From: Octadecabacter antarcticus 307 | GTDB lineage: Bacteria > Pseudomonadota > Alphaproteobacteria > Rhodobacterales > Rhodobacteraceae | Length of the DNA: 64,000 nt | Assembly (NCBI RefSeq): GCF_000155675.2 | Contig: NC_020911.1 | Coordinates: forward strand, 920,501 to 984,500 | Direction of reading: 5' to 3' | In this document: in pieces, positions 1 to 64,000 of the stretch | Layout: each line of letters starts with the position of its first letter | Numbering within the stretch: the first letter of the stretch is position 1 | Made by a program: the position numbers and the translations under genes | The notes under the pieces: model-generated | The model's database searches: none | Seen by the model: the letters and a program-made list of their open reading frames with translations, nothing else | Told to the model about the DNA's origin: nothing

Positions 1-831
1 GCCACGCTCGGGTTGATGAAAACCGTCTCTGACACGAGACTGCGAAAGGAATTTCCAGACTAATGCATCGCGTTTTCGGTCGGACGGGTCATCGTTTCAG
101 TGAATGCGATGCCAATGAAATCGGCGATCTTGCGCATCTCGAAATCTGGGTCAGCGGTCAGCCGATCGTAATCGAGCACATAGAGACGTTTGCCGGGGTA
201 GATATTCCACAACCACCTTCGTCGCCGAACCTTGCGCGCGAAATCGACGGCCGGATAGCCGCCTGACCCGTACAGATGCGCAATATTCTGGAGCGACAGG
301 TAGTGCTCGATTGGATCGCGGGTGCATTGGATGAACCGTCCACGCGGCCCAAGCAAGCGGACCCACTGCAGTTCGCAGTTTTCATTGTGTGGTGCTTTGC
401 AGACAAAATGGATCGAGCCTCCTTCGACGGGCAGTCCCATGGCGGCAATGTAGGCACCGATTACGATACGGAACCGGTCGATTGCCTTATGGCGTGCCAG
501 AAACCCGTCCCGAAATAGCCGGTCGAACAGAGTCCAGTCAAACATCGAATAATCCGTCTGGCCAAATCCCGCCCCGCCATGAGATCTGTAATCGTCCCGA
601 CCATAATCTTTCTTACCCGCCGACAATCGACGGATGTTCTGATTTCCCAAAAACGCTTCGGCTGCCGCGGCCCCGTCTGTCGGCCTTCATGTGGAAAAAG
701 CGAAACTCTTCAGGGAAGACGACAAGGTCAGGATGCCCATCGAGAAGAGTAAGGGGCAGCGTCGTACCGGTTTTCGCCATGCCTCCGATTATCGTCGCCT
801 TCAGATCCCTCGCCCAGATAGGATCGAGCAT
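1..831 (-). pseudogene. Sulfotransferase gene remnant, frameshifted and nonsense-mutated, runs off the window
   Basis: Remains of a PAPS-dependent sulfotransferase. The 5' part, from a possible ATG at 831, carries the phosphosulfate-binding loop read as GGMAKTGTT and the following hydrophobic and PEEFRFFH stretch. The 3' part carries the 3'-phosphate-binding motif CTRDPIEHYLSL. The two parts lie in different minus-strand frames, with the shift at about 640-700. A TAG at 60-62 then cuts the second part, but the same frame stays open beyond it to base 1 with SGNSF, which is the expected family continuation after the NAM motif. Two independent lesions make a functional product unlikely. The 5' end is uncertain because the frame is open up to 1008. 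The C-terminus lies outside the window. What it sulfated cannot be told. Confidence 0.8.
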
Positions 832-1118
832 CGCGAGACTGCAGATCGTTTGGGTGTCTGTTGTCACGGGCGTTGCATGTCTAAACCTGAAAGTATCCCA
901 GCGTGAGTGTCGCTGCTGTCTAGAACTCCGGTCAATCCTATTTGGCCCGCTCGCTGTGTTGAACGTCAAGAAGAAGTCACCCAGGACTACCATCCTGAAA
1001 TGACCCACCTAAAATTATATTTCGGAGGTCAGGCGTGGGTCAAGACATGATGTCCTCCGAGGGTGCGGTCAGAGGAAACTGACTTGCGGCGAGCAGGGCG
1101 GCGACTTGGCTTCGTCGG

Positions 1119-1463
1119 GTGATTAAACGCAGCCCTTTCCACTCTTTCAAGATGTCGCCTGCAATCATCGTGCCGGATAAGTTAAGATCTTGCAGTGCGG
1201 CGATCAAGATCGTCGGCAACGCTGATCATCAAGAAACGGGCCGCTGGCTGAACCACTGGGCTGAAAATTTTCGCCTGCCTTTTCGGTGTCGACAGCGGAC
1301 CATGCTCCGCTTCCATCGTATGCGAAGTTTGCAGAAATTCGTTGCCGCTCATGCATCAGTTTATACCCTTTTCAATCTAAAGCGCGCGGATTTCAGCAGA
1401 ACCAATTTCAAACTCAACTGAGCTGCTGTACATGGCGAGTGGCGCGGCCTTTGTGCGGCCTAG
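1119..1463 (+). mobile_element. IS6-family transposase, C-terminal remnant
   Basis: The plus-strand translation matches the C-terminal third of IS6-family (DDE) transposases. Recognisable blocks in order are VPDKLRSC, NADHQETGRWLNHWAEN, LPFRCRQRTMLRFHRMRSLQKF, and AEWRGLCAA-like HGEWRGLCAA. The catalytic E region is near GRWLNHWAEN. A TGA at 1419-1421 replaces what is normally an arginine codon, and the natural family end falls at the TAG at 1461-1463. The N-terminal two thirds and both terminal repeats are not visible, so this is a dead fragment. It sits between a broken sulfotransferase gene and an intact sensor kinase, so an old insertion may have reshaped this junction. Confidence 0.82.
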
Positions 1464-1536
1464 GGCGCGGTGTTTCGCGGCAAACTGAGACGGGTTCGCA
1501 TTCGTCTGGCAGCACAGAAAAAAGAATTGATCGGAA

Positions 1537-3357
1537 ATGCGTTTGCAAGTGAGCGGTCCTCTATCGCATATTCTTCCAATGATATTCACACGCCGCTCTG
1601 CGTTCCTATGTGTTGCCAGCCTGGCTTCGGTTTTTATTATCGGAGGTGCTGCGTCATTTACGCCTTTAGAGAGGTATTATTTCCAACGTCAAGCTGAACA
1701 AAACAATGTACCGCTTAGGCTCGCTGCCGAAAGTTTGCGTGCGGCACTTGATCGATACGCGCCTCTGCCCGCGCTGATTGCCGAACGCCCGTCGCTGACG
1801 CAACTTTTGTCTCGCCCGGACGACGGTGCACTTGTGGCGCAAGTGAACGAAGACCTCAGGCAAACAGCCTCCGTCGTGCGTGCCTCCGATGTGTTTTTGA
1901 TGGACATCACGGGCAAGACCCTTGCAGCGGCTTCTTATCTTGGCCCCGAAAGTAATTTGGACCGCAACTTTAGTTACAAGACCTATTTCGCACAGGCGTT
2001 ACGTGGGGACCTTTCAAGTTTTCAAGTTTATGGCACCACAACTGGCGAACAAGGCTATTTTTATGCGGCTCCTGTCGAGGATGGCGACCGGATCGTTGGT
2101 GTTCTGGCCATAAGGTTTAATATCACGGCCTTTGAAAGTGTGTGGCGTGGTGCGGACAGTGAATTTGCGGTGTTTGACAGCAATGATTTCATCTTGATGT
2201 CATCGCGTCCCGATTGGCATTTTCGCGCGATGCGCCCGCTGAGCGATGCCACACGTCAGGTGATTGCGCAGAACCTGCAATATCCGATTGATCGGATTGA
2301 TTTGCTGCCCATCACAACGCGAAGCTTGAGTGAATCTGCACAATATTTAAGTATCGAAGGTGATCGGCGTGAGAGTTTTGTGATGTCCTCGTTGAAGTTA
2401 CCAGACCGCAACTGGACAATAGCGTCACTGTCGCCGACCACACCTGCCACGTTGAACGCGCTGCGCACACTTTTGATTGCGGGGCTGACCATCCTTTTGA
2501 TCTTGGTGGGGCTTTTGGCGTATCTGCTTAGGCAAGCGCGACACCTGGAAAAACTTTCTCAGCAAGAAAAAGCCAAACGCGCCTTGGAAGTGGCTGTCGC
2601 GGACAGGACCGCTGAATTACGCCAAGCGCTTGCAGATCTTGAGCAGACGCAGACGGAACTGGTTCAGGCAGGCAAACTCGCGGGGCTGGGTCAAATGTCA
2701 GCGGCATTATCGCATGAATTGAACCAACCACTTGCTGCGGTCAAAACTTATTCTGATAATGCCCGCGCGTTTTTAAGGCGCGAAAATATTAAAGAAGCTG
2801 ATGAAAATCTTGGCAGGATTTCTAAAATGGTAGATCGGATGGCATCGATTTCTGCGCACCTTCGTAATTTTGCCCGCCGACCTCAGCAGGCCATCGGAGC
2901 AGTGCAACTGGACGCGGTTGTGCAAGACGCGCTTGGCGTTGTTGATGTACGTTTGAATTCAGAGGGTGGGCGCGTCGTCTACAATTTGGCAGACTCTGAC
3001 GTTTATGTCATCGGTGGTCACGTGCGTTTGCAACAGGTCATCGTGAACCTGATCAATAATGCGCTTGATGCAATGGCTGGCCAGAACGACCCTGTTGTTG
3101 AACTGAGCGTGTCGGGCACCAGTTTGCGTGTCCGCGATACGGGAGCCGGGCTTGATCCCGAGATTAGCAATCAAATTTTTGATCCGTTCTTTACCACCAA
3201 AGCCCCGGGAAAGGGCCTTGGGCTCGGGCTATCGATTTCATATAATATCGTATCAGACTTTGGCGGCACTCTGACGGTGACCAATCACCAGGACGGGGGT
3301 GCTATCTTCTGTGTTATGTTGCTACCTGCCACATCAGAACACATGGCCGCGCAATGA
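1537..3357 (+). CDS. DctB-type membrane sensor histidine kinase
   Basis: Membrane-bound histidine kinase, 606 residues, that should sense an extracytoplasmic ligand and phosphorylate the regulator encoded next to it. A first membrane segment lies at about residues 18-38, a periplasmic dCache-like sensor region at 40-305, and a second membrane segment at about 310-332, followed by a coiled coil. The H-box SHELNQPLA puts the phospho-acceptor at H393. The ATPase part has the N-box NLINNALDAM near 503, DTGAGLD near 533 and GKGLGLGLSIS near 560. This arrangement is that of DctB, the C4-dicarboxylate sensor, but the real ligand is unknown; the TRAP importer downstream suggests its substrate. An internal ATG at 1579 is a possible alternative start. 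Its stop overlaps the next start (ATGA). Confidence 0.9.
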   Translation: MRLQVSGPLSHILPMIFTRRSAFLCVASLASVFIIGGAASFTPLERYYFQRQAEQNNVPLRLAAESLRAALDRYAPLPALIAERPSLTQLLSRPDDGALVAQVNEDLRQTASVVRASDVFLMDITGKTLAAASYLGPESNLDRNFSYKTYFAQALRGDLSSFQVYGTTTGEQGYFYAAPVEDGDRIVGVLAIRFNITAFESVWRGADSEFAVFDSNDFILMSSRPDWHFRAMRPLSDATRQVIAQNLQYPIDRIDLLPITTRSLSESAQYLSIEGDRRESFVMSSLKLPDRNWTIASLSPTTPATLNALRTLLIAGLTILLILVGLLAYLLRQARHLEKLSQQEKAKRALEVAVADRTAELRQALADLEQTQTELVQAGKLAGLGQMSAALSHELNQPLAAVKTYSDNARAFLRRENIKEADENLGRISKMVDRMASISAHLRNFARRPQQAIGAVQLDAVVQDALGVVDVRLNSEGGRVVYNLADSDVYVIGGHVRLQQVIVNLINNALDAMAGQNDPVVELSVSGTSLRVRDTGAGLDPEISNQIFDPFFTTKAPGKGLGLGLSISYNIVSDFGGTLTVTNHQDGGAIFCVMLLPATSEHMAAQ

Positions 3358-4685
3358 CAGAAACAGTTTTGTTCGTAGACGACGAGGAAGAGTTGCGTAT
3401 TGCAGTTGCTCAGAGCTTAATGCTCGCAGATCTGCCTGCTGAGGTGTATGAACGGGCTGAAGATGCGTTGGCTAAGATCAGCCGCAGCTTTCAGGGCGTT
3501 CTTGTCACTGACATACGAATGCCCGGCAACGACGGACTTTGGCTGATGCACCAAATTCTGGAGATTGACCCTGAATTTCCTGTTATTCTCGTTACGGGGC
3601 ACGGTGACGTGGATCTTGCTGTGCGATCAATGCGCGAAGGTGCCTATGATTTCATCGAAAAGCCGTATCCGCCCGCGCGCCTTGTCAGCACGGTTCAACA
3701 CGCGTTGGAAAAACGAAGACTAACGATTGAAAACCGGTCCTTGAAGCAAGAAGTGGCGGGTGACGACAAGCTTGAGGCACGTTTGATTGGGCGCTCTGCG
3801 CCCATGGAGGGGTTGCGCAAAGCGATCCGCACGATTGCAGCGACGGATGCGGACGTTTTGATAACGGGTCCGACCGGCGCAGGCAAAGATTTAACCGCGC
3901 GTGCGCTGCACGACCTTTCCGAGCGTGCGCGCCATCCGTTTGTTCATATCAACTGCGCGGCTTTGCCCGTTGATTTGGTCGAGACAGAACTTTTTGGCCA
4001 TGAAGCGGGCGCTTTCGCAGGTGCCATCCGCGCACGCTTTGGAAAGTTCGAACATGCCCGCCAAGGTACGGTGTTCTTGGATGAGATCGACAGCCTTCCT
4101 GTCGCTGTGCAGGCTAAATTTTTACAAGCGATACAAGACCGGCAGATTACCCGACTGGGATCGAACGAACCTGTTGAACTGGATATCCGCGTGATTGCCG
4201 CGGCGAAAGCCGATCTTACAGCCGCGGTTACGGTGGGGACATTCAGGGCAGATCTTTTCTATCGCTTGAATGTCGTGACGCTTGATGTTCCATCCTTGAA
4301 TGCGCGGCGAGACGATATCCCATCGCTGTTCCTGAATCTCACCGCACAAGCCGCTGCGCGGTATTCAAGGCAGATGCCAGACGTCCCTGCTGAGGTTCTG
4401 TCACATTTGGCGACGCAACAATGGCCGGGCAACGTGCGCGAGTTAAGAAATGCGGCTGATCGGTTTGTACTAGGTCTTGATCCGCTCGTTATTCCAAACG
4501 CCGAGACCACAGATAGGACGTTGGCGGACGCAGTCGCGGTACATGAAAAGGCGCTGATCTATGCGGCTTTGACTGCAAACGCGGGGCGTTTAAAACCGAC
4601 CTACGAGGCGTTGGGTTTGTCACGAAAAGCACTGTACGAGAAAATGCAAAAGCATACCATCAACAAGGATGACATTGCCAAGTAG
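3354..4685 (+). CDS. DctD/NtrC-type response regulator with altered GAFTGA loop
   Basis: Cytoplasmic response regulator of 443 residues, partner of the upstream kinase with which it overlaps by four bases. The receiver has D9-D10, phospho-acceptor D53 (VTDIRMPG) and K103. An AAA+ domain follows, with Walker A GPTGAGKD at 172-179 and Walker B VFLDEID near 240-246. A Fis-type helix-turn-helix lies near 413-440 (YEALGLSRKALYEKM). The loop that contacts sigma-54, normally GAFTGA, reads GAFAGA at residues 219-224. The threonine is generally needed for sigma-54 activation, so this protein may act in another way. It probably controls the TAXI-TRAP genes that begin 226 bases downstream. No clear sigma-54 promoter was seen there. 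Confidence 0.9.
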   Translation: MTETVLFVDDEEELRIAVAQSLMLADLPAEVYERAEDALAKISRSFQGVLVTDIRMPGNDGLWLMHQILEIDPEFPVILVTGHGDVDLAVRSMREGAYDFIEKPYPPARLVSTVQHALEKRRLTIENRSLKQEVAGDDKLEARLIGRSAPMEGLRKAIRTIAATDADVLITGPTGAGKDLTARALHDLSERARHPFVHINCAALPVDLVETELFGHEAGAFAGAIRARFGKFEHARQGTVFLDEIDSLPVAVQAKFLQAIQDRQITRLGSNEPVELDIRVIAAAKADLTAAVTVGTFRADLFYRLNVVTLDVPSLNARRDDIPSLFLNLTAQAAARYSRQMPDVPAEVLSHLATQQWPGNVRELRNAADRFVLGLDPLVIPNAETTDRTLADAVAVHEKALIYAALTANAGRLKPTYEALGLSRKALYEKMQKHTINKDDIAK

Positions 4686-4911
4686 AGACCATCGCCAGCG
4701 CAATGTCCCCTTTGCAACCCATCAACTGTGCCGTTTGTCCCGTTCCTGACCCATCATCAAAAGATTTCCAAAATGTTAACGTTAACGGACCTATCCCGCA
4801 GTTGCATGAAGCGGGTCGCTGGTGTGGCTGTGCGTCAAGTCATATCGCTTATCGCGTTTGATTCGAGGCCCTTCCGGGAGGGGATGGCTGAACATTATGG
4901 AGGAATTACCG

Positions 4912-5898
4912 ATGAAATTAGCAGCGCTTATTGCGACGACCGCATTGACATCTACGGCTGCATCCGCCGACGGCCACGTCGATCGCACGGCTTGGCCTGA
5001 AAGCTTTACCGTTGGCACAGCATCCCAAGGCGGCACCTACTTTGCTTACGGTTCAGGCTGGGCGAACCTGGTCGCTGAAGAGCTTGGCGTAACTGGTGGC
5101 GGCGAAGTCACAGGCGGCCCGATGCAGAATATGGCGCTGGTTCATACCGGTGACGCACAGTTTGGCATGACAACAATGGGTCCCGCGGCGGAATCCATTG
5201 CTGGTACCAACCCAATCGCGCCCGGTCTGGAAATGACCAACGCCTGTGCGATCTTCCCGATGTATCAGACGCCGTTCTCGGTGACCGCGCTGACGTCTTC
5301 AGGTATCGCAACGATTGCGGACATTCCTGATGGCGCACGGATCGGTTTTGGCCCGGCGGGTTCCACATCCGACACATACTTCCCACGCATGATGGAAGAA
5401 CTTGGCGTTAACTTTGAACGTCGTAACGGCGGTTGGAGCGACCTCGGTGGCCAATTGCAGGACGGTCTGCTGGACGTGATCGCATTCGCGGCTGGTGTTC
5501 CAGTGCCAGCGGTCAGCCAGTTGGAAGTCCAGACCGACGTCAACATCATCGAGTTCTCCGAAGTAGAGCAGGCGACAATTCAGGCGGCGTTTCCCGTGGC
5601 GGCCTTTGACATCAGCGCCGATGCCTACACGACGCTGACCGCCCCCGCGCGATCCGTGTCCATGTGGAACTTTGCGATTGCGAACTGCGATCTGCCCGCC
5701 AGCTTCGTGAAAGCCGCAGTTGATGTGGTGATGTCCGACAACGAGCGTATGGTGAACATCCACCGTGCAGCGCGGACAACAATCCCCGAAAACTACACCA
5801 AAAATGCGGGCGTTCTGCCTTGGCACCCTGGTGCAGCTGAATGGTTCATCGAGAACGCAGGTGCAGATATCCCTGCCGAACAAATCTTCGGTAACTAA
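4912..5898 (+). CDS. TAXI-family TRAP transporter substrate-binding protein
   Basis: Periplasmic binding protein of 328 residues that captures a solute, probably an organic acid or amino acid, for the fused TRAP permease encoded next. It has a signal peptide at residues 1 to about 20 (basic start, hydrophobic core, TAASADG cut region). The TAXI-type block FTVGTASQGGTYFAYG follows directly, and GFGPAGSTSDTYFPRM is in the middle. The frame is open upstream to 4822, but the ATG at 4912 was chosen because GGAGG stands just ahead of it and the signal peptide begins there. It lies directly downstream of the two-component pair. Substrate not predictable from sequence. Confidence 0.93.
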   Translation: MKLAALIATTALTSTAASADGHVDRTAWPESFTVGTASQGGTYFAYGSGWANLVAEELGVTGGGEVTGGPMQNMALVHTGDAQFGMTTMGPAAESIAGTNPIAPGLEMTNACAIFPMYQTPFSVTALTSSGIATIADIPDGARIGFGPAGSTSDTYFPRMMEELGVNFERRNGGWSDLGGQLQDGLLDVIAFAAGVPVPAVSQLEVQTDVNIIEFSEVEQATIQAAFPVAAFDISADAYTTLTAPARSVSMWNFAIANCDLPASFVKAAVDVVMSDNERMVNIHRAARTTIPENYTKNAGVLPWHPGAAEWFIENAGADIPAEQIFGN

Positions 5899-5910
5899 GA
5901 TTTCTCACGC

Positions 5911-5941
5911 TTTGGGGCTGCGTCACTTGCGTGGCCCCAAA
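5911..5941 (+). terminator. Hairpin between TRAP binding protein and permease genes
   Basis: Perfect 8-bp stem TTTGGGGC/GCCCCAAA with a 15-base loop, 12 bases after the binding-protein stop. Only a weak T-rich tail follows. Placed inside the operon, it probably lets the binding protein be made in excess by partial termination or by protecting the upstream mRNA end. Confidence 0.6.
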
Positions 5942-6024
5942 TTCAATTCTTACACTTCCAAAATGAGCGACGCGATTGACGACCCTCCTGTGGGCGTTCT
6001 TCGTGTTTGACATGGGGCACCATC

Positions 6025-8253
6025 ATGACCGACGCAACGCAAAACGATGATCTAACCGATGGGCCTGTACTTGCAGAAGGGGTTGATGACGAACCCGTTG
6101 TCAGCAACCAACGCTTGTTCACCGGCAAGGCCAATTTAGCTATCGCTGCCGTTGCGGGTTTTTATGCGCTGTTCCATATGGCCGCCCTAAATGGCTGGTC
6201 TATTCGCAGCTGGACTGGCATCGATATTTCCGGCTTGCCTGTGTTCCCGATGGAAACATGGAATTTTCGCATCGTGCATATCGCAGGTGCCCTGATCCTT
6301 GGGTTCTTGATGTATTCCGCGCGCGCCTTTCCCGACGATGACAAAGGCGGCAAGCACCCGCTTGATCTGTTAGCCTACGTGGCGCTGTTGCCTGCGCTTT
6401 ATGCCTGTTTCACCGTGATATCGTTTGCCAACCAGATCGCCGGTGGCGTCATGTGGAACGGCATCGACGAGGGCATCCGCACTGCCGAGACGTATCATTA
6501 CGGAATCCCCCTGATCGTGGCGACCGTTGCAGGTATTGTCATCAGCTGGATGCGTCCGCGCGTTCAGGGCAGCATCGCCCCCGCTGATATCGTTCTGTCG
6601 GTCTGCGCTGTCGCGGTTGCGGCTTATCTGATCACGATCTTTGGCACATTGATGCGCAACTCAACCGGAACACCGTTCGCCCCCATCGGGATGAGCATCG
6701 CCGCGGTTGCGGGCACGGCACTGATCATGGAAATGACGCGGCGCGTGGCCGGTCTTGCGCTGATCATTATCGCGGGCGTCTTTCTTCTGTATGTCTTTGC
6801 CGGTGATTTGCTACCTGGTTTCCTGAACGCACCCGACATCACATGGCAGCGTTTCTTTAGCCAAGTTTACACGGATGCCGGCATCCTTGGGCCAACGACA
6901 GCTGTGTCGTCGACCTACATCATCTTGTTCATTATTTTTGCCGCTTTTTTGCAGGCGTCCAAAGTTGGCGATTATTTTGTGAACTTTGCATTTGCTTGCG
7001 CAGGCCGTTCGCGCGGTGGCCCAGCGAAGGTCGCGATCTTTGCATCCGGTTTGATGGGGATGATCAACGGGACCTCTGCGGGTAACGTGGTTGCCACAGG
7101 GTCGCTCACCATCCCGCTGATGAAGAAAGTTGGCTATAAGCCAACAACCGCAGGTGCGGTCGAGGCTGCAGCGTCAACCGGTGGGCAGATCATGCCGCCG
7201 ATCATGGGCGCAGGTGCGTTCATAATGGCGGAAATAACGGGTATACCGTATCAGGACATCGCGATTGCAGCGATCATCCCTGCGGCGCTCTATTTCGTGT
7301 CGATCTACTTCATGGTGGATTTCGAGGCTGCCAAATTGGGCATGCGCGGCATGCGTGAAGACGAACTGCCCAAGTTCAAAGATATGATCCGTCGCGTCTT
7401 TTTGTTCCTGCCCATCATCATCCTGATTGCGGCCTTGTTTATGGGCTATTCGGTTATTCGGGCGGGCACATTGGCAACAGCATCAGCGGCTGTTGTCAGT
7501 TGGTTCACTCCCTACCGGATGGGGTTTAGGTCTGTGGCCAAAGCGTTTGAACTGGCAGGCGTGATGTCGATCCAGATCATCGCAGTCTGTGCCTGTGCAG
7601 GTATTATTGTGGGGGTGATCTCGCTCACGGGTGTTGGCGCACGGTTCTCATCTGTGTTGCTGAATATTGCTGATGCCAACCAATTGCTGGCACTGTTTTT
7701 CGCAATGTGTATCTCGATCATGTTGGGGATGGGGATGCCAACCACAGCTGCCTATGCAGTGGCTGCGTCGGTTGTCGCCCCGGGTTTGATCCAACTGGGT
7801 ATTCCCACACTGACGGCGCATTTCTTTGTCTTCTACTTTGCTGTCGTGTCGGCGATCACGCCGCCTGTCGCGCTCGCCAGTTATGCGGCGGCCGGCATAT
7901 CGGGCTCGAACCCGATGTCGACATCCGTGGCGTCGTTCAAGATCGGAATTTCAGCGTTCATCGTGCCGTTTATGTTTTTTTACAACGGCGCCCTGCTGAT
8001 GGACGGCGCGTGGTACGAGATCTTGCGTGCGGCCCTAACGGCGATCTTTGGTGTCTTCCTGCTGTCGTCGGGTGTTCAGGGTTGGTGGGTCGAAAATCGT
8101 GCGGCGGGGCCGATCCGTATTGGACTGATCGTTGTTGCGCTGTTCATGATTGAAGGCAGTCTTCTCTCGGATATTATGGGGATTGTCGGCGCGGGTGCCT
8201 TGTTCTTCGTCGCCAGAGCGATGGGACCAAAAACGCCATCGGTGGCCGCGTAG
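6025..8253 (+). CDS. TRAP transporter permease, fused 4TM-12TM (DctQM) type
   Basis: Inner-membrane protein of 742 residues joining the small and large TRAP membrane subunits, as is usual for TAXI-type systems. It should import the solute delivered by the upstream binding protein using an ion gradient. Many hydrophobic segments span the whole length after a charged cytoplasmic N-terminus of about 40 residues. The DctM signature region is clear (SGLMGMINGTSAGNVVATGS, then AAASTGGQIMPPIMGAGAF), and a related block recurs in the second half (GMGMPTTAAYAVAASVVAPG, with TPPVALASYAAAGI). The frame opens at a TTG at 6007, but the ATG at 6025 is preferred. It is separated from the binding-protein gene by 126 bases that contain a hairpin. 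Confidence 0.95.
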   Translation: MTDATQNDDLTDGPVLAEGVDDEPVVSNQRLFTGKANLAIAAVAGFYALFHMAALNGWSIRSWTGIDISGLPVFPMETWNFRIVHIAGALILGFLMYSARAFPDDDKGGKHPLDLLAYVALLPALYACFTVISFANQIAGGVMWNGIDEGIRTAETYHYGIPLIVATVAGIVISWMRPRVQGSIAPADIVLSVCAVAVAAYLITIFGTLMRNSTGTPFAPIGMSIAAVAGTALIMEMTRRVAGLALIIIAGVFLLYVFAGDLLPGFLNAPDITWQRFFSQVYTDAGILGPTTAVSSTYIILFIIFAAFLQASKVGDYFVNFAFACAGRSRGGPAKVAIFASGLMGMINGTSAGNVVATGSLTIPLMKKVGYKPTTAGAVEAAASTGGQIMPPIMGAGAFIMAEITGIPYQDIAIAAIIPAALYFVSIYFMVDFEAAKLGMRGMREDELPKFKDMIRRVFLFLPIIILIAALFMGYSVIRAGTLATASAAVVSWFTPYRMGFRSVAKAFELAGVMSIQIIAVCACAGIIVGVISLTGVGARFSSVLLNIADANQLLALFFAMCISIMLGMGMPTTAAYAVAASVVAPGLIQLGIPTLTAHFFVFYFAVVSAITPPVALASYAAAGISGSNPMSTSVASFKIGISAFIVPFMFFYNGALLMDGAWYEILRAALTAIFGVFLLSSGVQGWWVENRAAGPIRIGLIVVALFMIEGSLLSDIMGIVGAGALFFVARAMGPKTPSVAA

Positions 8254-8281
8254 CGTCGATTAGTTCAGCAATTGTAAGGGG

Positions 8282-8824
8282 TCAGTTGCCTATCACGCCC
8301 CTAGTGGCGGTGGATCATACTCTACCCGCGCGATTCGCGGGACGCACATCCCGGTTTCCGTGAAAAAACCCGGCATTGGCTTAGCGCACACCGAATGTTT
8401 CGCCAACTCAGCGCATCGGTGCGCAAAGACACCGAAAGCTATCTGAACGGCGACACGGACGCCCAAGATTATGCTGTGCGTCTCAGCTATCGCGGCAATG
8501 CTTTGGTCGGGAACTTGCACGTGCCCCATGGGGGGGGAGGATCATTACTATTCCCCTTAACTGTCCGCCGCAGATTCCCGTTTTAACGCTGGATTAGAAA
8601 TCTTGGAAAAGGATCATGCCGCCTTGGATATTGCGCTGGATAGTTTTACCCGTACAGCCAATAGGACCAATAAATTGATCCGACTGGATCAAAATGCGGC
8701 ACGCCAAGAGACTGCTAAACTGCACGGGGTCGCCCAAACTATTTAAAAGTTCCTTGAGCGGCACCTGTGCGATGAAGAAAAACTGGTGGTGCCGATCATT
8801 CTGCACCATCGTTTGCATGGATAA
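8282..8824 (+). pseudogene. Hemerythrin HHE-domain protein, degraded
   Basis: Remains of a hemerythrin-domain protein (di-iron, O2 or redox related) reconstructed across three plus-strand frame segments. Segment 1 ends STRAIR near 8338. Segment 2 reads DAHPGFREKTRHWLSAHRMF and on to SYRGNALVGNLH near 8520. Segment 3 reads EDHYYSP, LSAADSRFNAGLEILEKDH and HLCDEEKLVVPIILHHRL. The shifts fall near 8340 and in the G run at 8530-8537. TAA codons at 8558-8560 and 8744-8746 interrupt the third segment. The HH and HxxDEE iron-ligand regions are still readable, so decay looks fairly recent. No start codon is evident. It ends 13 bases before the GST gene and may once have been co-transcribed with it. 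Confidence 0.82.
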
Positions 8825-8837
8825 GTAGGGGATTAAC

Positions 8838-9872
8838 GTGACCAAGAAATCCATCGAAGAAGCGCAAACAGACGCCGCCGCACGGCGCGCCAAGGGCGAA
8901 TTCGTGCGCGGTGTCAGCAGTTTTAGGTCCGTCTTGGGCGAAGATCCTGATTTTCCGACTGAGCCTAATCGCTACCACTTGTTCGTTGCGCTTAACTGCC
9001 CATGGTGCCACCGTGTGACCTTGGCGCGCAATGTACTTGGCCTGCAAGATAGCATCACCATGGATGTCGCTTTCCCCAGTCGCACGGGCCAAGATGACCC
9101 TATCGCGCCGAACCGTTGGGAATTCAATCCAACCCGTATCGCATCTCTGACGGGCGCGATCCTACCCGAATGCACCACAGAGACGGCGACAGGTCAGAAC
9201 GTTCGACTGGCCAGACAAATCTACGAACAAGAGGGGTCTGACGAAGCGTCAGTGCCGATCCTTTATGATAAGAAGACCAAGCGGATCGTGACCAACGAAA
9301 GCGCCGACATCATTCGGATGCTGAACACGCAGGCAGGTGCTCTTGGCAGTACCATCGCCGCCGACAACAGGCTGGATTTGTACCCGTTGGGTGATGAACA
9401 TGCCCGATTGCGCCACGATATCGATATGTTGAACGAGCAGATTTACGTGAACATCAACAACGGCGCTTATAAAGCCGGGTTTTCGTCTGATCAGGCGATT
9501 TACGCGACTGCGTTTACAGCTTATTTCGATACGCTCGCCACGCTGGAAACGCGGCTCTCTGCCGATGACCGCCCGTTCCTCACAGGCGATCGCTTTACTG
9601 AGGCCGACCTGCGCCTTTTCCCGACGCTCTATCGGCATGACCCAGTTTATTATGTGCGGATGAAGCTGAACGGCGCCAGAATTCTGGACTACCCAAAACT
9701 CTGGCGTTGGCTTTGTCGGGTATATGCATTGCCGGGTGTGGCCGAGAGCAACTCGCTGGTTCACTGTCGGCAGGGGTATTTTGGCAGGTCTTGGAACAAT
9801 GTTGTGCCTTTAGGCCCCCTCCGTCCAATGCCCTATCCAGACGCTTATTTGGATCCTGGCCTCGCATTCTAG
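8838..9872 (+). CDS. Glutathione S-transferase, glutathionyl-hydroquinone reductase type
   Basis: Cytoplasmic protein of 344 residues. The N-terminal thioredoxin-like domain carries ALNCPWCHRV, with C54 as the expected nucleophile. The CPWC motif plus the length above 300 residues marks the Xi-class GSTs (YqjG/PcpF/ECM4), which reduce glutathionyl-hydroquinones using glutathione. The cis-proline and ESADIIR region (glutathione binding) is near 155, and an all-helical C-terminal domain follows with FTEADLRLFPTLYRHDPVYY. The start is a GTG with AGGGG about eight bases upstream. It follows a dead hemerythrin gene. The physiological substrate is not known here. Confidence 0.9.
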   Translation: MTKKSIEEAQTDAAARRAKGEFVRGVSSFRSVLGEDPDFPTEPNRYHLFVALNCPWCHRVTLARNVLGLQDSITMDVAFPSRTGQDDPIAPNRWEFNPTRIASLTGAILPECTTETATGQNVRLARQIYEQEGSDEASVPILYDKKTKRIVTNESADIIRMLNTQAGALGSTIAADNRLDLYPLGDEHARLRHDIDMLNEQIYVNINNGAYKAGFSSDQAIYATAFTAYFDTLATLETRLSADDRPFLTGDRFTEADLRLFPTLYRHDPVYYVRMKLNGARILDYPKLWRWLCRVYALPGVAESNSLVHCRQGYFGRSWNNVVPLGPLRPMPYPDAYLDPGLAF

Positions 9873-10020
9873 GATAGTCGCATAACTGCAATGCGGACAT
9901 TGGTTGCGTTGTAAAAAACCGACATGATGAGCCGAGGGCGGACCTTGCAAGTGAACCAGCGAACGTTAGCTTAAGCCGAACTTCCGGTTTTATGCACAGC
10001 AGCCGATGTCCAGTTCACTA

Positions 10021-10076
10021 TGGGTAGTGGTCTCAACTGATCCACGTGGAGTGGAAGTTGAGACGAAACGACCCAC
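10021..10076. repeat. Nested inverted repeat downstream of the B12 operon
   Basis: GTCTCAACT at 10030-10038 is repeated in reverse at 10056-10064, enclosing the 10-bp palindrome TCCACGTGGA; TGGGT and ACCCA flank the whole. It lies a few bases past the btuC stop on the minus strand, so it may act as a transcript end, although no T run follows on that strand. Confidence 0.5.
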
Positions 10077-10081
10077 GATCT

Positions 10082-11137
10082 TCAAGTTATCCGTTTTCGC
10101 AGCAACCACACAAAGAACACCCCGCCAATCAAGCCTGTCACAATTCCGATGGGCATGTCGTCTGGTGCCATGATGGTCCGTGCGATGATATCCGCCCAAA
10201 CGAGGAATACGGCCCCGCACAAAGCAGAAAACGGCAGGAGGCGACGATAGTCGCCACCAACCAAAAGGCGCACGATGTGAGGGATCATCAGGCCAACAAA
10301 CCCGATTATCCCTGAAAATGCGACCATCACACCTGTGATAAGGGCACCGATGACAAAGACCGTCAGCCTGAAACGGGCGACGGGAATGCCCAGCGTGGTT
10401 GCTGTTTCATCCCCGACCGTCATGGCGTTCAGGGTTCCGGATTTCAGCCACAAGTATGTAGCGCAGCCCAATAGAACCACTGCCGGGTAGATAAGTTGAT
10501 TCCATTGCGCCAATCCAAGACCACCCAGCATCCAAAACACGACGGTGTGCGTTGCCCGTGGGTCGCCTAAAAAGATCAGTACATTCGCGGCGGACATAAC
10601 GATGAAAGAAACGGCAACACCTGCCAGCACCAACCTGTCCGCACTGGTGGCGGATGCAAATTGCGACACTGCCAGCACGAGAAGTGTGGCACCGAGTGAT
10701 CCCAGGAATGCCATTAGTGGCACCGTCAAAAGACCGATGAACAGCCCCGTGTGCAACAACGCCAGAATGGCGCCGAAAGCCCCGCCCGCAGAGATGCCGA
10801 GCAAGTGCGGATCGGCCAGAGGATTTCGTGTCACGGCCTGAAGGCTGGCCCCCACCATCGCCAATCCCGCCCCGACAAAGCAAGCGAGGATGGCGCGTGG
10901 AAAGCGGATGTCCCAGACGATGGCCTCACGCCCTTTGGACCAGTCGGCTGTGAAGGTGTCTGGGACAATCTTGTTGATCAGAATGCCCCAGACAGTTTCC
11001 AATGGCACCGCAACGGCCCCGACGCTCACTGCGATCGACAGTGAACCCAAAAGGGTCGCGACGCCAATGATCCCAACACCCCATAGGTTTGCAGGTTTTC
11101 TGGCGTGCGTTGCTGCCGAATGCTGTGTTATCGTCAT
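10082..11137 (-). CDS. btuC: Vitamin B12 ABC transporter permease, FecCD family
   Basis: Inner-membrane permease of 351 residues, FecCD family, with about ten hydrophobic segments. Family blocks are readable: FPRAILACFVGAGLAMVGAS, TRNPLADPHLLGISAGGAFG, GIIGFVGLMIPHIVRLLVG near the C-terminus (ATPase coupling region) and a basic C-terminal tail. FecCD permeases serve siderophores, heme or cobalamin. The cobalamin assignment is inferred from the riboswitch at the head of the operon. It is last in the operon, six bases after the binding-protein gene. The N-terminal tail of about 20 residues before the first membrane segment is slightly long. Confidence 0.85.
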   Translation of the reverse strand: MTITQHSAATHARKPANLWGVGIIGVATLLGSLSIAVSVGAVAVPLETVWGILINKIVPDTFTADWSKGREAIVWDIRFPRAILACFVGAGLAMVGASLQAVTRNPLADPHLLGISAGGAFGAILALLHTGLFIGLLTVPLMAFLGSLGATLLVLAVSQFASATSADRLVLAGVAVSFIVMSAANVLIFLGDPRATHTVVFWMLGGLGLAQWNQLIYPAVVLLGCATYLWLKSGTLNAMTVGDETATTLGIPVARFRLTVFVIGALITGVMVAFSGIIGFVGLMIPHIVRLLVGGDYRRLLPFSALCGAVFLVWADIIARTIMAPDDMPIGIVTGLIGGVFFVWLLRKRIT

Positions 11138-11143
11138 GCTAAA

Positions 11144-12091
11144 TTACTCGCCTCGAAATGCGGCGGCGAGGGTTTTAACCGCCTCAATGTTGCGTGGACC
11201 GGGCGTTGCTTCGACGTATTCAAGCACCACGAAACGATCATTACGTACCGCGTCGATGTCCGCGAACGCGGGATTGTTCATCATGAACGCGCGCTTTTGG
11301 TCGGCCGTGACCTCTCCGTAGTTTACGATCATGATCACTTCGGGGTTGCGTTCAACCACGGCCTCCCAGCCCACCGTTGCCCAGCTTTTCTCAAAGTCGT
11401 TCATGATGTTGGTGCCACCTGCCGCCTCGATCAATGCGTTGGGCATGGCGTAGCGACCGGCGGTGAATGGCACGTCTTCGCCACTGTCATAGACGAACAC
11501 ACGCGGGGCAGTTTCCAATGCGGGCTGGGCTGCAAGAAACGCGGTAAGGTCTGCTTGATAGTTTGCGATCAGACCTTCTGCACGGTCCGACACATCAAAT
11601 ATCGCACCAAGGTTGCGCAGGTCATTATACATATCGTCCATCGACGCTGGGCTTTTTTCACCGACATGAATACAGCTTTCGGTTAATTCGTAGACTTGAA
11701 TACCAAAGGGTTCCAGCGTGTCTGGTGTCACTTCGCCACCAACTGTCATGCCGTAGTTCCAGCCTGCAAAAAAGAAATCAGCATCCGCGCCGATCAGCAC
11801 TTCTTTTGACGGGTATTTGGCCGACAGTTCGGGCAGTTCTTCGACGCCCGCTCTCATCTCTTCATCCAGTGTTTTCCAACCCGAGATGCCTGTGTAGCCG
11901 ACCATGCGATCCGCAAGGCCAAGCACCAGCATCATTTCGGTCAGGTTCACATCGTTGGAAATCGCGGCCTGTGGTGGGGCGTCAAATGCAACTGTTCGGT
12001 TACAGCTTTGCACTGTGGTTTGTGCCATTGCTTGGAACGGGGCCGTGCCTGCCAATGAAATGGCAGCCAGTGTGGTAAGTGTAAGCTTCAT
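11144..12091 (-). CDS. btuF: Vitamin B12 ABC transporter substrate-binding protein
   Basis: Periplasmic binding protein of the helical-backbone (FecB/BtuF) class, 315 residues. A signal peptide of about 22 residues ends near FQAMAQ. Next come AISNDVNLTEMMLVLGLADR and VGYTGISGW, typical of the first lobe. The second lobe has VFVYDSGEDVPFTAGRYAMP and YGEVTADQKRAFMMNNPAF. It would bring cobalamin or a corrinoid to the permease encoded downstream. The ligand is inferred only from the riboswitch; family resemblance alone would also allow an iron chelate. Confidence 0.83.
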   Translation of the reverse strand: MKLTLTTLAAISLAGTAPFQAMAQTTVQSCNRTVAFDAPPQAAISNDVNLTEMMLVLGLADRMVGYTGISGWKTLDEEMRAGVEELPELSAKYPSKEVLIGADADFFFAGWNYGMTVGGEVTPDTLEPFGIQVYELTESCIHVGEKSPASMDDMYNDLRNLGAIFDVSDRAEGLIANYQADLTAFLAAQPALETAPRVFVYDSGEDVPFTAGRYAMPNALIEAAGGTNIMNDFEKSWATVGWEAVVERNPEVIMIVNYGEVTADQKRAFMMNNPAFADIDAVRNDRFVVLEYVEATPGPRNIEAVKTLAAAFRGE

Positions 12092-12105
12092 GAACGTTGT
12101 CCTTT

Positions 12106-12888
12106 TTAATTGGGAAGGGTGAAGGAAAAATGGGATGCCCCATTGGAAGCAAGATGTTCGCGTCGTGCATCGACGCGAAACGTGTCAGACACGAGGGTGT
12201 CGGTTAGAAGGGATTGCGGCGGGCCGAAGCCCTGCGGCTGCCCGTTTTTCAGGATCAGTACGTCGTCACACACGCCTGACGCCATGTTGAGATCATGCAG
12301 TGACACAACAATCGTTAGGCCGAGGCTTTGGATCAGCGAGACCACCTCAAGTTGGTGACGCACATCGAGGTGATTTGTCGGTTCATCAAGGATCAGGACC
12401 TGCGGGTCTTGTGCCAAGGCGCGGGCGACCATGACACGCTGTCTTTCGCCGCCCGATAAGGTGCCAAAGTCACGGTCCGCCAACGAGCGCAGGCTCAGGG
12501 TCGTCAAAACGCGGTCCACGACCTGTTCGTCGCCCGCGCCCGATGTGGCAAAGCCTGACCGATGTGGCGTTCTGCCTAAGCGGACGATTTCCCGAACCGT
12601 CAAGCCAAACGCTGATGCTTGTTCTTGCAAGACTGCTGCTATCCGTCTTGCTGCGTTCCGGGCGGGCATCGACCAGATATCTTGCCCACCGACGCGCACG
12701 TATCCTGTTTTGGGTTGCTGAAACCGATAAAGAAGGCGCAGCAAAGTGGATTTGCCCGCACCATTTGGACCAACGACACCTAAAACCCGCCCCGCAGCGA
12801 CACGGAAGGTCGTGGGATGCAGCACAGGTTGGGCCGATTTGGTTGGCGCCCAGCTTACGTTGTACACCTCAAGATCAGCCGCCCTCAT
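12106..12888 (-). CDS. btuD: Vitamin B12 ABC transporter ATP-binding protein
   Basis: Cytoplasmic ATPase of the FecE/BtuD class, about 260 residues. Walker A is GPNGAGKS, the Q-loop is VLQEQ, the signature is LSGGERQR, Walker B is VLILDEPTNHLD, and the switch histidine is in SLHDLNMA. The frame is open to 12990, but the ATG at 12888 was chosen because it overlaps the stop of the upstream DUF1636 gene (ATGA) and leaves the normal distance to Walker A. It forms an importer with the next two genes. A short 14-base gap precedes the binding-protein gene. Confidence 0.88.
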   Translation of the reverse strand: MRAADLEVYNVSWAPTKSAQPVLHPTTFRVAAGRVLGVVGPNGAGKSTLLRLLYRFQQPKTGYVRVGGQDIWSMPARNAARRIAAVLQEQASAFGLTVREIVRLGRTPHRSGFATSGAGDEQVVDRVLTTLSLRSLADRDFGTLSGGERQRVMVARALAQDPQVLILDEPTNHLDVRHQLEVVSLIQSLGLTIVVSLHDLNMASGVCDDVLILKNGQPQGFGPPQSLLTDTLVSDTFRVDARREHLASNGASHFSFTLPN

Positions 12889-13292
12889 GATGCGCGCACG
12901 GCGCTGGCCTGCGTTGCGATCATTGCGGCTGGCACCCGCGCCAGCGTGGATTTGCGCAATTTTCCGGGACGATCCACGGACGAACACCAACCGTCATCCA
13001 GATTGTTGTACTGGCGCGCAAACGTCACCAGATCGTCGATGTCTTCGGCGGGATCAATATCACCGAACAGATAGGTCGCCTTTCGACTGCCATGATATGC
13101 GACCGTGCATGGCCGGTCACATCCCGCCATGCAGGCCACGCCTGATACTTCGGAATCGGCTGGGATTGCGTCTCCGGCAGCCGTGATGGCCACACGCAGT
13201 TTCTCGATCAGCTCAAAACCTGGCCGACACTCCGTGCCTTTATGCTTGCACGACGTGCAAACTGTAATCTTGTGGGTGTGGTGCGTGTTCAT
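12885..13292 (-). CDS. DUF1636 family cysteine-rich metal-binding protein
   Basis: First gene after the cobalamin riboswitch, 135 residues from the ATG at 13292 (alternative upstream start at 13337). It has cysteine clusters VCTSCKHKGTEC near the N-terminus and VACMAGCDRPC in the middle, a thioredoxin-like ferredoxin pattern that suggests an Fe-S cluster or metal site. DUF1636 genes are often found with cobalt or B12 genes, which fits this position. The exact role is unknown. Its stop overlaps the btuD start, so the two are probably translationally coupled. Confidence 0.78.
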   Translation of the reverse strand: MNTHHTHKITVCTSCKHKGTECRPGFELIEKLRVAITAAGDAIPADSEVSGVACMAGCDRPCTVAYHGSRKATYLFGDIDPAEDIDDLVTFARQYNNLDDGWCSSVDRPGKLRKSTLARVPAAMIATQASAVRAS

Positions 13293-13428
13293 ATCGCCCT
13301 CCGCGAACGCGCGGGGCACAGGGCAGACATGTCTCAAAGCACGGGAATTTCCGTGTCGCCATCATGTTCTCCTAACCAGACACCCCGTCTGGGTTGAATT
13401 GCAGGCACGACCCCCGAAGGCGTCGCGA

Positions 13429-13620
13429 TGATGGCAGGTCTCCTGACTTGCGGATCAGCGCTTCCCCGAACCTTCCCAAGCCCGACAGGCTCAGTGGTGT
13501 TCATCGGGGTCACTCACCGCTCACAGTTGCGGGGGCAGTTACGGATTCGGCGCGTATTCGCTCCTCCTCACCGTATTCCCTTTTCATTCCAGACGCATAC
13601 TCAGCGGCTCGAAACCATCT
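13429..13620 (-). promoter_or_regulatory. Cobalamin (adenosylcobalamin) riboswitch
   Basis: On the minus strand the conserved riboswitch blocks occur in order: GGGAA and GGTG, GAATCCG, CCCCCGCAACTGTGA, then GATGAACACCACTG (B12 box region), GGGAAGG, and finally AGTCAGGAGACCTGCC. The closing helix can form between bases near 13614-13619 and 13429-13436. It lies about 140 bases before the DUF1636 start and should repress the B12 uptake operon when cobalamin is plentiful. Confidence 0.95.
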
Positions 13621-13896
13621 AAAATATTATTGGAAGATTTGTGTCTGTCCGTCAAGCAGGCCAGAGTGTTTTATATCCGACTAAATGCGTCAGGACTGCA
13701 GACCCAGCTTTTGGGGCCAACTGAACAACTCGCCATTTCTTGGACAAGATTTGTGGAAATCAAGCTATTCGTTGCACCTGCTGGTCCGTTGTCCGCCAAG
13801 GCCAACTGCGGGCGCCTGTGATTTTAGAACTCGATCCACTTTCTAACGCCAGCCTTCGCTCCGGATACAGTCCTCTAAGCATGCAGATAAACGCGT
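13621..13896. other. Intergenic sequence upstream of the B12 riboswitch
   Basis: No gene is supported. This stretch must hold the promoter of the riboswitch operon on the minus strand. It may also contain eroded IS3 sequence, since OrfB would have started here, but no OrfB motif could be read. Confidence 0.4.
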
Positions 13897-14091
13897 TCAT
13901 ATTTCCGGGTTCGCCAGAGCGGTCCGATCACTGCCAGACGTGCCTTTAAGCAAAGCCCGTTTCCATTGACGGATCATCGTTGGATGGTCCCCAAAACGAC
14001 TGGCCAGACTACTAACGGTCTCATCGCTGTTCAGCGCTTCTAACGCCATCTTGTCTTAGAATTCTGGTTGGTGTTGCCTTCGTTTAGGCAT
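13897..14091 (-). mobile_element. IS3-family OrfA remnant
   Basis: A 65-codon minus-strand reading begins at ATG 14091 with MPKRRQHQPEF, meets a TAA at the twelfth codon, and continues DKMALEALNSDETVSSLASR then FGDHPTMIRQWKRALLKG. This is the helix-turn-helix of IS3-family OrfA proteins, with the usual lysine codon turned to stop. No OrfB or terminal repeats were found nearby. It lies about 280 bases upstream of the riboswitch. Confidence 0.8.
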
Positions 14092-14106
14092 CGCGACCGA
14101 AAAATG

Positions 14107-14122
14107 CAGGCCCGCGGGCCTG
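14107..14122. repeat. 16-bp perfect palindrome
   Basis: CAGGCCCGCGGGCCTG, 16 bases upstream of the OrfA remnant start on its coding strand. It may be part of the former IS end or a hairpin of that element. Confidence 0.5.
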
Positions 14123-14315
14123 TTGGAGTGGAGCAACTCACGAGTTTCAAATATTTTGTCTATGGGAACGGCTAGCAAAGGCTCTGAAAACAACGATCAG
14201 AATACCCGTTTTGGGCGATAACGTGCTGAAGCTGAGTTCGCTAATTTTGCATTCCGCCCCTCAGTAGGCTATGGTCTGCGTTCAGCAAAAATTCAAAGCA
14301 TAAATGGAGCACCTA

Positions 14316-14708
14316 GTGTCGACGACAAGCCATGAGCAAAACGATTATTTCAACGAAGCCAACGCGACGTTTGGCGACCGACTCGCGGCTGCGCGTCAGG
14401 CGAAAGGTCTGGACGTGGACGGGCTATCCGAGAAACTTGGCGTTGATGTGCGCACGATCAAAGTCTGGGAAAGAGACGCGGACATGCCGCATGCGAACCG
14501 TATCCAGATGCTGGCGGGCTTACTGAACGTGTCGATGGTCTGGCTGGTCAGCGGCGAAAGCAACGGTTCAAGCGAGGTCGCGGACACATTTGAGCGTCCT
14601 GTCGGCGTGAATGACGCGCTGGGCGAGATTACACAACTGAAGGCGACCTTGTCAGCGGCGGTCGAAAAACTCGACAAACTGCAAGAGCGGTTGCAGGACA
14701 TCCCGTAA
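14316..14708 (+). CDS. XRE-family helix-turn-helix regulator
   Basis: Small DNA-binding protein of 130 residues. The Cro/CI-type helix-turn-helix occupies about residues 18-72 (FGDRLAAARQAKGLDVDGLS, then LGVDVRTIKVWERDADMPHA, then a hydrophobic fifth helix). A C-terminal helix from about 100, ALGEITQLKATLSAAVEKLD, has heptad character and may give a dimer. A GTG at 14316 with GGAG six bases upstream was chosen; an ATG at 14304 is in frame but lacks a ribosome site. The gene stands alone and its target is unknown. Confidence 0.82.
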   Translation: MSTTSHEQNDYFNEANATFGDRLAAARQAKGLDVDGLSEKLGVDVRTIKVWERDADMPHANRIQMLAGLLNVSMVWLVSGESNGSSEVADTFERPVGVNDALGEITQLKATLSAAVEKLDKLQERLQDIP

Positions 14709-14793
14709 TTTACAGGCCACACTTTATGGGAGACGTGTGCTGAGGTTCGTTCGATGACCGCATAGCGTCGCAAGAACAACCGGATGGGTCTGT

Positions 14794-15015
14794 TCAGCGC
14801 CGTGTACGTGCCCGGCTTGCTGCCGCTGTCATCGGCACGTCAGGGGTCATGGCCTCGTTCTCAAGTCGGGCATTGCGAAGACGCGCCGTCTTGATTTCGC
14901 GCTGTTCAATATCCCCATCTTTGATTTCCCGCGCGATGCGCGCGGTCTTGTCCAGCATTGTTTCCTTTGCGGGGTCGGCGGCAGTGTATATGGTCGTCTT
15001 GTCCAATTTGGCCAT
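14794..15015 (-). CDS. Small highly charged protein of unknown function
   Basis: 73 residues, starting MAKLDKTTIYTAADPAKETM and rich in K, R, D and E, with a basic RTRR end. No signal peptide or membrane segment. AAGGAAATATAACG upstream gives a fair ribosome site. Predicted mostly helical. Similar short proteins occur in related bacteria in my recollection, but no function is known. It faces away from the XRE gene, with convergent ends. Confidence 0.6.
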   Translation of the reverse strand: MAKLDKTTIYTAADPAKETMLDKTARIAREIKDGDIEQREIKTARLRNARLENEAMTPDVPMTAAASRARTRR

Positions 15016-15562
15016 CGTTATATTTCCTTATTTAGATAGGTGTTTGGGCTGTATTTCAGACAATCAGGCTTTGGTCGGTTGGTCTGGCCCAGCGCCCAAT
15101 TTCAGCGCCTGGGTCGAACGTTCAAAGCCGAAGCGTTTTTAAGTGGAATTTTTTTTACAGTGCCATTGGCCATCGTGATGCCCCCTAGATTAGTGTCCAT
15201 CATCAAGGCGTGATGGTTCATCCCAGTTTCGTAAAAAGATCAACTGAGGCCAATAGGAAACAGAAGGTCGTAGGTAGCCTTTCCATCTTTAGCTGACCCC
15301 GTATCGACACCAATTCAAGGGCTAACACCGAAAAGTAGGGAATTAAGCGCTTTTGGCCGCCATCAACCCGATGTTGACATTCGCCACCACGCTTGATGAA
15401 ATTGCAACGCGCAGGGCACGATGGATAATGCCACTGGTCGCAACGTTTAAGTCCAGATTGCACCATTCCTTACGATTGAATCTTGCGGAATATGAAGATT
15501 TGTCTTGCGCGTCGCCGCTGTCGCGCCGATGTAGTTGAGATATTCATTGAAAGGCCCGAGCC
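15016..15562. other. 547-base stretch without a supported gene
   Basis: No ORF with a recognisable product or ribosome site was found. A minus-strand reading of about 45 codons ending near 15345 has protein-like composition but no start and no recognisable family. The stretch should contain the promoter of the small charged protein (minus) and that of the aldehyde dehydrogenase (plus). Confidence 0.5.
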
Positions 15563-17002
15563 ATGGAAAACGCACGCAACTTCTACATTGACGGAAAATG
15601 GGTCGCCCCCACAGACGGGCGCGACTTTGATGTCATTGATCCATCAACCGAAGAAGCCACAGTCGTCATCTCGCTTGGTGGGCAGGCTGATACGGACGCT
15701 GCCGTTGCTGCAGCATCGGCGGCTTTTCCGACGTGGCGCCTGTCATCCAAGGCGGAACGCGTTGACCTGATGGAAAGCATCCTTGCGGTCTACCTGCGCC
15801 GTTCTGATGAAATGGGCGAGGCGATCAGCCGCGAAATGGGCGCGCCGATTGAAATGTCTAAGGTGCAGCAGTCCGGTACCGGGTCGTTCCACCTTAAGGC
15901 GTTCATCCGGTCGCTAAAGGACTTTGAATTTGAAGGTTCATTGCGTGCCGGCGAAGACGACACACGCATCATTCACGAACCAATCGGTGTTTGTGCGCTG
16001 ATCACACCGTGGAACTGGCCGATGAACCAGATCGCGCTCAAGGTTATTCCAGCGCTTGCGACGGGTTGCACGATGATCCTGAAGCCGTCCGAACAGTCGC
16101 CGCTGTCCGCTATTCTATTTACTGAAATCATGCACGAAGCAGGCGTTCCGGCGGGTGTTTACAACATGCTGAATGGCGATGGTCCGGGTGTCGGAAGCCA
16201 GCTGTCGGCCCACAAAGATGTCGACATGGTCAGCTTCACGGGGTCGACCCGTGCGGGGCGTGCAATCACGATTGCAGCGGCTGAAACAATCAAGCGCGTC
16301 AGTCTAGAATTAGGCGGCAAAGGCGCGAATATCGTGTTCGCTGACGCCGACCCTAAGGCTGTCGCGCAGGGCATCACGCGGTGTTTCAATAACACTGGCC
16401 AGTCGTGCAATGCGCCGACGCGGATGCTGGTTGAACGGTCGCGCTACGACGAAGCCGTGGGGCAGGCAGTTGCTGCTGCGAACGCCATTTCCGTCAATGC
16501 TGCGTCCGAGAGCGGGCGGCACATCGGGCCGCTGGTGTCGCAAATGCAGTTCGATAAGGTGCAAGATTTGATCCAGAAAGGCATCGACGAAGGTGCCAAG
16601 CTGGTCGCAGGCGGCGTGGGCCGTCCTGAGGGGTTGAACCGTGGTTTCTTTGTCAAACCAACGGTCTTTGCCGATTGCAACAACGACATGAACATCATGC
16701 GCGAAGAAGTCTTTGGGCCGGTTTTGTCGATGATGGCGTTCGACACAGAAGAAGATGCCATCGTGATCGCCAATGACACCGATTATGGCCTGACGAATTA
16801 CATCCAGACAAGTGATCCCGAAAAGGCGCGCCGCGTCGCCCGTGCGGTTCGTTCTGGTATGGTCGACATCAACGGCAAAGGTCGCGGTGCGGGTTCGCCG
16901 TTTGGCGGCATGAAGCAGTCGGGCAACGGGCGCGAAGGTGGTAAATGGGGCTTGGATGAATTTCTTGAGGTTCGCGCCATTGGCGGTTGGCCTGTAGAGT
17001 AA
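15563..17002 (+). CDS. NAD(P)-dependent aldehyde dehydrogenase
   Basis: Cytoplasmic enzyme of 479 residues that oxidises an aldehyde to the acid. The family landmarks are present: ITPWNWPMNQ near 150, KPSEQSPL for cofactor binding, FTGSTRAGRAI, general base E249 in LELGGKGAN, nucleophile C282 in GQSCNAPTRM, EEVFGPVLSMMAF, and GAGSPFGGMKQSGNGREGG near the C-terminus. The usual glycine before the cysteine context is kept. Monocistronic, ended by a strong terminator. Substrate cannot be assigned; broad-specificity members of this group are common. Confidence 0.94.
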   Translation: MENARNFYIDGKWVAPTDGRDFDVIDPSTEEATVVISLGGQADTDAAVAAASAAFPTWRLSSKAERVDLMESILAVYLRRSDEMGEAISREMGAPIEMSKVQQSGTGSFHLKAFIRSLKDFEFEGSLRAGEDDTRIIHEPIGVCALITPWNWPMNQIALKVIPALATGCTMILKPSEQSPLSAILFTEIMHEAGVPAGVYNMLNGDGPGVGSQLSAHKDVDMVSFTGSTRAGRAITIAAAETIKRVSLELGGKGANIVFADADPKAVAQGITRCFNNTGQSCNAPTRMLVERSRYDEAVGQAVAAANAISVNAASESGRHIGPLVSQMQFDKVQDLIQKGIDEGAKLVAGGVGRPEGLNRGFFVKPTVFADCNNDMNIMREEVFGPVLSMMAFDTEEDAIVIANDTDYGLTNYIQTSDPEKARRVARAVRSGMVDINGKGRGAGSPFGGMKQSGNGREGGKWGLDEFLEVRAIGGWPVE

Positions 17003-17030
17003 CGATGTCACCAATGGAGTGATATCAGCT

Positions 17031-17064
17031 AATCCGGCCCCCCCGCGTGGAGGTCGGATTTTTT
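17031..17064 (+). terminator. Rho-independent terminator after aldehyde dehydrogenase
   Basis: Stem AATCCGGCC/GGTCGGATT (one G-U pair) closed by a C- and G-rich loop and followed by six Ts. It lies 28 bases past the stop. Confidence 0.85.
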
Positions 17065-17076
17065 ATGTCTGGTCGT

Positions 17077-20676
<3,600 letters not shown>

Positions 20677-20680
<4 letters not shown>

Positions 20681-22779
20681 GACGGCTGCTCGCTTGTTGA
20701 GATCACGAAGGCGACCAAAGATTGTGCGGCGACAATGGCGTTGTCGGTTTCGAGTTCACAAAACGCGCCCTGTTGGTTGTGGTTGGTGTCGATTGCGCGA
20801 ATCCAATATTGACCAGTTGGCGCGTCTGGTAAAATGACGTGGCCCTGTTCGTCCGCACGATTAAAGACAATAAAGACGACGGCGCCATCGGGTTCATAGT
20901 CTGGTGTTTGTGCGGATGATCGCAACGCCAAACAGAAATTGGCCAAACCGGGGTCGCGCCATTCCAATGGTTCGCCTTCGAAATCGGTCCAGATCACATC
21001 GGCTTTGCCGTCTTGCGGGCGGATGGCAGCATGTAAAAAACGACTTTGGCGGACATTTATGTGTTTTTGGCGGAACGCAGACAGACTGGCGACAAATGCC
21101 TGCAAGTCGGTGTCGGCTTTGTCCCAATTCAGCCAGCCGATGTCATTGTCCTGACAATAGGCGTTGTTGTTGCCGCTTTGCGAATTGGCGAACTCATCGC
21201 CTGCCAGCAGCATCGGGGTGCCTTGGGATAGAAACAGTGTGGCAAGCATATTGCGTTGCCGCCTCGTGCGGATGCTACGGATTGCCTCGTCGTCAGTTTC
21301 GCCTTCAACACCGCCATTGTCACTGTAGTTGGACCCATGCCCGTCGCCGTTGTTTTCGGTGTTCGCCAGATTGCGGCGTTTGGAATATCGTGTCGCATCG
21401 GCGAGGGTAAATCCGTCATGAGAGGCGAGAAAGTTCACCGAGGCATCACTGCGCCGACCGGTGTGGTCGAACTTATCCGCCGAACCCAAAAGCCGCGCAC
21501 CGAGTTCTTGCGCGCTGTGCACATCGCCGCGCCAATAGCGGCGAACAGTGTCACGATAGCTGTCGTTCCATTCGCCAAATTCATGGGGGAATTCACCCAA
21601 ACGGTAGCCACCAGGGCCAATGTCCCACGGCTCTGCGATCATGCGCACTTGGTTCAGGATCGGATCTTGGCGCAGGGCATCAAAGAAGCCACCATTGGGA
21701 TCAAATCCGTGGTTTTCGCGACCCAATGTCGTAGCTAAATCAAAGCGAAAACCGTCAATACCCATGCATTCAACCCAAAACCGCAAGCTGTCCAAAACCA
21801 TGCGCAAAACATAGGGGTGCGACACGTTCAGCGTGTTGCCACAGCCTGTATCGTTGACATAATAGCGCGGCTGGCCGGCGGTCAGGCGATAGTAGGATGC
21901 GTTGTCTAGCCCGCGAAAACAGAGCGTCGGGCCGCGCTGGTCGCCCTCGGCGGTATGGTTGTAAACAACGTCAAGAATGACCTCGATGCCCGCGTCGTGG
22001 AACCGCTGAACCATCTGGCGGAACCCATTTAGCCCGTCTGGACCGAAATAGCGCGGTTCAGGCGCGAAAAAGCCGATTGAATTGTAACCCCAATAGTTTC
22101 GCAAACCCCGATCATTGAGAAATTTGTCATCGACAAAACTATGGACTGGCAGCAGTTCAACCGCCTGCACCCCCAATGAATTAAGGTGGTCTAGCATTGC
22201 ATCTGACGCAAGGCCCTCATAGGTGCCGCGGACGGCTTCCGGCACGTCTAGATTGGTCTGGCTCGCGCCTTTGGGGTGTGCTTCGTAGATCAGGTCTTTG
22301 CTGGATTTGGTGTGCTGGCCGTTTTTCATGCCTTCAAAGAAGGCGGGGTCGGACACGATGGATTTTGGCACGAACGGTGCGCTGTCACGGGTATCAAAAG
22401 ACAGATCGACCGCAGACGATGCATCGTCATAGCCAAGTGTGATGGGGCTATTGCCCCATTCGCCGTGCATTTCGCGGGTGTAGGGATCAAGCAGCAGCTT
22501 GTTGGGATTAAAGCGGTGCCCATGTTCGGGCGCGTATGTGCCGTGGGCGCGGTAGCCATAAAGCGTGCCAACAGGCAGATCGGCCACGAACCCGTGCCAG
22601 ACCGGACCAGTGCGTTCGGGCAGCGTGATGCGTGCCGTTTCGCGTTTGCCATCGGGGGAAAACAGGCACAGTTCTATCTTGTCAGCATTGGCGGAAAACA
22701 CGGCGAAATTCACGCCCGCAACGTCGTGGTGTGCGCCAAGCCGATGGGGGCTGCCGCCGGAAAGTGTCGGTTTTGTCAT
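20677..22779 (-). CDS. glgX: Glycogen debranching enzyme
   Basis: GH13 isoamylase-type enzyme of 700 residues that removes alpha-1,6 branches from phosphorylase-trimmed glycogen. The N-terminal CBM48-like domain covers about residues 10-110. Catalytic landmarks are DVVYNHTAEG, GFRFDLATTLGRE (nucleophile D), MIAEPWDIGPGGY (acid/base E) and NFLASHDGFTLAD. The family lid block GGVEGETDDEAI with MLLAGDEFANSQSGNNNAYC matches GlgX. It follows glgA after nine bases and overlaps malQ by four. Confidence 0.95.
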
Positions 22780-22788
22780 GGTGGGTCC

Positions 22789-24225
22789 TCAGGGCGCCAG
22801 CGCGGATTTGTAAACGTCCAGATACGCGGCCGCGGACAGGTCCCAGCCAACGGGGTGGCGCATAGCGCGGCGCATCATTGCAGTCCAGATTTTTGGTTTG
22901 GCAAACAACGCGCAGGTCCGTGAAATTGCGTGGCCAAACATCAGTCCATTGATCGGCGCAAACTGGATGCCGGTAGCGCAATCGGCCAAAAGTGCTGCTT
23001 CGTTGGCGTCGATCACGGTGTCCGCCAAGCCGCCCGTGCGCGCAACAACCGGCAGGGTGCCATAGCGCAGACCGTACAATTGAGTGAGGCCGCAAGGTTC
23101 AAACCGCGACGGGATCAAAATGGCGTCACTGCCCGCTTGCATAAGATGTGATAGGCCTTCGTCGTAGCCAATAATGGTGCCGACCGTTCCCGAATAGCGG
23201 TTAGATGCGTCGATAAAGGCGCGTTCGAGATACGGTTCACCTGTTCCTAACAAGGCCAGCCTGCCGCCCTCTGCCAGCAGATCGGGCAGGCAATCCAGCA
23301 GCATGTCGAGCCCCTTTTGCGAGGTCAGGCGGCTGATGACACAAAACAGGGGCCCATCACTTTTGGTAAGGCCAAAACGGGCCTCAAGTTCGGCGCGGTT
23401 TTTCGTTTTGCCTGCGAGTTTGGTCGCGGAATAGGTCGCCACGATGCTTGCGTCCGTTTCGGGGTCCCAAACATCAAGATCGATGCCGTTCAGGATGCCG
23501 TGCAGATCCAACTGGCGTTCGCGTAAAAGGCCATCCAGCCCCATGCCAAAGTCTGGCGTAAGCAGTTCGGCGGCATAAGACGGGCTGACGGTTGTGATCT
23601 TTTGTGACAGGGCAATGCCCGCCTTTAAGAAGCTGATCTTACCATAGTATTCGACGCCCTGCTGGGTGAATTGATCGGCATTCAACCCCAAGGCAGACAA
23701 GCGCGTACCGTCAAATACGCCTTGAAACGAAATGTTGTGGATCGTCATAACTACGGGGGGCGCGGGCCGCCCGTCTTGGCGCAGATAGGCTGGAACAAGT
23801 CCCGCCTGCCAGTCATGTGCGTTGATAACATCGGGAACCCAACCGCCCAGACCGTTTAGACCAATTTGTGCAGCCGCGAACGACAACGCGGCAAAGCGCA
23901 GGTCGTTGTCGTGCCAGTCTTTCCCGTCTGGACCCAGATAGATATTGCCCGCGCGGTCATACAAATGCGGCGCGTCCAGCAGCAGCATGTCCAGCCCTTC
24001 GGCCTGCGCCGCCACGATGCGCGCGCGGCCGCCGAACAGATCGTCGAAGGTCATGACAGTCTTACCTGTTGCGACCAAAGCGGCCACAGCCGGATAGGCT
24101 GGGATCAAGACCCGCACATTCACGCCCGTCGTCGCAAGCGATTTTGAAACAGCGCCGATCACATCCGCCAAGCCGCCCGTCTTCACGAAGGGGGCGCATT
24201 CCGAGGCGACGAAGAGTAGGTTCAT
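22789..24225 (-). CDS. glgA: Glycogen synthase, ADP-glucose dependent
   Basis: GT5 enzyme of 478 residues that elongates alpha-1,4 glucan from ADP-glucose. The N-terminus has the ADP-glucose site KTGGLADVIGAV at about residues 14-25. Further landmarks are VINAHDWQAGLVPAYL, TTVSPSYAAELLTPDFGMGLDG and the C-terminal nucleotide loop IPSRFEPCGLTQLYGLRYGT. The ATG at 24225 starts one base after the glgC stop. An upstream in-frame start at 24246 would lie inside glgC and is not needed. Confidence 0.96.
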   Translation of the reverse strand: MNLLFVASECAPFVKTGGLADVIGAVSKSLATTGVNVRVLIPAYPAVAALVATGKTVMTFDDLFGGRARIVAAQAEGLDMLLLDAPHLYDRAGNIYLGPDGKDWHDNDLRFAALSFAAAQIGLNGLGGWVPDVINAHDWQAGLVPAYLRQDGRPAPPVVMTIHNISFQGVFDGTRLSALGLNADQFTQQGVEYYGKISFLKAGIALSQKITTVSPSYAAELLTPDFGMGLDGLLRERQLDLHGILNGIDLDVWDPETDASIVATYSATKLAGKTKNRAELEARFGLTKSDGPLFCVISRLTSQKGLDMLLDCLPDLLAEGGRLALLGTGEPYLERAFIDASNRYSGTVGTIIGYDEGLSHLMQAGSDAILIPSRFEPCGLTQLYGLRYGTLPVVARTGGLADTVIDANEAALLADCATGIQFAPINGLMFGHAISRTCALFAKPKIWTAMMRRAMRHPVGWDLSAAAYLDVYKSALAP

Positions 24226-24226
24226 C

Positions 24227-25486
24227 CTAGAGATCCAATTTATCAATCATGGGCTGGGTAATCAGGCAAATGCCGTTGTCAGTGCGACGGAAACGATCCG
24301 CATCCAGTTTTGCGTCCTTACCAACAATTAACCCTTCAGGGATTTTTACACCGCGGTCGATCACTACATTTTTCAGGTGCGCGCTGCGTCCAATTTCGGC
24401 GTAGGGCATCGCGACGACACCGTCGAGTTCTGAATACGAATGCGTGCGCACACCGGTAAACAAGAAACATTGGTTCAGCCTTGAACCAGACACGATGCAG
24501 CCACCCGATACCATCGATGATACAGCGTGCCCGCGACGGCCTTTTTCGTTGTGGATGAATTTGGCAGGTGCTGTGAGTTCGGAATACGTCCAGATCGGCC
24601 ATGTGTTGTCGTAAAGATCAAGTTCGGGTTTGAAATCGGTTAAATCAACATTGGCCTGCCAAAACGCATCAACTGTGCCGACGTCACGCCAGTAAGGTTT
24701 TTCTTCCAAACCAGAACGCACACAGGATCGACTGAACGGATGGGCAATTGCTTTGCCGTGTTTGACGATGTCGGGGATAATATCGCCGCCAAAGTCATGC
24801 TTGGAACCAGGTTTGTCCGCATCTTCTTGCAGCAGTTTGCACATATATTCTGTCTCAAAGACATAGATGCCCATGCTGGCCATCGCCATATCGGGGTGAC
24901 CCGGCATTGCGGGCGGATCGGTAGGCTTTTCAACAAAATCAAGGATGCGATCTTCGGTGTCGACGTCCATGACGCCAAAACCGACAGCCTCCATGCGGGG
25001 GACTTCGATGCAGCCGACTGTCACGTCCGCACCGCTGTCGACGTGGTGTTTGATCATCAGTGAGTAGTCTTGTTTGTAGATGTGATCGCCTGCAAGGATG
25101 ATGATATATTTTGGGCAATAGCCGCGAATAATATCAATGTTTTGGGCCACGGCATCCGCCGTGCCTTTGTACCAGTTTTCATTGTTCAGTTGCTGGGATG
25201 CAGGCAGAATATCCAAGGATTCATTGCGTTCGGCACGCATAAAGCTCCAGCCGCGCTGCAAATGGCGTATCAGCGAGTGGGCTTTGTACTGCGTCGCCAC
25301 ACCAATGCGCCGGATGCCCGAGTTCACTGCGTTGGACAGCGCAAAATCGATGATGCGACTTTTGCCGCCAAAATACATGGCTGGTTTGGCGCGGATGTCG
25401 GTCAGTTCATATAATCGGCTGCCGCGGCCCCCTGCCAAAACGAACGCCATCGTTTGCTGTGCAAGCCGTTGTGATTCATTGCCCAT
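24227..25486 (-). CDS. glgC: Glucose-1-phosphate adenylyltransferase
   Basis: Makes ADP-glucose from ATP and glucose 1-phosphate, the committed step of bacterial glycogen synthesis. 419 residues. The nucleotidyltransferase block [20 protein letters not shown] is at the N-terminus, followed by the allosteric-site type stretch [40 protein letters not shown] is near the sugar site, and a C-terminal left-handed beta-helix begins about residue 300. It sits between glgB and glgA. Confidence 0.96.
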
Positions 25487-25516
25487 TTATCTTCCCTCCC
25501 ATGTCTCCAAAAACGT

Positions 25517-27724
25517 TCAGGACGTTTCTTCCAGTTCAAAAAACAGCGTCGAAAGCGGTGGTATTATGAGCGAGACAGAATTCGCCCTCCCAGACGATGC
25601 AATCTGTTTGCTGTCGGCAAATCCCATGTTGCCGCGGTCGCCGCCGCCATAGCGTGCAGCGTCGGAATTCAATCTTTCAATCCAGCGTCCGGCCAGCGGC
25701 ACACCAATGCGGCGCGCGGATCGTTCAACAGGTGTAAAGTTGCTGACGACCAGCACAGGTGCCGTGCCTTTGGTTCCGTGGCGCAACCATGCAAAAATGG
25801 ATTCTTCGGCGGAACCTTCTTCGATCCATTCAAACCCTTCGGGCTTGCAATCAAGCTGGTGCAGGGCGGGGGTGTCACGGAACAGCATGTTCAGGTCGCG
25901 CACAAGGTTTTGAACACCGCCGTGCTGCGGGTGTTCGGTCAGATGCCAATTGAGGCTTTCGTCGTGGTTCCATTCTACACCTTGCGCAAATTCGCAGCCC
26001 ATAAACAACAGTTTCTTGCCCGGGTGGCCCCACATATAGCCGTAGTAGGCGCGCAGGTTGGCAAACTTTTCGTCCCCCTCACCGGGCATTTTTTCGATCA
26101 TCGATCCCTTGCCGTGCACCACTTCGTCGTGGCTGATCGGCAGAACGAAATTCTCGGTAAACGCGTAGTGCAGCGCGAACGTCATCTTGTGGTGATGGTA
26201 TTTGCGGTTGATCGGGTCTTCTTGGATGTAGGACAGCGAGTCGTTCATCCAGCCCATGTTCCATTTGAACCCAAAGCCAAGGCCGTCGTGATCAACAGGT
26301 GCGCTCACCCCCGGAAAGGCGGTGGATTCTTCGGCGATTGTGACAATGCCCGTCGTCGATCCGTAGGCCACGGTGTTGGTGCGCTGCAGGAACGCAATCG
26401 CTTCGAGGTTCTCGCGTCCGCCATCCTTGTTGGGAACCCATTCACCGTCTTTGCGTGAATAATCACGGTACAGCATCGACGCCACAGCATCGACACGCAG
26501 CCCGTCGATGTGGTGTTCCTTTAGCCAATACAACGCGTTGGCAACAAGGTAGTTGGACACTTCAGCGCGACCATAGTTGTAGACCAGCGTGTTCCAATCC
26601 GGATGAAAGCCTTCTTTGCGGTCGGCGTGCTCGTACAGTGGCGTTCCGTCAAACTGGCCCAACCCGTGCTTGTCTTCGGGGAAATGTCCGGGCACCCAAT
26701 CAAGGATCAGGCCTAGGTCGGCCGCGTGGCAGGCTTCGACAAAGGCGCGGAATTCTTCTAGCGTGCCATGCCGGATTGTCGGCGCGTAAAGCCCGACAGG
26801 TTGGTAGCCCCAAGACCCGTCAAACGGGAATTCCGAAATCGGCATCAGTTCAAGGTGGGTAAATCCCATGTCTTTGGCATAGCTGACCAGTTGCGTTGCG
26901 TGCTCAAAGTAAGACAGCGGACGATTGCCCTCTTCGGGGACGCGCTTCCATGATCCCAGATGCACTTCGTAGATGGAAATTGGCTGGTCGATGCGCTGTA
27001 GCGCCGCGCGCTTGCCCATCCACTTGCGGTCAGCCCATGTGTGTCCGTCCAATTTACGCACAACGGAAGCGGTTTTGGGCGGGTGTTCTGACCCAAATCC
27101 AAACGGGTCCGCCTTTTGTGGCAGCAGTTCGCCGTGCGCGCCGATGAGTTCATATTTATACACTTCACCGTCGCCCAAACCGGGCATAAAAATCTCCCAG
27201 ACGCCAGTTTGGCCGCGCCCGCGCATCGGGTTGCGCCGCCCGTCCCAGCCGTTGAAATCACCAACGACAGACACGCGCTGTGCGTTCGGGGCCCAGACCG
27301 CAAAATGCGTTCCTGCGACACCTTCATGATCCATCACATGGGCACCAAGGACTTTCCACAAATCAAGATGTGCGCCTTCGGTGATCAGATGTTCATCCAA
27401 TTCACCCAAAACGGGGCCGAACCGATAGGGGTCTTCGGCCTCCCACGTATGGTCGCCTTTGGTGAACTTTAGACGGTAGGCAAACGGGTTTTTGCGACGT
27501 GGTGCTGTTCCCGCAAACAGGCCATGTGCGTTCGAGGCGCGGCCCAGTGACGCAATGGTTCGACCAGTCTTAGTATCGACAACATTAACCGCGTCGGCGT
27601 TGGGGTGGTAGGCTCGATGGGTGACTTTTGTATCAACTATGTGTTGCCCAAGCACCGAAAACGGATCGGGATGACTGCCTGTTGAAATCTTTTGCGCGTC
27701 GTCGTCATTGATCACGTCAGTCAT
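25517..27724 (-). CDS. glgB: 1,4-alpha-glucan branching enzyme
   Basis: GH13 enzyme of 735 residues that creates alpha-1,6 branches. An N-terminal extension and CBM48 domain (THFAVWAPNAQRVSVVGDFN) lead into the barrel. Catalytic landmarks are HIDGLRVDAVASMLY (nucleophile D), IAEESTAFPG (acid/base E) and LPISHDEVVHGKGSM. NGGRENLEA-like DGGRENLEAIAFLQ is the usual GlgB stretch. The length matches the long (type 1) branching enzymes. It starts 48 bases after glgP. Confidence 0.96.
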   Translation of the reverse strand: MTDVINDDDAQKISTGSHPDPFSVLGQHIVDTKVTHRAYHPNADAVNVVDTKTGRTIASLGRASNAHGLFAGTAPRRKNPFAYRLKFTKGDHTWEAEDPYRFGPVLGELDEHLITEGAHLDLWKVLGAHVMDHEGVAGTHFAVWAPNAQRVSVVGDFNGWDGRRNPMRGRGQTGVWEIFMPGLGDGEVYKYELIGAHGELLPQKADPFGFGSEHPPKTASVVRKLDGHTWADRKWMGKRAALQRIDQPISIYEVHLGSWKRVPEEGNRPLSYFEHATQLVSYAKDMGFTHLELMPISEFPFDGSWGYQPVGLYAPTIRHGTLEEFRAFVEACHAADLGLILDWVPGHFPEDKHGLGQFDGTPLYEHADRKEGFHPDWNTLVYNYGRAEVSNYLVANALYWLKEHHIDGLRVDAVASMLYRDYSRKDGEWVPNKDGGRENLEAIAFLQRTNTVAYGSTTGIVTIAEESTAFPGVSAPVDHDGLGFGFKWNMGWMNDSLSYIQEDPINRKYHHHKMTFALHYAFTENFVLPISHDEVVHGKGSMIEKMPGEGDEKFANLRAYYGYMWGHPGKKLLFMGCEFAQGVEWNHDESLNWHLTEHPQHGGVQNLVRDLNMLFRDTPALHQLDCKPEGFEWIEEGSAEESIFAWLRHGTKGTAPVLVVSNFTPVERSARRIGVPLAGRWIERLNSDAARYGGGDRGNMGFADSKQIASSGRANSVSLIIPPLSTLFFELEETS

Positions 27725-27772
27725 CCTTATCTAAAGTCGTCGCACCGGATATTGTGGTGTCTTTACATCTTG

Positions 27773-30166
27773 TTAGGTCACGGACTTTGCGTCCCAGATA
27801 TGATCCGCATAGCTTCGAATGGTGCGATCAGAGGAGAACCATCCCATACCGGCCGTGTTAGCTGCTGCCGTTCGCGTCCAGTGGTTAACATCCTGATATA
27901 CTGCATCAACCTCGCGCTGCTTTGCAAAGTATTCGTCAAAGTCGCAGCTCACGAGGAAGTAGTCGTGTTCATACAAGTTGTGCAGGATATCGGAATAGCG
28001 ATGGTGATCGCCGTTTGAAAACACGCCAGCACCGATCTGGCCAAGGACGCGCGACAGCTTTGGGCTGGCCTCAATTGCGCGGCGTGAATAGCCATGGTCG
28101 CCGCGTTTTTCTTGCGCTTGCGCAGCCGTCAGACCGAACAAGAAGAAGTTTTCGTGGCCAACGTGTTCGCGGATTTCCACGTTTGCGCCGTCTAGTGTGC
28201 CGATGGTCGGGCTGCCGTTCAAGGACAGTTTCATGTTGCCGGTGCCGGATGCTTCTTTGCCAGCGGTTGAGATTTGTTCGGACAAATCTGACGCAGGGAT
28301 CAGGACTTCTGCCATCGAAACGTTGTAGTTTTCAGGATAAACCACCTGTAATAAGTGGCGCGTGACCGGATCATTGTTGATCGTCGCAGCGACATCGTTG
28401 ATCAGGCGAATGATGGATTTTGCCAACACGTAACCGGGTGCTGCCTTGCCGCCAAAAATCTTGACCCGTGGGGTCCAGTTTGCGGTCGGGTTGTCGCGGA
28501 TATCATTCCACAGCGCGATGGTTTCCAGAATGTTTAGATGTTGGCGTTTGTATTCGTGGATACGTTTGATCTGGATGTCGAACATCGCGGATGTATCGAG
28601 GGTCACACCGTTGCGATCCTTTAGCCACTTGGCCAAACGCACCTTATTGGTGGTTTTGGCTGCGGCGTAGGCCTGCAAGAACCCTGCGTCATCAAGGTGC
28701 GCGTTAAGGTCTTGCAGATTTTCGAGATCAGCCTCCCATCCGGAGCCGATCGTTTCGGTGATCAGATTACGCAGGGCAGGGTTGCACGAATACAGCCAGC
28801 GGCGCGGCGTGATGCCGTTGGTCTGGTTCAGGATGCGGTTTGGATAGGCTTTGTGCAGATCGGCAAAGACCGTTTCCTTAACCAGTTCTGAATGCAGCGC
28901 CGATACGCCATTGACTTTGTGCGCCATAATGAACGCGAGTTCGCCCATTTTCACATTACCATGTTCGATGATGCGAATGTCAGTCCCCGTCGCCGACAGG
29001 TGACGATCCTGGATCATTTGGATGATGCGATGGTGGCGCGGCAAAATGCGCGCGAACAGGTCTTCGGGCCAGCGTTCCAACGCCTCTGGCAGCAATGTGT
29101 GGTTGGTGTAGGCCAGACATTTATGGGCCATTTCGATGGCGTCGTCGATGTTAAAATCATGTTTGTCGATCAGCAGACGGACCAGTTCCGGCCCGGCAAT
29201 AGCGGGGTGGGTGTCGTTGAGCTGAATCGCGACGTGTTCGTGCAGGTCTTCGATTTTGTTGCCTTCGGCCAAGAACCGCCGGAGCAGGTCTTTGATAGAC
29301 GCAGACGTAAAGAAATACTCCTGCTTGAGGCGCAGTTCTTTGCCGTCTTGCGTCGTGTCATCAGGATACAGCACGCGCGAGATTGTGCGCGCCAGACGTT
29401 CGGGCGCGTTCGCACCGACGTAGTCGCCACGATTAAAGCTTTCGAGATCGAACAGTTTGACTGGCTTGGCGGCCCAAAGACGCAACGTGTTGGCCCATTG
29501 GCCTTTCCAGCCGATGATTGGCGTGTCGTAGGCTGATGCGAGAACAGTTTCGGCTGGGTTCCAGTTAGATTTGCCGTTCTCCTCACTGACGTAGCCGCCA
29601 AAATGAATTTTATAGGCGACTTCGGGGCGTTCAAATTCCCACGCATGGCGCTGGGCAAGCCAGCCTTCTGCGGTTTCGGTTTGCTGTCCACCTTCAAAGT
29701 GTTGTTCAAACAGCCCGTGTTCGTAGCGGATTCCGTAGCCGTAGGCGGGAATAGCGAGGGTTGCGAGGCTGTCCATGAAACAAGCAGCCAAACGGCCCAA
29801 ACCGCCGTTGCCAAGGGCTGCATCGGGTTCGTCAACGACAACTTTGTAATAATCCTGACCCAGATCAGCCATCGCTTGCACTGCGGCTTCTTCAACGTCC
29901 AAGTTGATCGTTACGTCTTCGATCAGGCGGCCAATCAGGAATTCCATCGACAGGTAGTAGACGCGCTTGTGCTTGCCTTCATAGGTTTTGCGGGTGGATG
30001 CAAACCAAGGCTCGACGACACGGTCACGCAGCGCCAATGACAGCGACATCCGCCAGTCATAAAGGCTCGCATGGTTGGGATCTTTACCGATAGACAGCTT
30101 AAGGTGCCGCGAAATATCTTCGCGCAGCGTTTCCGAGGTCACGAGGGGCAAATCCTGGTCTTTCAT
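27773..30166 (-). CDS. glgP: Glycogen/maltodextrin phosphorylase
   Basis: GT35 enzyme of 797 residues that releases glucose 1-phosphate from glycogen using pyridoxal phosphate. Landmarks are YLSMEFLIGRLIEDV, GNGGLGRLAACFMDSLA, QLNDTHPAIAGPELVRLL, and EASGTGNMKLSLNGSPTIGT, which holds the PLP lysine. First gene of the glycogen operon, so it is near the promoter. The ATG at 30166 is preferred; an in-frame GTG at 30175 would add three residues. Neither has a strong ribosome site. The operon thus starts with a degradative gene and continues with the synthetic ones. Confidence 0.95.
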   Translation of the reverse strand: MKDQDLPLVTSETLREDISRHLKLSIGKDPNHASLYDWRMSLSLALRDRVVEPWFASTRKTYEGKHKRVYYLSMEFLIGRLIEDVTINLDVEEAAVQAMADLGQDYYKVVVDEPDAALGNGGLGRLAACFMDSLATLAIPAYGYGIRYEHGLFEQHFEGGQQTETAEGWLAQRHAWEFERPEVAYKIHFGGYVSEENGKSNWNPAETVLASAYDTPIIGWKGQWANTLRLWAAKPVKLFDLESFNRGDYVGANAPERLARTISRVLYPDDTTQDGKELRLKQEYFFTSASIKDLLRRFLAEGNKIEDLHEHVAIQLNDTHPAIAGPELVRLLIDKHDFNIDDAIEMAHKCLAYTNHTLLPEALERWPEDLFARILPRHHRIIQMIQDRHLSATGTDIRIIEHGNVKMGELAFIMAHKVNGVSALHSELVKETVFADLHKAYPNRILNQTNGITPRRWLYSCNPALRNLITETIGSGWEADLENLQDLNAHLDDAGFLQAYAAAKTTNKVRLAKWLKDRNGVTLDTSAMFDIQIKRIHEYKRQHLNILETIALWNDIRDNPTANWTPRVKIFGGKAAPGYVLAKSIIRLINDVAATINNDPVTRHLLQVVYPENYNVSMAEVLIPASDLSEQISTAGKEASGTGNMKLSLNGSPTIGTLDGANVEIREHVGHENFFLFGLTAAQAQEKRGDHGYSRRAIEASPKLSRVLGQIGAGVFSNGDHHRYSDILHNLYEHDYFLVSCDFDEYFAKQREVDAVYQDVNHWTRTAAANTAGMGWFSSDRTIRSYADHIWDAKSVT

Positions 30167-30265
30167 ATGTCTCACATATCCATTCAGGCCGTTGGCCGTT
30201 CAGTGCGATTGGGGGTCTTGATCGGTCACCCTTATCGATTTGGCAAATCGATTGCAGCCAGGTTA

Positions 30266-30444
30266 TTATGATTGCCTCTTTGGTGCTGCCTTTTTTGCGT
30301 GCGGTTTGGCGGCCACCTTGCGTGTGGGTTTGGGTTTTGATGGCTTGGGCGTTATCGCGTCACGGCCCTGCGGTGACCTTCGTCGAGCCAGATGTAGTAG
30401 GCGGTGTCGCGGATTTGCGCATCAGTAAAGTTTGCATCGATCAT
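30266..30444 (-). pseudogene. DUF2934 small protein, single-base frameshift
   Basis: Reading from ATG 30444 (GGAAG six bases upstream) gives FTDAQIRDTAYYIWLDEGH, the DUF2934 motif, then a premature stop. Adding one C in the run near 30372 restores PQGRDAITPKPSKPKPTRKV and a lysine- and alanine-rich tail ending at TAA 30266-30268, the usual make-up of this family. So one base appears lost. Function of the family is unknown. It lies upstream of glgP on the same strand, about 100 bases away. Confidence 0.72.
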
Positions 30445-30856
30445 GGCAGGCTTCCGTATTTGATTGTAAATGATAGCGCTATCAGTAAGTGAAAATGCTG
30501 CACCTGCATAATGATTTGGAATCGGGGTCGCATGGGCTGTTGCATTGTTGCAAAGGTACCAGATTTTACGCTCCCTTTCAGAGGTTTGGGCGAGGAGAAA
30601 TGAGCCAGATAACCTGGATGCAGGTGCAGCATGTTGTCTGTGTCAAGCAGGTCGCAAATCGCACCGCTCATTTTGGCTTGCCAGATCGAAAGAATCGGTC
30701 CTATTTACTGTCAAGGGTCAGCGATGGCGTCGCATAAGCAGACTATGGCCCTTCACCCATCCTGAACGCCGGGATCTTGCTTTGCCGTTTCACCGCGCAA
30801 GGGGAGGTTCGCGCCTCCTCGCAAAGCATAGGTTTGCTGATTGAAGGAGTATTTTA
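30445..30856. other. Intergenic region before creatinase
   Basis: Holds the 15-bp inverted repeat pair and presumably the creatinase promoter. A GGAG-containing hairpin-like stretch, AGGGGAGGTTCGCGCCTCCT near 30799-30818, precedes the gene. No coding region is supported. Confidence 0.5.
30495..30632. repeat. 15-bp perfect inverted repeat pair, 108 bases apart
   Basis: ATGCTGCACCTGCAT at 30495-30509 is matched exactly in reverse by ATGCAGGTGCAGCAT at 30618-30632. The interior holds no gene. The size (138 bases) and terminal repeats resemble a small non-autonomous element, but no target-site duplication was seen. It lies in the upstream region of the creatinase gene. Confidence 0.65.
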
Positions 30857-32059
30857 ATGGATCGTCCACAGAACTACCGTTTTCACCAAGGGGATAAGGT
30901 TCTCCCGTTTGCCGACGCCGAATACGAAGGCCGCCTGACTAAGTTGCGGGCAAGTATGACGCACTTGGGTGTCGATGCCTGTGTTTTCACGTCGATGCAC
31001 AACATCGCCTATTATTCCGGCTTTCTGTATTGTGCGTTTGGGCGTCCCTATGCGTTGGTCGTGACCGCAACCGACAACGTCACAATGTCTGCTGGTATTG
31101 ATGCTGCACAGCCGTGGCGTCGCGGGTATGGTGACAACATTACCTACACGGACTGGCAGCGGAACAACTATTGGCGTGCGATCCAGTCTGTGACCGGGTC
31201 CGGCAAGGTTATCGGCTATGAGGGTGATAATCTGAGCCTTGCACAAAAGGCGCTGCTGGATGAATTCCTGACGCCAAAATCGTCGATGGATATAGCACCT
31301 GCGACGATGAAACAGCGGATGCACAAATCTGCAGCTGAGATCGAACTGATCCGGGCAGGTGCCAACGTTGCCGATGTTGGTGGCTACGCGATTAAAGAGG
31401 CCGTTAAAGTTGGGGCGCGTGAGATTGATGTGGCCATGGCGGGTCGCGATGCGATGGAATTGGAAATCGCGCGGCGGTTTCCCGATGCGGAATACCGCGA
31501 CACATGGGTCTGGTTCCAATCGGGTATCAACACGGATGGGGCGCACAACCCTGTCACGTCACGCAAGTTGGAAATGGGTGACATTCTTAGCCTCAATACC
31601 TTCCCTATGATTTCGGGCTACTACACAGCCCTTGAACGTACGATGTTTGTTGGCGAAGTGGACGATGCCAGCCGCAAAATCTGGGAGTCCAACGTTGCCG
31701 CCCACGAATACGGTATGTCCCTGTTGGTGCCCGGTGCGAAATGCAGCGACATCACACATAAGATCAACGACTTCTTTGCAGACGGTCAGTTGCTGCAATA
31801 CCGCACGTTTGGCTATGGCCACTCATTCGGGGTTTTGTCGCATTACTATGGACGCGAGGCGGGGTTAGAGTTGCGCGAAGATGTCGACACAGTTTTGGAA
31901 CCGGGGATGGTCATTTCGATGGAGCCGATGTTGACGATTGGCGCAGGCAACCCCGGGGCAGGGGGATACCGTGAACACGATATTCTTGTCATCAACGAAG
32001 ACGGTAACGAAAATATTACCGGCTATCCATATGGCCCTGATTTCAACGTTGTTGGATAA
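30857..32059 (+). CDS. Creatinase (creatine amidinohydrolase)
   Basis: Hydrolyses creatine to sarcosine and urea in the cytoplasm. 400 residues, the usual length, pita-bread fold of the M24 family. The N-terminal domain has SMHNIAYYSGFLYCAFGRPY and DAAQPWRRG. The C-terminal domain has WFQSGINTDGAHNPVTSRK with catalytic H230, LERT with E260, TFGYGHSFGVLSHYYGREAG, and GGYREHDILV with a C-terminal glutamate. These blocks follow the Pseudomonas creatinases closely, and the metal ligands of M24 aminopeptidases are absent as expected. GAAGGAG stands nine bases before the ATG. A Pot-type ABC importer starts 224 bases downstream, on the same strand. Confidence 0.93.
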   Translation: MDRPQNYRFHQGDKVLPFADAEYEGRLTKLRASMTHLGVDACVFTSMHNIAYYSGFLYCAFGRPYALVVTATDNVTMSAGIDAAQPWRRGYGDNITYTDWQRNNYWRAIQSVTGSGKVIGYEGDNLSLAQKALLDEFLTPKSSMDIAPATMKQRMHKSAAEIELIRAGANVADVGGYAIKEAVKVGAREIDVAMAGRDAMELEIARRFPDAEYRDTWVWFQSGINTDGAHNPVTSRKLEMGDILSLNTFPMISGYYTALERTMFVGEVDDASRKIWESNVAAHEYGMSLLVPGAKCSDITHKINDFFADGQLLQYRTFGYGHSFGVLSHYYGREAGLELREDVDTVLEPGMVISMEPMLTIGAGNPGAGGYREHDILVINEDGNENITGYPYGPDFNVVG

Positions 32060-32283
32060 TAGTACGACAATTTCGGCGCGCCGCCCATTTGGTCGCGCGT
32101 GGGCACCTTAAACTTCTTAATGGTTGATTTGCAGGATAATCGACTGAAAATAGGCCTAAAAACACGACGTTTGACTTTTATAATGCGGTTGTATTCTTGG
32201 AATAGGTCGATCAGGATCAAAATCAAGTTGGCGATTTTCTGCATTGATCGCACATAGACTTATCCGAAGGGGAAAAGTTCTCG

Positions 32284-33378
32284 ATGTTAGATAATCAATC
32301 GGCGTTTGTGGCTTTCGAGCGGGTCCAGAAAAGTTATGATGGCGAGGTTCTTGTCGTTAAAGACCTCAACCTGTCGATGCCCAAGGGCGAGTTTTTGACA
32401 ATGCTTGGGCCATCGGGGTCGGGCAAGACGACCTGCCTTATGATGCTTGCAGGATTTGAAACCGCAACACACGGCGATATTTTGCTGGATGGTGTTTCGA
32501 TCAACAACATCCCGCCGCACAAGCGCGGTATCGGCATGGTGTTCCAGAACTACGCATTGTTCCCGCATATGACGGTGGCAGAAAACCTGTCCTTCCCGTT
32601 GGAAGTCCGAAAGATTGGTAAATCTGAACGTGAAGAAAAAGTCATGCGCGCATTGGGCATGGTACAGATGCAGGATTTTGCAGGGCGGCGTCCGGCGCAA
32701 TTGTCCGGCGGTCAACAGCAGCGGATCGCGTTATCGCGTGCGTTGGTGTTTGAACCCGAACTTGTTTTGATGGACGAACCCCTTGGTGCGCTTGATAAGC
32801 AACTGCGCGAAACTTTGCAGTTTGAAATTACCAATCTGGCACATGAACTCGGCATTACGACCGTTTACGTGACCCATGACCAGACAGAAGCGCTGACAAT
32901 GTCGGATCGCGTCGCAGTGTTCGACGATGGCCGTATTCAGCAATTGGCGGCGCCGGATGAATTGTACGAGAAGCCGCAGAACAGTTTTGTTGCGCAGTTT
33001 ATCGGTGAAAACAACACGCTGGATGGTGTCGTGCAGGAGATCATAGGCGATACCTGTATCGTGAAGCTCGACAGCGGTGACATTATTGATGCCGTTCCGG
33101 TCAACGTTAAAGCAGTTGGTGAGCGCACGCAGGTGTCGATCCGCCCCGAACGTGTTGAATTCGATCGTTCGCGGCTGCATGACGATGCACATACGCTGAA
33201 GGCTGAAGTGCTTGAGTTTATCTATATGGGCGATATCTTTAGGACTCGCCTGCGGGTCGCAGGCAAGGATGATTTCGTGATTAAAACGCGCAACGCGCCG
33301 GATCAAAGACGACTGAAACCCGGTGAGATGATCGAAATTGGTTGGCTCGCACAAGATTGCAGGGCGCTCGACGCGTAA
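32284..33378 (+). CDS. ABC transporter ATP-binding protein, PotA type
   Basis: Cytoplasmic ATPase of 364 residues for the importer made with the next three genes. Walker A is GPSGSGKT, Q-loop is FQNYALFPHMT, the signature is LSGGQQQR, Walker B is LVLMDEPLGALD, and the switch is VTHDQTEAL. A C-terminal TOBE domain runs from about 245. The class imports polyamines or related cations. AGGGG lies ten bases before the ATG. Because creatinase lies immediately upstream, the substrate could be creatine or another guanidino compound; this is inferred from position only. Confidence 0.93.
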   Translation: MLDNQSAFVAFERVQKSYDGEVLVVKDLNLSMPKGEFLTMLGPSGSGKTTCLMMLAGFETATHGDILLDGVSINNIPPHKRGIGMVFQNYALFPHMTVAENLSFPLEVRKIGKSEREEKVMRALGMVQMQDFAGRRPAQLSGGQQQRIALSRALVFEPELVLMDEPLGALDKQLRETLQFEITNLAHELGITTVYVTHDQTEALTMSDRVAVFDDGRIQQLAAPDELYEKPQNSFVAQFIGENNTLDGVVQEIIGDTCIVKLDSGDIIDAVPVNVKAVGERTQVSIRPERVEFDRSRLHDDAHTLKAEVLEFIYMGDIFRTRLRVAGKDDFVIKTRNAPDQRRLKPGEMIEIGWLAQDCRALDA

Positions 33379-33465
33379 AGTCTCGCCTAAAAGGAAACAG
33401 CGCGGCGGTCGCCCGGACAATCGCGCTGAAAGAACCAAATCCGGGCAAACCAATGGGAGACTTCA

Positions 33466-34572
33466 ATGAAAACGACTATGAAACTGATGGCGACCACATG
33501 CCTGACGCTGTCCGCTACACTCGCGGCTGCTGACGGTCATATGGCCGATGAGATGACCATCGTTAGCTGGGGTGGCGCATACTCCTCCTCACAAGAAAAT
33601 GCCTATCATATTCCATATGCTGAAATGACTGGCGTTACGATTATCAACGACGCATCTTCTGCAGAAGCAGTTGCGAAACTTCGTGCGATGAGCGAAGCTG
33701 GTAACATCACATGGGACGTGGTTGATGTGGTTGCATCCGATGCGATCCGTCTTTGCGACGAGGGCCTTGCGCTGGAAATCGACTTCGACACTCAGCTTGC
33801 TGTTGGCGATGATGGTTCCACCGCGACCGAAGACTTTGGCGACCTGCTGGTGTCTGATTGCTTCATCCCGCAGATTGTTTATTCGACAACTGTCGGCTAT
33901 CGCACTGACCTCGTCGGTGACACACCGCCAACAGACATCTGCGCGATCTTTGACACAGAAACATACCCAGGCATGCGTTCGCTGGAAAAGCGTCCGATCA
34001 ACAACATGGAATGGGCATTGCTTTGTGACGGCGTAGCCAAGGCTGACGTGTATGACGTTTTGGAAACAGATGAAGGTCAGACACAGGCATTTGCCAAGCT
34101 CGACACCATCAAGGACAGCGTGATCTGGTGGTCCGCTGGTGCAGATACGCCACAGCTTTTGGCTGACGGCGAAATCATCATGGGCTCCACCTACAACGGT
34201 CGCCTATTTTCTTTGATCGAAGAGCAGGGCCAGCCGGTCGCAATGCTTTGGGACGCGCAAGTGTTTGACCTTGACGGTTGGATCATTCCAACTGGCTTGT
34301 CACCAGAGCGTGAAGCACGTGCGCTGGACTATGTTTATTTTGCGACGGACACGCAGCGTTTGGCTGATCAAGCCAAGTACATCAGCTATGGTCCAGCACG
34401 TGCATCTTCGGCACCGCTGGTCGGTCAGCACGCGACACTGGGTATCGATATGGCGCCACATATGCCAACTGATCCGGCGAACGCGACCAACACGTTCTTG
34501 TATAACTACACATGGTGGGCTGACTACCGTGACGATCTGGACGCGAAATTCCAGGTTTGGTTGTCGCAGTAA
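33466..34572 (+). CDS. ABC transporter substrate-binding protein, PotD-like
   Basis: Periplasmic binding protein of 368 residues. Signal peptide of about 22 residues (MKTTMKLMATTC, hydrophobic core, AAADGH). The mature part begins EMTIVSWGGAYSSSQENAYH, typical of PotD-like proteins, and has WSAGADTPQLLADGEIIMGS and YNGRLFSLIEEQGQPV in the second lobe, then a tyrosine- and tryptophan-rich end. GGGAG precedes the ATG. Located between the ATPase and permease genes and followed by a hairpin. Confidence 0.92.
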   Translation: MKTTMKLMATTCLTLSATLAAADGHMADEMTIVSWGGAYSSSQENAYHIPYAEMTGVTIINDASSAEAVAKLRAMSEAGNITWDVVDVVASDAIRLCDEGLALEIDFDTQLAVGDDGSTATEDFGDLLVSDCFIPQIVYSTTVGYRTDLVGDTPPTDICAIFDTETYPGMRSLEKRPINNMEWALLCDGVAKADVYDVLETDEGQTQAFAKLDTIKDSVIWWSAGADTPQLLADGEIIMGSTYNGRLFSLIEEQGQPVAMLWDAQVFDLDGWIIPTGLSPEREARALDYVYFATDTQRLADQAKYISYGPARASSAPLVGQHATLGIDMAPHMPTDPANATNTFLYNYTWWADYRDDLDAKFQVWLSQ

Positions 34573-34582
34573 CAACGATCTT

Positions 34583-34615
34583 TGGGGCGCGGCACTGCTG
34601 CGCCCCATCATTTTT
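34583..34615 (+). terminator. Hairpin with T run after the Pot-type binding protein gene
   Basis: Stem TGGGGCGC/GCGCCCCA with a 9-base loop, then ATCATTTTT. It lies ten bases after the stop and before the permease genes, so partial termination would favour the binding protein. Confidence 0.75.
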
Positions 34616-34634
34616 CTGAACAGGGGTGGCACAC

Positions 34635-36290
34635 GTGACATTGGTTTTGGCAGCAGACGGACGACCGCTTAAGGCGTCACTGAACCGCGCATTACGCCGC
34701 CAGAAACTGCGTGCGCTGATGCTAATTGCCCCACTTTTGATCTTTATTATGGTGTCCTTTGTGATGCCAATCGCGGACATGCTGTTCCGGTCTGTTGAAA
34801 ACGAGATCGTCGTTGAAACGCTGCCGCGCACGGTCGCCACCCTTGATGGGTGGGACAGTGAATCAGGGCAAGCCCCCAGTGAGGACGTTTTTGCCGCGCT
34901 TTATTTCGATTTGGTTCTGGCGACTGAATATAAGACCCACACGCGTTTGGGCAGCCGTTTAAACTACGAAATGTCGGGTATTTCGTCCCTGTTTCGTAAA
35001 TCTGGTCGCGGCGTTGGCCGTTTTACCACTGACACCTACACGGACGCAATTCAGGCGGCTGATCTGGCCTATAGTGATCCAGCACAATGGGCCGTCTGGA
35101 TGGCCGATGACGATGTGCGCGCCGCCTTGCCGATGACCGCAAATATCTATGATGCTTGGGCGACGATGATTATCGTGGCCGAAGAAGACGTGCCCGCTGA
35201 GGAAGTGCCGTGGGATTTCGTCTACACGTCGCTGTTCCTCGAAGTAATGGAAGGTGCTGAACCACCAATTGCGCTGGATCTGTCCGCTGTGGCCCCAGTG
35301 TCACTACGCGACCAGTTTGCCGATGTCGACGAAGACTGGCTCGATCCCGTGGTCTGGCAGATCGTAAAAATCTACTCCCCCGAATACACAAACGGATATT
35401 TTCTCAATTCCGTTGACCGACTTAAAGGGCTAGACGGCATCGAAGTGCGCCCTGAAAACGAGCAGATCTATATCACGCTGTTCATCCGCACGATGATCAT
35501 GTCGGGATCAATCATGGGCATGTGTGTCCTGCTCGGCTACCCGATCGCGTGGCTGCTCGCGAATTTGCCAGCTCGCAAAGCCAACATGCTGATGATTCTT
35601 GTGCTTTTGCCATTCTGGACATCGCTGTTGGTGCGCACATCCGCATGGAAAGTACTGCTGCAACGGCAGGGCGTGATCAACGACACGTTGGTTTGGTATC
35701 ATTCGACCTGGTTCGGCCAATTACTCGACCCCGTCTTTATGGGACTGCTGAATCTATGCTACGCTTTGGTCAATGCCATCACTTGGGTTTGGAATCTGAT
35801 CAATGGGATCTGGGGCGGAACGGATGGCTTGTATCTGGATTGGGCCGTCGCTGGCTTTGAACGCCTTGCGTTGATCAACAACCAAACGGGTACCATCATT
35901 GCAATGACGCATATTCTGTTGCCGTTTATGATCTTGCCACTGTTTTCGGTGATGAAGACAATCCCGATTGCCTACTTGCGGGCCGCGAAGTCGCTTGGTG
36001 CCACGAACTGGACCGCGTTCTGGCGGGTCTACTTCCCGCAGTCGGTGCCAGGCATCGGTGCTGGCTGCATCCTCGTGTTTATTCTGTCGATTGGCTATTA
36101 TATCACGCCTGAATTGGTTGGCGGCACCAAGGGTGTCTTTATCTCCAACCGGATTGCCTTCCATATCTCCAGTTCGCTTAACTGGGGCCTTGCGGCCGCG
36201 TTGGGTACCATTCTGCTGGTGGTCGTGATGGGGCTGTACTGGATGTACGACAAGATCGTTGGCATCGATAACGTGAAATTGGGGGGCTGA
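34635..36290 (+). CDS. ABC transporter permease, PotB-like, with long periplasmic insert
   Basis: Inner-membrane permease of about 551 residues, roughly 250 more than usual PotB proteins. The first membrane segment is at about residues 28-50. The next 220 or so residues are hydrophilic (including ETLPRTVATLDGWDSE and FEVMEGAEPP-like LEVMEGAEPPIALD) and should lie outside. The transporter core then follows with five hydrophobic segments and the coupling loop AAKSLGATNWTAFWRVYFPQ. The GTG at 34635, with AGGGGTGG upstream, was preferred over GTG 34626. It pairs with the next gene, three bases away. Confidence 0.9.
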   Translation: MTLVLAADGRPLKASLNRALRRQKLRALMLIAPLLIFIMVSFVMPIADMLFRSVENEIVVETLPRTVATLDGWDSESGQAPSEDVFAALYFDLVLATEYKTHTRLGSRLNYEMSGISSLFRKSGRGVGRFTTDTYTDAIQAADLAYSDPAQWAVWMADDDVRAALPMTANIYDAWATMIIVAEEDVPAEEVPWDFVYTSLFLEVMEGAEPPIALDLSAVAPVSLRDQFADVDEDWLDPVVWQIVKIYSPEYTNGYFLNSVDRLKGLDGIEVRPENEQIYITLFIRTMIMSGSIMGMCVLLGYPIAWLLANLPARKANMLMILVLLPFWTSLLVRTSAWKVLLQRQGVINDTLVWYHSTWFGQLLDPVFMGLLNLCYALVNAITWVWNLINGIWGGTDGLYLDWAVAGFERLALINNQTGTIIAMTHILLPFMILPLFSVMKTIPIAYLRAAKSLGATNWTAFWRVYFPQSVPGIGAGCILVFILSIGYYITPELVGGTKGVFISNRIAFHISSSLNWGLAAALGTILLVVVMGLYWMYDKIVGIDNVKLGG

Positions 36291-36293
36291 GAC

Positions 36294-37187
36294 ATGTCTG
36301 CATTGCCATCATATGCGACCAGGGGCCAACGGTTCTGGTATTACAGTTTCCGCGTCATTTGCGGGTTTATCTTTTTCTTCCTGATCGCGCCGATCATTGT
36401 GATTATTCCGTTGTCATTTAACGCGCAGAACTTCTTTACGTTCACGCCGGAAATGCTGGCTTTGGACCCGGCGGGTTTTTCGACCAAACACTATCAGGAT
36501 TTCTTTACCGATTCAGACTGGCAGTTGGCGCTGCGAAATTCGCTTAAGATTGCGCCGGTGGCAACGTTCCTGTCAGTGTCGCTGGGAACTTTGGCGGCCA
36601 TTGGTCTATCCCAAAGTCATGTTCCGTTTCGCCGCCTGATCATGGCGATCCTGATTTCGCCGATGATTGTACCACTGATTATCTCTGCGACAGGCATGTT
36701 TTTCTTCTATTCTAACCCCTACATCCCGACGCCTTTTGGCAGAATTGATCTGCCGTTCACGCTGACGGGTACCTATTTGGGCGTGGTTCTGGCGCATGCG
36801 GCGCTGGGTATTCCATTCGTCATCATCACTGTGACCGCGACGCTGGTTGGCTTTGATCAGTCCCTGACGCGGGCCGCGGCGAACATGGGCGCGAACCCTG
36901 TTACAACGTTCTTTAAGGTGCAGATGCCGCTAATTTTGCCCGGCGTGGTGTCGGGTGGCCTGTTCGCCTTTATCACGTCATTTGATGAAGTCGTGGTCGT
37001 TCTGTTCGTCGGTTCTGCTGCACAAAAAACACTGCCATGGCAGATGTTCACAGGCCTTCGCGAGCAAATCAGCCCGACCATTCTGGCGGTGGCGACGATC
37101 CTTATCGCGGTGTCTATCGTGCTGCTGATCGTGGTGGAAATGCTGCGTCGTCGCTCTGAGAGGTTGCGCGGCCTGTCCCCTAGCTAA
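36294..37187 (+). CDS. ABC transporter permease, PotC-like
   Basis: Inner-membrane permease of 297 residues with six hydrophobic segments, the normal size. The coupling loop is AAANMGANPVTTFFKVQMPL. An N-terminal stretch precedes the first membrane helix at about residues 20-42. A periplasmic loop follows with FFTFTPEMLALDPAGFSTKH. It forms the membrane part of the importer with the preceding permease. Last gene of the operon; a terminator follows. Confidence 0.94.
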   Translation: MSALPSYATRGQRFWYYSFRVICGFIFFFLIAPIIVIIPLSFNAQNFFTFTPEMLALDPAGFSTKHYQDFFTDSDWQLALRNSLKIAPVATFLSVSLGTLAAIGLSQSHVPFRRLIMAILISPMIVPLIISATGMFFFYSNPYIPTPFGRIDLPFTLTGTYLGVVLAHAALGIPFVIITVTATLVGFDQSLTRAAANMGANPVTTFFKVQMPLILPGVVSGGLFAFITSFDEVVVVLFVGSAAQKTLPWQMFTGLREQISPTILAVATILIAVSIVLLIVVEMLRRRSERLRGLSPS

Positions 37188-37218
37188 TCGGGCTTTCTAG
37201 ACAAAATGACTAAGATTT

Positions 37219-37245
37219 AAGCGCGGGGGTAGTGCCCTCGCGCTT
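37219..37245 (+). terminator. Terminator-like hairpin after the Pot-type operon
   Basis: AAGCGCGGGGG and CCCTCGCGCTT pair around TAGTG with one bulge, then TTC. It lies 31 bases past the permease stop. The T run is short. Confidence 0.6.
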
Positions 37246-37423
37246 TCATGGTTTGCGACGTCCCAAGGTAGGTCAGGTTTCGCAGGGTTCATTGATCACA
37301 AGCCTTGCGTTCTGTCGCGGCTCTCGCAAAGGTTGTGCTGATTTTGTGAGTGATCACTAGATTCTAGCTATGATGGTCAAATCAATAGAACCCGATGGGC
37401 CGTCCACCTTTGGGAGTAAACAC

Positions 37424-39065
37424 ATGACATTTAAACAAAAAACCTCTTACCTCGACAGCGGCATTCCTGATTGCGACAGGTGGTGCCGTGTTGGCTGACG
37501 GCCACGCGACGCAGCCAGATACGGGCCTAGCGCTCGCGTCTGATTAGTCGTTCACCTACTCCATCTTGGATGATTATCCGTCCATTGACCCTGCTTTGGT
37601 TGAAGACGTCGAAGGCGCGTCCGTTGCCCGTGACCTGTTCGAAGGCCTGATGACCGAAGACGCCACCGGCAACATGCAGCCCGGGGTTGCAACGAGCTTT
37701 GAGATGTCTGAGGATGGCATGACCTATACGTTTACGCTGCGTGAAAATGCCAAGTGGTCGAACGGTGATCCGGTTGTCGCGGGTGATTTCGTCTAAGGCC
37801 TGCAACGCGCCGCTGATCCGGCTACGGCATCGGAATATGCGTGGTACCTCGAAGTTATGGGCGTCGAGAATGCTGCCGCTGTGACCGCTGGCGATATGTC
37901 ATTGGACGCGCTGGGTATTTCGGCACCTGACGATTTTACGGTGGTCTATACAATCGACGCGCCGTGTCCGTATTTCCCGCAAATGACGACGTTCCCGACG
38001 ACTTTCCCGCAGCACCGAGCCACGATCGAAGCGCATGGCGATCAGTGGACCCGCGCGGGAAATATGGTGTCCAACGGTTCTTATGTGCTGGCTGAATACG
38101 TACCGGCAGAAAAGCTCGTGCGGTCGCGCAATGCGATGTGCTGGGACAATGACAATACCATCATCGAAGAGATCACGGCACCGATCATCAACGATTCCAA
38201 TCAGGCGCTCACATGCTATTTGACGGGTGAAGTCGATGTTGTGATGGACGTGCCAGCCGGTCAGTTCCCACGTCTTAGTGCCCAATACCCCGGTGAGGCG
38301 CTGAGCCTGCCGTCGTCGTGCACCTATTACTATCAGTTCAATCAGTCCGAAAGTGGTCCAGAGGCCCTGAAAGATGCGCGCGTGCGGCAAGCGCTGAGCC
38401 TTGCAGTAAACCGTGATATCATCACCGACAACGTGCTGGCGGGTGGTCAACGACCATCGTGGACACTGACCCACTGGGCGATTGGCGGCTTGTGACAGCC
38501 TGAGATTGCGGCGCAAGCCATGACCCAAGACGAGCGCAACGCCATGGCGGTCGCGCTGATGGCTGAAGCAGGTTACGGGACTGACAACCCATTGACGGTT
38601 GAGGTTATCTACAACACGTCCGACGGCCACCAATCCGTGGCCGTTGCGATTGGTCTGATGTGGAAGCCAACCTTGGGCGTCAAAGTGACATTGGCCAACC
38701 AAGAATGGGCCACGTTCCTGACCACACGTGGTGAGCAAAACTACGAAATTGCGCGCTCAGGCTGGTGTGCCGTTTACAATGAACCGTCCACCTACACGGA
38801 CCTTCTGACATCTGTATCTGCCTATAACGACGGCAAATCCGTCAATACTGAAATCGACGCCTTGGCGCAAGAAGCGAGGTTCGCGCAAGACGCCATGCCG
38901 CTCTATCGTCAGATGGAACAGATCGCGTCGGACAACGCTTACCTCCTGCCGATATACCAATACGCGTCCGTGCGGATGATCGCGTCCAATTTGGAAAACT
39001 GGCCAACAGAAAACTTGTTGCAGAACTGGTATTTCAAAGACCTATATATCAGCGCGCCCGAATAA
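37424..39065 (+). pseudogene. Oligopeptide-type ABC substrate-binding protein (OppA/DppA family), broken
   Basis: Remains of a periplasmic solute-binding protein of family 5, about 545 codons. From ATG 37424 a one-base change in the A run near 37437-37442 shifts the frame; after it the signal peptide (LIATGGAVLADGH) reads normally. The same frame then runs to TAA 39063-39065 but is cut by TAG 37545, TAA 37794 and TGA 38493. Family blocks remain: YSILDDYPSIDPALVEDVEG, FTLRENAKWSNGDPVVAGDF, AEYVPAEKLV, and VRQALSLAVNRDIITDNVLAGG. First gene of a five-gene operon in which all are broken. Confidence 0.93.
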
Positions 39066-39086
39066 CGTTTCGATCGTCTAGAAAAG

Positions 39087-39115
39087 CCCTCGCGCTGCCA
39101 TTGTGGTAGCGCGGG
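39087..39115 (+). terminator. Intra-operon hairpin after the dead oppA-like gene
   Basis: CCCTCGCGCTGCCA pairs with TGGTAGCGCGGG around TTG. It occupies the same place as the hairpins after the other two binding-protein genes of this window, at 5911 and 34583. Confidence 0.55.
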
Positions 39116-39133
39116 ACCTTGCCAAGGACACCT

Positions 39134-40121
39134 GTGTATAGCTTCATTGCAAAACGGCTTGCGGTCGCGGTGCCGACCCTGCTCATCCTCGTTATTTTCT
39201 AGTTTATCCTGATGTTCGCGGCCCTCGGTGGCCCGTTCAGCGGTGAACGCCCGCCTCCTGCGGCGGTGCTGGCCAACATCGAAGCCCGCTACGGCCTTGA
39301 TCAGCCCTACATCGTGCAGATATTCAACTACGACAAAACGTCGTATTTTATTTCGATTTTGGCCCGTCATTTCAATACCGCGACCGCACTGTGAACGATG
39401 TGATCGCCCAAGGCTTTCCCGTAACATTGACCTATGGCGCATGGTGGCCACTGGTGGCTGTGGTTGTCGGTGTCTCACTTGGTGTAGCGGCGGCGATCCG
39501 CCAGAACACGTGGCTAGACTACTTGGCAGTTGGTATCACCATCGGTGCACAGGCTTTGCCGAACTTCGTTATGGCGCCTGTGTTGGTGTTGGTGTTCACG
39601 CTTGGCCTTGGCTGGTTGCCTGGTGGTGGATGGTCTGGTGGTCTGCTGATTGATGCGTGCGAAGCAGGGGATCGGTTATGTTTCAATAATCCGTTCGGGG
39701 GGCCGTGCGGTTTGATTATCTGATCCTACCCGTCATCGCGCTGTCCACGTCCTACATGGCGTCCATCGCATGGATCACGCGATCTTCGATGCTTGAGGTG
39801 ATAAATTCCAAACTTATCCGCACAGCCATGGCCAAAGGTCTGCCCATGCGTCGCGTTATTTTCCGCCATGCTTTAAAGCCTGCGTTGCTGCCGGTGATCT
39901 CCTACCTTGGCCCTGCGGTCGTGGGGATGATCACCGGATCGGTCGTGGTTGATGTGGCGTTTTCCACTGGTGGTATCGGGCAGTTCTTTGTGAATTCCGC
40001 GTTCAACCGTGACTACGCCGTCATTATGGGCATCACCATTCTGGTCGGTGCGTTGACGATCCTGTTCAACCTTCTGGTCGATGTGCTTTACGCATGGATC
40101 GATCCGAAAATCCGCTACTGA
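39134..40121 (+). pseudogene. Oligopeptide-type ABC permease (OppB/DppB family), broken
   Basis: From a GTG at 39134 the reading gives a normal OppB start (FIAKRLAVAVPTLLILVIF), then TAG at 39200. The frame continues with MFAALGGPFSGERPPPAAVL and LDQPYIVQIFNY, then shifts by one base near 39330 (restored reading FDFGPSFQYRDRTVNDVIAQ). A further shift lies at about 39650-39705. The conserved end is intact: YLILPVIALSTSYMASIAWI, AMAKGLPMRRVIFRHALKPA (coupling loop) and DVLYAWIDPKIRY. Confidence 0.92.
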
Positions 40122-40132
40122 GGGAGGCTGCG

Positions 40133-41047
40133 ATGATTACGCAAACTGACGTGAAAATGCTGGAAGAAACCGCCCACCTCGCGCAGGTTCGGGGCCGATC
40201 ATTGTGGGAAGACGCCCGCGTCCGGTTCTTTCGCAACAAGGCCGCCGTTGCGGAGTTGTTCGTGCTGATCGCCATCTGCGCCTTTGCGTTGTTTGGCGGG
40301 TTATTTGCCAAGTTTGAACCAGACTATGTGGACTTCAGCCTGATGGGGGCAAACGCCTATCAGGGCGTTCCGTCGTTCGAGTCTGGGCATTACTTTGGCA
40401 CTGACATTGATGGGCGCGATCTGTTTGCGCGCACCGTACAGGGCACGTCGATTTCGCTTCTCGTGGGGATCGCTGGTCGCGGTGGTCGTTGGCACGCTTT
40501 ACGGCGCGTCGGCGGGATAAATCGGTGGGCGCACGGATGGCATCATGATGCGGATCGTCGATATCTTGATGTCGATCCCGTTCAGTTTGTGCTGATCCTG
40601 ATGCTGGTGATCTTCGCGCGGTCTATTTTGATGCTGATCATCGGCATCGGTCTGATCTCATGGCTCAATATAGCACGGATCGCGCGGGGGCAGATCTTGA
40701 CGATCAAGAACAAGGAATTCGTCGAAGCCGCGATTGCCACAGGCGTGTCGGCATTCACCATCATCCTGCGCAATATCATCCCAAACTTGCCGGGGATTTT
40801 GATCGTTTACGCGACGCTGCTGGTGCCGGAAATGATCATTTTTGAGAGCTCTATTTCCTACCTTTGCCTCGGCGTGCAAGAACCCAATACGTCGCTGGGT
40901 GCGCTGATCGAAGCAGGCGCGAGCCAGATGATTAACGGCACGCTTTAGATGCTGTTTTATCCGTTGGGTTTATTCCTCATCACGCTGTTCGCCTTCTTCT
41001 TTGTTGGCGACGGGCTGCGCGATGCACTTGATCCAAAGGACCGATAA
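40133..41047 (+). pseudogene. Oligopeptide-type ABC permease (OppC/DppC family), broken
   Basis: Starts at ATG 40133 (GGGAGG upstream). The N-terminal part reads well (SLWEDARVRFFRNKAAVAEL, HYFGTDIDGRDLFARTVQGT). Between about 40478 and 40585 the proper reading lies in another frame (VVVGTLYGASAG, then MMRIVDILMSIP), broken by TAA 40518-40520. The original frame resumes with FVLILMLVIFARS and the coupling region. A TAG at 40946-40948 cuts off the last 33 codons (FFFVGDGLRDALDPKDR). Confidence 0.92.
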
Positions 41048-41994
41048 ATGCTGCTAGATGTATCTGATCTGACGGTGACGTTTCGCACCAACGATGGCTC
41101 CGTGCATGCGGTGAACGGGCTCTCATTTACGATTGATGAACGCGAAACCCTAGCCATTGTTGGCGAAAGTGGGTCGAGCAAAAGCCAGACGGCGTTCGCC
41201 ATCATGGGGTTGTTGGCCAAGAACGGTGGCGCGACGGGTAAGGTGGTGTTTGACGGGACTGACCTGCTGGCGCTGACGCCACGCCAACTGAACAAGGTTC
41301 GTGCACAACAGATCGCGATGATCTTTCAGGATCTGATGACGTCGCTGAACTACTACATTTGCGTTAGCAACCAAATGGCAGAGGTTTTGCAGCTCCATAA
41401 GGGCATGAGCAAACGTGCAGCCGTGGCCGAAGCAGTCCACATGCTCGACGCGGTGCGCATTCCAGACGCCAAAACACGCATCAGCATGTATTCGCATGAA
41501 TTTTCCGGGGTATGCGCCAGCGGATCATGATTGCGATGGCGCTGCTGTGCCGCCCGCGTTTGCTGATCGCCTATGAACCGACGACCGCTTTGGACGTTAC
41601 GGTGCAGGCGCAGATCATGAAATTGCTGGCTGATATTCGCGACGAATTTGGAACTGCGATGGTCTTGATTACCCACGACCTTGGCATCGTTGCGGGTGCC
41701 TGTGATCGCACTTTAGTGCTTTATGGTGGGCAGATTATGGAACAGGGGCAGACGGATGACGTGTTTGAAACCCCGACGCATCCCTACACCAAGGGTCTGC
41801 TGCGCGCCGTGCCGCGCCTTGATCGAGATGATGACGAATTGCTGACCATCGCGGGGGAGCCACCAGACATGTCAGACCTACCCCAAGGCTGCCCGTTCTC
41901 ACCACGATGCGAGATCGCGAAAGACATCTGCGTTACAACCAAACCCGCAAAAGAACCGTTTGGCGACGATCGTTTGCGCGCCTGCCACCGTTAA
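41048..41994 (+). pseudogene. Oligopeptide-type ABC ATPase (OppD/DppD family), frameshifted
   Basis: Begins at ATG 41048, one base after the previous stop. Walker A reads GESGSSKS; the usual glycine before lysine is serine. The frame shifts near 41508-41515, inside the signature (HEFSG, then MRQRIMIAMALLC in the new frame), removing the LSGGMRQR continuity. Walker B LLIAYEPTTALD also departs from the usual DEPTTALD. The C-terminal oligopeptide zinc-like block FSPRCEIAKDIC and the end are readable. Confidence 0.92.
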
Positions 41995-42885
41995 AATTAC
42001 AAGCGGTTTCCGGCCTTAACATCGATCTGCAACCTGGTGAAACGCTGGGTCTTGTAGGCGAAAGTGGGTCGGCAAAATCCACGCTCGCCCGCGCGATTAT
42101 CGCACGGTTCCGGTGTTGGGCGGCGATATTTTGTACAAAGGCCAAAGCCTGATGGCGATGGAGCGACAAGAACGCCGCAAGCATCGCCACGATGTGCAGA
42201 TGGTCTTTCAAGACCCGCTCGCGGCGTCGAACCCGCGCATGACCGTGGGTTCGACGCCGAACCCTTGGTGACGCATGAACCTGAACCCCCGCGCAAAGAC
42301 GTCAAGGCGCGTGTCGGCGAATTGATGGAACGGGTCGGGCTGCTTTCCAAACTGATAAACCGCTACCCGCATGAATTTTCTGGCGGGCAATGCCAGAGAA
42401 TCGGGATTGCGCGTGCGTTAATCCTGAAGCCGAAGCTGATGATTTGCGATGAACAGGTATCGGCGCTGGATGTGTCGGTGCAAGCGCAGGTCGTAAACCT
42501 GCTGACCGAACTCCAAAAAGACATGGGGCTTTCGAAGATTTTCATCGCCCACGACCTGTCCGTGGTGAAACATATCTCTGATCGTATTGTGGTGATGTAT
42601 CTGGGTCTCCCGATGGAAATTGGCCCCTCCAAGGCCGTCACGCGTGCCCCCACGCACCCCTATACTTAGGCGTTGATCGCATCTGTGCCAATCCCTGACC
42701 CCAAGGCAGAACGCGCCCGCGTCCGACCCATTCTTGAAGGTGATTTACCCAGTGCGCTGGCGCCACCATCAGGGTGCGTGTTCCGCACACTCTGTCCAAA
42801 AGTGCAAGCCGTGTGCGCCAGTGATCGCCCTGTCATGGAACCCAGCGGCCCGGATCAAATGGCCGCCTGTCCGTTCCATGGATAG
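41995..42885 (+). pseudogene. Oligopeptide-type ABC ATPase (OppF/DppF family), truncated and frameshifted
   Basis: The reading begins abruptly at KLQAVSGLNIDLQPGETLGL; the usual N-terminal 35-45 residues and start codon are missing, so the junction with the previous gene seems deleted. Walker A reads GESGSAKST, with alanine for glycine. Shifts lie near 42108 and 42245-42255. The signature ([17 protein letters not shown]) and Walker B region ([14 protein letters not shown], with Q for P) remain. A TAG at 42667-42669 interrupts, and the frame continues to the natural stop at 42885 with a cysteine-containing tail. Confidence 0.92.
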
Positions 42886-42888
42886 ACG

Positions 42889-45800
42889 TCAGTAGTCGCG
42901 TTCAAAGAAAATTCCGACGCTGGTATCACCAACAGATGCTACGGACCCACGCGCGGTAAAATTCCGATCAATGTCTATGTTCAAGTTGATTTCGGATGTG
43001 CCATTCGACCCGATCGTGACATCTGTGTACACGTTTTCTGACAGATACTTGCCAGCGCGAACGCCTGCATTGCCGTCCTCATCGGTCACAAAATCCAGAT
43101 CGTCAAGATCGAGGCCCTCGCGCAGGTTTGCAACAACGCCACCGCCACCATTGCCTGCCAATGTCGCCACTGCGGACGCCAGTTGCACAGCCTGAAGCGG
43201 TGAGATTGACGATATGTCACGACCGAACAGCAGCTGCGCCAACACTTCATCTTGCGGCAAGTCAGGGACACTTTCGAACCGCACGTCGATGCTATCGGCG
43301 GGGCCTTCGGCAATGATACTGACCACGGTGCCTGTGCGGGCTTGTGTGGTTGCGACAAAGCGCAAAAACGGCGTGAAATCGCCTTGGAGTTGGGCATAAC
43401 CTTCGTCGAGATCGAACCACTGGCCCAGAATGCTCAAGCGGCCACGAACAAGATCGAACCGCCCGATGGGAACGAGCGCGTTCAGACTTCCGGTGAGGCG
43501 AAGCTGTCCACCGAGTTCGGCGTCCAGCCCGCGACCACGTACAAAGATACGCGATGGCACGCGGATTAACAGATTGATCGGGTAGTCAGGACCAGCGCGA
43601 GTTTGCCGTTCAGTCGATGGCGTCACGCCGACGCCTGCGCGATCAAGGGTGGCACGTATATCCATGCGTGGGCCAAGGTGCGTGACCTGTGGTAGGCTGC
43701 CAAGCGCGCTGACACCTGTTGATGGCACCTGAACTTCGACCGCGCCGAGATTGATTGTGCCTGCGATTGCAGCACCACCTGTAAGGGGCCCGTTTACGGT
43801 CACTTGGCCATTTGCTGTTGCGCGATAAAGCGTTGGATCACGCAGCACGACATCGCCTAGCTGTGCCGTCAGCGCCACCTGAAACGGTGGTGATAGATCT
43901 ACTGGTCCGGTCAGCGCTACGGTTCCGCCTTCTGCACTGGTGCCTTGAATATCTAGACGAACCGTCCCCCCAGTGAGTACGATTGTGCCGTTAATGTCTT
44001 CAACAGCTTGCTGCAGGTTTGGCGCAGCCAATCGCGCATCGCTGATTGTTACCGGGCCGCGAACCGAGGACAGATTAGCAGGACCGTTTACCGAAAGATC
44101 AAACCGTGCGAGGCCGTTGATTTGGCGTGGTGCAATATAAAGATTGGCGAGGGCCAGTGGCGCGGACCCTGTGACCGACATGTCCATCTGACCAGCGCTG
44201 GATATGCGTCCTGTTGCCCGTGCTGCCGTGCCCAAGGGTCCGGTTGCGTCCCCGGTGACCGTCCAGCCAGTGCCGTCTTGGCGGGCGGTTATTTCAGCCA
44301 CCAGCGGGCCCGAAAAATCTGATACCAGTATCGCAATATCGCGTAGCCGGACGGACAGACTGGCCACCGCGTCCGATCCCGAGGTGGCAACCGTGCCGCC
44401 AGCCGTCAGGTTCGGGAAAACCACGTCAATGGCGTCAAGACGCAGGCGTCCCGCCTCAGAGAGGCTGACATCCGCATCGATCCGACCCAGTCCTGCCAAC
44501 ATACGATCAAGTGCGGGCGATCCTGCACGCAGATTTTGGGCCCGTGCCGTGACATCGGCGTTCATTGCACTCGTGGTCGTGGTGAACGTGCCATCTAGAG
44601 CAACTGAAAGACCGCCGCCAATCTGTTGCCCGACCAGATCGCTGTAAGCGCTGAGTTCATCCACCGCGATCGCCGCTTGGGCGCGGACACTATAACCACC
44701 CTCAATCGGGGAGGCGATGCCTTGCGCTGTGGCTTCGGCCCGCGGCGCGTTCACGCCAGCGTCCAGCGTGATAACGCCCTGCACATCGGTTTGCACATCA
44801 GCCGTCAGGATGGCAGGGCCAGACAGGGATGGCGTCATAAGGTTTAGATCAGTGATCTGCGCGGTGAAATTCGCGCTGGTGGCTTGCGACGTGATTTCAG
44901 CGCTGCCCGTTGCCAGTACCGCATCATTGCGCAGATCGATGCTGCGCAATCGTGTGCCGTCCGTGTCGCGTTCCACGCCCAGCGTCAGCGTGCTGGTGCC
45001 TGACAAAAGCGGGTCCGCTTGCGCGATCCCTACAGCAAGCCCATTGGTTTGCGCCGCGATTTCGAGGTTAAATATACCGTCAAAAGGTTGAACCGTTCCC
45101 GACAGGTCGACAGTGCCGCTACCAGCCAGATCGAGGCCGGTTAGGGCGGCAAAGCGGCTAAAATCGGTGGCATCGATCGAAATGCCAGCTTGGGTACGGA
45201 ACCGATCCTGTGGTCCATCAATCAACGCGGCGCCCTGTGCCGTGATGCCAGCACCGCTGAGCGTCAGGGCATTGACAATAAAGGGCCCCGCTTCGATGCG
45301 GCCAAAATCCAAGGTGCCCTCAACGTCTGATCCAATCGCTTCCGTCAGTCTCGCGTCCGCAAGTGCGAGGCCGCGCGCTGCATAGTTCAGATCAGCCGTA
45401 AACTGACCGAGTGTTCCCACCCCGCTTGGCACGATGATACCGCCACCAGACAGGGTCAGTGCATCAATTTCCAGTCCTTCGCGCACCAACGATGTGATAT
45501 CGAACGCACCCGTCCATGCGTCATCGTTTGCAGCGTCGTATTGCACGTTCAGGGACATGCCGCTGACTTCGGTTGATGCGCCACCAATGGGCAGCAACAC
45601 GCGGTCTGTGCCACCATTCCCAAGACGCCCGCGCAGATCAATCGCTTCTGGCCAGCCGTTCGCATCAATCCGCGCCGAACCGCGCAAGACCACCTGATCT
45701 GCTGCCACAATAAGATTGGACAGACGCAGCCCGCCCAGCCCGAATGAGGTTCCTTCGACCCGCAACAAAGTTGAGCCACCGAAAAACGCACCATATTGTT

Positions 45801-46644
45801 GCGCCAGCAGCGGGCGCAGATCGCCTTCTAGGTTCACATTGAAGGCCTGATCGATGCTACCGGACGGGCGCGACAGCTGCACGGTGCCAGTGACACGGTC
45901 CACGCCGTCCGTGGCTAAGCCGATATCGCCGACAAAGTTATCCAAAGGTGCGTCGCCCGCGATTTCAAGTTTCACGGAGGGACGATCAGGCAGGTCCAAC
46001 ATCCGCGCGGCAATACCGTTCTGACCTTCCTCGGCGAGCAGGAAAAGCGCCAGCTGGCGCGCCTCGTTTTCGTAGGCTGCATCGACGATAAAGCGTCCGA
46101 CCTTGTTATCGGTGCGTTCCAGTGTGAAATTGGTGCTGCCAACGCCGTCGCCCAGCGTTATGGCCCCCTCAAAACGCGCAGTCAAAGGCTCACCCAACAG
46201 GGCTTCGGTCAGAACAATTTCCGTTGCTGAAATTTCTGTAATGTCGACGGACACAGGCAGTTCGGGCAAACTGAAAGGCGTGGCTTCCGCCGCTGGCAAG
46301 TCGACCATGTAGGCGTTTGTGACGGGCAGGCGGATCAATTCAATCCGCCGCGCGCTGAGCTTGTCGATCTCGACACGACCCGATAGCAATGCGGATCGGT
46401 TCCAATCAATAATTAGCCCATCAAGGCGCAGCCAAATGCCGTCTGGATCGGCAATCGTGATGGCATCTGCCGTCGCCGCTGCACTGAGCGCGCCCTGAAA
46501 ATTGATCAAACGGACCGTTAAATCGTCGTTGTTAATGGTGTCTTCGATCAAGCCCGTGATGAAATCACGGTCGTCTTCTTTGCTTTGTGCGGCAGCAAAG
46601 CTAGCCCACATCACCAACAGGAGCGTCAGGAACAGGCGCGTCAA
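42889..46644 (-). CDS. tamB: Translocation and assembly module subunit TamB
   Basis: Very large periplasm-spanning protein of 1251 residues, near the E. coli TamB length of 1259. The N-terminus has a hydrophobic signal-anchor (LFLTLLLVMWASFAAAQ). The long middle has repeated beta-rich stretches (AsmA-like/beta-taco). The C-terminal DUF490 domain includes GRFDLVRGRLSILGQWFDLD and YAQLQGDFTPFLRFVATTQA, and the end NFTARGSVASVGDTSVGIFF with a terminal aromatic. It links the inner membrane to TamA and helps place outer-membrane proteins or move lipids. It overlaps the tamA stop by four bases and ends three bases from the dead oppF-like gene, convergent. Confidence 0.95.
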   Translation of the reverse strand: MTRLFLTLLLVMWASFAAAQSKEDDRDFITGLIEDTINNDDLTVRLINFQGALSAAATADAITIADPDGIWLRLDGLIIDWNRSALLSGRVEIDKLSARRIELIRLPVTNAYMVDLPAAEATPFSLPELPVSVDITEISATEIVLTEALLGEPLTARFEGAITLGDGVGSTNFTLERTDNKVGRFIVDAAYENEARQLALFLLAEEGQNGIAARMLDLPDRPSVKLEIAGDAPLDNFVGDIGLATDGVDRVTGTVQLSRPSGSIDQAFNVNLEGDLRPLLAQQYGAFFGGSTLLRVEGTSFGLGGLRLSNLIVAADQVVLRGSARIDANGWPEAIDLRGRLGNGGTDRVLLPIGGASTEVSGMSLNVQYDAANDDAWTGAFDITSLVREGLEIDALTLSGGGIIVPSGVGTLGQFTADLNYAARGLALADARLTEAIGSDVEGTLDFGRIEAGPFIVNALTLSGAGITAQGAALIDGPQDRFRTQAGISIDATDFSRFAALTGLDLAGSGTVDLSGTVQPFDGIFNLEIAAQTNGLAVGIAQADPLLSGTSTLTLGVERDTDGTRLRSIDLRNDAVLATGSAEITSQATSANFTAQITDLNLMTPSLSGPAILTADVQTDVQGVITLDAGVNAPRAEATAQGIASPIEGGYSVRAQAAIAVDELSAYSDLVGQQIGGGLSVALDGTFTTTTSAMNADVTARAQNLRAGSPALDRMLAGLGRIDADVSLSEAGRLRLDAIDVVFPNLTAGGTVATSGSDAVASLSVRLRDIAILVSDFSGPLVAEITARQDGTGWTVTGDATGPLGTAARATGRISSAGQMDMSVTGSAPLALANLYIAPRQINGLARFDLSVNGPANLSSVRGPVTISDARLAAPNLQQAVEDINGTIVLTGGTVRLDIQGTSAEGGTVALTGPVDLSPPFQVALTAQLGDVVLRDPTLYRATANGQVTVNGPLTGGAAIAGTINLGAVEVQVPSTGVSALGSLPQVTHLGPRMDIRATLDRAGVGVTPSTERQTRAGPDYPINLLIRVPSRIFVRGRGLDAELGGQLRLTGSLNALVPIGRFDLVRGRLSILGQWFDLDEGYAQLQGDFTPFLRFVATTQARTGTVVSIIAEGPADSIDVRFESVPDLPQDEVLAQLLFGRDISSISPLQAVQLASAVATLAGNGGGGVVANLREGLDLDDLDFVTDEDGNAGVRAGKYLSENVYTDVTIGSNGTSEINLNIDIDRNFTARGSVASVGDTSVGIFFERDY

Positions 46645-48422
46645 AACGACTGCCCGATGCCGATATAGACCTCAATCTGCTTGCCGGCATCGTCGCCTGT
46701 CATGGGCGTTGCCATGTCAAGTCGGATCGGGCCGATACCCGTGTTATAGCGCAATCCAAGGCCTGCACCTGCGTGCCAATCGCCATTCTCAAACGGGACG
46801 GCATCGGCGCCGACGAAACCCGTGTCGTAAAACCCGACGACGCCAATGGTATCGGTGACATCGACGCGCGCCTCAAATTGTGCGCCGAAAAACGAGGTGC
46901 CGCCAATTTCATTGCCGCCGCCCAAATCCACCGAGAGCGATTGGTAAGGTTGCCCGCGTACCGTGCCACCGCCACCGGAATAGAACAGGTAGCTGGCGGG
47001 CACATCCGCTGCATCTGCACCAAGGATCGACCCGATTTGGCCGCGCAAGGCAAACGTGACGCGGCCGTTTTGCCCAAAGCTGCGATAAATCCGACCATCA
47101 CCGAAAATGCGCGCGCCGCTATCGGCACCATTCAGACCCAAAAACGGTGTAACCAATAGATTGGCGTAATAGCCAGAGGTCGGATCAAGTACGTTGGTGC
47201 GCTGATCAATTGTGCCTTCTAGGGGGGCATAAATCAGGCTGTAAGTTCGGTCGCCCAATGCGTCAGACACTTCGCCCACGGCATATCCAAACCCGTATTC
47301 CAAAATTACGTCGTCATAAATGCGTCGGATAATTCCGACCTCAACGCGTGCGTCGCGCTCAAAGAACGACGGTTCATCCAGCTGGGCGATATTTGCAATG
47401 ATATAAAGGTCGGTGTCTTGGCGAAACGTTGCGGGGCGCAAGTATGCGGCACCGAGACTGTAGTCGGTCCCAGCCGTGCCGCTAGATAGCCCCGCAATTT
47501 CACCGTCAACACGGAACCGTTCCGCGCCGCCAAGCAGGTTGCGATGCAACCAATAACCCGACAACGTCAATCCAGACACAGTGGAAAATTCTACACCCGC
47601 GCCAATTCTGCGTGGTATTTGTTCGACAACCGCGATGGTCATCGGCAGGGTGCTACCCTCAGGCGCTTCGCCTTCGATAATTGTGGCCGATGTGAACGCA
47701 CCGGTGCGGCGCAAGTTGGCCTCAGCGCGCAGAATATCGGCAGGATCAAAGGTCCTGCCACGCAAGCCTGCTATCGCCAGAATACGTTCGGTGCGCACGG
47801 CGACATTTCCTGTCACCACAACTTCACCAAAGCTAAGTTCCGGTCCAGGTGCGATGATAATCGACACATCGAGTTTTTCGTCCAAGTGGCGGGCGGTGAT
47901 CGTTTGCCCGTCGGTTTGCGCCAAAGGGCGTCCCGCGTTGCGCCAGCCAACGACTGCAGCGCTCGCGGCGTCACTGATATCATCCGAACTGGCGGTGTTT
48001 CCGGTTGCGAAGGCGCCTGGCAAATGCGTGCCGCGCGCCAATGGTTCGATGTCGGCGCGCCCGAATGTGAACTGCGGACCTGGTGTGACGGACAACACGA
48101 CGGTTTCAACCGTGTTGCGCGGGACCAGCGGGTCAATCCCCGCAGCTTCGATTCCGTCAATCAGAATGGATATCGTACCGCCGTAAAACCCTTCTGCATA
48201 AAGCCCTGTCAGCAGACGGCGATAGTCTGCCCGCGCAGCAGCGACGTAATCCTGCGGCGCGTCATCACCATCGCGTTCAAGCGCCAATGTCAGGGACGCG
48301 GCGGTCAAAACCGTTTGCAATTCTTCATCTGCTTGTGGCGCGTCCAAACGTACATCTTGCGATGAAGACCCCGACGGGAATATCCATGACATCAAAGCCA
48401 AAATAGGTATTATTTTGCGCAT
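46641..48422 (-). CDS. tamA: Outer membrane protein TamA (BamA/Omp85 superfamily)
   Basis: About 593 residues. Signal peptide (IIPILALMSWIFPSGSSSQD). POTRA domains occupy about residues 30-250, including FTFGRADIEPLARG and LSFGEVVVTGNVAVRTERIL. A 16-stranded Omp85 barrel follows with VEFSTVSGLTLSGYWLHRNL, and the lid/loop-6 type motif is VRGQPYQSLSVDLGG. The protein ends in an aromatic residue (IGIGQSF). The ATG at 48422, with GGTGAG upstream, was preferred over the open frame to 48473. Operon tamA-tamB. Confidence 0.94.
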   Translation of the reverse strand: MRKIIPILALMSWIFPSGSSSQDVRLDAPQADEELQTVLTAASLTLALERDGDDAPQDYVAAARADYRRLLTGLYAEGFYGGTISILIDGIEAAGIDPLVPRNTVETVVLSVTPGPQFTFGRADIEPLARGTHLPGAFATGNTASSDDISDAASAAVVGWRNAGRPLAQTDGQTITARHLDEKLDVSIIIAPGPELSFGEVVVTGNVAVRTERILAIAGLRGRTFDPADILRAEANLRRTGAFTSATIIEGEAPEGSTLPMTIAVVEQIPRRIGAGVEFSTVSGLTLSGYWLHRNLLGGAERFRVDGEIAGLSSGTAGTDYSLGAAYLRPATFRQDTDLYIIANIAQLDEPSFFERDARVEVGIIRRIYDDVILEYGFGYAVGEVSDALGDRTYSLIYAPLEGTIDQRTNVLDPTSGYYANLLVTPFLGLNGADSGARIFGDGRIYRSFGQNGRVTFALRGQIGSILGADAADVPASYLFYSGGGGTVRGQPYQSLSVDLGGGNEIGGTSFFGAQFEARVDVTDTIGVVGFYDTGFVGADAVPFENGDWHAGAGLGLRYNTGIGPIRLDMATPMTGDDAGKQIEVYIGIGQSF

Positions 48423-48558
48423 GTTCGTCTGCTCACCAAACATCTTTTCATGTTGATACCAAACAAGACGCATAGACGAAACGTAAAAGGCTGCTTAATC
48501 GTTCCATTGGCGATCACGAATTGTGGCGTTTTCGAAACTGGTAGGACAAGGTGCGCAC

Positions 48559-49542
48559 ATGGGATATTTGATCGATAATCTGCAGTACGCCAATTGGTCT
48601 GAAAAGATTTTTCGCCAAATGCGGGAAGGCGGCGTTGATGGCGTCCATGTGACCATCACCTATCACGAAAGTTTCCGTGAGATGGTGCTGCAACTCGAGG
48701 CATGGAACCGCTGGTTTGAGCAGTTTCCAGACCTCATTATGCGCGCCACCACGGCGGATGATGTGGCAACGGCGCGTGCGACGGGCCGCACCGCTATTTT
48801 CTTTGGATTCCAGAACCCTAGCCCAATTGAAGATGACATTGGCCTGATTGGAATTGTGCATCAACTGGGCGTGCGGTTCATGCAGCTGACCTACAACAAC
48901 CAGTCCTTACTGGCGAGCGGATGTTACGAGGTTGACGACACTGGCTTGACCCGATTTGGCGCACAAGCTGTGGCAGAAATGAACCGCGTCGGACTTGTCG
49001 TGGACATGAGCCATTCAGGGGATCGATCAACATTGGAGGCGATTGATGCCTCGTCGAGGCCCATCGCGATCACCCATGCAAATCCTAGTTGGTGGCACGC
49101 TGCACGCCGTAATTTCGGCGATGACGTGATCAAACCGCTAGTCGCGCGGGGCGGTATGGTGGGTTTTTCGGTTTATCCGCATCACCTTAAATGCGGATCA
49201 GACTGTACGATTGAAAGTTTTTGCCAGATGATTGCAGACGCCGCGTCGCGCTACGGCGCGCAACATTTGGGCATCGGCACCGACCTGTGCCAAGACCAAC
49301 CAGACAGCGTCGTTGATTGGATGCGCGTCGGGCGATGGTCAAAAGCAATGGATTACGGCGAAGGATCCGCCGATGCATCTGGATTCCCAGCGATGCCAAG
49401 CTGGTTCGGCGACAACCGTGATTTCGGCAATATCCGCACTGGATTGGCCGCTGTTGGCATGTCGGACAGCGAAGTCGACGGGATTATGGGTGACAACTGG
49501 CATCGTTTTTACGGTGAGAATTTCAGCCCCGCCAACAGCTGA
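48559..49542 (+). CDS. Peptidase M19 (membrane dipeptidase)-like protein with reduced metal site
   Basis: 327 residues, M19 renal-dipeptidase fold by blocks VVDMSHSGDRST (H ligand), ITHANPSWWH (second H ligand) and HLGIGTDL (catalytic-type D). Canonical M19 enzymes bind two zinc ions. Here the HxD ligand pair near the N-terminus is replaced by IDNLQYANW, and the bridging glutamate is glutamine (IFFGFQNPSP). Thus one half of the metal site is missing. This pattern is known to me from a bacterial M19 subfamily, but its reaction is not established. Start ATG 48559 was chosen by family (YLIDNLQYANWS) over 48523. No signal peptide. It may be transcribed with the next two genes. Confidence 0.85.
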   Translation: MGYLIDNLQYANWSEKIFRQMREGGVDGVHVTITYHESFREMVLQLEAWNRWFEQFPDLIMRATTADDVATARATGRTAIFFGFQNPSPIEDDIGLIGIVHQLGVRFMQLTYNNQSLLASGCYEVDDTGLTRFGAQAVAEMNRVGLVVDMSHSGDRSTLEAIDASSRPIAITHANPSWWHAARRNFGDDVIKPLVARGGMVGFSVYPHHLKCGSDCTIESFCQMIADAASRYGAQHLGIGTDLCQDQPDSVVDWMRVGRWSKAMDYGEGSADASGFPAMPSWFGDNRDFGNIRTGLAAVGMSDSEVDGIMGDNWHRFYGENFSPANS

Positions 49543-49664
49543 TCCAAAGACGTTGCTGTGCCACCCACGATGCCCTATTGGCGCCTGACTGCATGCGTCG
49601 TTTTTGAACAAGATCAGTGGTTTTTTGGCTTTGACGGATCAACGTACTCTGGCAGGATGCAACC

Positions 49665-51311
49665 ATGTTAGATCAAAACGTCGCCCCGCCACAGATGTCC
49701 CTTCGCACCCCAGACGTGGTGATGCGGTTGCGGCGTATGGGGGCGTCGTTCCCGACACGATTGTCGTTTCTCCGTGTCCTTTTGCGCCGCCTGTCCGCTG
49801 AAAAGGCGCATATTACGCGGCCCGTTTGGGCCATGGATAGCGACGGGTTCGGGCATGCGGTTTATTCCGTAACGTTCGGGGGGCATGTCTATTCTCTGGT
49901 CGCAGTGTCGACAGATTTGCCGCCCGAACTGCGCACCGACCGCGTGATCGCGTCTGCTTGGGACACGGCGTATGTGTTGTATGACGGTGTGCCAAGTGGC
50001 GATGAAATCGCGCGCATCGTGGCGACGGCGCCCTTGCAAGAAGCGGCGCGGTTCACGGTGCGTGATCTTGTGCTTAGCCGCGCCAATAAATCCGTGCGCC
50101 TATTCGCCCACACGGTTGAACGACTGCGGGCAGGGGGCCAGCCGGACGCTGGCTTGGTTCGCTCAATCGGATATTTGATGCGCACCACAGCCGTTTATGG
50201 CAACGGAAAGTTTGGCATCGCGGATCGCGATGTGTTCGCCACACGTGATAGCATGGGGGGGCCGTTTATGGCTGAAATGTTGACGGTCTGGTTGATCCGT
50301 GGCTTCACCCATGATTTGGTCGAACATGTCGGCGGTGCGCCGCTTGACGCGCATCTGAAACGGCATCTGGGGATCGGCAATTCAACCGGGCTGGGGATGG
50401 CGCCATTTTTGGTATCGCACCCGATGTTGTTAAACGCATGGATCACGTCGCGCGAAACTGCATTGGCGCGGGTGCGTGCGATTGAAACGCTGGAGGCTGC
50501 GCAGGTTGGGGTTATCTATAAATTGGTCGCACGCGCTGCACAGCATTTGGCAGAATGGCAGGTCCCTGATGATATCGGGCAGCAACGGATAGATCAGATG
50601 CGCCGCGAATGGCCACAACTGGCCGCGCTGATGACGCCAGACGTCATGGCGGGACGGATGCCGTTGGATCGGTTGTGGCTGGCATCGGCGACGTTTTCGA
50701 TCGACACGCAAGAATGCCTTGCGGCGTTGATGATCGAACCGTTCGGGGGTCTGGTGGATGATCTGTGCGTCACCATGGCCACCCAAAAATGTGTAACGCT
50801 TGATCCGTCGATGCCCTGCGCAGAATTGCAGGCGCTGATTGCACGTGATTGGGCTTGGGCGATGGGTGATTACGAAATCCCTGAGGCGTGCCACCAATTT
50901 TGGTATGTGTCTGAGGCAAAGGCCGAGCCGCGTCTTGGGTTGCGCCACGAAGAAGACGGTGCTGCACTGGAAAGCCCGCTCGATATCGCCCGTCAGGTCG
51001 CGTGTTTGGCGCAGGATTTGCAGGGCGGTGGCAGCGTTGCTGCGCTGTTGGCGCGCCACCCCGAACATCGTGCCGCTGTGCGGCGTGTCCAGTCGCTTGA
51101 TCGCGCGCCCTACGCTGAAATTCGCGACAACCTGATCGGGCAGGATTGCCTGCCGATTGATATGTTGCGCTGCAAATTGGGGTTCTTTGGCGCTGCCAAG
51201 TTTGATCCCAAGTCGGACCGTTGGACACGGATTACGCTGTGCCAAGGCGCACCCTTGCGCGATGAATTGGGGGACGCCGACGACTGGTGGCTGCCCACGT
51301 TCGACGCATGA
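49665..51311 (+). CDS. Conserved protein of unknown function, 548 residues
   Basis: No domain was recognised. No signal peptide or clear membrane segment, so probably cytoplasmic. It contains basic N-terminal RLRRMGASFPTRLSFLRVLL, a stretch GGPFMAEMLTVWLIRGFTHD, and a tryptophan-rich end (DDWWLPTFDA). A ribosome site (AGGATG) stands five bases before the ATG. The stop overlaps the start of the DUF3726 gene (ATGA), which suggests the two proteins work together. The M19-like gene lies 122 bases upstream on the same strand. Confidence 0.85.
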   Translation: MLDQNVAPPQMSLRTPDVVMRLRRMGASFPTRLSFLRVLLRRLSAEKAHITRPVWAMDSDGFGHAVYSVTFGGHVYSLVAVSTDLPPELRTDRVIASAWDTAYVLYDGVPSGDEIARIVATAPLQEAARFTVRDLVLSRANKSVRLFAHTVERLRAGGQPDAGLVRSIGYLMRTTAVYGNGKFGIADRDVFATRDSMGGPFMAEMLTVWLIRGFTHDLVEHVGGAPLDAHLKRHLGIGNSTGLGMAPFLVSHPMLLNAWITSRETALARVRAIETLEAAQVGVIYKLVARAAQHLAEWQVPDDIGQQRIDQMRREWPQLAALMTPDVMAGRMPLDRLWLASATFSIDTQECLAALMIEPFGGLVDDLCVTMATQKCVTLDPSMPCAELQALIARDWAWAMGDYEIPEACHQFWYVSEAKAEPRLGLRHEEDGAALESPLDIARQVACLAQDLQGGGSVAALLARHPEHRAAVRRVQSLDRAPYAEIRDNLIGQDCLPIDMLRCKLGFFGAAKFDPKSDRWTRITLCQGAPLRDELGDADDWWLPTFDA

Positions 51312-51799
51312 GCGACCACCATGAAAAATCTGCCAATGAGATCGAAGCACTGGTTCTAAGGGCCGCGCGCGGCGGTGGCCTGCCGCTCGGTCTGGCTGAG
51401 GATTTGGCAATGGCGACGGCGTACCTCGATCTGGATCAGATTGCGACATGTCCCTGTCACAAGGGCGGTTCGGCAACTTCTATCCCGACGGCATTGGACC
51501 TTGTTGCGGCGGGAGAGGGGCCGCAAACCGTCGTTGCGGACCGAGCAACAATTGACGCCTATGTCGCGTCAGTTGAACATCACACAAAACAGACTTTGAT
51601 CTGGGAGGCAACCGCGACAGGTGCGATTTTTCAGCGGTTTGAGCCTATAAAACTCACTTTGCGTACGCCCAAAGGACGCCGTGTTCTGCCTGCGGCGTTG
51701 AGCGATCATCTTACTGATATGGCGGCGAAAACCTTGGTTCCAGAAACGGACGCATCACGGATGGGTGGGGCTGGTGCTGGGCTGACGGACAACGACTGA
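51308..51799 (+). CDS. DUF3726 family protein
   Basis: 163 residues, cytoplasmic by lack of signal. Starts SDHHEKSANEIEALVLRAAR and continues GGGLPLGLAEDLAMATAYLD, a pattern I associate with DUF3726; CPCHKGG in the middle could bind metal. The end is acidic. Translationally coupled to the preceding 548-residue protein. Function unknown; the family name is from memory and less sure than the existence of the gene. Confidence 0.72.
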   Translation: MSDHHEKSANEIEALVLRAARGGGLPLGLAEDLAMATAYLDLDQIATCPCHKGGSATSIPTALDLVAAGEGPQTVVADRATIDAYVASVEHHTKQTLIWEATATGAIFQRFEPIKLTLRTPKGRRVLPAALSDHLTDMAAKTLVPETDASRMGGAGAGLTDND

Positions 51800-51805
51800 C
51801 AGCGT

Positions 51806-52576
51806 TCAGGCGAACGGGTCTTCGGGGTAGCCGACACTGGCCAAATATAACCCATGCGGTGGGCAAACCGGCCCACAAGCGGTGCGGTCGCGGGCATTCA
51901 AGGCGGCGCTGACATCATCGCGTGTCCACGCACCTGCGCCGACCCGTTCCAATGTTCCAACAAAGCTGCGCACTTGGTTGTGCAGAAAAGACCGCGCGCG
52001 CACGTGGAATCGGAATTCTTGTGCGCCATCGCTGCGGGCGACCTGTTCAATATCCAAACCGTCCAATGTGCGCATCGGGCTGTCCGCCTGACACACTGTT
52101 GATCGAAACGTGGTGAAATCATGGTGGCCCAATAGACGATCCGCCCCCGCCTGCATTGCGGCCCCGTCCAGTTTTTGGCTGACCTGCCAGACCTTGCCAG
52201 CCTCGAGCACCAAGGGCGCGCGGCGGTTGACCAGTCGGAACAAATAGCGCCGTTCAAGTGCTGAAAACCGCGCGTGCCAATCGTCCGCAACTTGCACGCA
52301 GGCAACGATTGAAACCGGCGCGGGTTTGAGATGGAAATTAAGTGCTTCGGACAGCCGGAACGCATCCCATGTCTTGTCCATATCGCAATGCGCCACTTGC
52401 CCCAGTGCGTGCACGCCCGCATCTGTGCGCCCTGCCGCGCCAATCGTGTGGCCGCGTGGTTCGAGCTTTGCCAATGCCGCCTCAATCGCGCCCTGAACTG
52501 ACGGATCACTGGTTTGGCGTTGCCAGCCGCAAAACGGCGCGCCGTCATATTCGATTTTCAGGGCATAGCGGGGCAT
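51806..52576 (-). CDS. truA: tRNA pseudouridine synthase A
   Basis: Converts uridines 38-40 of the tRNA anticodon arm to pseudouridine. 256 residues. The N-terminus has [16 protein letters not shown], the catalytic aspartate is in [13 protein letters not shown], and the C-terminal part has [19 protein letters not shown] and [11 protein letters not shown]. It converges on the DUF3726 gene, with six bases between stops. Confidence 0.97.
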
Positions 52577-52674
52577 AGTGGCGGCTTAGGCGTGCTGCGC
52601 CGTGAAATCAATCCCTACACATCGGGTTGGCGGCCCCCTATCTTATGCAGGGTGAACTTTGAAAGGTACTCGGC

Positions 52675-54090
52675 GTGGTCATCACTACACTTACGAATAC
52701 GATCACGCGGGGCGTGGGTACAATTACGGACACGTTGAGCGCGCCGTTCACGGAACCGGTTATTCGGCTTGGCGTCACGGGGCTAAGCCGTGCGGGTAAG
52801 ACGGTGTTTATCACGTCGTTGGTTGCCAACCTGCTGAACCGCGGGCGGATGCCGCAATTTCACGCAGCGGCTTCTGGACGCATTCAGACGATTTATCTGC
52901 AACCGCAACCTGACGACACGATGCCGCGGTTTGACTACGAGAACCACCTAGCCGCTTTGACAGCGAAAAACCCTCATTGGCCCGCAGGCACGCAGCGGAT
53001 TTCTGAATTGCGCCTTTCGATACGGGTGCAGCCCACAGGTTTGCTTGGGTCCTTTCAAGGCCCAAGGACCGTCCATTTGGACATCGTGGATTACCCGGGC
53101 GAATGGCTGTTGGATTTGTCGTTGATGGACAAAGATTTCGCAACGTGGTCGGCTGAAGTCTTATCGCGTTTGGCTGGGCGGCCCGCCGCCGCTGATTTTG
53201 AAAGTGCGCTGGATGCTTGCGATCCTGCGAGTGGGTTTGTGGAAACACAGGCACAAGACGTCGCGGGCGCGTTTACCGCACACCTGAAGGCCGCGCGTGA
53301 AGCTGGGTTTTCCGACTGCACACCGGGGCGGTTTCTGCTGCCCGGCGACCTTGAAGGCTCGCCAGTGTTGACATTCGCGCCTTTGCCGCCCGTGGATCGG
53401 CCCGCCCGAAAATCACTGTGGCGTGAGTTTGAGCGGCGGTTCGAAAGCTATAAACGCAATGTCGTGCGACCGTTCTTTCGCGATCATTTCGCAAAGATTG
53501 ACCGCCAGATCGTGCTGGTTGATGTGCTGGGTGCGATCCATTCCGGCCCGCAAGCGGTTGAAGACATGCGCCGTGCAATGGCCGATATTCTTGGCGCATT
53601 TAGACCCGGTCGCAACAGTTTCTTGACACAGTTTTTCCAAGGGCGGCGGATTGAAAAAATCCTGTTTGCCGCCACCAAAGCCGACCATTTGCACCACCAA
53701 CAACACCCACAATTGACCGCCATTACCCAAGCGCTACTGCGTGATGCGCAGGACCGCGCGGAATTTTCGGGTGCCACAACGCAGGCCATGTCCATTGCCG
53801 CGTTGCGCACAACTGTTGAAGAGACACGCAACCACAACGGTGTGGACCTCGGCGTCGTGCGCGGCCGGATTTTGCGCGCAAATGAACAAAAAGCGTTCTA
53901 CCCCGGAGCCTTGCCAACTGACCCCGCACATCTGCTTGGCCCGGCGCGGTCTGGCGCGAAAACCTGGCTTGATGCCGATTATGAAGTCATGAGTTTCGCA
54001 CCTGCACCGCTGACGCTCAAACCCGGGGACGGGCCACCGCATATCCGGCTTGATCGCGCTGCGCAGTTCCTGTTGGGGGATAAGTTATGA
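52675..54090 (+). CDS. ycjX: YcjX-family P-loop protein (DUF463)
   Basis: GTPase-like or ATPase-like protein of 471 residues. Walker A is GLSRAGKT near residue 36, followed by VFITSLVANLLNRGRMPQFH. Later blocks are LDIVDYPGEWLLDL (switch-type) and RQIVLVDVLGAIHSGPQAVE. YcjX in E. coli is a stress-associated protein of uncertain function, paired with YcjF. Start is GTG with AAAGG upstream. Overlaps ycjF by four bases. Confidence 0.92.
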   Translation: MVITTLTNTITRGVGTITDTLSAPFTEPVIRLGVTGLSRAGKTVFITSLVANLLNRGRMPQFHAAASGRIQTIYLQPQPDDTMPRFDYENHLAALTAKNPHWPAGTQRISELRLSIRVQPTGLLGSFQGPRTVHLDIVDYPGEWLLDLSLMDKDFATWSAEVLSRLAGRPAAADFESALDACDPASGFVETQAQDVAGAFTAHLKAAREAGFSDCTPGRFLLPGDLEGSPVLTFAPLPPVDRPARKSLWREFERRFESYKRNVVRPFFRDHFAKIDRQIVLVDVLGAIHSGPQAVEDMRRAMADILGAFRPGRNSFLTQFFQGRRIEKILFAATKADHLHHQQHPQLTAITQALLRDAQDRAEFSGATTQAMSIAALRTTVEETRNHNGVDLGVVRGRILRANEQKAFYPGALPTDPAHLLGPARSGAKTWLDADYEVMSFAPAPLTLKPGDGPPHIRLDRAAQFLLGDKL

Positions 54091-55100
54091 CATCAAAAAT
54101 CAAAAGCGGCCCCGTCCTTTTTGATCTGGATGACACGGATGATGTGACGCCATCGACAGCGCCGCCGGTGCCGGAATTGGACGTCACTCCAACCCCTGCC
54201 GCTATGCAGCGCATGGCGAGTTTGGCGGCAAAACGCCCAAACCGTTTGGCGCGTTGGTTCTGGGGGCTTCTGGTTTCGCTGATCGGGTTTCTGATTGGTG
54301 TCGCGGCATGGGATTTCGTGTTTGGGTTGCTGGACCGTTCCCCTATTTTGGGCTGGGTCGCTATTGTACTGACGGGGCTATTCTGCGGCGTCCTGTTGCT
54401 GATTACCCTGCGTGAAATGGCGGCGTTCGGTCGATTGCGCCGCGTTGATCGGATTCAGAACGGCGCCGCCGAAGCGCTGATTGATCACAATTTGGCCCAC
54501 GCCCGTGAGGTCACGGGCCAGATCACAGCGCTTTATCGTCGTCGCGATGATACCCGTTGGGGACGGCAGGCTTTTGGCGAAAAACAGGGTGCCGTGCTTG
54601 ACGCAGACGCTCTGCTGGGCCTCGCAGAGACCACGATCCTCGCGCCGCTCGACGCGCGCGCAAGGCTTGAGGTCGAAGCCGCTGCGCGCAAGGTCGCCAC
54701 CGTCACTGCGATTGTGCCGCTGGCATTGGCGGATGTTTTTACCGCTCTTACGGCCAATATGGCGATGATCCGGCGCATCGCCGAAATCTACGAAGGACGG
54801 TCTGGCACATTGGGAACGTGGCGGCTTACCAAGCAGGTTTTGTCGCATTTGGTCGCAACAGGGGCCGTGGCGGTTGGCGATGATTTGATCGGGTCGATTG
54901 CGGGTGGCGGCGTGCTGTCCAAAGTGTCACGTCGCTTCGGCGAAGGGGTCATTAACGGCGCGCTCACGGCCCGCGTCGGCGTTGCTGCCATGGAGGTTTG
55001 CCGACCGCTAGCCTTTACCGCTGAACCCAAACCGTCGGTGACCAGCCTTGTGAAACGCAGCCTGACAGGGCTGTTTGGGCTGACATCAAAAGATCATTGA
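54087..55100 (+). CDS. ycjF: YcjF-family inner membrane protein (DUF697/TIGR01620)
   Basis: Inner-membrane protein of 337 residues. An acidic, proline-rich N-terminus of about 45 residues leads to two membrane helices at about 52-75 and 86-108 (FWGLLVSLIGFLIGVAAWDF, WVAIVLTGLFCGVLLLITLR). A DUF697-like C-terminal domain follows with ALADVFTALTANMAMIRRIA. Always found with ycjX. Its last bases overlap the end of the M42 peptidase gene on the other strand. Confidence 0.93.
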   Translation: MTSKIKSGPVLFDLDDTDDVTPSTAPPVPELDVTPTPAAMQRMASLAAKRPNRLARWFWGLLVSLIGFLIGVAAWDFVFGLLDRSPILGWVAIVLTGLFCGVLLLITLREMAAFGRLRRVDRIQNGAAEALIDHNLAHAREVTGQITALYRRRDDTRWGRQAFGEKQGAVLDADALLGLAETTILAPLDARARLEVEAAARKVATVTAIVPLALADVFTALTANMAMIRRIAEIYEGRSGTLGTWRLTKQVLSHLVATGAVAVGDDLIGSIAGGGVLSKVSRRFGEGVINGALTARVGVAAMEVCRPLAFTAEPKPSVTSLVKRSLTGLFGLTSKDH

Positions 55101-56134
55101 TCGGCCAGATACGCCGTCAAAATGTCCAGCGCCGCCTGCAAATCGGTTTTATGGATCATCTCTGTGACGGTATGAATATAGCGCGTCCCGACGACAATTC
55201 CGACGGCACGCGCACCGGCGGCTGCCTGCTGTGCAGCGGCCCCGTCCTGGCCACCCGCCGCCAGCATTGTGCGCTGATAGGGGATGCTATTCTTGATCGC
55301 GAGTGCTTCAATCTCGCGCACCAATGCCTTGTCCGCGATGAAGCTGCTGTCACGTACGTGCAGCCCAAAGCCGCGGCCTTGAATGGTCGTCGCGTCCTTG
55401 TCGGGCACACCGGGGGTGTCACAAGCCAGCGTGGTGTCGATGCCAATTCCGATGTCTGGCTGGACCTTAAACGCGGACGTTCTGGCCCCCCGCAATCCCA
55501 CTTCTTCTTGCGTCGTGAACACCACATGGATTTCCGAGCCACGCCCTTTGGAGCCAAGCTTTCTCATCATCTCGATGCCCAACCAACACGCGATGCGATT
55601 GTCTAACGCCTTGGATACAAATTTATCGCCAATTTCAATAAATGGTTCGTCCATCACCACATAATCACCGACCTTCACAACGTCTTTGGAGGCTTCACCC
55701 ATGCCGAGATCAACGTAGAATTCCCCGACTTCGGGAATTTTCTTGCGATCCTCAGCCGATGAAATGTGAATTGGTTTGCCACTCGGGTTCATCACGCCCT
55801 TAAAATCCCCATCGTCGGTGCAGACCAGCACACGGCGCGAGAACAGATTGCGCGGATCAAAGCCGCCGACGGGCTGCAGATACAGATATCCTTTGTCGCT
55901 GATATGGCAGACCAGAAAGCCGATTTCGTCCATGTGACACAACAACATGATCTTTGGCGCGTTCGGTTTTTCGGCGTCACGGCGACACAAAAGTGACCCC
56001 ATCGGATCGACTGTTACCTCATCAAACAGCCCCTCAATTTCACCCATGATCAGGTCGCGCACGCGATCCTCATGGCCTGGAACACCTGGAATTTCACAAA
56101 GTTGGCGCAGCAGTTCGGTGTTCATTTTAGACAT
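55094..56134 (-). CDS. M42 family metallo-aminopeptidase
   Basis: Cytoplasmic di-metal aminopeptidase or glutamyl-aminopeptidase-like enzyme, 346 residues, often a large tetrahedral assembly (TET). Metal ligand blocks are LLCHMDEIGFLV, ALDNRIACWLG, TTQEEVGLRGAR (E pair), DTTLACDTPG and RYIHTVTEMI. The ATG at 56134 with AAAGGACG upstream was chosen instead of the open frame to 56206. It ends convergent with ycjF, overlapping by seven bases. Peptide substrates unknown. Confidence 0.94.
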   Translation of the reverse strand: MSKMNTELLRQLCEIPGVPGHEDRVRDLIMGEIEGLFDEVTVDPMGSLLCRRDAEKPNAPKIMLLCHMDEIGFLVCHISDKGYLYLQPVGGFDPRNLFSRRVLVCTDDGDFKGVMNPSGKPIHISSAEDRKKIPEVGEFYVDLGMGEASKDVVKVGDYVVMDEPFIEIGDKFVSKALDNRIACWLGIEMMRKLGSKGRGSEIHVVFTTQEEVGLRGARTSAFKVQPDIGIGIDTTLACDTPGVPDKDATTIQGRGFGLHVRDSSFIADKALVREIEALAIKNSIPYQRTMLAAGGQDGAAAQQAAAGARAVGIVVGTRYIHTVTEMIHKTDLQAALDILTAYLADQ

Positions 56135-56411
56135 TGGGGCGTCCTTTCGGGGCGTTGTTAGCCAAAGACTGATCCAGCAGCCTGTCCGATGCAAGGGCCG
56201 GATCAAAGGTTAACAAGTGACGGACAATTCGCGTTTATCCACCGATTTCTGCGCCACAATCCCGCTTATCCCCAAGAAAGTGCTTTACAGGAGGGGGGGT
56301 AAAAAGCGACGATATATGGTAAGGAAGGGACTATGTATCCTTTCTGATTGAGCAGGACACCAGATATAGCCACTGCCAAGGCGGTCTGGATTGGCACAGG
56401 AGGGTTAACGA

Positions 56412-56915
56412 ATGGCACTCACAGAAAGTTTCGAGCACACAGACGACATCCACCCGATCGATTTGGCGGAACATATTGCAGAACACCACGCGTGGGAATT
56501 TGATCGCATCCATGACGACCAAATTGCGTTTGCGGTGGAAGGCCAGTGGCGGACCTACGCGATCACTTTGGCATGGTCGGCGTATGATCAAACCCTGCGC
56601 CTAATTTGCACGTTTGAAATGGAACCGCCCGCTGACCGGATGGCTGAGCTTTATGAATGTTTGAACCTGACCAATGATATGTGTTGGGCGGGTGCGTTCA
56701 CATTTTGGGCTGAACAAAAGCTCATGGTCTATCGCTATGGTCTGGTCCTCGCGGGTGAACAAGTTGCTGGGCCGGAACAGATCGACACGATGATTAATGC
56801 CGCCGTGCTTAGCGCGGAACGCTTTTATCCGGCGTTCCAATTGGTCACATGGGCAGAACGCACGCCCAAAGACGCCATTCAGGTTGCCATCGCAGAAGCC
56901 TACGGCCGCGCATGA
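56412..56915 (+). CDS. YbjN-domain protein
   Basis: Cytoplasmic protein of 167 residues with the YbjN fold (type III secretion chaperone-like). Blocks are HHAWEFDRIHDDQIAFAVEG, LRLICTFEMEPP, LYECLNLTNDMCWAGAFTFW and a C-terminal helix. GGAGGG lies seven bases before the ATG. It is followed by proC on the same strand, a usual neighbour in this group. Role in the cell not known. Confidence 0.88.
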   Translation: MALTESFEHTDDIHPIDLAEHIAEHHAWEFDRIHDDQIAFAVEGQWRTYAITLAWSAYDQTLRLICTFEMEPPADRMAELYECLNLTNDMCWAGAFTFWAEQKLMVYRYGLVLAGEQVAGPEQIDTMINAAVLSAERFYPAFQLVTWAERTPKDAIQVAIAEAYGRA

Positions 56916-57012
56916 TCGCGCCATGATAGCGCTTGTGAAACAGCCGACAGCAACCGCTTGAACCCCCGCTTTGTGCGCCCTACGTTCAGCGCAATGGAGC
57001 GAGGATTTTTTC

Positions 57013-57825
57013 ATGTCTATGGCAGCAATAGAAGAACGCGGCATGGTCCTTTTGGGCTGTGGCAAAATGGGGTCAGCGATGCTGGCCGGTTGGTTATCGG
57101 GCGGCATGTCCCCCTCCGCCATTTGGGTCCTCGACCCCTATCCAAGCGATTGGTTGCTCAGCACAGGCGTGCATGTGAACGACGGTGTGCCCGCCAACCC
57201 TGCCATCGCGTTGATCGCAGTCAAACCTCAGATGATGGGGGATGCACTGCCGTCAATGGCAGCCCTTGGCAACGCATCAACCGTGTTCTTGTCCATTGCT
57301 GCAGGCACGTCTATTTCCGCGTTTGAGACTGCGCTGGGTACTGATAGCCCTATTATTCGCGCCATGCCCAACACGCCCGCCGCGATCGGGCGCGGGATCA
57401 CGGCCATCGTCGGGAATGTAAATGCGACATCAGCGCATATGGACATGGCTGACGCATTGCTATGCGCGGTCGGACAAGTTGTGCGGCTTGAGGGCGAACA
57501 CCAGATTGATGCAGTGACAGGCGTCAGCGGGTCGGGTCCGGCGTATGTGTTTCATCTGATTGAAACCTTGGCCGCTGCGGGGGTGGCCGAAGGGTTGCCC
57601 GCAGATTTGGCGATGAAACTGGCCAAGGCAACGGTCGGCGGGGCAGGGCAATTGGCCGAAGACGCGGATGAGGACCCCAGCCAGTTGCGCGTCAATGTCA
57701 CGTCGCCAAATGGCACGACCCATGCGGCGTTGCAGGTGTTGATGGACGAGGAGACGGGGTTGCCGCCCTTGCTGCGCCGCGCTGTCAAAGCGGCGGCAGA
57801 TCGCGGGCGGGAATTGGGGAAATGA
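57013..57825 (+). CDS. proC: Pyrroline-5-carboxylate reductase
   Basis: Last step of proline synthesis, reducing pyrroline-5-carboxylate with NAD(P)H. 270 residues. The dinucleotide site is VLLGCGKMGSAMLAG, followed by IRAMPNTPAAIGRGI and the signature AVTGVSGSGPAYVFHLIETL, then the C-terminal VTSPNGTTHAALQVL. The ATG at 57013 with GAGG ten bases upstream is preferred over the open frame to 56971. Its stop overlaps the csaA start (ATGA). Confidence 0.96.
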   Translation: MSMAAIEERGMVLLGCGKMGSAMLAGWLSGGMSPSAIWVLDPYPSDWLLSTGVHVNDGVPANPAIALIAVKPQMMGDALPSMAALGNASTVFLSIAAGTSISAFETALGTDSPIIRAMPNTPAAIGRGITAIVGNVNATSAHMDMADALLCAVGQVVRLEGEHQIDAVTGVSGSGPAYVFHLIETLAAAGVAEGLPADLAMKLAKATVGGAGQLAEDADEDPSQLRVNVTSPNGTTHAALQVLMDEETGLPPLLRRAVKAAADRGRELGK

Positions 57826-58157
57826 GCGAGATTACCTTCGATGAGTTCATGAAAGTCGACATTCGCGTGGGCCGCGTTGTGCGCGCCGAAACGTTTTCAG
57901 AAGCGCGCAAGCCAGCGATCAAAATGTGGGTTGATTTTGGGCCCGAGATTGGGGAGCGCAAGACCTCGGCCCAGATCACCGACCATTATATCCCTGACGA
58001 TTTGATTGGGCGGCAGGTCATGGGCGTTGTCAATTTCCCACCCCGCCAGATCGGGCTGTTTATGTCCGAGGTGCTGGTGCTGGGTGCCCATGACGACACA
58101 GGCGTGGTCTTGATCGCGCCGGAAAAGGAAATCCCGCTAGGAGCCCGGATGTGTTGA
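57822..58157 (+). CDS. csaA: CsaA-type tRNA-binding/chaperone protein
   Basis: Small OB-fold protein of 111 residues related to the tRNA-binding domain of methionyl-tRNA synthetase. Blocks are FDEFMKVDIRVGRVVRAETF, KTSAQITDHY, and VMGVVNFPPRQIGLFMSEVL. CsaA has been described as an export-related chaperone; its exact task is unclear. It overlaps proC upstream and the hydroxyacid dehydrogenase downstream. Confidence 0.93.
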   Translation: MSEITFDEFMKVDIRVGRVVRAETFSEARKPAIKMWVDFGPEIGERKTSAQITDHYIPDDLIGRQVMGVVNFPPRQIGLFMSEVLVLGAHDDTGVVLIAPEKEIPLGARMC

Positions 58158-59101
58158 AAAAACTTCTGATTACGCGGTCCATTGCGCTGCCAGTGCTGGT
58201 GCAAGCCAAGTTGCAGTTTGACGTGACCGTCCATCTGGGCGGCAAGCTGTCTGTCGCGGAGGCGGCACAGGCGCTGGCACAGTTTGATGCGATCCTGCCG
58301 ACCTTGGGCGATGCGTTCACCACGGATGCGTTTTTGGGCGAAATGCGATGTAAAATGATTGGCAATTTTGGTGTGGGATACAACCACATTGATGCAGATG
58401 CTGCGGCGAAAGCGGGCGTCACTGTGTCCAACACGCCGGACGTGTTGACCGATGCAACGGCTGATATCGCGCTGACGCTGGTGTTGGCGACAGCGCGTCG
58501 TGCGGGTGAAGGGGAACGGTTGGTACGATCCGGCGAATGGGGCGGCTTCACTGGTGGCGGCATGCTTGGCACCCACGTTACCGGCAAAACACTGGGCGTA
58601 ATTGGCATGGGACGTATCGGGCAGGCGATTGCGGCGCGGTGTCATTACGGGTTCGGTATGGACGTGGTGTTTCACAACCGATCGCCCAAAGTGGTGGACG
58701 TTCCAGCGCGGCAATTGGATAGACTACACGATGTGATGGCAGCGGCAGATTTCGTGGTTGTGGCAACCCCTGGCGGGGCGGATACGACAAAGCTGATTGA
58801 TGCACCTGCACTGGCTGCGATGAAGCCCACGGGTATTTTCGTTAACATTTCACGCGGCGAAGTCGTGGACGAGGACGCGCTGATCATGGCCTTGGAAACC
58901 GGTCAGATTGCTGGGGCTGGCCTTGATGTATACGAAAAAGAACCCTACGTACCGCCGCGGCTGTTGGCCTTGGAAAACTGTGTCTTATTACCCCATCTTG
59001 GGTCAGCGACGCAAGAAACTCGGCAGGCAATGGCGCAGATGGCGCTGGACAACATCATAGCTTGGGCGGACGGGGGCGATCCACCGCAGCGGGTGAATTG
59101 A
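58151..59101 (+). CDS. D-2-hydroxyacid dehydrogenase, glyoxylate/hydroxypyruvate reductase type
   Basis: Cytoplasmic NAD(P)H enzyme of 316 residues. The nucleotide site is LGVIGMGRIGQAIAAR. Catalytic residues are in NISRGEVVDEDAL (R), LDVYEKEP (E) and LLPHLGSAT (H). The resemblance is to glyoxylate/hydroxypyruvate reductases rather than lactate dehydrogenases. The start is a GTG that overlaps the end of csaA by seven bases. It ends six bases from the tdk stop on the other strand. Confidence 0.93.
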   Translation: MLKKLLITRSIALPVLVQAKLQFDVTVHLGGKLSVAEAAQALAQFDAILPTLGDAFTTDAFLGEMRCKMIGNFGVGYNHIDADAAAKAGVTVSNTPDVLTDATADIALTLVLATARRAGEGERLVRSGEWGGFTGGGMLGTHVTGKTLGVIGMGRIGQAIAARCHYGFGMDVVFHNRSPKVVDVPARQLDRLHDVMAAADFVVVATPGGADTTKLIDAPALAAMKPTGIFVNISRGEVVDEDALIMALETGQIAGAGLDVYEKEPYVPPRLLALENCVLLPHLGSATQETRQAMAQMALDNIIAWADGGDPPQRVN

Positions 59102-59107
59102 TGTGAC

Positions 59108-59704
59108 CTAAACCAATTTGGCGTCGCCGTCGTCGACCGCCTCGCGCCAGTGGCGACGGCACAGACTGACGTAGGTTTCATTGCCGCCGATCTGTACCTG
59201 ATTGCCGCCCGTCACGACAGTGCCGTCAACGTCTTTGCGCACAACCATCGTGGCTTTCTTACCGCAAAAACAGATGGTTCTGATTTCGCGCATTTCATCG
59301 GCAAGCGCGAGGAGCGTGGCCGACCCCGGGAATAGCTCCCCCATGAAATCGACTCTCAGCCCGTAGGTCATGACAGGCATGCCAAGGTCGTCGACAGCGC
59401 GCGCCAGTTGCCAGACTTGATCGGGGCTGAGAAATTGCGCCTCGTCGATGAAAACGCAGGCACATGGCCCCGCTGAGATGCGTTGTTCGATCTTGCAAAA
59501 CAAATCATCGTTGCGCCCAAAGGTATCGGCTGGCTCACCGATGCCGATCCGGCTTGCGATGCGCCCCGCCCCCGCACGATTGTCAAATTGCGCGGTCAGC
59601 AAGTAGGTCTGCATGCCGCGTTCTGCGTAATTATGCGCGGCCTGCAACAGCACCGTCGATTTGCCCGCGTTCATTGTGGAATAGTTGAAATAGAGCTTTG
59701 CCAT
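59108..59704 (-). CDS. tdk: Thymidine kinase
   Basis: Type II thymidine kinase of 198 residues that salvages thymidine. The P-loop is STMNAGKST near residue 10, the second acidic motif is CVFIDEAQF, and the lasso/nucleoside part is GGNQVQIGGNETYVSLCRRH. Zinc cysteines occur in ICFCGKK and near the C-terminus (SLCRRH). The ATG at 59704 was chosen from the P-loop distance; the frame is open to 59926 but the extra part is not protein-like. Confidence 0.96.
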   Translation of the reverse strand: MAKLYFNYSTMNAGKSTVLLQAAHNYAERGMQTYLLTAQFDNRAGAGRIASRIGIGEPADTFGRNDDLFCKIEQRISAGPCACVFIDEAQFLSPDQVWQLARAVDDLGMPVMTYGLRVDFMGELFPGSATLLALADEMREIRTICFCGKKATMVVRKDVDGTVVTGGNQVQIGGNETYVSLCRRHWREAVDDGDAKLV

Positions 59705-60018
59705 AATGTCGCAAAATGACCCGCCGCTGGCCCCGTTGCAAGGGCTCAACGGCGGTTCAATGTTTTCGCCCGTGAGCGGTAGGCGGCAAACGCGCCCTTT
59801 CGAAAAGCGGACCAAGGACACTAGGGTTTCAAATGGTGGAGCATCTGACCTTGGATGGGGTCCGAGCCCTTGGCCCTTCGGCGGTGGGGACGCCGATCTT
59901 GGTGGTGTTCTGGTCTTTCCAAGCAACCTTTGGGTCTATACCTATCTGGGTTAGATGGGGTGGTTTATGGGAAAAGATTGGGGTCATTCCCCTCACCACC
60001 AAAATAGGGACGATACAA

Positions 60019-60468
60019 ATGGCGGGCATCGGCAGCTATCTAAAGAAACATACAGAAGCCTTAGTGAAAGACGTTGGGATTGAAGCCGCGTGTCAACTGA
60101 CGGGTAAATCCAAAGCGACCTTGGGTCGATATTATTCTGACTCAGAGGAACACGCGGACAGATTCATGTCCGTGGAAGCTGTGGCCCGACTTGAAGCAGC
60201 GGCGAGCTACCCGCACGTCACATCCGCTTTGGCGGAACTGCATGGCGACACCCTCGACAAGACCAACTCGCACAAGAACTCCCACGGTGGGATCAATTCT
60301 GACGTGATCTCCCTGAGTCAGCGGTTCGCGATGCTGATGGGTGAATATCAGATATCGATTGAGGATGGCGTCATAACCAACAATGAAGCCAAGCGGCTGT
60401 TGCGCGAAACGGTTGAATTGCAGAAAGTTCTGATCGATATGAAGCTACATCTTGAAGATGAAAAATGA
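60019..60468 (+). CDS. Putative small DNA-binding regulator conserved in Rhodobacteraceae
   Basis: 149 residues. N-terminal part [20 protein letters not shown] and [18 protein letters not shown] look like a helix-turn-helix that reads a short site, similar in style to phage or cell-cycle regulators. The middle is glycine- and serine-rich with a linker, and the C-terminal half ([20 protein letters not shown], then a long helix) probably mediates oligomers. The frame is open to 59833, but ATG 60019 with AGGGACG upstream is preferred. Its stop overlaps the arsH start. I recall similar proteins in related bacteria but no characterised function. Confidence 0.75.
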
Positions 60469-61181
60469 CTGTGGGTGATCCCTCAGACATGCCTAATTTA
60501 GTATCCAGTGCCCTGAAGCCACTGGATATTAATGCTTTGGTGGGACCGAATGAACCGGACCATCCACCGCGGATACTGCTTCTTTATGGCTCTGTGCGCG
60601 ACTGCAGCTATTCACGCGCAACGGCCGAAGAGGGCGCGCGGGTGCTGCGCACGCTGGGGTGTGAAACCAAGATGTTTAATCCAAGCGGGCTACCCTTGCC
60701 TGATGATGCCCCCATCGATCATCCCAAGGTGGCAGAGCTGCGCGCGTTGGCATTGTGGTGCGAAGGCATGGTCTGGTCGTCGCCCGAACGTCACGGCGCG
60801 ATGACGGGAATTATGAAAGCCCAGATCGATTGGCTACCGCTGTCGCCCATTGGCGGGGCCCGTCCGACGCAGGGGAAAACGCTGGCCGTGATGCAGGTTT
60901 CTGGCGGGTCGCAGTCGTTTAACGCGGTTAACCAGATGCGGATTCTGGGGCGCTGGATGCGCATGGTGACGATCCCGAACCAGTCTTCGGTGCCGATGGC
61001 ATGGAAAGAATTTGAGGCTGGGCGGATGAAACCGTCACCGCTCTACAACCGGATCGTTGACGTGATGGAGGAACTCGCGCGATTCACGGTGATGACGCGT
61101 GGCCGCAAAGACATGCTCGTCGATCGCTATTCTGAACGGGTCGAATCGCTTGAAGACGTTCACAAGCGGGTTTCCAGTTAG
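60465..61181 (+). CDS. arsH: ArsH-type NADPH-dependent FMN reductase
   Basis: 238 residues, flavodoxin-like. The FMN phosphate loop is [19 protein letters not shown]; the central part is [20 protein letters not shown], then [20 protein letters not shown] and [16 protein letters not shown], all typical of ArsH. ArsH can oxidise trivalent organoarsenicals and reduces other compounds. No arsR, arsC or arsenite pump is in the window. Overlaps by four bases the putative DNA-binding gene. A second start at 60489 is possible. Confidence 0.93.
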
Positions 61182-61295
61182 GACCGCGGCGACACCTTTC
61201 AGTCCAGCACAACCCTAGCGTTTGCAATTTCAACGAAAAAGATTACGCTAGCATCATTATGTTTGACGACTTGGACTTGAACGGAATCATTTTCA

Positions 61296-62138
61296 ATGCG
61301 GTTTCTCGTTTGGATATTTCTCGCTCTGGCGGGCATAATCGGCCTTCCCAACATGGGACGTGCCGACGATTGCAGGTTGAGGATTCGGGTGCTTCCCCAA
61401 AACTTAAGTACCTCGGTCGAGCGCACGGAATTCTATTTGTTCATCCAAGACGGGCGCGACGTCGAACTGCTCGAAACACAACCTCGAGTCTTTAACGGGG
61501 ACAGGCCGCGGTTTGATATCGCTTTGGAACATCTTGATCGGGGCCAGGGCGCGACCATTGGGTTAACGTTCCTTGTCTTCGACGAAAGCGGCGCGCAGGT
61601 CCAATCCAATGGCATGACTGAAATTTCCGTTGGGTCGCTTAGGTGCAACAACGCCTGGTACGAGCTTCGGATCAGGATATCTGCCCGCAAGGCCAATGCC
61701 CTCATGATGCGCCATCTGGACGGGTTCGAAAGCCTGAATCGGATGCTGAACGATGGGCTGTATCTGCCTGCGCGCATTTCCTATCTTACGGAAATCATTG
61801 CCCTTGATCTGGATTTCGATGATCGCGAGCATGACCAGTTCGAAGCACTGATCAGCCGAATGTTTCAGAGTTTTGAAAAGCTTTCGGATGAAAATAAGAA
61901 CTGGGTTCTGCGCGAGTTAGAGAACATTTTTCTATTGTCCGAGAACTCAGAAAATGCGCTCAGGGTCAGTCTGCGGGCGGGCTATATAGATTTTCTGACA
62001 AGCGCGATGTCGTTGCAAAACCGCACATTTCTGGTGCGTGGCAAGACACCGATCCACGATTATGCGCTTGGCCGTTTGGGGCGGGTGATGGACGTCATGC
62101 CCAATGGGGCAGTTCAAAGTTCCGCCGAGGTGCTGTAA
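61296..62138 (+). CDS. Secreted protein of unknown function, possibly truncated by TAA
   Basis: 280 residues to the TAA at 62136-62138. Signal peptide of about 24 residues (FLVWIFLALAGIIG core, cut near GRADD). The mature part has a beta-rich N-terminal domain (RTEFYLFIQDGRDVELLETQ) with two cysteines, then a helical C-terminal half (EALISRMFQSFEKLSDENKN). No family was recognised. The same frame stays open after the TAA for another 136 codons, so the product may be the front half of a 416-residue protein. Start site has only a weak GGA. Confidence 0.65.
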   Translation: MRFLVWIFLALAGIIGLPNMGRADDCRLRIRVLPQNLSTSVERTEFYLFIQDGRDVELLETQPRVFNGDRPRFDIALEHLDRGQGATIGLTFLVFDESGAQVQSNGMTEISVGSLRCNNAWYELRIRISARKANALMMRHLDGFESLNRMLNDGLYLPARISYLTEIIALDLDFDDREHDQFEALISRMFQSFEKLSDENKNWVLRELENIFLLSENSENALRVSLRAGYIDFLTSAMSLQNRTFLVRGKTPIHDYALGRLGRVMDVMPNGAVQSSAEVL

Positions 62139-62546
62139 ATACTCGCTGCGAAGGCGTCGATAGACGGGGACGAAACACCCGGCGACCGGGCCATGTATGC
62201 CAGACAATGTCTGTCGATGGGTCGCATCGCGCTACAAGCTGTGCATGGCGCCGCGCAAACTTTTGCGTGGGATTTTCCATATGTTGTGAGCATTTATGTC
62301 TATACTGTTGGATGCCTGCACGACTATTACGACCTTCTTGAAGGGGCGAGCGTGTATGACACTGAGGAGGTGGTCGAGCGGTTAAACGAGGACCGGAACC
62401 TTGGTGAGGACCTCGCGTCCGACCTGATGCGTACATTCGGTTGTTTGCCCGAAGACCTGCAAGATATTTTGGTGGATGACGATACAGACGATGATGTCAC
62501 CTACGTTATGGAACATATTTCCAGCGATGAGAGAAAATGTCGATAA
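62139..62546 (+). pseudogene. In-frame continuation of the unknown secreted protein after a TAA
   Basis: Reading on in the same frame from 62139 gives ILAAKASIDGDETPGDRAMY with no break to TGA-type stop at 62544-62546, total 136 codons. It ends with a very acidic segment (EDLQDILVDDDTDDDVTYVM). There is no ribosome site at the first internal ATG (62193), so it is more likely the cut-off 3' part of the upstream gene than a gene of its own. Confidence 0.6.
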
Positions 62547-62576
62547 CTGCGAAATACCTTATAAGGAATTGATAAT

Positions 62577-62990
62577 ATGGCAGGTTTAACCCGATCACGC
62601 GCCGAGTTTTCGCGCAATTTGGCCTTGATATCGGTGCTGCTGCATCTGTTGTTGCTGGGTTTTTTGATCACTCTGATGTTGATCCGGTACGAAGAAACCC
62701 TGCTTGATCTGTTCATGATTGTGACGCCTGTTACGGCGGCCTATTTCATTTCGGCTTTCACCTGGCTCGCCAAAGTGGACGGGCGCGGTGATCGGCGTGG
62801 GATCAGCTGGCAATCTGCAACGGCGATGATCGTGGTCGTGGTGGCTGTGTTTCTCGCGCTTTATGGCGTGGTCTATATGAAATTCATTGGTAATTTCGAT
62901 GCAACTGTGGCCAAAGTGATTGCTGGCGCCATTGAAACGGCATTTGCAGGCGCCCTTGCTGTATTAATCAAGGAGTTCTTTGACACCTGA
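62577..62990 (+). CDS. Small inner membrane protein of unknown function
   Basis: 137 residues with about four hydrophobic segments at residues 14-40, 45-66, 80-102 and 110-132 (LALISVLLHLLLLGFLITLM, ATAMIVVVVAVFLALYGVVY). AAGGA lies nine bases before the ATG. No family recognised. It follows the interrupted secreted-protein gene by 30 bases, so they may be one transcription unit. Confidence 0.75.
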   Translation: MAGLTRSRAEFSRNLALISVLLHLLLLGFLITLMLIRYEETLLDLFMIVTPVTAAYFISAFTWLAKVDGRGDRRGISWQSATAMIVVVVAVFLALYGVVYMKFIGNFDATVAKVIAGAIETAFAGALAVLIKEFFDT

Positions 62991-62998
62991 ACGGGATG

Positions 62999-63073
62999 TC
63001 AGACGAAGGGGACGAACGGCACGCCGCATGCCGAAAGGACGGTCAGGGCTAAAAGGGCGAGTGTCAGTTTCAT
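62999..63073 (-). CDS. Tiny lipoprotein, 24 residues
   Basis: Starts MKLTLALLALTVLSACG, a compact lipoprotein signal with lipobox LSAC, leaving a mature peptide of about ten residues (CGVPFVPFV). GAGG stands six bases before the ATG. It begins eight bases past the KAS III stop, on the same strand, and so is probably co-transcribed. Too short for ordinary gene finders. The role is unknown; membrane-anchored peptides of this sort are seen in related bacteria. Confidence 0.65.
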   Translation of the reverse strand: MKLTLALLALTVLSACGVPFVPFV

Positions 63074-63081
63074 GTGCAACC

Positions 63082-64000
63082 TCATGCGCGTTCCAGAATG
63101 ACGGAGCCAACGGAGTAGCCTGCCCCGAAGGAGCAGATGATACCGACATCACCTTTAACCATGTCAGATGAATATTTCGCAAACGCGATGATCGATCCTG
63201 CCGAGGATGTGTTGGCGTAGTCTTGCAGAATATTGGGTTGCTCACCGGCCTGCGGGTCGCGCCCTAAGACCTTTTTGCCGATATAATCGTTCATTGCCTT
63301 GTTGGCTTGGTGCAACCAAAGGCGTTTCAGATCAGCGGCTTGCAGGCCCTCTTTGTCCAAATGCTCAGCGATGTGTTTGCTGACCAATGGCAGGACTTCT
63401 TTGAAAACTTTGCGTCCGTTTTGCATGAATTGCATATCGCGGCGGTCGTCCATTTGATCGCGTGTGCGGCGCAGAAAACCATTATTATTGCGGATATTGT
63501 TGGAAAACTGGGTCGCCAGCTTGGTGGATTTGATCTTGAAATACGCGCCTTGCAGGTCTTCATCACGTTCGATCAACACGGCAGTTGCGACGTCGCCAAA
63601 GATGAAATGGCAGTCGCGGTCACGCCATTCCAGATGGGCCGAGCAGATTTCGGGGCAGACGACCAAGGCGCTTGTAATGCTGCCGGATTTTATCATGTCT
63701 GTGGCCATTTGAATGCCGAACGTGGCGCTGGAACAGGCGACGTTCATGTCAAACGCGAAGCCGTCGATTTCGAGCAGGTTTTGAATTTCCACGGCAATGG
63801 CGGGATAGGCGCGTTCGTGGTTGGATGCGGCACAAATAACGGCGTCAATATCGTCGGCGGATTTGCCGGCCTGTGCCATAGCCTGCAACGCGGCGTCCAC
63901 GGCCATTTCTGCCATCAGGCTGGGTTCACTATCGTCACGATCCGGCATCTTGGGAAACAGCCGCGCGGGGTCAAGAATGCCAGCTTTATCAAAAACGTAG
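63082..64000 (-). CDS. Beta-ketoacyl-ACP synthase III-type enzyme, 5' end outside the window
   Basis: Thiolase-fold enzyme of the FabH group; 305 residues are visible and the frame is still open at the window edge. The nucleophile cysteine is in DMNVACSSATFGIQ, the histidine in LWLHQANKAMNDYIG, and the asparagine in YANTSSAGSIIAF. FabH-type enzymes condense an acyl-CoA with malonyl-ACP. This subfamily has an insert (NNIRNNNGFLRRTRDQMDDR), which differs from the short FabH of E. coli, so its substrate may not be acetyl-CoA. Followed by a tiny lipoprotein gene. Confidence 0.93.
   Translation of the reverse strand, partial: YVFDKAGILDPARLFPKMPDRDDSEPSLMAEMAVDAALQAMAQAGKSADDIDAVICAASNHERAYPAIAVEIQNLLEIDGFAFDMNVACSSATFGIQMATDMIKSGSITSALVVCPEICSAHLEWRDRDCHFIFGDVATAVLIERDEDLQGAYFKIKSTKLATQFSNNIRNNNGFLRRTRDQMDDRRDMQFMQNGRKVFKEVLPLVSKHIAEHLDKEGLQAADLKRLWLHQANKAMNDYIGKKVLGRDPQAGEQPNILQDYANTSSAGSIIAFAKYSSDMVKGDVGIICSFGAGYSVGSVILERA

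Follow-up and report, generated by a model that had tools for sequence, protein, structure and literature searches.

The opp locus and its lesions

The genome of Octadecabacter antarcticus 307 is available as two contigs (4,875,481 bases). The stretch of DNA analysed here, called the window, covers 64,000 nt and corresponds to positions 920501-984500 of contig 2 (4,812,600 bases). Its positions 37424..42885 carry the remnant of an OppABCDF oligopeptide importer. The Pfam domains found in the gene pieces follow the order A-B-C-D-F, as expected of an oligopeptide importer: the oppA pieces match PF00496 (SBP_bac_5), the oppB and oppC pieces match PF00528 (BPD_transp_1), with PF12911 (OppC_N) in addition for oppC, and both PF00005 and PF08352 (oligo_HPY) are matched in pieces of each of oppD and oppF. 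Judged from these sequence matches, the ancestral identity of the locus is an OppABCDF-type oligopeptide ABC importer. The features of the locus and its surroundings are as follows.

32284..37187, + strand: upstream intact ABC operon (control), with an ATPase carrying TOBE_2, an SBP_bac_8 binding protein and two permeases
37424..39065, + strand: oppA (oligopeptide-binding protein, SBP_bac_5), pseudogene; early +1 frameshift, three in-frame stops (TAG, TAA, TGA), D450V
39134..40121, + strand: oppB (permease), pseudogene; one in-frame stop (TAG), 1-nt deletions at two sites, start ATG changed to GTG
40133..41047, + strand: oppC (permease), pseudogene; two deletions (8 nt, 1 nt) and two in-frame stops (TAA, TAG)
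41048..41994, + strand: oppD (ATPase), pseudogene; signature motif hit by a 1-nt deletion, G44S, D176Y, native end gone (104-nt deletion)
41987..41988, no strand: oppD-oppF junction left by the 104-nt deletion, from the alignment with the intact operon
41988..42885, + strand: oppF (ATPase), pseudogene; 27 codons lost from the beginning, start included, further deletions of 1 nt and 4 nt, TAG, G56A
42889..48473, - strand: downstream intact tamB and tamA (Omp85; control), convergent with the opp operon

The polyamine (Pot) type of the upstream operon was assigned in an earlier annotation made from the letters of the window (the sequence-only reading). The Omp85 protein beside tamB is taken as tamA.

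Lesions were framed on the intact syntenic operon of Octadecabacter sp. MAG Hybrid_5, using a codon alignment with five relatives. The sequence-only reading had suggested looking for an intact copy in close relatives, and Hybrid_5 has one at the syntenic position: a five-gene operon between the pot operon and tamB, with no lesions. Relative to this operon, the five genes of the window together contain 7 in-frame stops and 9 indels (8 deletions and 1 insertion), of which six are single-base indels, in agreement with the earlier claim that all five are decayed. The gene oppA has an insertion of 1 nt near 37436 and stops at 37545 (TAG), 37794 (TAA) and 38493 (TGA), and oppB has a stop at 39200 (TAG) and 1-nt deletions near 39334 and 39698. 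In oppC, an 8-nt deletion near 40469 is followed by a stop at 40518 (TAA), a 1-nt deletion near 40584 and a stop at 40946 (TAG); the two deletions had been missed in the earlier list of lesions, all entries of which are present in the DNA. A 1-nt deletion lies near 41508 in oppD, and a deletion of 104 nt at 41987 spans the boundary between oppD and oppF, which overlap by 8 nt in Hybrid_5. This deletion took 31 nt from the end of oppD and 81 nt (27 codons) from the beginning of oppF; the start of oppF is thus gone, as had been noticed, but the N-terminal loss is smaller than the 35-45 residues proposed, and the removal of the oppD end belongs to the same event. Further downstream, oppF has 1-nt and 4-nt deletions near 42101 and 42250, respectively, and a stop at 42667 (TAG).

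All 16 lesions fall within the 5,462 nt of the operon, and the seven flanking genes (11,553 nt) contain neither stops nor indels; the upstream operon and tamB had already been described as clean from the sequence. If lesions were spread evenly over operon and flanks, all 16 would land in the operon by chance with p = 1.3e-8. The flanking genes are open and equal in length to the copies of the relatives, except tamA (610 vs 593 aa, with a different start); tamB is open over 1251 aa in the window, and the Hybrid_5 copy of tamB runs off its contig. Some rows of the alignment were not counted as lesions because the frames concerned are open and full length. They include a stop at oppC codon 3 in O. 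arcticus 238 and Thalassorhabdomicrobium marinisediminis, and small indels at oppC starts or gene ends in T. marinisediminis, O. dasysiphoniae G9-8 and one Pseudooctadecabacter MAG, and they sit upstream of the chosen oppC start (L026:14312) or at alignment edges.

A strand bias is also observed in the operon (C-to-T 7.8% vs G-to-A 4.0%, p = 1e-4); it is absent from tamB.

Selection on the operon and timing of the loss

Between the window and Hybrid_5, dS is 0.51-0.66 for the opp genes, 0.46-0.72 for the pot genes and 0.63 for tamB. The opp values are like those of the neighbours, and the operon was therefore inherited vertically with them. We also considered, and rejected, the idea that horizontal transfer brought in an operon that had decayed elsewhere: it occupies the same place as in Hybrid_5 and in O. 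arcticus 238, where it also lies between the pot operon and tamB, its dS is neighbour-like, and nothing was found in favour of such an arrival, to which we attach a negligible probability.

Pairwise dN/dS per gene, the test proposed in the sequence-only reading, stays low (0.05-0.11) and would have missed the relaxation of selection; the low values are misleading because most of the divergence is older than the loss. Relaxation became visible when changes were polarised by Hybrid_5, O. arcticus 238 and outgroups, and counted on branches. The polarising filter requires an agreeing outgroup majority and favours slowly evolving sites, which inflates absolute ratios, so only contrasts made under the same filter are used. 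The single-step 'stop' in the tamB counts is spurious: it arises where a codon that differs at several bases is resolved base by base.

On the window branch, the opp genes have 110 nonsynonymous or stop changes for 154 synonymous ones, against 29 for 155 on the sister stem (odds ratio 3.8, Fisher p = 4e-9). Four of the five genes show a significant shift individually (oppA p = 0.0006, oppC 0.007, oppD 0.02 and oppF 0.005); oppB alone does not (12:35 vs 3:16, p = 0.52). The controls are unshifted, with 41:78 vs 22:58 (p = 0.35) for tamB and 24:29 vs 21:33 (p = 0.56) for tamA. On the window branch itself, the opp ratio is higher than that of tamB without reaching significance (p = 0.21), so that the contrast rests on the sister stem. 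The shift is heterogeneous among the opp genes (p = 0.03) and not significant in oppB, so the five genes may not all have been released together. Measured against neutral expectation, the post-loss share of the silent changes on the branch is estimated at about 0.17 (0.11-0.23) with the observed spectrum and 0.09 (0.06-0.13) with a flat one; such a share, about 9-17%, places the loss well after the species split and makes it fairly recent.

Missense changes were also found at conserved positions, defined as those identical in the five relatives. OppD carries G44S and D176Y, and OppF carries G56A and P185Q; these affect Walker A (G44S, G56A), the Walker B Asp (D176Y) and the residue right after an intact Walker B Asp-Glu (P185Q). 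The change of the Walker A glycine in both ATPases had thus been recognized correctly (to Ser in oppD, to Ala in oppF), and the alteration reported for both Walker B motifs stands for oppD but not for oppF, where only the Pro that follows the Asp and Glu is changed. In OppA, D450V, also at a conserved position, is aligned with residue 419 of chain 1b05, an Asp that anchors the amino group of the peptide. In total, 76 conserved positions are changed in the window (29 in oppA, 11 in oppB, 15 in oppC, 7 in oppD and 14 in oppF), and 53 changes are private to O. dasysiphoniae G9-8, used as a control (18, 9, 11, 10 and 5 in the same order), although the latter is a more distant lineage. By gene, the count for oppD is not above the control and that for oppB hardly so. 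Judged by open frames, intact Walker A and B motifs and an intact ligand site, the window copy is predicted not to be a functional importer.

The lesions might instead be errors of sequencing or assembly, with the operon still functional: indels make up nine of the 16, and six of these involve a single base. The seven stops and the missense changes at the Walker A, Walker B and ligand sites are, however, substitutions; errors would also leave unexplained the shift of the nonsynonymous ratio and the confinement of 16 of 16 lesions to the operon with none in 11.6 kb of flanks. The 4.88-Mb genome (chromosome 4.8 Mb, plasmid 63 kb) is moreover reported as Sanger-sequenced and finished (Vollmers et al. 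2013, PMC3646047). We regard errors as a highly improbable explanation, in line with the earlier claim of a genuine loss of selection.

Relatives, paralogues and the Arctic sister species

An OppA match at E 1e-100 is present in eight of the 19 genomes of the genus and absent from the other 11. Six of the eight are open throughout, the window has lesions in five genes, and O. arcticus 238 is damaged at two places. Open opp operons lie beside tamB in T. marinisediminis, O. dasysiphoniae G9-8 and one Pseudooctadecabacter MAG; a second Pseudooctadecabacter MAG and Pseudooctadecabacter jejudonensis, judged by open frames instead of codon alignment, have a single long oppD-oppF frame. In the family, represented by 395 genomes drawn from a larger group, 114 have an OppA match at E 1e-120 and 281 have none. 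The only one of the 114 with stops is that of the window, in a search that reports stops and not frameshifts and in which O. arcticus 238 is not among the matches shown. The many genomes of genus and family without a match at these thresholds indicate that the system is often dispensable. Among the best 120 of 2800 homologues, no intact OppA lies nearer to that of the window than those of O. arcticus and Hybrid_5, the O. arcticus cluster of 90 member sequences being taken as a whole.

The loss might have been buffered by another transporter with overlapping substrates in the same genome. O. antarcticus 307 has 12 SBP_bac_5 genes, of which oppA alone has stops; the eleven others are open, and one of the ten scanned (all but L049) matches the Opp4A oligopeptide-binding model at E 1e-42, but with 146 bits against a cut-off of 650. 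By blastp (E 1e-5), nine of the eleven match OppA with at most 26.5% identity and two have no match; at E 1e-40, the OppA and MppA-like models gave no hit among the ten scanned. At this level of identity, and with no such model match, no close copy was found. Buffering is an unlikely explanation, though another transporter may share part of the substrates.

The Arctic sister species carries damage of its own. In O. arcticus 238, a transposase gene abuts oppA just upstream: the spacer there is about 1.23 kb long, and most of it is taken up by a frame of 324 aa that has an rve integrase core domain. Similarity of the spacer to Hybrid_5 ends at about position 165 and returns 9 nt ahead of the oppA start, with about 60 nt missing. 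In addition, oppC has a stop at codon 203, where the window still has Gln, and neither lesion is common to the window. Hybrid_5, which is 96.5% identical to O. arcticus 238 over the operon, has no lesions, so the losses of the two species are separate. The operon is probably silent in O. arcticus. There are slight indications of relaxed selection in this species: its opp ratio is 29:73 vs 7:44 for Hybrid_5 (p = 0.046, uncorrected for several tests), but it does not clearly differ from that of its own control genes (29:73 vs 40:168, p = 0.081, uncorrected).

These observations raise the question of adaptive loss in polar sea ice, in which selection, for example against harmful peptides or cost, would have disabled the importer separately at both poles, with the process far along in O. 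antarcticus 307 and at its beginning in O. arcticus 238. The different and separately acquired damage in O. arcticus 238 and its higher opp ratio relative to Hybrid_5 would fit such a scenario. Against it, the ratio is not clearly above the species' own controls, and the importer is frequently dispensed with elsewhere. Moreover, the chance that the same five-gene operon is hit in a second species is about 7-8%, more if insertions count; this is our arithmetic from a reported proportion of about 1.5% of genes that are pseudogenes unconnected with mobile elements. Separate damage in two polar species is thus suggestive, could well be due to chance given the reported pseudogene rate, and leaves adaptive loss a rather doubtful reading.

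Nature of the loss and comparison with known systems

The locus is, in our opinion with little room for doubt, a unitary pseudogene operon: a vertically inherited OppABCDF that lost its selective value in this lineage and then drifted. An intact orthologue occupies the same place in a relative, purifying selection is relaxed over the operon, and the genome has no intact close copy, the paralogue search having covered the binding protein. The ancestral system would have imported oligopeptides, and perhaps also murein peptides. Its selective value would have been lost after the split from the O. arcticus/Hybrid_5 lineage, after which stops and small deletions would have accumulated in the genes, along with missense changes at conserved sites, those for ligand and ATP binding among them. 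The strain probably makes no working importer, and drift was probably the main cause of the loss, in a genome with many mobile elements and pseudogenes.

This is a real and fairly recent gene loss in an Antarctic sea-ice bacterium, and an ordinary case. Its novelty is low because this kind of decay is already published for these genomes; the separate damage in the Arctic sister makes it slightly more interesting. The decay of a whole operon is clean here, in a marine bacterium, with an intact copy in one sister and a second sister apparently at an early stage, which opens the order and rate of decay to study. For annotation, the presence of fragments of these genes in strain 307 does not warrant a working peptide importer.

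The genome paper reports 361 pseudogenes for O. antarcticus 307, about 20% of them not linked to transposable elements (PMC3646047), and the opp operon is like the pseudogenes described there for O. arcticus 238 and O. antarcticus 307, decayed genes amid many mobile elements. The main text of that paper has 0 occurrences of 'oligopeptide' and 'abc transport', and the operon may be listed in its supplements or in the GenBank record. No mention of this operon was found in the part of the literature on Octadecabacter and oligopeptides that was consulted. Elsewhere, opp operon decay may have counterparts in Mycoplasma, Francisella, Lactococcus, Lactobacillus and others; going by the titles of the papers, these are mostly bacteria from hosts or dairy products.

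The closest solved structures to the intact OppA of Hybrid_5 are chains of OppABCDF/MppA systems of the enterobacterial type, and residues 33-542 match both 3o9p (murein peptide-binding, E 7e-124) and 1b05 (oligopeptide-binding protein, E 2e-121). Among the NCBIfam matches shown, which for OppD and OppF are the best 25 of 188 and 190 families, only OppB of Hybrid_5 passes its cut-off (407 vs 388 bits); OppA (468 vs 947), OppC (384 vs 433), OppD (520 vs 575) and OppF (518 vs 540) remain below. The domains and the gene order A-B-C-D-F are the same as in the enterobacterial OppABCDF, whereas the copy in the window is broken in every gene.

Substitutions in the window

Across the decayed opp operon (window 37424–42885), coding-strand changes on the O. 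antarcticus 307 branch are biased (p = 1e-4): C-to-T, at 90 of 1158 C sites, is more frequent than G-to-A, at 49 of 1233 G sites. The C-to-T excess is absent from tamB on the same branch (27 vs 34 G-to-A; p = 0.90). Elsewhere in the window, a 548-aa open frame (49665–51311) has no Pfam match at E 0.001.

oppB and oppC in relatives

A 66-nt in-frame stretch of oppB, near window 39643, is common to O. antarcticus 307, the MAG Octadecabacter sp. Hybrid_5 and O. arcticus 238; oppB of Thalassorhabdomicrobium marinisediminis, O. dasysiphoniae and the Pseudooctadecabacter MAG G018 lacks it. The oppC gene of O. arcticus 238 (locus L027) carries one in-frame TAG, at the equivalent of window 40691, which is not found in the oppC of the window.

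Surroundings of the operon in relatives

In O. arcticus 238, the spacer 5' of oppA is short by about 60 nt at a transposase gene:

L027 (G014:C1) 12409–13383, minus strand: integrase-core (rve) transposase gene, 324 aa, adjoining oppA on its upstream side

In O. dasysiphoniae and the Pseudooctadecabacter MAG G009, ureC-, ureF- and ureG-like genes, a likeness judged by eye from open frames, are followed at once by the opp operon:

L029 (O. dasysiphoniae, G016) 3504–8801: opp operon beside ure-like genes
L031 (G009) 4151–9400, on the reverse complement: opp operon beside ure-like genes
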